From positions 1 to 24,496 of the IMG/VR virus record IMGVR_UViG_3300030389_001022: DNA of 24,496 bases. The stretch is one strand, 5' to 3'. This stretch comes from a virus. Positions 1 to 24,496 of this stretch are shown one piece after another; position 1 is the first letter of the stretch; every line of letters begins with the position of its first letter. Made by a program: the position numbers and the translations under genes. The notes beneath the pieces were generated by a model, which had not been told where the DNA came from, did no database searches, and was given only the letters and a program-made list of their open reading frames with translations.

Positions 1-2
1 AA

Positions 3-56
3 TTATTGTACGACCAGAAGACAGGTCGGCTTGTTGTATATGAGGACTTTATTTAA
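3..56 (+). CDS. C-terminal tail of an upstream gene (partial)
   Basis: The frame starting at base 3 is open for 17 codons and stops at 54-56 (TAA), two bases before the exonuclease ATG at 59. This fits the tight packing of the rest of the window. The tail reads LLYDQKTGRLVVYEDFI. In T7-like phages the gene before the exonuclease is usually DNA polymerase or a small gene following it, but the visible stretch is too short to identify. Frame 1 is also open across this point, so the assignment rests mainly on spacing. Confidence 0.4.
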   Translation, partial: LLYDQKTGRLVVYEDFI

Positions 57-58
57 TT

Positions 59-793
59 ATGACTTTACTTATTGATGCTGATTGGTTGATCTACAATTCA
101 TGCTGTGCCTGTGAACAAGACACAAGATGGAATGATTGGGAGCATACTCTTCACTCTGATGAAAGAGACATACTTAATCTGATAGAGAACAGACTTGATG
201 TTTATAGAAGTATTGCTGACAGCAAGCACGACATAGTTATGTGCTTTACTTCTTACCCTACATTTCGACATGAAATATTTCCAGAGTATAAGATCAACAG
301 GATAGGTAAACGTAAACCACTTGCACTCAAGAGTGTTATCAAAGAAGTTAAAGAGAGATATGAAACTGTTGCTTATGAAAACTTAGAAGGTGATGACGTA
401 CTTGGTTTGCTTGCTACCAATGGCAGATACAAAGACCCGATAATAGTTTCAGTAGATAAAGATATGAGAACACTACCATGCAAACTTATAGCTGATGATT
501 CGATAGAACATATCACCAACAAGAAAGCAACTAGACATTGGTTTGAGATGTCGTTGGCTGGTGATGCTGGTGATGGAATACTAGGTATTAAAGGTATGGG
601 TATGGTTACAGCTTCAAAGACTTTAGCTAATACACCTGATACCAAAGAAGCACTATGGTCTAAGGTACAGGAGACATACACTAAGAAAGGTTACACGATT
701 GCTGATGCTATCTTGAACGCAAGACTTACAAGAATACTGAGAGAAGGAGATTATGATTACAATACAGGTGAAGTAAAACTTTGGAACCCATAA
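59..793 (+). CDS. 5'-3' exonuclease, T7 gp6-like (FEN/PIN fold)
   Basis: This is a 244-residue 5'-3' exonuclease, which in T7-like phages degrades host DNA and removes RNA primers during replication. The FEN-type acidic residues are visible: D6 and D8 (LIDAD), E110, D112 and D113 (LEGDD), D133 and D135 (SVDKD), and D169 and D172 in GDAGDG. The last group runs into a helix-hairpin-helix DNA-binding segment, GILGIKGMG (173-181). A conserved YKxxR patch lies at 77-81. It is shorter than T7 gp6 (about 300 residues) but all core motifs are present. The ATG follows the upstream stop by two bases, with GAGGA about 12 bases upstream. It is the last replication-type gene before the virion genes. Function is known from the family; activity here is inferred. 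Confidence 0.9.
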   Translation: MTLLIDADWLIYNSCCACEQDTRWNDWEHTLHSDERDILNLIENRLDVYRSIADSKHDIVMCFTSYPTFRHEIFPEYKINRIGKRKPLALKSVIKEVKERYETVAYENLEGDDVLGLLATNGRYKDPIIVSVDKDMRTLPCKLIADDSIEHITNKKATRHWFEMSLAGDAGDGILGIKGMGMVTASKTLANTPDTKEALWSKVQETYTKKGYTIADAILNARLTRILREGDYDYNTGEVKLWNP

Positions 794-842
794 AAGAAAG
801 CACCAACAACGCAGTAGCATGGGTTGTTAGTGCTTCTTTGTT
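793..842 (+). other. Long imperfect hairpin after the exonuclease gene (possible RNase III-type processing site or terminator)
   Basis: Bases 793-810 pair with 823-839 through about 16 base pairs, with one C/A mismatch and one bulged A, around a 12-base loop. There is no real T-tract afterwards. The long stem and lack of a T-tract resemble RNase III processing hairpins between T7 transcription blocks more than a rho-independent terminator. The role is inferred. Confidence 0.5.
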
Positions 843-853
843 ATAAGCAACTG

Positions 854-975
854 ACGCTCCAACAGAGCAGTGACCGATTTAACTGTTTGATAATGGGTCT
901 GGTTACTTAGTTACCCCCTCGCCCAATAAAGATACAACTAAGAGGTCTGGGGGAGATCAACCTAGTGAAGTAACC
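854..975 (+). ncRNA. Candidate structured RNA or leader with possible pseudoknot
   Basis: No ORF of useful length lies here. A small hairpin has GCTC (856-859) pairing with GAGC (865-868). Further on, GGTTACTT (901-908) pairs with AAGTAACC (968-975), CTTAGTT (906-912) with AACTAAG (936-942), and CCCCC (914-918) with GGGGG (949-953). The last two interleave, giving an H-type pseudoknot; the first shares bases 906-908 with the second, so two folds compete. I do not recognise a named riboswitch or ribozyme. The strand is assumed from the neighbouring genes. Confidence 0.3.
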
Positions 976-1020
976 CAATGTATGGACTTGTAAAATCAAT
1001 ATAGCATAGATTCTCATAAA

Positions 1021-1056
1021 GAAAACCCCAAGAGGAACCACACCCTTGAGGTTTTC
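1021..1056 (+). terminator. Hairpin, possible weak terminator
   Basis: GAAAACCCCAAG (1021-1032) pairs with CTTGAGGTTTTC (1045-1056), with a single C/A mismatch, and GG/CC can extend it inwards past a bulged A. The T-run lies inside the 3' arm rather than after it, so termination is uncertain. Confidence 0.4.
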
Positions 1057-1109
1057 AAACTAAACAAAAGTCAATTCGGAGTAAAACCTTTTGCTTAGTC
1101 TTGCGTTGC

Positions 1110-1137
1110 AACAAGGTAACCACTCCTTGTTATTTTT
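1110..1137 (+). terminator. Rho-independent terminator before the virion gene block
   Basis: AACAAGG (1110-1116) pairs perfectly with CCTTGTT (1125-1131) around an eight-base loop and is followed by ATTTTT. It lies 38 bases before the first virion-block gene, so it probably separates replication-gene transcription from late transcription. Confidence 0.6.
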
Positions 1138-1146
1138 AGGGTAACA

Positions 1147-1163
1147 TATAATATATAAATAAC
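1147..1163 (+). promoter_or_regulatory. Possible promoter, TATAAT-like -10 element
   Basis: TATAAT stands at 1147-1152, just after a terminator and before the first virion-block gene, where a promoter is expected. No good -35 box is seen at normal spacing. The following TAAATAAC (1156-1163) recurs at 4794-4801 before another gene start, 11 to 12 bases from the start codon in both cases. In DNA this AT-rich the call is weak. Phage polymerase promoters cannot be excluded. Confidence 0.3.
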
Positions 1164-1175
1164 CTTTTATTTTTT

Positions 1176-1376
1176 GTGACAAATAGTTTACCTGCTATTC
1201 CAGATGATTTAATAGAAGGGTTAGATGCTGCGTTTCCTCAACGTCATCCTGATTTATCTATGTCAGATAAAGAAGTTTGGTATCGAGCTGGTCAAAGGTA
1301 TGTTGTTGATTATTTAATTGAACAACGAAAAAGACAAAAAGAAACAATGCTTACTGAATCTGTTTTGGAAAATTAA
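1176..1376 (+). CDS. Conserved small phage protein upstream of the portal gene
   Basis: This 66-residue acidic-then-basic protein has an N-terminal LDAAFPQRHPDLSMSDKEVW segment leading into WYRAGQRYVVDYL. I know similar short proteins of the form FPxRxPxxSxSDxEVWYKAGQ next to structural genes of marine podoviruses, without an assigned function. The start is GTG at 1176. An ATG further in would cut off the conserved FPQR part, and no upstream ATG is in frame. The ribosome binding site is poor. It ends two bases before the next ATG. A virion or assembly role is only a guess from position. Confidence 0.75.
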   Translation: MTNSLPAIPDDLIEGLDAAFPQRHPDLSMSDKEVWYRAGQRYVVDYLIEQRKRQKETMLTESVLEN

Positions 1377-1378
1377 TT

Positions 1379-1591
1379 ATGTGTCCTCCACCAAGACCAC
1401 CAAAGATGCCTGAGCCTAGGCCAACAGCTCCACCACCAGAAGAGACTGCAAAAAACGTAGTTAAGGCAACACCAAGGAAAAGAAAAGTAACTGCTGGAAG
1501 TGGAGGGATGAGGCCAAGAGTATCAAGAGGCGGTATCTCATCACTAAGTCTTAGAGGTGTACCTGCTGGTGATTTAAACAGTGTCGCATAA
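1379..1591 (+). CDS. Proline-rich small protein, T7 gp7.3-like position (tail assembly)
   Basis: A 70-residue protein begins MCPPPRPPKMPEP, has a basic middle (PRKRK), and ends in a Ser/Gly/Arg-rich tail with GGISSLSLRG. In T7, gp7.3 lies immediately before the portal gene, is 99 residues long and ends in a similar Gly/Ser/Leu-rich tail; it is a virion protein needed for tail assembly. Position and tail composition fit, but sequence similarity is weak and the assignment is an inference. Its stop overlaps the portal ATG by one base (TAATG), indicating translational coupling. Confidence 0.65.
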   Translation: MCPPPRPPKMPEPRPTAPPPEETAKNVVKATPRKRKVTAGSGGMRPRVSRGGISSLSLRGVPAGDLNSVA

Positions 1592-3183
1592 TGGAATATA
1601 CCCAACAAGGTAAAACTGCTGCTGGTCGATACGAATCACTAGCAAGTGCTAGATCTACTTTTCTTAGAGAAGCTAAAGAATCTTCTAAGCTTACCTTGCC
1701 TAGTCTTATACCAGAAACTACAACTGGAACCAGAGCCAAAATAAAAACTCCCATGCAAGCCCTGGGTGCCAAAGCTGTGAACAGTCTTGCATCAAAACTT
1801 CTATTGGCTTTGCTACCTCCAAGCACATCTTTTTTTAAATTCACAATAGATCAACTCTCTTTAATAAAAGAAGGGCAACAAGAACTTGAGAGTGAGTTAG
1901 ATAAAGGTTTGAGGATGTATGAAAATGCTTTGATGGATGAGATAGAAGTCTCTAACGATAGGACTGCTATGTTTGAAGCATTAAAACATTTAATAGTAGG
2001 TGGTAATGTTCTTCTTTATCTAACAGATAAAGGATTAAAAGTTTATCCATTATCTAAATTTGTTTGCAAACGTGATTCAGTTGGTAATGTTTTAGAAATT
2101 ATCACAAAAGAATCAGTAAGCCCTCAAGCATTACCGAAAGAATTTTTAGAAAATTTACAACAAAAAGAAGGTTATGAAAAACAAGCAACAGGAGATGAAC
2201 TCGACATCTATACCTGCATTAAAAGAATTAATGACGATCATATATGGTTCCAAGAATGTCAAGGTCAAAAGATTCCGAACACAGATGGTCGATCAAAATT
2301 AGATGTCTCACCTTGGATTTTATTGAGATGGGTAAGAATAGATGGAGAAGATCTTGGTCGTGGGTACGTTGAAGAGTATCGCGGCGACCTTGTATCTCTC
2401 GAAGCTTTGACCCAAGCAATAATTGAAGGTGCTGCTGCCTCTGCAAAAGTTTTATTTCTCGTAAATCCAAACGGTCAGACCAGGGCTAGCACTCTTGCAA
2501 AGGCTCCTAACGGTGCAATAAGAGAAGGATCTGCTGCTGATGTATCTGTCATGCAAGTAGGAAAAGCAGGTGACTTTAATGTTGCACAACAAACCATACA
2601 ACGTATAGAAGCTAGACTAGCTGATGCTTTTCTTATGGCTAGATCTATACAAAGAGATGCTGAAAGAGTAACAGCAGCCGAGGTTCAAATTATGGCACAA
2701 GAACTTGAAAACTCTTTGGGTGGAACGTACTCTATCCTGAGTCAGGAGTTTCAAATACCCTACCTCAAACGTAGAATGCACATGATGGTAAGGGCTGGAA
2801 AAGTAAAAGCCTTGCCAGACAAATTAGTTAAGCCTAAGATAGTGACAGGGATTCAAGGTCTTGGTAGAGGTAACGATAGAAACAAACTCATTGAGTTTAT
2901 CGGTACTGTAGCTCAAGCTCTTGGACCAGATGTTATGAGGCAGTTCGTTAATGTAGATGAAGCTGTTAAACGTCTTGCTACTTCCATTGGTATAGACACA
3001 AACAACTTAATTAAATCTCAAGAACAGATTGCAGCAGAACAACAACAAGCACAACAGCAGCAACTTATTCAATCTCTTGGACCTGCTGCTTTGGGATCTA
3101 AACTTCTTGATCCTAAAAACAATGCTCAAGCACAACAATTAACGGAGGAGTTAAATGCCAACCAAGAAGAACCCCAGGGCTAG
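1591..3183 (+). CDS. Portal protein (head-tail connector), T7 gp8-like
   Basis: This is the 530-residue portal subunit, close to T7 gp8 (536). Twelve copies form the ring at the unique capsid vertex through which DNA is packaged and ejected and to which the tail attaches. The N-terminus has the typical REAKESSKLTLPSLIP segment followed by NSLASKLLLALLPPSTSFFK, a hallmark of podovirus connectors. The middle holds WILLRWVRIDGEDLGRGYVE, and later RDAERVTAAEVQIMAQELE, matching the family's stem region. The C-terminus is Gln-rich (about residues 473-525). It is coupled to its upstream neighbour, and its 3' end contains the ribosome binding site and start of the next small gene. Confidence 0.95.
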   Translation: MEYTQQGKTAAGRYESLASARSTFLREAKESSKLTLPSLIPETTTGTRAKIKTPMQALGAKAVNSLASKLLLALLPPSTSFFKFTIDQLSLIKEGQQELESELDKGLRMYENALMDEIEVSNDRTAMFEALKHLIVGGNVLLYLTDKGLKVYPLSKFVCKRDSVGNVLEIITKESVSPQALPKEFLENLQQKEGYEKQATGDELDIYTCIKRINDDHIWFQECQGQKIPNTDGRSKLDVSPWILLRWVRIDGEDLGRGYVEEYRGDLVSLEALTQAIIEGAAASAKVLFLVNPNGQTRASTLAKAPNGAIREGSAADVSVMQVGKAGDFNVAQQTIQRIEARLADAFLMARSIQRDAERVTAAEVQIMAQELENSLGGTYSILSQEFQIPYLKRRMHMMVRAGKVKALPDKLVKPKIVTGIQGLGRGNDRNKLIEFIGTVAQALGPDVMRQFVNVDEAVKRLATSIGIDTNNLIKSQEQIAAEQQQAQQQQLIQSLGPAALGSKLLDPKNNAQAQQLTEELNANQEEPQG

Positions 3184-3310
3184 AGATGAAGATGGTAAGT
3201 TTGTCTCTGCAAAAACTGAAGAAAAGCCTGTCGAAGTTAAAAAGACTGAAGTAAAAGAAGCTTCTAACATTGTCAAAACTAGACATGGCAGTACAATAAC
3301 TTCTAACTAA
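3155..3310 (+). CDS. Small charged protein overlapping the portal gene end
   Basis: A 51-residue ORF starts inside the portal gene's last codons, with a strong Shine-Dalgarno (GGAGG, 3144-3148) seven to eight bases before the ATG. The product starts MPTKKNPRARDEDGKF and is rich in Lys and Glu. It is hydrophilic, with no Cys or membrane segment. The N-terminal RDEDGKFV resembles short AT-hook-like or structural phage peptides, but I do not recognise a family. The next gene, scaffold, starts ten bases after its stop. Strong translation signals and exact filling of the gap support it as a real gene. Confidence 0.7.
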   Translation: MPTKKNPRARDEDGKFVSAKTEEKPVEVKKTEVKEASNIVKTRHGSTITSN

Positions 3311-3320
3311 CCAAAACATT

Positions 3321-4142
3321 ATGACCTCATCACAAGTAAACGTAAGCGAGACACCTCCAATGTCAGCACAAGACCTGGAATCTTTAAAAGATGAGAATGG
3401 TTTGTATGCTGGTAAATTTAAATCAGTAGAAGATTTAGCTAATAGCTATAAAGAATTGGAAGGAAAGCTTGGTGCTATAAAACAAACAGAAGACTCACAG
3501 GCAAGCGAAGAAGTACAGGAAGAAACTACAGAAGAAACAGAAGATCAAGAAACAGAAGATTTTAGTTACGAAGAATATTATGGAGATGGTTTGGCTGAAG
3601 TCTTGAATGAAGTTGGTATAGATCCAGAAGATATTACAAATAGGTTTACTGAAACAGGTCAGATTTCAGAAGATGATTATGACAAGTTAGCTGAAGGTGG
3701 TTTTTCTAGACAAGTTATAGATACTTATTTAGAAGGAATTAGATCGCAGGGTGACGTTGAAGAAATTGCAGTTAAAGAAATGAACAATATTAAACAGTTG
3801 GTAGGTGGAGAAAATGATTATAATCAAATGAAAAGTTGGGCTTTAGAAAATTTAGCTGATGCTGATATTGATGCCTTTGACCAGCTTACACAAACTGGAT
3901 CTGTACCAGCAATTAAACTTGCAGTTCAAGGTCTTTATTCACAATATAAAAATGCTATGGGAATTGAACCCGATTTAGTTACAGGCAGACAACCTAATAG
4001 TGGAATGACTCCATTTAGATCAGGAGCCGAAGTAAGTGCTGCCATGAGTGATCCTCGATATGGAAAAGATATAACTTATACACAAACAGTACAAGAAAGA
4101 CTAAGAGATAGTGATGTCTTCAGACCTTCCAGAGGTTTTTAA
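3321..4142 (+). CDS. Capsid assembly scaffolding protein, T7 gp9-like
   Basis: This 273-residue, very acidic protein (Glu-rich stretch about 55-85) sits between portal and capsid genes, as T7 gp9 (307 residues) does. Scaffold protein guides procapsid assembly and leaves during maturation. The N-terminus carries YAGKFKSVEDLANSYKELE, a motif repeatedly seen in podovirus scaffolds. The C-terminus has PFRSGAEVSAAMSDPRYGKD, the typical segment that contacts the coat protein, and ends in a basic DSDVFRPSRGF tail. The predicted structure is mostly helical. Its stop overlaps the next ATG by one base. Confidence 0.92.
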   Translation: MTSSQVNVSETPPMSAQDLESLKDENGLYAGKFKSVEDLANSYKELEGKLGAIKQTEDSQASEEVQEETTEETEDQETEDFSYEEYYGDGLAEVLNEVGIDPEDITNRFTETGQISEDDYDKLAEGGFSRQVIDTYLEGIRSQGDVEEIAVKEMNNIKQLVGGENDYNQMKSWALENLADADIDAFDQLTQTGSVPAIKLAVQGLYSQYKNAMGIEPDLVTGRQPNSGMTPFRSGAEVSAAMSDPRYGKDITYTQTVQERLRDSDVFRPSRGF

Positions 4143-4288
4143 TGACAAATAAACCTACAAATCCAAAGCTTTATGCAAGAATCAAAGCTAAAGTTAAAGC
4201 AACAGTCAAGAAGTGGCCTTCTGCATACGCAAGTGGTCAACTTGTTAGACAATATAAAGCAGCAGGTGGAGGTTACACTAAAGCATGA
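4142..4288 (+). CDS. Small basic protein with PSAYASGQLVRQYK motif
   Basis: A 48-residue protein has a start coupled to the scaffold stop (TAATG). It contains NPKLYARIKAKVKA, then WPSAYASGQLVRQYKAAGGGY. This pattern (a helix, then W/YPSAYAN..LV..YK..GG) is one I know from short proteins of marine phages and of large algal viruses, with no known function. It is basic, which would fit contact with DNA or capsid. It is the first of a run of small genes between scaffold and capsid. Its TGA overlaps the next ATG (ATGA). Confidence 0.75.
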   Translation: MTNKPTNPKLYARIKAKVKATVKKWPSAYASGQLVRQYKAAGGGYTKA

Positions 4289-4413
4289 AAAAATTAACAG
4301 ACAAACAAAAAAAGAATCTTGATAAAACTGGTGATGGTAAACTCACTAAAGAAGATTTTTTATTAGTTCGCAAATTAAAAGAGAAAAGAAAAAATGGCAA
4401 AGTTAAGTCTTAG
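4285..4413 (+). CDS. Tiny EF-hand-like protein
   Basis: A 42-residue protein, coupled to the gene before it by ATGA. It contains LDKTGDGKLTKEDF, which fits the canonical 12-residue EF-hand calcium loop (D13, T15, D17, G18, L20, D24 as loop positions 1, 3, 5, 6, 8 and 12), flanked by short predicted helices that are rich in Lys. Thr at position 3 is a tolerated but weaker ligand. Single EF-hands normally pair, so it might dimerise. Calcium binding is inferred from the loop; the role is unknown. A structural or calcium-dependent assembly role is possible from its place before the capsid gene. Confidence 0.7.
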   Translation: MKKLTDKQKKNLDKTGDGKLTKEDFLLVRKLKEKRKNGKVKS

Positions 4414-4546
4414 TCAAATGAGAACTCTGAAGAAACATTCAGAGCATCATTCTAAAAAACATATGGATATGATGAAGAAACTAATGCGTGAAGGCTCTTC
4501 ATTTAAAACTGCACACAACAAAGCACAGAAACAAGTAGGCAAATGA
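4394..4546 (+). CDS. Small His/Lys/Met-rich conserved phage protein
   Basis: A 50-residue protein overlaps its upstream neighbour by 20 bases and its downstream neighbour by 4. It has a helix-rich pattern LSQMRTLKKHSEHHSKKHMD, then MMKKLMREGSSFKTAHNKA and a C-terminal KQVGK. I know this LKEHSxHHxxxHMxxMxxxMxxGxxFxxAHxxAxxxVGK pattern from marine phage genomes, without function. The His cluster (15, 18, 19, 23) could bind metal, which is a guess. The GCAAAG before the next ATG lies within this gene. Confidence 0.72.
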   Translation: MAKLSLSQMRTLKKHSEHHSKKHMDMMKKLMREGSSFKTAHNKAQKQVGK

Positions 4547-4782
4547 GTCTTAAAAGATGGTTTGACGAAAAGTGGGTTGATGTCAAAACAGGCAAAAAAT
4601 GTGGTCGAGGTACAAATGAAAAGGGTAGACCTTACCCTGCTTGCAGACCATCTAAAAGAATCAATAAAAAAACTCCAAAGACTAGAGATGAATTATCTTT
4701 AAAAGAATTAAAAAAATTTAAAGAACAAAAAACAGGACCAGACAAAATTAAATATAGACATAAACGACAAACTTCTAAGTAG
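4543..4782 (+). CDS. Small basic Cys-containing protein (KWVDVKTGKKCGR family)
   Basis: A 79-residue, strongly basic protein. The N-terminal half carries FDEKWVDVKTGKKCGRG, then RPYPACRPSKRINKKTPKT, with two cysteines (C20 and C34); the C-terminal half is a lysine-rich helix (SLKELKKFKE). I recognise the KWVDV..GKxCGRxxxxxRxYPxCRP..R...KTPKT pattern from marine phages and from giant algal viruses, where it is uncharacterised. The two cysteines could bind metal or form a disulfide. The start overlaps the previous stop (ATGA). A run of about 30 non-coding bases follows before the next gene. Confidence 0.75.
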   Translation: MSLKRWFDEKWVDVKTGKKCGRGTNEKGRPYPACRPSKRINKKTPKTRDELSLKELKKFKEQKTGPDKIKYRHKRQTSK

Positions 4783-4812
4783 ATGTTATATTTTAAATAA
4801 CTTACATTCTTT

Positions 4813-5097
4813 ATGGCTAAAGGGGTATCTCTACGAAAAGAGCATAAGAGTCCTTCTGGGGGTTTGACTGCTAAAGGTAGAGCATACCTTAAAGCTAAGA
4901 CAGGTAGTAACTTGCAAGCACCTGTCACAAAGACAAGTGGCCTTTCACCTAGACAAAAAGCAAGAAGAAAATCTTTTTGTGCAAGAATGTCAAAAGTCAA
5001 AGGACCACTTAGAAAGAATGGCAAGCCAACTCGCAAAGCCCTTGCTTTACGCAAGTGGAAATGTGGGTCAGTAAAAACTAAAAAGCGAAAATCTTAA
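4813..5097 (+). CDS. Basic protein of the SPSGGLTAKGRA / RRKSFCARM family
   Basis: A 94-residue, highly basic protein. It reads SPSGGLTAKGRAYLKAKTGS, then APVTK, then ARRKSFCARMSKVKGPLRKN and a tail PTRKALALRKWKCG. I know this domain pattern from phages and large eukaryotic DNA viruses, where it is a domain of unknown function (I believe DUF6321, from memory). Two cysteines (C57, C85) are present. Ser/Arg-rich basic proteins of this kind may bind nucleic acid or capsid; this is inference. It is the last of five small genes before the capsid gene, preceded by a short AT-rich spacer. Confidence 0.78.
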   Translation: MAKGVSLRKEHKSPSGGLTAKGRAYLKAKTGSNLQAPVTKTSGLSPRQKARRKSFCARMSKVKGPLRKNGKPTRKALALRKWKCGSVKTKKRKS

Positions 5098-5102
5098 TAT
5101 CA

Positions 5103-5131
5103 AAAGTGCCTGATGCGTCAGATAACACTTT
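5103..5131 (+). other. Hairpin in the leader of the capsid gene
   Basis: AAAGTG (5103-5108) pairs with CACTTT (5126-5131), and inside it CTGA (5110-5113) pairs with TCAG (5118-5121) across a TGCG tetraloop, with an asymmetric internal loop. It sits 66 bases before the capsid ATG, with no T-tract. It may stabilise the capsid mRNA or be a processing site; this is inferred. Confidence 0.4.
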
Positions 5132-5196
5132 AGAAAACAGACAGTAGCGAAGTAAGTTTCTTAAATTTTATCCAATCAATCTAAAGGTTTTTTACC

Positions 5197-6183
5197 ATGA
5201 GTAATGCTACGGTATCTCGCCTAGGTTTGGTCGACAATACAGGAACAGACTTTGACGCTCTGTTTCTGAAAGTTTTTTCGGGAGAGGTGCTAACTGCGTT
5301 CACACGCAACAACATCTTTAACGAGCAACTTCATTCTGTTCGTACCATAACATCAGGCAAATCGGCACAATTTCCAGTTTTAGGCACCGCCACTGCGTCT
5401 TTCCATACACCAGGAAATTTATTGACAGGGGGCAACCAGATCAGACATGGTGAGCGTGTCATAAGTATTGACGATCTTTTAATTGCAGACGTTTTTGTCA
5501 GCAGGTTAGAAGAATTGAAGAACCACTACGATATTCGTGCAAGTTACGCTGACGAACTCGGCAAGGCACTCGCGAAAACGTACGATGAAAATGTTGCCAA
5601 AATGATTGCTCAAGCGAGTCGTGCATCTTCAACACTTACAGGTATTGCAGGTGGACTCACTTTAACTCTTGCTTCTGGTAACACAGCTTCTTCTGATGTT
5701 ACTGGTGATGAGATAGCAGCAGCTATCTATGACATTGCACAAACATTTGACGAGAGAGACATTCCTCCTACAGATCGTTTCTGTGTATTGCCACCTGCTG
5801 AATATTACAAACTTGCTGAGTCTGCTACAAGAACTGTGAATGTTGACTTCAACCCAGGTGGAGGTAATGGTTCGTTTGCTTCTGGTAATGTACAGCAAAT
5901 TGCTGGCATACCAATTCTGAAGTCAAACAACGTACCTCAGTCAAACAGATCAGCAGCATCAGGTGAGAATAACGCTTACAATGGTGACGATAGTAAGACT
6001 ATCGGTTTAGTCTTCCATAAGAGTGCAGTGGGAACTGTAAAACTCATGGATATGACTACTGAAATCACAGGTAATGATTATTCTACGATGTATCAAGGCA
6101 CATTAATGGTTGCTAAATATGCTCTAGGTCATGGAATCCTAAGACCAGAGGCAGCAGCTACTATTAAGTTATCTGCTTCTTAA
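5197..6183 (+). CDS. Major capsid protein, T7 gp10-like
   Basis: This is the 328-residue HK97-fold coat protein, near T7 gp10A (345). The N-terminal part has ALFLKVFSGEVLTAF, then GKSAQFPVLGTATASFHTPG and DDLLIADVFVSRLEE, all characteristic of T7-like capsids; the latter half carries a predicted A-domain with RFCVLPPAEYYKLAES and IAGIPILKSNNVP. The ATG has AAAGG about eleven bases upstream. GC content and codon choice look slightly higher than in neighbouring genes near its 5' end, as expected for a very highly expressed gene. I saw no slippery site near the stop that would yield a T7-like 10B extension. A strong terminator follows at once. Confidence 0.95.
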   Translation: MSNATVSRLGLVDNTGTDFDALFLKVFSGEVLTAFTRNNIFNEQLHSVRTITSGKSAQFPVLGTATASFHTPGNLLTGGNQIRHGERVISIDDLLIADVFVSRLEELKNHYDIRASYADELGKALAKTYDENVAKMIAQASRASSTLTGIAGGLTLTLASGNTASSDVTGDEIAAAIYDIAQTFDERDIPPTDRFCVLPPAEYYKLAESATRTVNVDFNPGGGNGSFASGNVQQIAGIPILKSNNVPQSNRSAASGENNAYNGDDSKTIGLVFHKSAVGTVKLMDMTTEITGNDYSTMYQGTLMVAKYALGHGILRPEAAATIKLSAS

Positions 6184-6204
6184 TACTTCTTAAATTCAAT
6201 TTAT

Positions 6205-6237
6205 AGGGTATCTTATTATTAGATACCCTTTTTTTTT
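6205..6237 (+). terminator. Strong rho-independent terminator after the capsid gene
   Basis: AGGGTATCT (6205-6213) pairs perfectly with AGATACCCT (6221-6229) around a seven-base loop, and nine T residues follow. T7 has its only major phage-polymerase terminator (T-phi) in this same place, after gene 10. Partial read-through would set a high capsid-to-tail ratio. The position parallel is established knowledge; function here is inferred. Confidence 0.9.
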
Positions 6238-6240
6238 ATC

Positions 6241-6396
6241 ATGGACATTGCTGACTCCTATCGAAAAATTATGGATAGAGAACTTAAAAAAAAAATGAAG
6301 GAACGAATGAAAGACAAAATGAAAAAGCAAGCTGAGAAAGCTATGGAAAAGGCAAAAAGGTCTAGTCTTGGACTAAGAGATAAATTAGCGAGGTAA
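6241..6396 (+). CDS. Tiny Lys/Met-rich helical protein
   Basis: A 51-residue ORF begins just after the capsid terminator T-tract. The product is an almost continuous charged helix (MKERMKDKMKKQAEKAMEKA in the middle) ending LGLRDKLAR. A ten-A run inside the gene (6286-6295) is a potential slippage site. No family is recognised. It is followed two bases later by the next tiny gene. The ORF lacks a clear Shine-Dalgarno, so support comes from position, length and codon use like that of its neighbours. Confidence 0.6.
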   Translation: MDIADSYRKIMDRELKKKMKERMKDKMKKQAEKAMEKAKRSSLGLRDKLAR

Positions 6397-6398
6397 TT

Positions 6399-6479
6399 AT
6401 GACTTATCAACCAACAAAAAAGAAAAAGAAAAAATCGACAAAGACAAGAAAACAGCTTAGTATTAAGAAAAAATATTAA
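6399..6479 (+). CDS. Very small Lys-rich peptide
   Basis: A 26-residue ORF starts two bases after the previous stop, and a further tiny gene starts two bases after its own. The product is poly-basic, MTYQPTKKKKKKSTKTRKQL in its first part, with a net charge far above zero, like nucleic-acid-binding tails. Such a short ORF could be chance, but the phasing with two neighbours and the absence of any other gene in the 395-base gap support it modestly. Confidence 0.45.
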   Translation: MTYQPTKKKKKKSTKTRKQLSIKKKY

Positions 6480-6481
6480 TC

Positions 6482-6622
6482 ATGAATCTTCTTAGAAACA
6501 AAATTACACAGCTTGAAACAAAAAAAGAAGCTGGCATGGCAACTAAAAAAGACTTAAAACAACTAGAAGAGTTTTATAAAATGCAGGGTAAAAAAAATAG
6601 AAAAAAACTTCAACTTAAATAA
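6482..6622 (+). CDS. Small basic coiled-coil-like protein
   Basis: A 46-residue ORF with predicted helices: NLLRNKITQLETKKEAGM and then TKKDLKQLEEFYKMQGKKN. The heptad-like Leu spacing suggests a short coiled coil, with a basic tail. It ends nine bases before the tail tubular A start. No family is recognised. It is more convincing than its smaller neighbour because of normal amino-acid composition and helical periodicity. Confidence 0.55.
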   Translation: MNLLRNKITQLETKKEAGMATKKDLKQLEEFYKMQGKKNRKKLQLK

Positions 6623-6631
6623 AATTTTATT

Positions 6632-7276
6632 ATGGGTATTGTAGCTGCAACAACTGAATTAGAAAGCATTAATATAATGCTTGCTTCTATAGGAGAAGCA
6701 CCAATACAAAGTCTTACTGGTAGTCCGTCTGAAAACACTTTTTATAATTCAACTTTATTACCAGTAGATGCTCGTTTTGCTCAACAAACTTTAAACGAAA
6801 TTAATAAAGCAGTACAAGGTGAAGGTTGGAGTTTTAATACTGAAATAGATGTTTCTTTAACAAGAGATTTAAATAAGCACGTTAACTTAAGTACTGATGT
6901 TTTAAGAGTAGATCCAAATATACATCAACACCCTTCAATAGATGCGATACAACGTGGCTTAAAAATGTATGACCGATTAAATAATAAATATGAATTTGAT
7001 AATGATTTGATATGTACCATTGTTTATTTTAGAGCTTTTAATGAAATACCAGAACAAGCAAGAAACTATATTACTATTAGAGCAGCTCGTGTTTTTGTAG
7101 ATAGAGTTGTTGGAGATCAAGGTCTTAGAGCTTATACACAACAAGATGAAGTAAGAGCTAGATCAGTTTTAATGGAGACTGATTTATGTAATGGAGATCA
7201 TAATATTCTTACAGGTGATCCTTCTCTTACAAGTGTTTTTGATACCTACTCCCCTGCAAATGTTCTTATTAGATAG
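6632..7276 (+). CDS. Tail tubular protein A (gatekeeper), T7 gp11-like
   Basis: This 214-residue protein is close to T7 gp11 (196). It forms the dodecameric ring between portal and nozzle. Family signs are the N-terminal ELESINIMLASIGEAPIQSL, the NEINKAVQGEGWSFNTE segment, and the C-terminal IPEQARNYITIRAARVFVDR followed by EVRARSVLMETD. It lies directly before the gp12-like gene, as in T7, with two bases between them. Confidence 0.94.
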   Translation: MGIVAATTELESINIMLASIGEAPIQSLTGSPSENTFYNSTLLPVDARFAQQTLNEINKAVQGEGWSFNTEIDVSLTRDLNKHVNLSTDVLRVDPNIHQHPSIDAIQRGLKMYDRLNNKYEFDNDLICTIVYFRAFNEIPEQARNYITIRAARVFVDRVVGDQGLRAYTQQDEVRARSVLMETDLCNGDHNILTGDPSLTSVFDTYSPANVLIR

Positions 7277-7278
7277 TC

Positions 7279-9762
7279 ATGGCTATTATTTCAAGGTCAA
7301 TTCCTACTTTATTGAGAGGAGTTTCACAAGCTTCTGATTCACAGAAGAGGCCAGATCATGCAGAAATACAAGACAACGCAGTAAGCGATCCTGTAATGGG
7401 ATTAAAAAAAAGATCTGGATCTCAATTTGTTTCTAATCTAATAGCAAGATCAGCAAACGAAGGGAGTATAGGCAATGCACACGTTATAACTATTGATAGA
7501 AGTGAGACTCAAAGAAATGTAGCAATTTTCACAACCAACAATGTAAGAGTATTTGATATAGATGGTACAGAAAAAACTGTTAACAAACCTGATGGAGTAA
7601 GTTATCTAACAACTACAGATCCAAGATCACAAATAAAAACAATTAGTATTGCTGATTTTACTTTTGTTGTTAACACGACTAAAACAATAGCAATGGACTC
7701 TACCTTATCGGCTGGAGCTATTACTCAAGCTATAGTTTTCTTTAACCAAGTATCAGATTCAACTGTTTATACAGTCACCGTTGATGGCAACTCTGTCACA
7801 AAAGACACTTCATCCGACAACCCTTTAAGTACTTCAACAGTAGCAACATCTATCAAATCAAGTTTAGATTCTGCTTTAACTGGTTTTACTATTGCACGAA
7901 ATGGACCTGTTCTTCATATTAAGAAAAACGATGGATCTAATTTTTCTATAGAAGCTAACGATACTCAAGGTAATACACAAATAACAGTTGTAAAAAATTC
8001 AGTACAACAGTTTACAGATTTGCCTACAGTTTCTCCCAATGGAATGGTCGTAGAAGTTTTAGGAGATGGAAAAGCAAATTTTGATAATTACTATGTAAAG
8101 TTTACAACCAATAATGGGGGAGCTTTTGAAGAAGGGCAATGGCAAGAAACAGTTGAAGCAGGTATTAAATTTAAATTTGATTACGATACCATGCCTCATG
8201 TCTTAGTAAGGCAAGCAGATGGTAATTTTAGATTTGCAAGAGTTGATGGAGATAGTTACACATTATCTGGCTTAACTTATACATTGCCTCAATGGGGTGA
8301 AAGGATAGCTGGTGACGAAATATCAGCTCAAGACCCTTCATTTGTTGGAGAGCAAATAAATAATGTATTTTTCTTTAGAAATAGACTTGGCTTTTTAGCA
8401 AAAGATAATGTAATTTTATCAGCAGTATCAGATTTCTTTAATTTTTTTCCTGAGAGTGTTTTAACAGTTGTTGATACAGATCCTATAGATGTAGCAGCAT
8501 CTCATACAAAAGTTGCAATTCTAAAAAATGCAATCAATATGGGAGAAAAATTAATTTTATTTTCAGATCAAACACAATTTAATCTTACGTCTTCTTCTGA
8601 TTCTTTAACACCAAAAAGTGCAAACGTAATTGTGACAACTGAATTTGAATCAAGTGACCAAGCAACTCCTGTAGGTGCTGGAAGTTCAATTTATTACGTC
8701 ACGCAAAAAGGTAATTTTAGTGGTGTGAGAGAATATATTTCACAGCAAGGTGTAGATGTAAAAGATGCTGCAAACATTACAATACACGTTCCTAGGTTGT
8801 TACCAAATGATATTTATAAAATGGCCGTATCAACTAATGAAGATTTTATAGTTTTATTAAGTGCTACGAATCCAAATATACTATATGTAAATAAATGGGT
8901 ATTTGGAGGACAAGGAGAAAAACTTTTAAATGCTTGGTTTACCTATACTTTTCCTAGTGAGCGTTCAATAAAAAATATAGATTTTATTGGTACTGATTTA
9001 TTTATGGTTATTGAAGATGATGTAGTTAATGGTGCTACTGAAATATGTTTAGAAAAAATACCTTTTGAATCAGATTTTAAAGAACCTAATTCAAACTATG
9101 AATTTTGTTTAGATCGTAAAATTACAGAAGCAACAGCAGGCGTTACTGTTACTTACAATTCAACAGATCTTTTTTCAACAATAACTTGCCCTTTTGATTT
9201 TGACAGGCAAATGAAAATTGTAGGTAGAGATTTAGCTTCTGGAGAAACAAGCACAATGGTTGATGTTTTTGGTCGTACTGTTGACGTAAAAGCAGGTAAA
9301 GTTTTTGAATCTGCTAATGGATTAAATACCACATCAAATACTATTACTACAAATGGAGATTTAAGAAATACAAAATTTATTATTGGTGAACCTTACGAAA
9401 TGCACTATAGATTTTCATCACAAAGAATGACAGAAGGATCTGGCAACCAACAAGGAGCCGAAATAGTAGGAGGCAGACTGCAAATAAAACATTTTTATTT
9501 AAAATTTGAAGATACAGGCTTTATAAAAGTAGAAGTAACTCCAGATAACAACATAACATCAACTCATATATTTACATCTACTTTAGGTACAGATTCACTA
9601 AGACAAGGTAGAGTCACTTTAGAGTCAGGTTCTTTTAAGGTTCCTATAATGAGCAGAGCTGATCGTGTAAAAATTGATATTAAAAATGATACTCATCTTC
9701 CAACTATTGTATCTAGTGCAGAGTACGAAGCGAGATTCCATTTAAGATCAAGACGTAGTTAA
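7279..9762 (+). CDS. Tail tubular protein B (nozzle), T7 gp12-like
   Basis: At 827 residues this matches T7 gp12 (794), the hexameric nozzle to which fibres attach. The N-terminus has SIPTLLRGVSQASDSQKRPD, the family's signature, followed by DNAVSDPVMGLKKRSGSQFV. The middle includes RNRLGFLAKDNVILSAVSDF with FFNFFPESV, a very conserved nozzle motif. The C-terminal part is beta-rich, ending EARFHLRSRRS. The stop overlaps the next ATG by one base. The segment around residues 150-230 looks like an inserted beta domain with many Thr and Ser. Confidence 0.95.
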   Translation: MAIISRSIPTLLRGVSQASDSQKRPDHAEIQDNAVSDPVMGLKKRSGSQFVSNLIARSANEGSIGNAHVITIDRSETQRNVAIFTTNNVRVFDIDGTEKTVNKPDGVSYLTTTDPRSQIKTISIADFTFVVNTTKTIAMDSTLSAGAITQAIVFFNQVSDSTVYTVTVDGNSVTKDTSSDNPLSTSTVATSIKSSLDSALTGFTIARNGPVLHIKKNDGSNFSIEANDTQGNTQITVVKNSVQQFTDLPTVSPNGMVVEVLGDGKANFDNYYVKFTTNNGGAFEEGQWQETVEAGIKFKFDYDTMPHVLVRQADGNFRFARVDGDSYTLSGLTYTLPQWGERIAGDEISAQDPSFVGEQINNVFFFRNRLGFLAKDNVILSAVSDFFNFFPESVLTVVDTDPIDVAASHTKVAILKNAINMGEKLILFSDQTQFNLTSSSDSLTPKSANVIVTTEFESSDQATPVGAGSSIYYVTQKGNFSGVREYISQQGVDVKDAANITIHVPRLLPNDIYKMAVSTNEDFIVLLSATNPNILYVNKWVFGGQGEKLLNAWFTYTFPSERSIKNIDFIGTDLFMVIEDDVVNGATEICLEKIPFESDFKEPNSNYEFCLDRKITEATAGVTVTYNSTDLFSTITCPFDFDRQMKIVGRDLASGETSTMVDVFGRTVDVKAGKVFESANGLNTTSNTITTNGDLRNTKFIIGEPYEMHYRFSSQRMTEGSGNQQGAEIVGGRLQIKHFYLKFEDTGFIKVEVTPDNNITSTHIFTSTLGTDSLRQGRVTLESGSFKVPIMSRADRVKIDIKNDTHLPTIVSSAEYEARFHLRSRRS

Positions 9763-10214
9763 TGGGGTATTTAAGAAAAGCAAATCTAAAAGATTTAAAT
9801 TATGTATGTGCAAACATGAGACAGATGGACAGAATGGAAGCTTTATATCAAACAGGATACGACCCCGAAGATGCTTTACGTCTTACATATTTATCTGGAG
9901 AAAAAGTTATGGCTATTGCTGGTGATAAAGATCAACCTATGGGGTTATGTGGAGTGTCTTACGAAGGCTGTATATGGATGCTTGCTACAGATGAATTGTT
10001 TGATAATAAAAAATATAGAATACAATTAATAAGACAAGGTAGAAATTGGGTAGACAATCTGTTGAAAAATCATAAATTACTATACAATATGGTGTATGCA
10101 GAGAATCATTCTGCTATAAAATGGTTAAGATGTTTAGGGTTTACATTTATCAACTATCATGCAGAATATGGACAAGAACGCAAACCATTTTATGAATTTA
10201 TAAGGATCGCTTAA
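9762..10214 (+). CDS. Internal virion protein A-like, T7 gp13-like (GNAT-fold)
   Basis: A 150-residue protein occupies the gene 13 position. T7 gp13 (138 residues) is needed for assembly of the internal core and has an acetyltransferase-like fold. Here RKANLKDLNYVCANM opens the fold, then PMGLCGVSYEGCIWMLATDE, and the end has YAENHSAIKWLRCLGFTFIN, the typical GNAT last-strand region (N...A.K.L..LGF). The acetyl-CoA P-loop (R/QxxGxG/A) is not obvious, so it is probably not catalytic. Its start overlaps the tail tubular B stop. Confidence 0.85.
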   Translation: MGYLRKANLKDLNYVCANMRQMDRMEALYQTGYDPEDALRLTYLSGEKVMAIAGDKDQPMGLCGVSYEGCIWMLATDELFDNKKYRIQLIRQGRNWVDNLLKNHKLLYNMVYAENHSAIKWLRCLGFTFINYHAEYGQERKPFYEFIRIA

Positions 10215-10727
10215 ATGTGTGCAATTTTACCAGCAATAGCAACAGGTCTTAGTTTATTTCAAGGTTTGGCGATGAGAAGTGCTGCACAAGATGTAGCAAA
10301 CCAAACTTATGAAACAGCATTACAAGATGTACGAGAAGGAGAAAGATCTAGAAGTATGCAAACTACTGCTGAAGGGGAAAGGTTAAAAGCTACAAAAGCA
10401 TCTGAGCGTCAAAAAGCACAACAAATTGCATTGCAAGGTAGAAGAGCTGGTGCTTCTCTTAAGGCTCGTGGTCAATTTGGTAATAATTTAAATTTATTAT
10501 TACGAGATGAAGGAATGAAAACTGGTAATAGAATTAATGCTATAAATCAATCTGTTGAATCTTTTGCAAGACAATCAGGTAGAAGAGTTCAAGGTATAGA
10601 TGCACAATTTAGACAACGTAGGAATGTTGCACAAAGTCGTGTAAATAAGGCTTACGCACAAGTTCCAGGTCTTACTTCAACATTACTGGGAGCAGCTTCA
10701 TCAAGTTTGCCATTTTTTGAGACTTAA
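10215..10727 (+). CDS. Internal virion protein B, T7 gp14-like
   Basis: A 170-residue protein, similar in size to T7 gp14 (196), starts on the base after the upstream stop. The N-terminus (AILPAIATGLSLFQGLA) is hydrophobic, and the rest is a long charged helix with Arg, Gln and Ala, containing RARGQFGNNLNLLLRDE-like sequence. In T7, gp14 is ejected first and forms the outer-membrane part of the DNA-translocation channel. The final TSTLLGAASSSLPFF segment is hydrophobic as well. Identification rests on order, length and the Ala/Arg helix with a hydrophobic N-terminus. Confidence 0.82.
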   Translation: MCAILPAIATGLSLFQGLAMRSAAQDVANQTYETALQDVREGERSRSMQTTAEGERLKATKASERQKAQQIALQGRRAGASLKARGQFGNNLNLLLRDEGMKTGNRINAINQSVESFARQSGRRVQGIDAQFRQRRNVAQSRVNKAYAQVPGLTSTLLGAASSSLPFFET

Positions 10728-10730
10728 ACT

Positions 10731-12650
10731 ATGACTGATTCTTTTACTGGTGGATTTCAAGTTTTTGACAATCCTGTAGATACCTATGTTCAAGCTCCTC
10801 AAGAAATACCTCAATCAGGAGCATTACAATTAGCGGAAATTTTAAAACAAGTAAATCCAAACTTACAAAAATTTATTGGTGCAAAAGTAGAAAAAAATAG
10901 AGAGACTGAAAGAATTGTTGGAAAAGTTGATTACTTAGCACAAAATAATGCTGCATATAAGAGTGTAGCTAAAGGGTTAAAAAATAAATTAGGTGACAGA
11001 TATGGTCGAATTATTCAAGGTAATTCATTATTTGTAAGACAAGGTATTCAAGAAGGTAAGGCTGAAAATATTGGTGCTGGATTATTACAAAAAATGAAAA
11101 ATAATTATAATACACATTCTTTTGAAAGTGGTCAAAGGTTAGTTGATGTTGATGTTGAATCTGATGCGTGGCAGAATTGGTTTCAGTCTGCTTTAGGTAA
11201 TGAAGTTGGTGATATTTCTAGTTTAGATGCTGATGTTTTTGAAAATAAATTAATGCCTAAAATTACAGCATTAAGTGAACAAATGTATGAATATGATTTA
11301 GAGCAAAAAGCAGAAGCAAATTTAGAACAAAATAGATCTTTAATTGCACCTAGAATAAAAAATGCTTTACCTAGTTTTGAAAAAGCATTGATATATTCTA
11401 ATAGTATTAATATAGAGGATATTGATAAATATAAATTAAATTTAGAAGAAGGTATTGCTTCTCTAAATAGTTTGACTGACAGTTTTGCTAAGAACGGTTA
11501 CTCAGGTAAAGATTTAAAAATTTTAAATAATGATTTATTAGATAACGTAATGGCAAGCGTAAGGTTATTTATTAATAATAATCCTACAGATCCTAATACA
11601 GCAGAAAAAGCAAAAGATCTTTTAGAATTATTTGGAGAACACGTTTCTTTAGGTGAAGGTCGTAAATTAAATCAACATCCTGATTGGTTAGAAAAATCAG
11701 GAGCTTTACGCACTGATGCAAATGCAATTATAAGTAATCAATTTACTGTTGATGAGAAATTAAAAGAACAAATAAAACAAAGATCTATTGATAAAGAATA
11801 TTTAGCTTTATTAGAAATTGACGATTACACTGAAAGACAAACCACTTTTCAAGAGCTTTATCGTAAATATCCTAAGTATAAAGATTATATTGATAATCAA
11901 GCTAGAAGTGATAATTTTGAAACTGAAAAAAAATTAAATAATTTTATTTTTGATATGTCTTTAAATTTATTTAGAAACGATCAAGAAATGATTACAGAAT
12001 TTATGTCAATAGAAAAAAGTAATTTAACTGATGATGATAAAATTATACAAAAATTAAGTAATACGAAAAAACTTTTAACAAACGCAAATACAATTCGAGA
12101 TTTAGTAACTCAAGGAATTGATAAAAATATGGATGATATACAGAAAATACTTAAACCCGATGCTGCAAGCTATAGCTATGAATCTCAAGCAATATTAGCT
12201 GGCTTTGAAATAGAACTGACAGAACGTGTGCCATTAATTATTGACGAAGTAATTAAGATGATTGGCGATAGAGATGAAATAAGACAAGATCCTAGAAAAT
12301 TAAACATTGTAGTTGCTGATGAAATTACAAGATTATTAAATCTTGAAAAATTAAAAATGCTTATGGCTATACCTAATGCAACAGGTTTGACAGGTTTAAA
12401 AACAAATTTAGTAATAACTGACCAAAAAGCAAAAGAGTTAGGTTTAAAAGATGACTTAGGTAACTTTATTGATAATCCATATCAAGATTATTTAAACGCA
12501 AACTTTCTAAACGCAGATAATATCCCTCCTAACCCTCTAGGGAATATAGACCCTAAAAAAGCTATAACTAATATAGGAGAAAATTCAACTAACTTTATAC
12601 CAACTGAAAAAATGAAAACTAATGCTGTATTACCAGACCAAACAAGGTAA
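10731..12650 (+). CDS. Internal virion protein C, T7 gp15-like
   Basis: A 639-residue, largely helical protein at the gene 15 position (T7 gp15 is 747). T7 gp15 and gp16 form the periplasmic and inner-membrane parts of the ejection channel. The N-terminus has ALQLAEILKQVNPNLQKFIG, then a QNNAAYKSVAKGLKNKLGD segment and SFESGQRLVDVDVESDAWQN, all matching the general pattern of podovirus gp15 homologues. Most of the rest is long Lys/Glu/Leu helices. It is shorter at the C-terminus, which is low-complexity with Asn and Pro. A 25-base gap separates it from the next gene. Confidence 0.8.
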   Translation: MTDSFTGGFQVFDNPVDTYVQAPQEIPQSGALQLAEILKQVNPNLQKFIGAKVEKNRETERIVGKVDYLAQNNAAYKSVAKGLKNKLGDRYGRIIQGNSLFVRQGIQEGKAENIGAGLLQKMKNNYNTHSFESGQRLVDVDVESDAWQNWFQSALGNEVGDISSLDADVFENKLMPKITALSEQMYEYDLEQKAEANLEQNRSLIAPRIKNALPSFEKALIYSNSINIEDIDKYKLNLEEGIASLNSLTDSFAKNGYSGKDLKILNNDLLDNVMASVRLFINNNPTDPNTAEKAKDLLELFGEHVSLGEGRKLNQHPDWLEKSGALRTDANAIISNQFTVDEKLKEQIKQRSIDKEYLALLEIDDYTERQTTFQELYRKYPKYKDYIDNQARSDNFETEKKLNNFIFDMSLNLFRNDQEMITEFMSIEKSNLTDDDKIIQKLSNTKKLLTNANTIRDLVTQGIDKNMDDIQKILKPDAASYSYESQAILAGFEIELTERVPLIIDEVIKMIGDRDEIRQDPRKLNIVVADEITRLLNLEKLKMLMAIPNATGLTGLKTNLVITDQKAKELGLKDDLGNFIDNPYQDYLNANFLNADNIPPNPLGNIDPKKAITNIGENSTNFIPTEKMKTNAVLPDQTR

Positions 12651-12675
12651 TATTGATTCATAAAGCAAAACAACA

Positions 12676-15600
12676 ATGACAAATTCCAACTTTAATGAAG
12701 AATCAGAAACAGATAAACTTTTTAAAAAGCTAGAAGAAGATTCTTTATTTCCAGAGTTTAATAAAAATTTAAATAAAGGATACGCTAGAACAATAGATTT
12801 TTTCGATAATTTAGTTGGTGGTGATAAAAGAAGTTTTGAAGAAATTTTAGAAAACAGATCAAAAATAAAAAATGAATTTAATACTAAAAGAGCGCAAAAT
12901 TTAAAAGATTTAAAAGACTCAGGCAAAGTAGATGAAATATATAGAGGTATAACTTCGGCTCCTTTTGCTTTTGTAAATGAGGTAGCTGATTTTGGAGTGG
13001 GTGCAAATAATTATTTGAGAGGAAAAGATTATTCAAGAACAGAAATTTTTAATCTTGAATCAATGGGATTGAAAGACGAAGGAGATGAGCAAAGTTTATA
13101 TTACACAATTCCACAAGCATTAACACAATTTTTATTACCTTATGGTGTTTTAAATAAAGCTGCTGGTGGAATCAAAGCTGCAAAAACAGCAAAAGCTGTA
13201 AAAGCTGTAAAAGGTATCAAGAGTGCAAAAGGTTTAAAAGCTGCTCAAGATGCTGCTAAAGCTGCTCAAAAAGCAAGAAAGTTTGGATTATCAAATCGTT
13301 ATGTAAGAAACTTTGCAGTTGGTACGGTAGCTGATTCAATTGCTTTTAATGCTTATGATGATAATTTATTTAATTTTATAAACGATCAAGTACCAAGTCT
13401 TAGAAACCCTGTTTTTAATTATTTAGAAGCAAAGACACCAGAAGAAGAAAGTTTTGCTGAAGCTAAATTAAAACAACTTTTAGTTGGTGGAATAATAGGT
13501 GAAACAATAGGTTTTGGTCTTGAAGTTGCAGCACCAGCAATAGGTAAAGTTGCAAAAAAAGTAACTAAACCTGTTGTAAAAAAAGGTGTGCAAGTAGCAA
13601 CTGATCTAGTAAAAGAAAGAGGTGAACTAGGTAAAGCTCTTGGAGAAGATGCTCAACGACTTTTTAATGCAACAAAAAATTTATTAGATGACATTAAATC
13701 AGATCCAAAAAGAAAGGCTAATGTTTTAAATAAAAAAATGGTTGATGACGCTGAAAGTTTAAGAGGTGTAACCAATATAGAACCTGAGATGGAAAACATA
13801 TTAAAAGAAAAAACTGAATTAAAATCCAGACCAGAACCAACAAAACAACCAACAGGTGGAGAAGATTTTAAGCCTGTAGACACTGAAAGAACTGCTGTTT
13901 TATTTGGACCTAGAAAGCAAGATATTGATTTTACTAGAAATTCATTAAATATGATGATGAAAACAGAACCAGAGAATTTAGATGTTTTACCTAACAGAAA
14001 ACTTTTAAGAATTGTCGAAGATCTTTCTTTACCAGAAGTTTTAAAAAAATTAGATGATGATGCTGCTACACTTTCAGATCCAGAAAGATTAGCAAGAATG
14101 TTAAAAGCTTTAAAATATCAATATAAATTAACACAAGAATTAACTGACGTAGTAAAACCTTTAGAGGATGCAATACTAGCAAATAACGCACCAGCTATTG
14201 ATGAGCTTTATAAATATATGGCTGACAGAATACAGCCATATTTTGCAATGCTCATTCCTAATAAAAAATTAAGTGCTGGACCTGCTAGGTTTTTACAAGC
14301 AAGAAGACTTATTGATGTTGAATTGCCTGATGAAGGCGGTTTAAAAGGTTTAGTTACTGACTCTATAAATGAACAAAAAGCACCAACAACAAAAGGACAA
14401 AAAAATAAAGTTAAAAGACCTACTGTTACACAGGAAGCAAGAGAATTTATAAAAGGATATGACGAAGAACAAGCATTGCCTTCTATAAAATTAATTGTAG
14501 AAGCTTTAGAACAAAAAGATCACGTTGAAATGATTAAGTTTCTTAGAGCTATTGGCATGGCAGAAAACAATCCTAAAGCTATAGGTGAACTACTAAGACC
14601 TATGACAAAAGCTCAAGGTTTTGCTAAAAATGTAAACGCTACTTTAAGAGTTACAAATGAAGTTGCTATAAATAGTGTCCTTACTGGATTTCCAACTCAT
14701 ATATTAAACGTACTTACTGCTAGTTTAAACGTGGGTCTTGGTCCTTATCAACTAATACAAGGCGCTCCTTTAGATAAAATTGCATACTTAAGGGCTGCAA
14801 AAGAATACATAACAATGTTTACACAACTTGGTAATACTTTAAAAATGGCAGGTAAAGCTTTCAAACAAGATAGAAATATATTAGATCCTTCAAGAGTATT
14901 TTATTATGACGTAGCTGATATGTATGCAATTAGAATGCCTGGTAATAGTCCAACTGCACAAGTAACAAATGCAGTTGGTCATACTGTTAGATTATCTAGA
15001 AGGTCAATGATCGCAGGTGATGAAATAGTAAAACAAACAGCATTTAGAAGCGTTCTTGCAGGTGATATATGGGAAGAAGGTTGGAGAGCAGGTAAACGAG
15101 GTGCTGAATTAAATAAATTTGTAAAAACAGAATTTGAAAGACATATAAAAATTTTAACTGAAGACTCTATTGATGCTTTTGAGGGAACTGCTGCACAAAA
15201 AGCTGAAGCTTTAAGAAAATATATAAGGGCTGTAGATTACGCAGCACAAAGAACTTTTACTAGAGAGTTAGGAACAGGATATTTTAAAAAGGCAACAAGG
15301 CCAGCAGCAAAGGTAATGCAACTACCAGCATTTAAATTAGTAAATTTCTTTGTAGGAACACCTGTAAACTTAGCAAAATCAAGTATTAGATTAGACCCTA
15401 TAACTGGTATAGGAAGTTATTTTCAAGATCCTAAAAAAATACCTGGATTGCCAAAGCTTATTAAAGAATATCAAGAGGAGTTAGCAAGTACAGATTGGGC
15501 AACAAGAACAAGAGCAGTAGGAGAAGCTAGAACAGGTGGTCAAATACTTGCAGCTTTTTCATTATTAGCACTAGCAGACGAAGACAATCCTAATCATCCT

Positions 15601-16830
15601 GTTGTGTTAAACGGACCTAGCTATCACAAATCCAGTTTAAATAAATCACCTAGATTTCAAAGAAAACTTCCAAATTCTTTGGGATTTCTAAAATATGATG
15701 AAAATGGTGATCCTGTTATAGGTGCTGATGGCAAACCAGAAAGATGGTATTTTGATCTTAGTAGACTTGATCCTTTTGCAGCTATCATTTCAACAGCAGG
15801 TATTATTGGTACACTTTATCATCATATGGATGATCTTTTGCTTGAAGACGCTGGAGTTGCTATTGCTGCTATAAGCCGTGAGTTTGTTAGACAAAGATTT
15901 TTCTTAGAGGGTATATCAAATATTTTTGAAGTAATGGATAATCTGCCTTACAAAGCTCCAGATTGGATAGCAAAGCAATTAAAACTAAGATTTAGTCCAA
16001 TACCTGCTGGTCTTGGTGGGGTTATAAATAGAAATAGAACACAGACGATTGTAGATGATTCAATAGATTTAGAAACAGGAAAGAATAAAGTATATAGAGG
16101 AAATTTTGTAAGGGATAAGAAAATATATAAAGGTGATTTATCTAGTCAATATATAGATAAAAAAACTGGTTTAGTAGAAGATAGGTTTGAAATTCCTCTT
16201 GTTCAAGATTTTTTAACAAGAATGTTAATAACTCTAAATAGAGAGATACTAAATAGTACACCTGGTTTTAATAGTAAATTACCTGCAAAAACTGATGTTA
16301 CAACAGGAAGGTATATTGAATATCCTCAAGGTTTTGGACCAAAATATTTTACACCTATAAAAAGCAGTGAAAGATTTAATGATCCAGTTCATAGCTTTTT
16401 AGAAGATATAAAATTTCCAATACCACAAATGCCACAAGTTTTAGAAGGTGGTATTGAATTAAATAATGTACAATATAATGCTTTAGAAAGAATTACGTCT
16501 TTAGTTACAGACAACAACAACAACCAATTATATGATCGTTTATTTGAGCTTATTCAAAACAAAGATATACGCAGAGATTATAATAAATTAAAAACAGATA
16601 AGAATTTATCAAAAAGAGCAAGAATGGATTTATTAAATAAAATACATAGACCTTTTAATAATACATATAAAAAGTTTTTTAAATTAGGAAAGATAAGATT
16701 TTTAAGAACTAAAGACGGAGAATTTGGAATGAAAAAAGGTATGAATGAATTTTATGAAGCCTGGTTTAATACTCAAAGAAGTGTAGAATCAGAAAAAGAC
16801 AGTTTTTACAATCCTCTTCCTAACAACTAA
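12676..16830 (+). CDS. Internal virion protein D, T7 gp16-like, without visible transglycosylase
   Basis: A 1384-residue protein at the gene 16 position (T7 gp16 is 1318). It is expected to be ejected and to span the inner membrane during DNA entry. T7 gp16 starts with a lytic transglycosylase domain, but here I see no such motif (no Glu followed by a GLMQ-type segment) in the first 200 residues. Instead there is a Lys/Ala-rich helix at about 161-202 and a hydrophobic stretch at about 268-295 (LLVGGIIGETIGFGLEVAAP). Later segments such as FPTHILNVLTASLNVGLGPY look membrane-interacting. It is followed two bases later by the fibre gene. Confidence 0.85.
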   Translation: MTNSNFNEESETDKLFKKLEEDSLFPEFNKNLNKGYARTIDFFDNLVGGDKRSFEEILENRSKIKNEFNTKRAQNLKDLKDSGKVDEIYRGITSAPFAFVNEVADFGVGANNYLRGKDYSRTEIFNLESMGLKDEGDEQSLYYTIPQALTQFLLPYGVLNKAAGGIKAAKTAKAVKAVKGIKSAKGLKAAQDAAKAAQKARKFGLSNRYVRNFAVGTVADSIAFNAYDDNLFNFINDQVPSLRNPVFNYLEAKTPEEESFAEAKLKQLLVGGIIGETIGFGLEVAAPAIGKVAKKVTKPVVKKGVQVATDLVKERGELGKALGEDAQRLFNATKNLLDDIKSDPKRKANVLNKKMVDDAESLRGVTNIEPEMENILKEKTELKSRPEPTKQPTGGEDFKPVDTERTAVLFGPRKQDIDFTRNSLNMMMKTEPENLDVLPNRKLLRIVEDLSLPEVLKKLDDDAATLSDPERLARMLKALKYQYKLTQELTDVVKPLEDAILANNAPAIDELYKYMADRIQPYFAMLIPNKKLSAGPARFLQARRLIDVELPDEGGLKGLVTDSINEQKAPTTKGQKNKVKRPTVTQEAREFIKGYDEEQALPSIKLIVEALEQKDHVEMIKFLRAIGMAENNPKAIGELLRPMTKAQGFAKNVNATLRVTNEVAINSVLTGFPTHILNVLTASLNVGLGPYQLIQGAPLDKIAYLRAAKEYITMFTQLGNTLKMAGKAFKQDRNILDPSRVFYYDVADMYAIRMPGNSPTAQVTNAVGHTVRLSRRSMIAGDEIVKQTAFRSVLAGDIWEEGWRAGKRGAELNKFVKTEFERHIKILTEDSIDAFEGTAAQKAEALRKYIRAVDYAAQRTFTRELGTGYFKKATRPAAKVMQLPAFKLVNFFVGTPVNLAKSSIRLDPITGIGSYFQDPKKIPGLPKLIKEYQEELASTDWATRTRAVGEARTGGQILAAFSLLALADEDNPNHPVVLNGPSYHKSSLNKSPRFQRKLPNSLGFLKYDENGDPVIGADGKPERWYFDLSRLDPFAAIISTAGIIGTLYHHMDDLLLEDAGVAIAAISREFVRQRFFLEGISNIFEVMDNLPYKAPDWIAKQLKLRFSPIPAGLGGVINRNRTQTIVDDSIDLETGKNKVYRGNFVRDKKIYKGDLSSQYIDKKTGLVEDRFEIPLVQDFLTRMLITLNREILNSTPGFNSKLPAKTDVTTGRYIEYPQGFGPKYFTPIKSSERFNDPVHSFLEDIKFPIPQMPQVLEGGIELNNVQYNALERITSLVTDNNNNQLYDRLFELIQNKDIRRDYNKLKTDKNLSKRARMDLLNKIHRPFNNTYKKFFKLGKIRFLRTKDGEFGMKKGMNEFYEAWFNTQRSVESEKDSFYNPLPNN

Positions 16831-16832
16831 TC

Positions 16833-19800
16833 ATGGCTACTATTGAATACGGTGGTACTGGTTCTAACACTCCAGTAAGTACAGTTACAACTCATACAAG
16901 TAACGGATCAGCAGGTCCATACGCTATTAACTTTGAATATACTCATCCAACAGATATTGATGTTAGGGTTGGAGGTGTTTTTAAAACTCGGAATACTCAT
17001 TATACTCTTACAAGCACAACACAAATAACTTTTACTTCTGGAAATATACCTGCTAACGGAGCAATAATTACTTTTACTAGAAATACAAATATTTCAGTTC
17101 CACCAGTTAGTTTTGCAGATGGAGGGGTTTTACTTGCTGAAGATTTAAACGAAAGTGTTAACGTCTTACTTAATGGTATGCAGGAAATAGTTTTTGATTT
17201 TGTAAAAAGAGATGGATCTCAAGCTGTAACTGGCAACCTTGTTTTTGAAGGATCTACTGATGACGATCACGAAACTACTTTATCTATAACAAATCCTACA
17301 CAAGATAATACAATTACACTTCCTGATGTAAGCGGATCAGTTGTTACTACTGGAGATACAGGAACAGTTACTTCAGCAATGATAACTGACGGAACTATTG
17401 TTAATGCTGATGTAAATGCAAGTGCAGCTATAGATGGCAGCAAGGTAAATCCTAACTTTGGTGGACAAACAATAGCAACTACTGGCAGTTCAAATATTGG
17501 TGCTAATTTAGCAGTAACAGGAAACACTACTGTTGGTGGTACTTTAGGAGTTACAGGTGCATCTACTTTTACAGGTGCTATTGACGCAAATGGTGGTGCA
17601 AGTATTGATAATATTCAGATTGGAGTTACAGATGACAATGAAATAGATACTGCATCTGGCAATTTAACTATTGATTCTGCTGGCGGTACTACAACTATTG
17701 ATGATGCTTTAACGATTAGTGGTAATGCAACTGCACAAGGAACTTTAGGAGTAACAGGAAATACCACTGTAGGAGGAACTTTAGGAGTTACAGGTACTTC
17801 AACTTTAGCTGACGTTACAGGTGGAGCAGTTGTAACGTCTGGAACATCTACTAGCGACACTAAAGTTTATTCTGCTAAACGTGCAGGTGAAATATTTTAT
17901 GGAAAGAATACTGCTGAAGAAATACAATCAGGTGAAACCTGGACTTCTGCTGATAATAAGGTTGCTACTACTGCTGCTATAGATGCTCGTATTATTGACT
18001 TTGTAGATGATGTTGGTGGTTTTAATGCTATTGCAAACGAGACAAGTTTCCCTGCAACCAATCCACAAGGATCTGCTGGACAAGCTGCACTACTATCTAT
18101 AGCTGCTGTATCAACAACTCTTACTCCTAGCTCTAATACAATTACTATTGCTAACGGTGCTGGTACTGGTAATACAGTAACTATTAACAATGTTACTCCA
18201 GCCAGTATTCCTCAAGGTTTTGGTCTTATTGTTGAATCTACTAATACTTTACATACTTATAATTTTCATAGACTTGTTCCAAAAGCAACTGAAGTAACTA
18301 CTGTCGCAGGTAACGTAGCAAACATTAATACAGTTGCAGGTATTAGTGCAAACGTAACAACTGTTGCAGGTATATCAGCTAACGTCACTTCTGTTGCAGG
18401 TAACGCATCTAATATCAACTCAGCAGTCTCTAATGCTAGCAATATTAATTCTGCTGTAAGTAATGAATCTAATATTAACAGTGTTGTTTCTAACGCAACA
18501 AACATTAATACTGTTGCAGGTTCTATATCAAATGTAAATACTGTTGGTGGTTCTATAGCTAGTGTTAATACAGCATCTTCAAATATAAATTCAATAGCAA
18601 ATTTTGGAGATCAATACCAAGTTGCATCTTCTAACCCTTCAACAGATGGAGGTGGTAATTCACTAGCAGCAGGTGATCTATATTTCAATACAACAGCTAA
18701 TGAATTAAAAGTATATAACGGTTCTGCTTGGCAAGGTGGAGTCACTGCTAGTGGTAACTTTGCTTCTGTTACTGGTAATAACTTTACTGGAGATAATGTT
18801 TATTCTGATGGTGCTAAAGCGATTTTTGGAACAGGACAAGATTTAAAAATACATCATTCAAGCAATCAATCAACTATTGAAGAAGTAAACGGAAGTTTAA
18901 ATATCACATCAAACGGAGCTTTAAGTTTTAATCCAAGTGGATCTAATGTCGTTACTTTAGTAGGTAACGCAACTAAAGGATCAGGTCAAATAAAATTAAA
19001 CTGTGAATTAAATTCACATGGAGTTATTTTAAAAGGACCACCTCATAGTGCTGCTGCAAGTTACACATTAACTCTTCCTAGTAATATTGTTAATGGTCAG
19101 TTTTTAACTACTGATGCAAATGGAAATACGTCTTGGTCTGCTGTTGATTTAACTTCTCTAAGTGCAAGCAATTTAACTGGTGGTACTATCCCAGCTGCTA
19201 GATTTGGCACAGATACAATTGCTACAGGATCACTTGCTGCTGGAGCATTACCAACAGATGTAACAATAGCGGATGCAAATATATCTGGAAATCTAACGAT
19301 AGAATCAGCAGACATAGTAGATGGAACTATTGCAACAACAGATTTAGCTAATGATGCAGTTACTTTTGCAAAGATGCAGAATACTGTAAATGGAGTCAGA
19401 TTTTTAGGTAAGCATGATTCTGGAGGTGGAGAAATAGGAGAGATTACTGCTGCACAAGCTCGCACTATGCTTAACGTAGCTGATGGAGCAATTGCAGATT
19501 TAGTGTCTGACAGTTCTCCGCAGCTTGGCGGTGACTTAGACACTAACAGTCATAATATTTCTTTAGATGATGACCATAAAATAAAATTTGGAGATAGTGC
19601 AGACTTTACTATTGAACACACAGGTAATAATGATCATATAGAAAGTAGTGGTACTGGGTTTTTTCTTGATAGTGTTGGCGATCAAACTTTTAGAACTAAT
19701 AGTCACGCTACTATGGCTAGGTTTATTCCTGGAGGAGCCGTAAAATTATATAATAATGGCCTTGAAAAATTCCGCACGAATGCTGGTGGGGCACAGGTTT

Positions 19801-20552
19801 TCGGTGCTCTTTATGCAGGTGATGATACTAAACTTTACTTTGGTGATAGTAATGACCTGCAAATTTTTCACTCCAGTAATGAAAATATTATTGCAATAAA
19901 TACTGTAGGACAAGATTTATTCTTTAAAAGCTCTGCAAGTTCTTCACAAGATACTACAAGTTTTGTAGTTAGAACTGATGGAAGTATTACACATCCAGAC
20001 AACATACAAATGAAGTTTGGAAGTAGTGATGATTTAAAAATTTATCATGATGGAAACCATAGCTATATCTCAGATACTACTGGTACAGGTAATTTAAGAG
20101 TACAAACTAATAAACTTAAAATTGAAAATGCTGCTGGTACTCAAGATCAAGCTGTATTTACTGAAGGTGGGAGTGTAGAGCTCTATAACGCAAATACTAA
20201 AAGGTTAGAAACTTCAGGTACTGGCGTTAGCGTAACAGGTGCTTTAGTTGCTTCAGGTGATGTTACTGCTTTCTCTGATGCAAAGTTAAAAACAGAAATA
20301 TCTACTATTAATGATGCTCTTAGTACTGTTGGAAAGTTAAGAGGTGTATCTTATAAATGGTTGAAAGATAACAAGCCTTCTATTGGTGTTATTGCACAGG
20401 AAGTAGAAGAAGTAATACCAGAAGTTGTACATACAAACCAATTAGATGGTGAAGATGTTAAGTCAGTTGATTACGGAAAACTTGTAGGTGTTCTTATTGA
20501 AGCTATAAAAGAATTAAAAGCAGAAGTGGATGAACTTAAAGGAGGTAAATAA
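16833..20552 (+). CDS. Tail fibre protein, T7 gp17-like N-terminus with S74 chaperone C-terminus
   Basis: A 1239-residue fibre. Residues 1-130 match the T7 gp17 tail-binding domain (the SFADGGVLLAEDLNESVNVL segment parallels the T7 FTDGS..RAYDLN region). The shaft has repeats: GNTTVGGTLGVTG at 17520-17558 and 17757-17795; nine 10-residue repeats at 491-580; and four modules with FG..DL.I.H followed by S or N, between about 660 and 1075. The C-terminal 93 residues are a Peptidase S74 intramolecular chaperone: FSDAKLKTEI carries S1148 and K1153, the presumed catalytic dyad that cleaves the domain after trimer folding, followed by SYKW and GVIAQEVEEVIPE. Receptor-binding is inferred. Confidence 0.92.
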   Translation: MATIEYGGTGSNTPVSTVTTHTSNGSAGPYAINFEYTHPTDIDVRVGGVFKTRNTHYTLTSTTQITFTSGNIPANGAIITFTRNTNISVPPVSFADGGVLLAEDLNESVNVLLNGMQEIVFDFVKRDGSQAVTGNLVFEGSTDDDHETTLSITNPTQDNTITLPDVSGSVVTTGDTGTVTSAMITDGTIVNADVNASAAIDGSKVNPNFGGQTIATTGSSNIGANLAVTGNTTVGGTLGVTGASTFTGAIDANGGASIDNIQIGVTDDNEIDTASGNLTIDSAGGTTTIDDALTISGNATAQGTLGVTGNTTVGGTLGVTGTSTLADVTGGAVVTSGTSTSDTKVYSAKRAGEIFYGKNTAEEIQSGETWTSADNKVATTAAIDARIIDFVDDVGGFNAIANETSFPATNPQGSAGQAALLSIAAVSTTLTPSSNTITIANGAGTGNTVTINNVTPASIPQGFGLIVESTNTLHTYNFHRLVPKATEVTTVAGNVANINTVAGISANVTTVAGISANVTSVAGNASNINSAVSNASNINSAVSNESNINSVVSNATNINTVAGSISNVNTVGGSIASVNTASSNINSIANFGDQYQVASSNPSTDGGGNSLAAGDLYFNTTANELKVYNGSAWQGGVTASGNFASVTGNNFTGDNVYSDGAKAIFGTGQDLKIHHSSNQSTIEEVNGSLNITSNGALSFNPSGSNVVTLVGNATKGSGQIKLNCELNSHGVILKGPPHSAAASYTLTLPSNIVNGQFLTTDANGNTSWSAVDLTSLSASNLTGGTIPAARFGTDTIATGSLAAGALPTDVTIADANISGNLTIESADIVDGTIATTDLANDAVTFAKMQNTVNGVRFLGKHDSGGGEIGEITAAQARTMLNVADGAIADLVSDSSPQLGGDLDTNSHNISLDDDHKIKFGDSADFTIEHTGNNDHIESSGTGFFLDSVGDQTFRTNSHATMARFIPGGAVKLYNNGLEKFRTNAGGAQVFGALYAGDDTKLYFGDSNDLQIFHSSNENIIAINTVGQDLFFKSSASSSQDTTSFVVRTDGSITHPDNIQMKFGSSDDLKIYHDGNHSYISDTTGTGNLRVQTNKLKIENAAGTQDQAVFTEGGSVELYNANTKRLETSGTGVSVTGALVASGDVTAFSDAKLKTEISTINDALSTVGKLRGVSYKWLKDNKPSIGVIAQEVEEVIPEVVHTNQLDGEDVKSVDYGKLVGVLIEAIKELKAEVDELKGGK
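18303..18572 (+). repeat. Nine tandem 30-base (10-residue) repeats in the fibre gene
   Basis: Residues 491-580 consist of nine exact 10-residue units, such as VAGNVANINT, VAGISANVTT, AVSNASNINS and VGGSIASVNT. The consensus is V-A-G/S-N-x-S-N-I-N-S/T. It is a protein-level repeat with diverged DNA, typical of a trimeric fibre shaft. Repeat number could change by recombination. Confidence 0.85.
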
Positions 20553-21745
20553 TGGCAATCCAGAGTTCTGGAACAATTACTATACAAGATATAGTAGATG
20601 AATTTGGAGGGTCAACCCCTCACTCTTTGTCTGAATATTACAGAGATGGTGCTAATGTTCCTGGTAATAATACTAATGTTCCTACATCAGGAGCTATAGC
20701 TATAAGTGATTTTTATGGTGCAGTAAATGAAATAGTTATTGCTCTTACAAACGGAGCAACAAATTTAAACGCATCAACTTTATTTGGTTCAAACTATACC
20801 TCATCAGTACCTAAACGATTAACTGTTGCAAGTGGTGTAGAGATAGGAGCGACTAGCGGTAATAATGTTCTTACTATTCCGTCAGGGATGGCTGGCACTT
20901 TAATTATAGATAATGCTGGCACTATCTCAGGATATGGTGGACCTGTTGGTCAAACTGGAGGTAATGGCATACTAATTGAAGTTAATGGTGTAACTATAAA
21001 CAACTCTGGCACTATAAGAGCTGGAGGTGGTAGCGGTGGTACTGGAGGTACTGGAGGTACTGGAGGTAACGGATCAGCTACAACAGAAAGTAATTTTACA
21101 GGTAGCAGCATAGGAGGCTGTAGTTATATGAGTGGTAGCTTTCAGGGTCAACAATGGATAGGTACATGTGGTTCTGTTGGTAGTGGTTATTTTAACGGTA
21201 ATCAAGCATGTTCGAGTGCTTTTGGTGGTCAATATACAGGTGCTGGAGGTAGTGGTAACCAAGGTTATACAAGGGGTCAAGCTTCAGGTGGTTCTAGTAC
21301 TTATGGAACTTATAACTGGGGTACAACAATATCTAGTCCTAAATATTGGCGTATTCTTGGAGGATGGAAATTTACAAACCAAGGCTGTAGTATCGTAACA
21401 ACATCATCAACTAGCGGTGGTGCTGGTGGTGCTGGTGGTGCTGGTGGTGTAGGACAAGGATATAACCAATCTGCTGGTTCTGGATCTGGAGGATCTGGAG
21501 GAAGTGCTGGTGGTACTAATGCTGGTACTGGAGGATCTGGAGGTACTGGTGGAACAGGAGGAGCATATGGTGCTACTGGATCTACTGGTGCAACAGGTTC
21601 TTCTGGAGCTAACGGTAATGCTTCTAACGGATCTAGTGGATCTAGTGGAAGTGCTGGCTCTGCTGCTGGATATTATGCCTATTACGTTGGTAGTGTAAGT
21701 GCGACTATAAACAACACAGGAACACTAACAGGTCAAGCACCATAA
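20552..21745 (+). CDS. Glycine-rich tail adhesin-like protein
   Basis: A 397-residue protein, coupled to the fibre stop and preceded by a strong AAGGAGG site. Residues 1-57 are a module (MAIQSSGTITIQDI, ending AIAISDFYGA) that I know as the N-terminal segment of marine phage tail proteins. Residues 60-157 look like a beta domain. Glycine-rich runs at about 158-175 and 287-371 have GG/GGT/GGA repeats, and 337-357 forms seven Gly-X-Y triplets, a short collagen-like stretch. Such runs form polyglycine-II bundles in the S16 gp38 adhesin. Four cysteines lie at 190, 206, 220 and 279. The protein probably sits at the fibre tip; this is inferred. Confidence 0.75.
   Translation: MAIQSSGTITIQDIVDEFGGSTPHSLSEYYRDGANVPGNNTNVPTSGAIAISDFYGAVNEIVIALTNGATNLNASTLFGSNYTSSVPKRLTVASGVEIGATSGNNVLTIPSGMAGTLIIDNAGTISGYGGPVGQTGGNGILIEVNGVTINNSGTIRAGGGSGGTGGTGGTGGNGSATTESNFTGSSIGGCSYMSGSFQGQQWIGTCGSVGSGYFNGNQACSSAFGGQYTGAGGSGNQGYTRGQASGGSSTYGTYNWGTTISSPKYWRILGGWKFTNQGCSIVTTSSTSGGAGGAGGAGGVGQGYNQSAGSGSGGSGGSAGGTNAGTGGSGGTGGTGGAYGATGSTGATGSSGANGNASNGSSGSSGSAGSAAGYYAYYVGSVSATINNTGTLTGQAP
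21410..21664 (+). repeat. Glycine-codon repeat tract with collagen-like end
   Basis: Low-complexity GGT/GGA-rich DNA encodes residues 287-371 of the adhesin-like protein; the collagen-like triplets lie at 21560-21622. The repeat composition opens several frames on both strands, which explains the spurious ORFs there. Confidence 0.8.
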
Positions 21746-22401
21746 TGCTATTCAAAATATATGATTTTTTAGATAAGGATGTATGTAAAGAATTAGTTCA
21801 AAAACTACAAACTTGTGACCTTTGGCAAGACGGTAAACTCACTACAGGGGAACATCTAAAAAAAAGAAAAAGTAATAATGAATTAGTTACTGGTGATTTA
21901 TATAAAGAAATTACAAATGCTGTTCTAGGTACATTTTATGGATCAGATGCAGGGCAGAATATTTATTCTGATACTTTTTTTAATTTTGTTACTCCACCCA
22001 TGATTAATAAATACTATGTTGATGAAGGGTATGGATGGCATTTTGATGAAACAATTATGCCAAATCAAGATGGTCATTTAACAAGAATGGATTATTCTTT
22101 TACTGTATTTTTAAATGATAATTATAAAGGAGGTGAATTAGAAATTGAAAATGAGACAATAAAAGGTAAACAAGGTCAAATTGTTATCTATGATAATAAA
22201 TTAAGACATAGAGTTACAAAGATTACTGAAGGAACTCGATACGCTTGTATTGGCTGGCTTTCATCTTTGATAGAAGATGTAGAAGTTAGAAATAGATTAG
22301 GACAAAATCAAAAACTCTTACGATCATGTGAAAATCCTGATGATGATACTTTTATAGCATTACAAAAAACACATATGCTTTTACTTAAAAAATTCTCATA
22401 G
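21745..22401 (+). CDS. 2-oxoglutarate/Fe(II)-dependent oxygenase (PKHD/YbiX-type)
   Basis: A 218-residue dioxygenase, close in length to YbiX-type proteins. The iron triad is visible: H99 and D101 (GWHFDET) and H155 (LRHRVTKI), with R165 (GTRYACIG) as the 2-oxoglutarate salt-bridge residue. A conserved TRMDYSFTVFLNDNYKGGEL block lies between. Such enzymes hydroxylate proteins or small molecules and are common in marine cyanophages, where substrates are mostly unknown. Its start overlaps the stop of the glycine-rich adhesin, suggesting co-expression with the fibre genes. The target here is not known. Confidence 0.9.
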   Translation: MLFKIYDFLDKDVCKELVQKLQTCDLWQDGKLTTGEHLKKRKSNNELVTGDLYKEITNAVLGTFYGSDAGQNIYSDTFFNFVTPPMINKYYVDEGYGWHFDETIMPNQDGHLTRMDYSFTVFLNDNYKGGELEIENETIKGKQGQIVIYDNKLRHRVTKITEGTRYACIGWLSSLIEDVEVRNRLGQNQKLLRSCENPDDDTFIALQKTHMLLLKKFS

Positions 22402-22450
22402 AATGTTTTTTACATAAAAAATGATATTATTAAATTAAATCAGTATTTAC

Positions 22451-22882
22451 ATGAAATATAAAATAACAGAACTATCTACAAGTTCTATGAAAGTAGAATA
22501 CAACGATAGTTCTCACGCTGTCATACCTATTGAAAAAACCTATGATACAAATCTGTTAAAAGATTTAATTAGTAGATACCACAATGTAGATAAGTCATTT
22601 GAAAAAATTGAAGATATTCCTCTTGCTTTAAACTATGAAGGTGATACAGAAGAAGATTTAACAACACCAAATGAGTTTACATATAAAGATATGAGGTTAG
22701 CAGAATATCCTAATGTCGGAGATCAATTAGGAGCTTTAAATAAAGCTAGACTAGGTGATAATTCAGAAATTACAAAAATTGATGAAGTTATAGCAGACGT
22801 AAAAGCCAAATATCCTAAAGACAATAAAAAATATACTGATGCTGATATGGCTGGAGCTGTTGATTGGACAGGTTTTGATTAA
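22451..22882 (+). CDS. Tail fibre assembly-like protein (uncertain)
   Basis: A 143-residue acidic protein. The N-terminal 45 residues form a beta-like module (KVEYNDSSHAVIPIE), also seen in small marine phage proteins. The middle has AEYPNVGDQLGALNKARLGD, followed by a DEVIADVKAKYPKD helix. YPxxGDQLxxL motifs occur in phage tail and tail-assembly proteins, but the function is unknown. A 49-base AT-rich gap precedes it, and it overlaps the next gene by 8 or 44 bases depending on the start. The context suggests a role in fibre assembly; confidence is low. Confidence 0.7.
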   Translation: MKYKITELSTSSMKVEYNDSSHAVIPIEKTYDTNLLKDLISRYHNVDKSFEKIEDIPLALNYEGDTEEDLTTPNEFTYKDMRLAEYPNVGDQLGALNKARLGDNSEITKIDEVIADVKAKYPKDNKKYTDADMAGAVDWTGFD

Positions 22883-23402
22883 ACTTGTTGACAGTCAAGC
22901 ATTTGGAAAGGGAAATCATGGATCGACAAAAGTCGCTTTGAAAGCTATTGAGGGTACAAATTTTAAAAATAAAAAAGTTTTAGATATTGGTACTGGTACA
23001 GGGATATTAGCTATTAAAGCAAAATTGCTAGGTGCAAAAGAAATTCATTGTTTAGATCCAAGCGGTATTGCTACAAGAACTACTAAAGAAAATTTTCTAT
23101 TAAACTTTGGTGATTTAGATAATATTAAAATTTATACAGGGTTTTTCCAGAATTTATATAAAGATAATATTTTTAAGGACTTTGACATTGTTATCTCAAA
23201 CATAATAGCTGATGTGCATAAATATCATTTGACTAATATAAATAAAACTCTTATACCAAATGGAATTGTAATTTTAAGTGGAATAGGAGTTAACGAAGAA
23301 GCAGACTTAATTAAACCATTTAAATTAAATGACTTTAAAATAGTAGAAAGATTTATAGATGATTTATGGTTAAGTTTAAAAATACAAAAAAATGACACCT
23401 AA
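22839..23402 (+). CDS. PrmA-like SAM-dependent methyltransferase (catalytic domain only)
   Basis: A class I methyltransferase of 187 residues (or 175). Motif I is KVLDIGTGTGILAIKAKLLG (46-65), and D73 in HCLDPS ends strand 2. DIVISNIIADV (116-126) matches the D-x-V-x-A-N-I-L motif of ribosomal L11 methyltransferase PrmA, and GKGNHGST (23-30) the GTGTHxTT segment. NGIVILSGI (141-149) is also PrmA-like. PrmA proper is about 290 residues; its N-terminal L11-binding domain is missing. The ATG at 22839 overlaps the gene before by 44 bases and gives an odd hydrophobic N-terminus; a TTG at 22875 (8-base overlap) is a likelier start. The substrate is unknown. Confidence 0.85.
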   Translation: MLIWLELLIGQVLIKLVDSQAFGKGNHGSTKVALKAIEGTNFKNKKVLDIGTGTGILAIKAKLLGAKEIHCLDPSGIATRTTKENFLLNFGDLDNIKIYTGFFQNLYKDNIFKDFDIVISNIIADVHKYHLTNINKTLIPNGIVILSGIGVNEEADLIKPFKLNDFKIVERFIDDLWLSLKIQKNDT

Positions 23403-23529
23403 AGAAAAATTTTCATTATGTCAATCCTGTGAATTTCTTAGGCGTAACGCAACTTGCAAAAAATGTAATTGTTTTATGCCAGTTAAAGTACGTTTGCCTT
23501 TAGTGGCCTGTCCTGTTAATAAATGGTAA
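23392..23529 (+). CDS. Small cysteine-rich probable zinc-binding protein
   Basis: A 45-residue protein with SLCQSCEFLR (C10, C13) and CKKCNCFMPVK (C22, C25, C27), then a last ACPVNKW (C40). This CxxC...CxxCxCFMxxK...CP..KW pattern is a very common tiny phage protein, likely with a zinc ribbon. The function is not known to me. It starts inside the end of the methyltransferase gene (11-base overlap) and stops three bases before the next ATG. Confidence 0.8.
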   Translation: MTPKEKFSLCQSCEFLRRNATCKKCNCFMPVKVRLPLVACPVNKW

Positions 23530-23532
23530 GTT

Positions 23533-24036
23533 ATGGATTACCCAGAAATAAATTTACCAGATACAGATTATATTCTCGTACCACCTAAAACAATTTTTTA
23601 TCCACCTGTGGCAGAGGAACCTTATTTAGATCCAATTCTTTTACCTTCTCTGGAACAAGTTGAGTCGGGTCTGGGAGGTCAGGAATCTTCTTCTGAAGAA
23701 AAAACAACATCTGCAAAGGAGGAAGAGTTACAGCTAACACCAGAAACAATACCGCAGAACCAGCTAGTACCCAAAGAAACTTTATCAACTGAAGAACCTG
23801 TAGCTACGTTTAATATACCATTTTTTAATTATGATTTTCCAGTACCTGCCCCAGAGGTGATTGCATCGAGTATTATCGCAGCAGGTACTGCAAGCGTAGC
23901 GAGCGTAATAGGGGGCATTGCTATGCAATCTGTTTTAGATGTTATTAAGAAAACATTTAAGAAAATCTTTACTAAAATTCTTAAAAAAGAAGTCGCAAAT
24001 GTGAAAGAAAAGATAGATAATAATAAAGGTAGCTAG
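23533..24036 (+). CDS. Single-pass membrane protein with Pro/Glu-rich N-terminus
   Basis: A 167-residue protein. Residues 1-107 are acidic and proline-rich (DYPEINLPDTDYILVPP at the start). A hydrophobic Ala/Ile/Ser segment at about 109-133 (VIASSIIAAGTASVASVIGG) is a probable membrane span, followed by a basic amphipathic helix (KKTFKKIFTKILKK). Similar proteins with YPxIxLPD starts occur in marine cyanophages, without known function. A holin-like or membrane-anchoring role is possible but unproven: holins usually lack such a long disordered N-terminus. It converges with the gene on the opposite strand. Confidence 0.78.
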   Translation: MDYPEINLPDTDYILVPPKTIFYPPVAEEPYLDPILLPSLEQVESGLGGQESSSEEKTTSAKEEELQLTPETIPQNQLVPKETLSTEEPVATFNIPFFNYDFPVPAPEVIASSIIAAGTASVASVIGGIAMQSVLDVIKKTFKKIFTKILKKEVANVKEKIDNNKGS

Positions 24037-24075
24037 AGTACACATACACCCGTAATGTGGCGTCTAACTAGCTAC
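24029..24075. terminator. Convergent inverted repeat, possible bidirectional terminator
   Basis: GTAGCTAG (24029-24036) pairs with CTAGCTAC (24068-24075), and inside it CACAT (24041-24045) pairs with ATGTG (24055-24059). Both convergent genes end inside the stem arms (stop codons at 24034-24036 and 24072-24074). A T-rich stretch (TTTTT at 24081-24085) follows on the plus strand. A two-way terminator is the simplest reading. Confidence 0.5.
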
Positions 24076-24496
24076 TTAAATTTTTCTGCGTTGGCTTTTA
24101 CATAACTTCGTATATTAATTACATCGCTACAAATATATGCGAACTTAGACTTAGGATTTATCATGTAGCCTGATGCGTGAAGCTGTCCGCACTTCAAGAT
24201 ACGAACTAGCTGCTTATCATGCACTTGTTTGTCTAGTTCTTCTTTGGCTAAGTCTAGCTTTACTTTTGCTAATTCAGAACACGTTTCATTATTAGTTCCA
24301 AGTGGTATCATCCAACTTACCTGGACTCCCCATCCCTCATTAATGCTATATGTTTCTTCTCCCTGTGCATCATTACCTGTATAAAAAGGAGTTACAGCCA
24401 TAGTAGGTTGACTACAAATCAAGTTTCCAAACTGTAGCTTACCTGTCATTCCATTATTAACATTCATATTCTGGTTGATAATACTAGAATTACCAA
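24072..24496 (-). CDS. Partial conserved cyanophage-type protein, opposite strand, 5' end beyond window
   Basis: The only gene on the minus strand. From an internal ATG at 24467 it gives 131 residues, but the frame stays open to the window end (upstream residues GNSSIINQN), so the true start lies outside. The N-terminal Asn-rich part and the segment GWGVQVSWMIPLG look like a beta-rich region; the C-terminal part is a helix (LAKVKLDLAKEELDKQVHDK) with C107 and C127 nearby (numbered from 24467). I know similar proteins, ending in a cysteine-pair helix, from marine cyanophages, without function. Convergence with the upstream block suggests a transcription boundary. Confidence 0.7.
   Translation of the reverse strand, partial: GNSSIINQNMNVNNGMTGKLQFGNLICSQPTMAVTPFYTGNDAQGEETYSINEGWGVQVSWMIPLGTNNETCSELAKVKLDLAKEELDKQVHDKQLVRILKCGQLHASGYMINPKSKFAYICSDVINIRSYVKANAEKFK

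Follow-up and report, generated by a model that had tools for sequence, protein, structure and literature searches.

In phages of the T2, S16 and PP01 type, the adhesin gp38 carries glycine-rich segments around hypervariable loops (portions of PMC12892980) and is encoded directly after the fibre gene. A virus-encoded hydroxylase, the prolyl 4-hydroxylase of chlorella virus PBCV-1, has been tied to hydroxyproline in viral proteins (PMC9301287); where that article discusses viral prolyl 4-hydroxylase, it also notes collagen in the tail fibres of viruses, describing its use as cryptic, and a portion of PMC3368898 holds that collagen prolyl hydroxylation is absent from viruses and bacteria. Marine phages have many 2OG-Fe(II) oxygenases, and these, for which no substrate is known, commonly go under the label of auxiliary metabolic genes. 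Those of cyanophages are placed in this class in portions of PMC3037559 and PMC9602691, where the roles suggested are nitrogen or energy metabolism or DNA repair. Among the matches listed for the open-licence literature, no report of oxygenase-modified phage adhesins was found.

Here we describe a locus in which a putative adhesin is followed by two enzyme genes, within a stretch of viral DNA of 24,496 nucleotides (the window; positions 1 to 24,496 of IMG/VR virus record IMGVR_UViG_3300030389_001022). The window capsid shares 82% identity with the capsid of Prochlorococcus phage P-SCSP2, and the virus is probably a relative of marine cyanobacterial viruses, 'marine' being taken from related isolates. 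An initial annotation had proposed that four ORFs at 20552-23402 may form a fibre modification module. All four lie where it placed them (Table 1), including an oxygenase start-coupled to the glycine-rich protein and, one gene further on, a PrmA-like methyltransferase. The first base of the oxygenase ATG is the last of the adhesin stop (TAATG). The 45-aa ORF that ends the region scores 23.0 bits against DUF6171, below the Pfam cut-off of 27.

Table 1. Features of the fibre and adhesin region (positions in the window)
Feature	Position	Strand	Evidence or remark
T7-type tail fibre gene	16833..20552	+	PF03906 2.9e-11; C-terminal S74 intramolecular chaperone, PF13884 2.1e-15
Last ~180 aa of fibre, part of mobile block	from 20016		block border
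Block common to the window and contig L086 (6450-9936)	20016..23528	+	blastn, tblastn
gp38-like adhesin	20552..21745	+	phrog_10745 1e-20; fold model; alignment
PiuC/YbiX-type PKHD 2OG-Fe(II) oxygenase	21745..22401	+	PF13640 E 3.8e-14
143-aa partner protein	22451..22882	+	frequent companion of gp38-like adhesin
PrmA-derived methyltransferase, catalytic domain only	22875..23402	+	PF06325 E 1.5e-34; SAM motif LDIGTGTG
45-aa Cys-rich ORF, final gene of block	23392..23529	+	DUF6171-like

The genes travel together. The shared block is 82% identical in DNA between the window and L086, a cyanopodovirus contig that is otherwise largely dissimilar, and we conclude that it moved as one cassette. Outside the block, blastn detected a single further stretch of similarity between the two, in the fibre gene (18216-18803, 72%). 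The start coupling of the oxygenase is present in both cassettes. Because the genes are 78-93% identical in amino acids to those of the second cassette, with dN/dS ratios of 0.08-0.33 (NG86; 0.20 for the oxygenase and 0.20 for the methyltransferase), they are not chance ORFs. The LWL85 method gave ratios of 0.13-0.31 for the four genes, and on these estimates the cassette genes are under purifying selection.

The identification of the glycine-rich protein as an adhesin was borne out by structural comparison. Its 397 residues include 102 glycines, only 3 lysines and 8 prolines (positions 23, 37, 44, 87, 110, 131, 263 and 397), and are arranged as an N-terminal domain (1-57), a short beta part, glycine-rich (PGII-type) segments and hypervariable loops at about 175-285. 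With low-confidence stretches of the model omitted (mean pLDDT 73.6; loops below 50), VIA ranked highest the gp38 structures of PP01 (9v85_A, Z 18.8, rmsd 3.0, 185 aligned) and S16 (6f45_D, Z 18.5, rmsd 2.7, 187 aligned), the following row scoring only 9.2, and Foldseek returned 9v85_C (E 2.9e-7) and 6f45_D (1.4e-4). The gp38 matches begin at residue 49-58, and the first 57 residues are poorly modelled. Judged by its modelled fold (PGII-sandwich/beta-helix), the protein is a gp38-like adhesin and a putative receptor binder. Moreover, an alignment of 26 sequences revealed a hypervariable region between its glycine-rich motifs. When the two cassettes are compared at the DNA level, identity drops to 0.64-0.73 at 21000-21449, from 0.83-0.95 over the preceding 450 bases; it is 0.89 over the following 150 and dips again to 0.69 at 21600-21749. 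The motif S-P-K-(Y/W)-W in the putative receptor loop (residues 262-266), a candidate site of modification, is kept in both cassettes, a sample of two that carries no statistical weight.

The same protein had been described as partly collagen-like, and this is true only within limits. The longest Gly-X-Y run comprises 11 units from residue 325, a length that just one shuffle in 5000 of residues 151-397 reached (p 0.0002), but it contains no proline. Runs of 15-21 units occur in 11 relatives of the adhesin whose contigs have no oxygenase above the cut-off. Since the repeat lacks proline, Gly-X-Pro type repeats being absent, and relatives with no detected oxygenase carry longer runs, we rejected collagen-type hydroxylation of the adhesin. 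Inspected by eye, the composition of adhesins that have an oxygenase close by did not evidently differ from that of adhesins lacking one.

The oxygenase is a predicted hydroxylase of the PKHD hydroxylase-like family. Its iron site (H99-x-D101 and the distal His155, in LRHR from 153) and its 2OG-binding Arg165 (in GTRY from 163) are kept in both cassettes, and it aligns at length with the structures of Sbal_3634 (residues 2-194) and PiuC (26-218). The score against NF003974 is 137.1 bits, short of the NCBIfam equivalog cut-off of 143. In a phylogenetic tree, the PiuC-type oxygenases of cyanophages, the window oxygenase and host PiuC cluster together (support 0.972); the node that puts the window protein among the phage PiuC-type proteins has a support of 0.114, which fits one capture as well as several.

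The methyltransferase corresponds to the catalytic domain of PrmA. While the ORF opens at 22839 (ATG), within the preceding 143-aa gene, homology starts at about 22875 (TTG), which an alignment of four sequences places at the start of the catalytic domain, and the PF06325 match covers profile positions 129-295 of 296. The PrmA N-terminal domain is missing, the DNA upstream being the previous gene; all cellular PrmA proteins in the comparison (100 rows, one gene appearing twice) are at least 257 aa long. The protein matches structure 3grz (1.7e-16) and scores 97.1 bits against TIGR00406, below the equivalog cut-off of 183.15. The PHROG library held no convincing family for it (best E 0.078), and no paper titled for a phage PrmA was found in the open-licence literature, among the matches listed. 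PrmA matches in a phage collection (20 records, 3 of them examined) were not counted as phage PrmA: bacterial genes flank the match in Acinetobacter phage MD-2021a, and the other two examined records are without annotation.

The N-terminal domain of PrmA binds ribosomal protein L11 and directs the enzyme to it, and PKHD-fold relatives hydroxylate EF-Tu or uS12. The two enzymes could serve to control host translation, the oxygenase hydroxylating a host translation protein and the PrmA domain acting late in infection to methylate L11 or a different protein of the ribosome. While the methyltransferase falls with the PrmA proteins of picocyanobacteria (40% identity, among the matches listed) and oxygenase homologues are present in 31 of the 41 genomes of the host-like family, we consider this explanation unlikely: the domain that recognises L11 is the one that is missing, both enzyme genes sit in the adhesin cluster and move with the adhesin, and oxygenases recur with the adhesin in contigs where PrmA was not found. 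Far less probable is an action of the pair on phage DNA or in counter-defence. PADLOC reported domain-level matches to 2OG (52.8 bits, 1.3e-14) and mad2 (50.5 bits, 3.6e-14); these span common domain folds only and are exceeded by the scores from the PiuC-type (137.1 bits) and PrmA (120.3 bits) models.

The initial annotation was to count as refuted if, among other things, its genes co-occurred no more often than by chance; across viral contigs the pairing of oxygenase and adhesin withstands this check when approached from the adhesin. Of 47 adhesin contigs, 17 contain oxygenases, of two Pfam families, that score above the Pfam cut-off, compared with 2 of 46 contigs related by their capsid (each at 27.6 bits for a cut-off of 27; Fisher p 1.8e-4, duplicates retained); in three of the 46, the N-terminus of the adhesin is present in whole or in part. 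Sixteen of the 18 oxygenase matches in adhesin contigs lie within 3 kb of the adhesin. Dereplication left nine contigs of 14 kb or more, and in 8 of these 9 the counted oxygenase closest to the adhesin was no more than 3 kb from it (expected 2.49; p 1.2e-4). The two families occupy different spots: directly after the adhesin (the window and L100), after the partner gene (L093 and L099), or before the adhesin and overlapping its start (L108). Starting from oxygenases, however, a glycine-rich neighbour was not enriched, lying within two genes in 6 of 129 ORFs (56 distinct loci) against 46 of 468 other ORFs; in a directional test covering 11 loci, 5 lay upstream and 0 downstream. As no oxygenase exceeded the cut-off in 30 of the 47 contigs with the adhesin (many of which are short), any modification is probably not needed for folding. 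Co-occurrence of all four genes did not extend to a general rule, PrmA-like genes being found in 2 of 50 records, both with the same cassette.

These distributions bear on two further explanations. The enzymes may be passengers, carried along by linkage as the adhesin spreads through recombination, in keeping with which no more than two distinct cassettes were found to have the full set of four genes; this explanation seems improbable given the purifying selection on both enzymes and the several positions relative to the adhesin at which oxygenases of two families occur. Alternatively, the oxygenase could be auxiliary cargo that tunes iron or 2-oxoglutarate metabolism, inserted in a post-fibre hot spot. 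The classification of cyanophage oxygenases cited above agrees with this, as does the naming of PiuC from iron-uptake loci. A general hot spot would probably be more mixed: of the 37 clusters of downstream proteins, 31 were scanned, and among these four clusters match oxygenase families, one PrmA and three mobile-type endonucleases, with no other metabolic enzyme recognised. We regard metabolic cargo as rather unlikely.

We tentatively favour, with slightly less than even confidence, a reading of the sequences and models in which the oxygenase, perhaps joined by the methyltransferase, acts during assembly to modify the fibre or the tip of the adhesin, as part of a swappable host-recognition cassette of cyanopodoviruses. 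A receptor-binding tip would thus be transferred together with its own finishing enzymes. With 2-oxoglutarate, O2 and Fe(II), the start-coupled oxygenase would hydroxylate residues either of the fibre end or of the newly made adhesin, where the loops that bind the receptor are the simplest candidates. This would take place as the virion is assembled or earlier, and would alter receptor binding or stability. The methyltransferase, seen as a host PrmA catalytic domain minus its L11-directing part, might N-methylate lysines or the N-terminus of a cassette protein. The 143-aa protein (model pLDDT 85.3, pTM 0.47; without a PDB match at an E value of 0.001 or below) is possibly an assembly factor or chaperone, a guess from its position. 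Counted against the proposal are that the enzyme-rich spot may be a mere landing site for cargo, the few lysines and prolines of the adhesin, an oxygenase between uvsY and uvsW in cyanomyovirus Syn33, and the occurrence of the methyltransferase in two distinct cassettes only. Taken together, the sequence comparisons support the fibre-modification idea for the oxygenase, the case for the methyltransferase being thin, and the recurrence of oxygenases beside the adhesin in other viral genomes hints at the possibility that viruses of this kind chemically finish their recognition tips. More doubtfully, gp38-like adhesins of marine phages could generally be tailored after translation by neighbouring 2OG-Fe(II) oxygenases of at least two families, repeatedly recruited; the present lineage would add a host PrmA domain, retargeted from ribosome to virion through loss of its N-terminal domain. 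If the link to receptor-binding tips is true, a subset of marine-phage oxygenases acquires a testable role, and the host range of a phage can hinge on chemical features of its proteins that are invisible in the adhesin sequence.

In comparison with known systems, the window adhesin shares with gp38 its fold, its place directly after the fibre gene and its glycine-rich segments around hypervariable loops. It differs in the N-terminal 57 residues, which find no match, and in belonging to a relative of short-tailed cyanophages; the enzyme genes that follow it may be a further difference. The substrates of the PBCV-1 prolyl 4-hydroxylase are proline-rich, whereas the adhesin's Gly-X-Y run has no proline. 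The methyltransferase is like PrmA in its catalytic domain and its tree position by picocyanobacterial PrmA, and unlike it in domain content and TIGR00406 score. The oxygenase resembles PiuC/YbiX PKHD-type hydroxylases (PRK05467) in its HxD...H and Arg residues and long structure alignments, but falls below the family cut-off and sits in an adhesin cluster rather than an iron-uptake locus. T4-like cyanophage oxygenases are described as auxiliary metabolic genes, and that of Syn33, the fourth cyanomyovirus record, belongs to another subfamily and lies away from the fibre genes; the PiuC-type members, however, group with the window oxygenase. Among cultured relatives, S-RSM4, S-RIM32 and Sf-CH1b have a PiuC-type gene after tail genes, and in three of the four cyanomyovirus records examined such a gene lies within 2 kb downstream of a tail-collar or fibre gene, with other genes between.

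The window encodes a capsid protein with 82% identity to that of Prochlorococcus phage P-SCSP2; within this virus record of 24,496 bases, positions 4377-10220 resemble P-SCSP2 in DNA, and positions 23552-24496 resemble P-SCSP1 phages (81%). We infer that the host is Prochlorococcus or a relative. P-SCSP2 is an MPP-C cyanopodovirus, a clade described as having neither a DNA polymerase nor auxiliary metabolic genes (PMC9860041); set against those isolates, the window resembles MPP-C but includes two enzyme genes of host-like type. P-SCSP2 has three other genes between its fibre and the gene resembling window 23533-24036, and the cassette of the window is therefore a replacement.

Sequence comparison indicates that the cassette has been transferred as a block. 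Window positions 20016-23528 match positions 6450-9936 of L086, a second viral locus (10,658 of the 14,403 bases of its contig), at 82% identity. Beyond the block, the sole blastn alignment between the two lies inside the fibre gene (72%), and among L086 ORFs of 90 aa or longer, only the fibre and its antisense ORF have matches outside the block; the fibre proteins share ∼42% identity over residues 6-650. A 400-aa part of the gene preceding the L086 fibre is nearest to internal virion proteins of P-GSP1 (35%) and P-SSP7 (29%), so L086 is a cyanopodovirus of a different lineage. A further locus, L003, is identical over 4251 bases to the contig of L086, so the distinct cassettes number two. Between them, dN/dS by NG86 (LWL85) was 0.33 (0.30) for the adhesin, 0.20 (0.26) for the oxygenase, 0.08 (0.13) for the partner protein and 0.20 (0.31) for the methyltransferase.

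In both cassettes the adhesin and oxygenase genes overlap by one base, at the end of the adhesin stop codon. The oxygenase aligns with the PKHD hydroxylases Sbal_3634 (residues 2-194, E 3.6e-18) and PiuC (residues 26-218, E 3e-16), retains the iron and 2-oxoglutarate residues (H99, D101, His155 and Arg165), and narrowly misses the curated PiuC/YbiX cut-off (137.1 versus 143). Phylogenetically it groups with picocyanobacterial PiuC and PiuC-type proteins of S-RSM4, Sf-CH1b, S-RIM32 and two podovirus-like contigs (support 0.972; inner order weakly supported, 0.114). Among four cyanomyovirus records examined, from 169 oxygenase-matching records in all, Syn33 has its matched oxygenase distant from the fibre genes. 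In another cyanomyovirus, Sf-CH1b (L344, positions 6382-12782), six genes annotated as 2OG-oxygenase or prolyl hydroxylase-like follow a tail-collar gene within 6.4 kb, interspersed with other genes.

The adhesin N-terminus is present in 63 viral loci, and the partner gene lies 3' of the adhesin in 20/48 other rows, several of which end right after the adhesin. An oxygenase above cut-off was found in 17 of the 47 adhesin contigs searched (PF13640 in 9, PF13759 in 8), counting two of the window's cassette and several evident duplicates; 16/18 matches are no more than 3 kb from the adhesin, and the remaining two are 4.5 and 5.2 kb away. Among 46 of 80 capsid relatives (3 with all or part of the adhesin N-terminus), PF13640 occurred in none and PF13759 in 2, both barely above cut-off. 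This contrast (Fisher p 1.8e-4) is indicative, because duplicates were kept and the two sets are unlike in lineage and in the length of their contigs.

Placement within dereplicated contigs provided a separate test. The initial annotation called for a check of co-occurrence of the four genes; for the oxygenase-adhesin pair it held when starting from the adhesin. Of contigs no shorter than 14 kb, 8/9 had the oxygenase within 3 kb of the adhesin (expected 2.49; p 1.2e-4) and 5/9 within 1.5 kb (expected 1.34; p 0.005), and of those no shorter than 25 kb, 3/4 had it near (expected 0.70; p 0.018). In this set one oxygenase (G039) is on the opposite strand, those of G005 and G010 are related, and the nearer of two in G010 was counted. 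Co-occurrence did not hold when starting from oxygenases, where a Gly-rich neighbour within two genes was not enriched (6/129 versus 46/468); in 11 loci with sufficient flanking sequence, such a neighbour lay upstream in 5 and downstream in none. The oxygenase position varies: directly 3' of the adhesin, 3' of the partner gene, or 5' of the adhesin and overlapping its start (L108). Downstream protein clusters (31/37 scanned) included matches to oxygenases (4), PrmA (1) and mobile-type endonucleases (3). Another protein, 130-150 aa long and marked by a DG-(T/N/R)-HR stretch, recurs 3' of the partner gene of the adhesin; its L088 member had no match in Pfam.

Small ORFs in the window and other viral loci
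Feature	Locus	Position	Remark
Cys-rich, DUF6171-like	window	23392-23529	beside enzymes; below Pfam cut-off
Cys-rich, DUF6171-like	L101	9006-9191	beside enzymes; above Pfam cut-off
DG-(T/N/R)-HR protein	L088	2338-2754	with its cluster of 11 ORFs
DG-(T/N/R)-HR protein	L099	2815-3261	
DG-(T/N/R)-HR protein	L110	8684-9085	

The methyltransferase matches PrmA in the catalytic domain only, and its closest relative among the genome matches listed is a full-length PrmA of Prochlorococcus AG-388-A01 (40%). In a tree of 102 rows it groups with this PrmA (in twice) and one other of the same family (support 0.977); the wider node holds 23 rows (support 0.948), the 14 listed being phage and family rows. 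The 100 cellular rows are at least 257 aa and the two phage rows 175 aa. The N-terminal domain of PrmA is the part that recognises L11, and its loss argues against L11 as substrate. The link to the adhesin is based on two cassettes: PF06325 occurred in 2/50 records, both of the window's cassette type. A separate record in the phage collection, named Acinetobacter phage MD-2021a (L085), carries the genes gidA, prmA and fis inside a 3.4-kb stretch and is therefore probably bacterial sequence.

Sequence and model together establish the adhesin fold, the enzyme families, the transfer of the block and the recurring position of oxygenases. The most economical reading, with about an even chance of being correct, makes the tip or fibre a substrate of the oxygenase; a like role for the methyltransferase is a weaker proposal. 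The missing enrichment from the oxygenase side and the Syn33 arrangement speak against the reading. The published accounts consulted (including PMC3037559 and PMC9602691) regard these oxygenases as auxiliary metabolic genes whose function is uncertain, and one raises collagen in viral tail fibres together with a viral prolyl 4-hydroxylase, calling its use cryptic (PMC9301287). The glycine-rich protein of the window had been described as partly collagen-like; the collagen idea fails because its Gly-X-Y run has no proline. An S74 chaperone forms the C-terminal end of the fibre protein, whose gene is followed by that of the adhesin. The adhesin, part of an alignment of 26 relatives, was modelled with a mean pLDDT of 73.6 (at least 90 at 192 residues, below 50 in variable loops), and the top structural matches were gp38 of PP01 (Foldseek 2.9e-7) and S16 (1.4e-4), with VIA Z of 18.8 and 18.5 against 9.2 for the next row (low-confidence stretches excluded). 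Published work describes gp38 as combining a glycine lattice with hypervariable receptor loops (PMC12892980). The adhesin has this same anatomy and is therefore, by its modelled fold, a predicted receptor-binding tip of the gp38 type.
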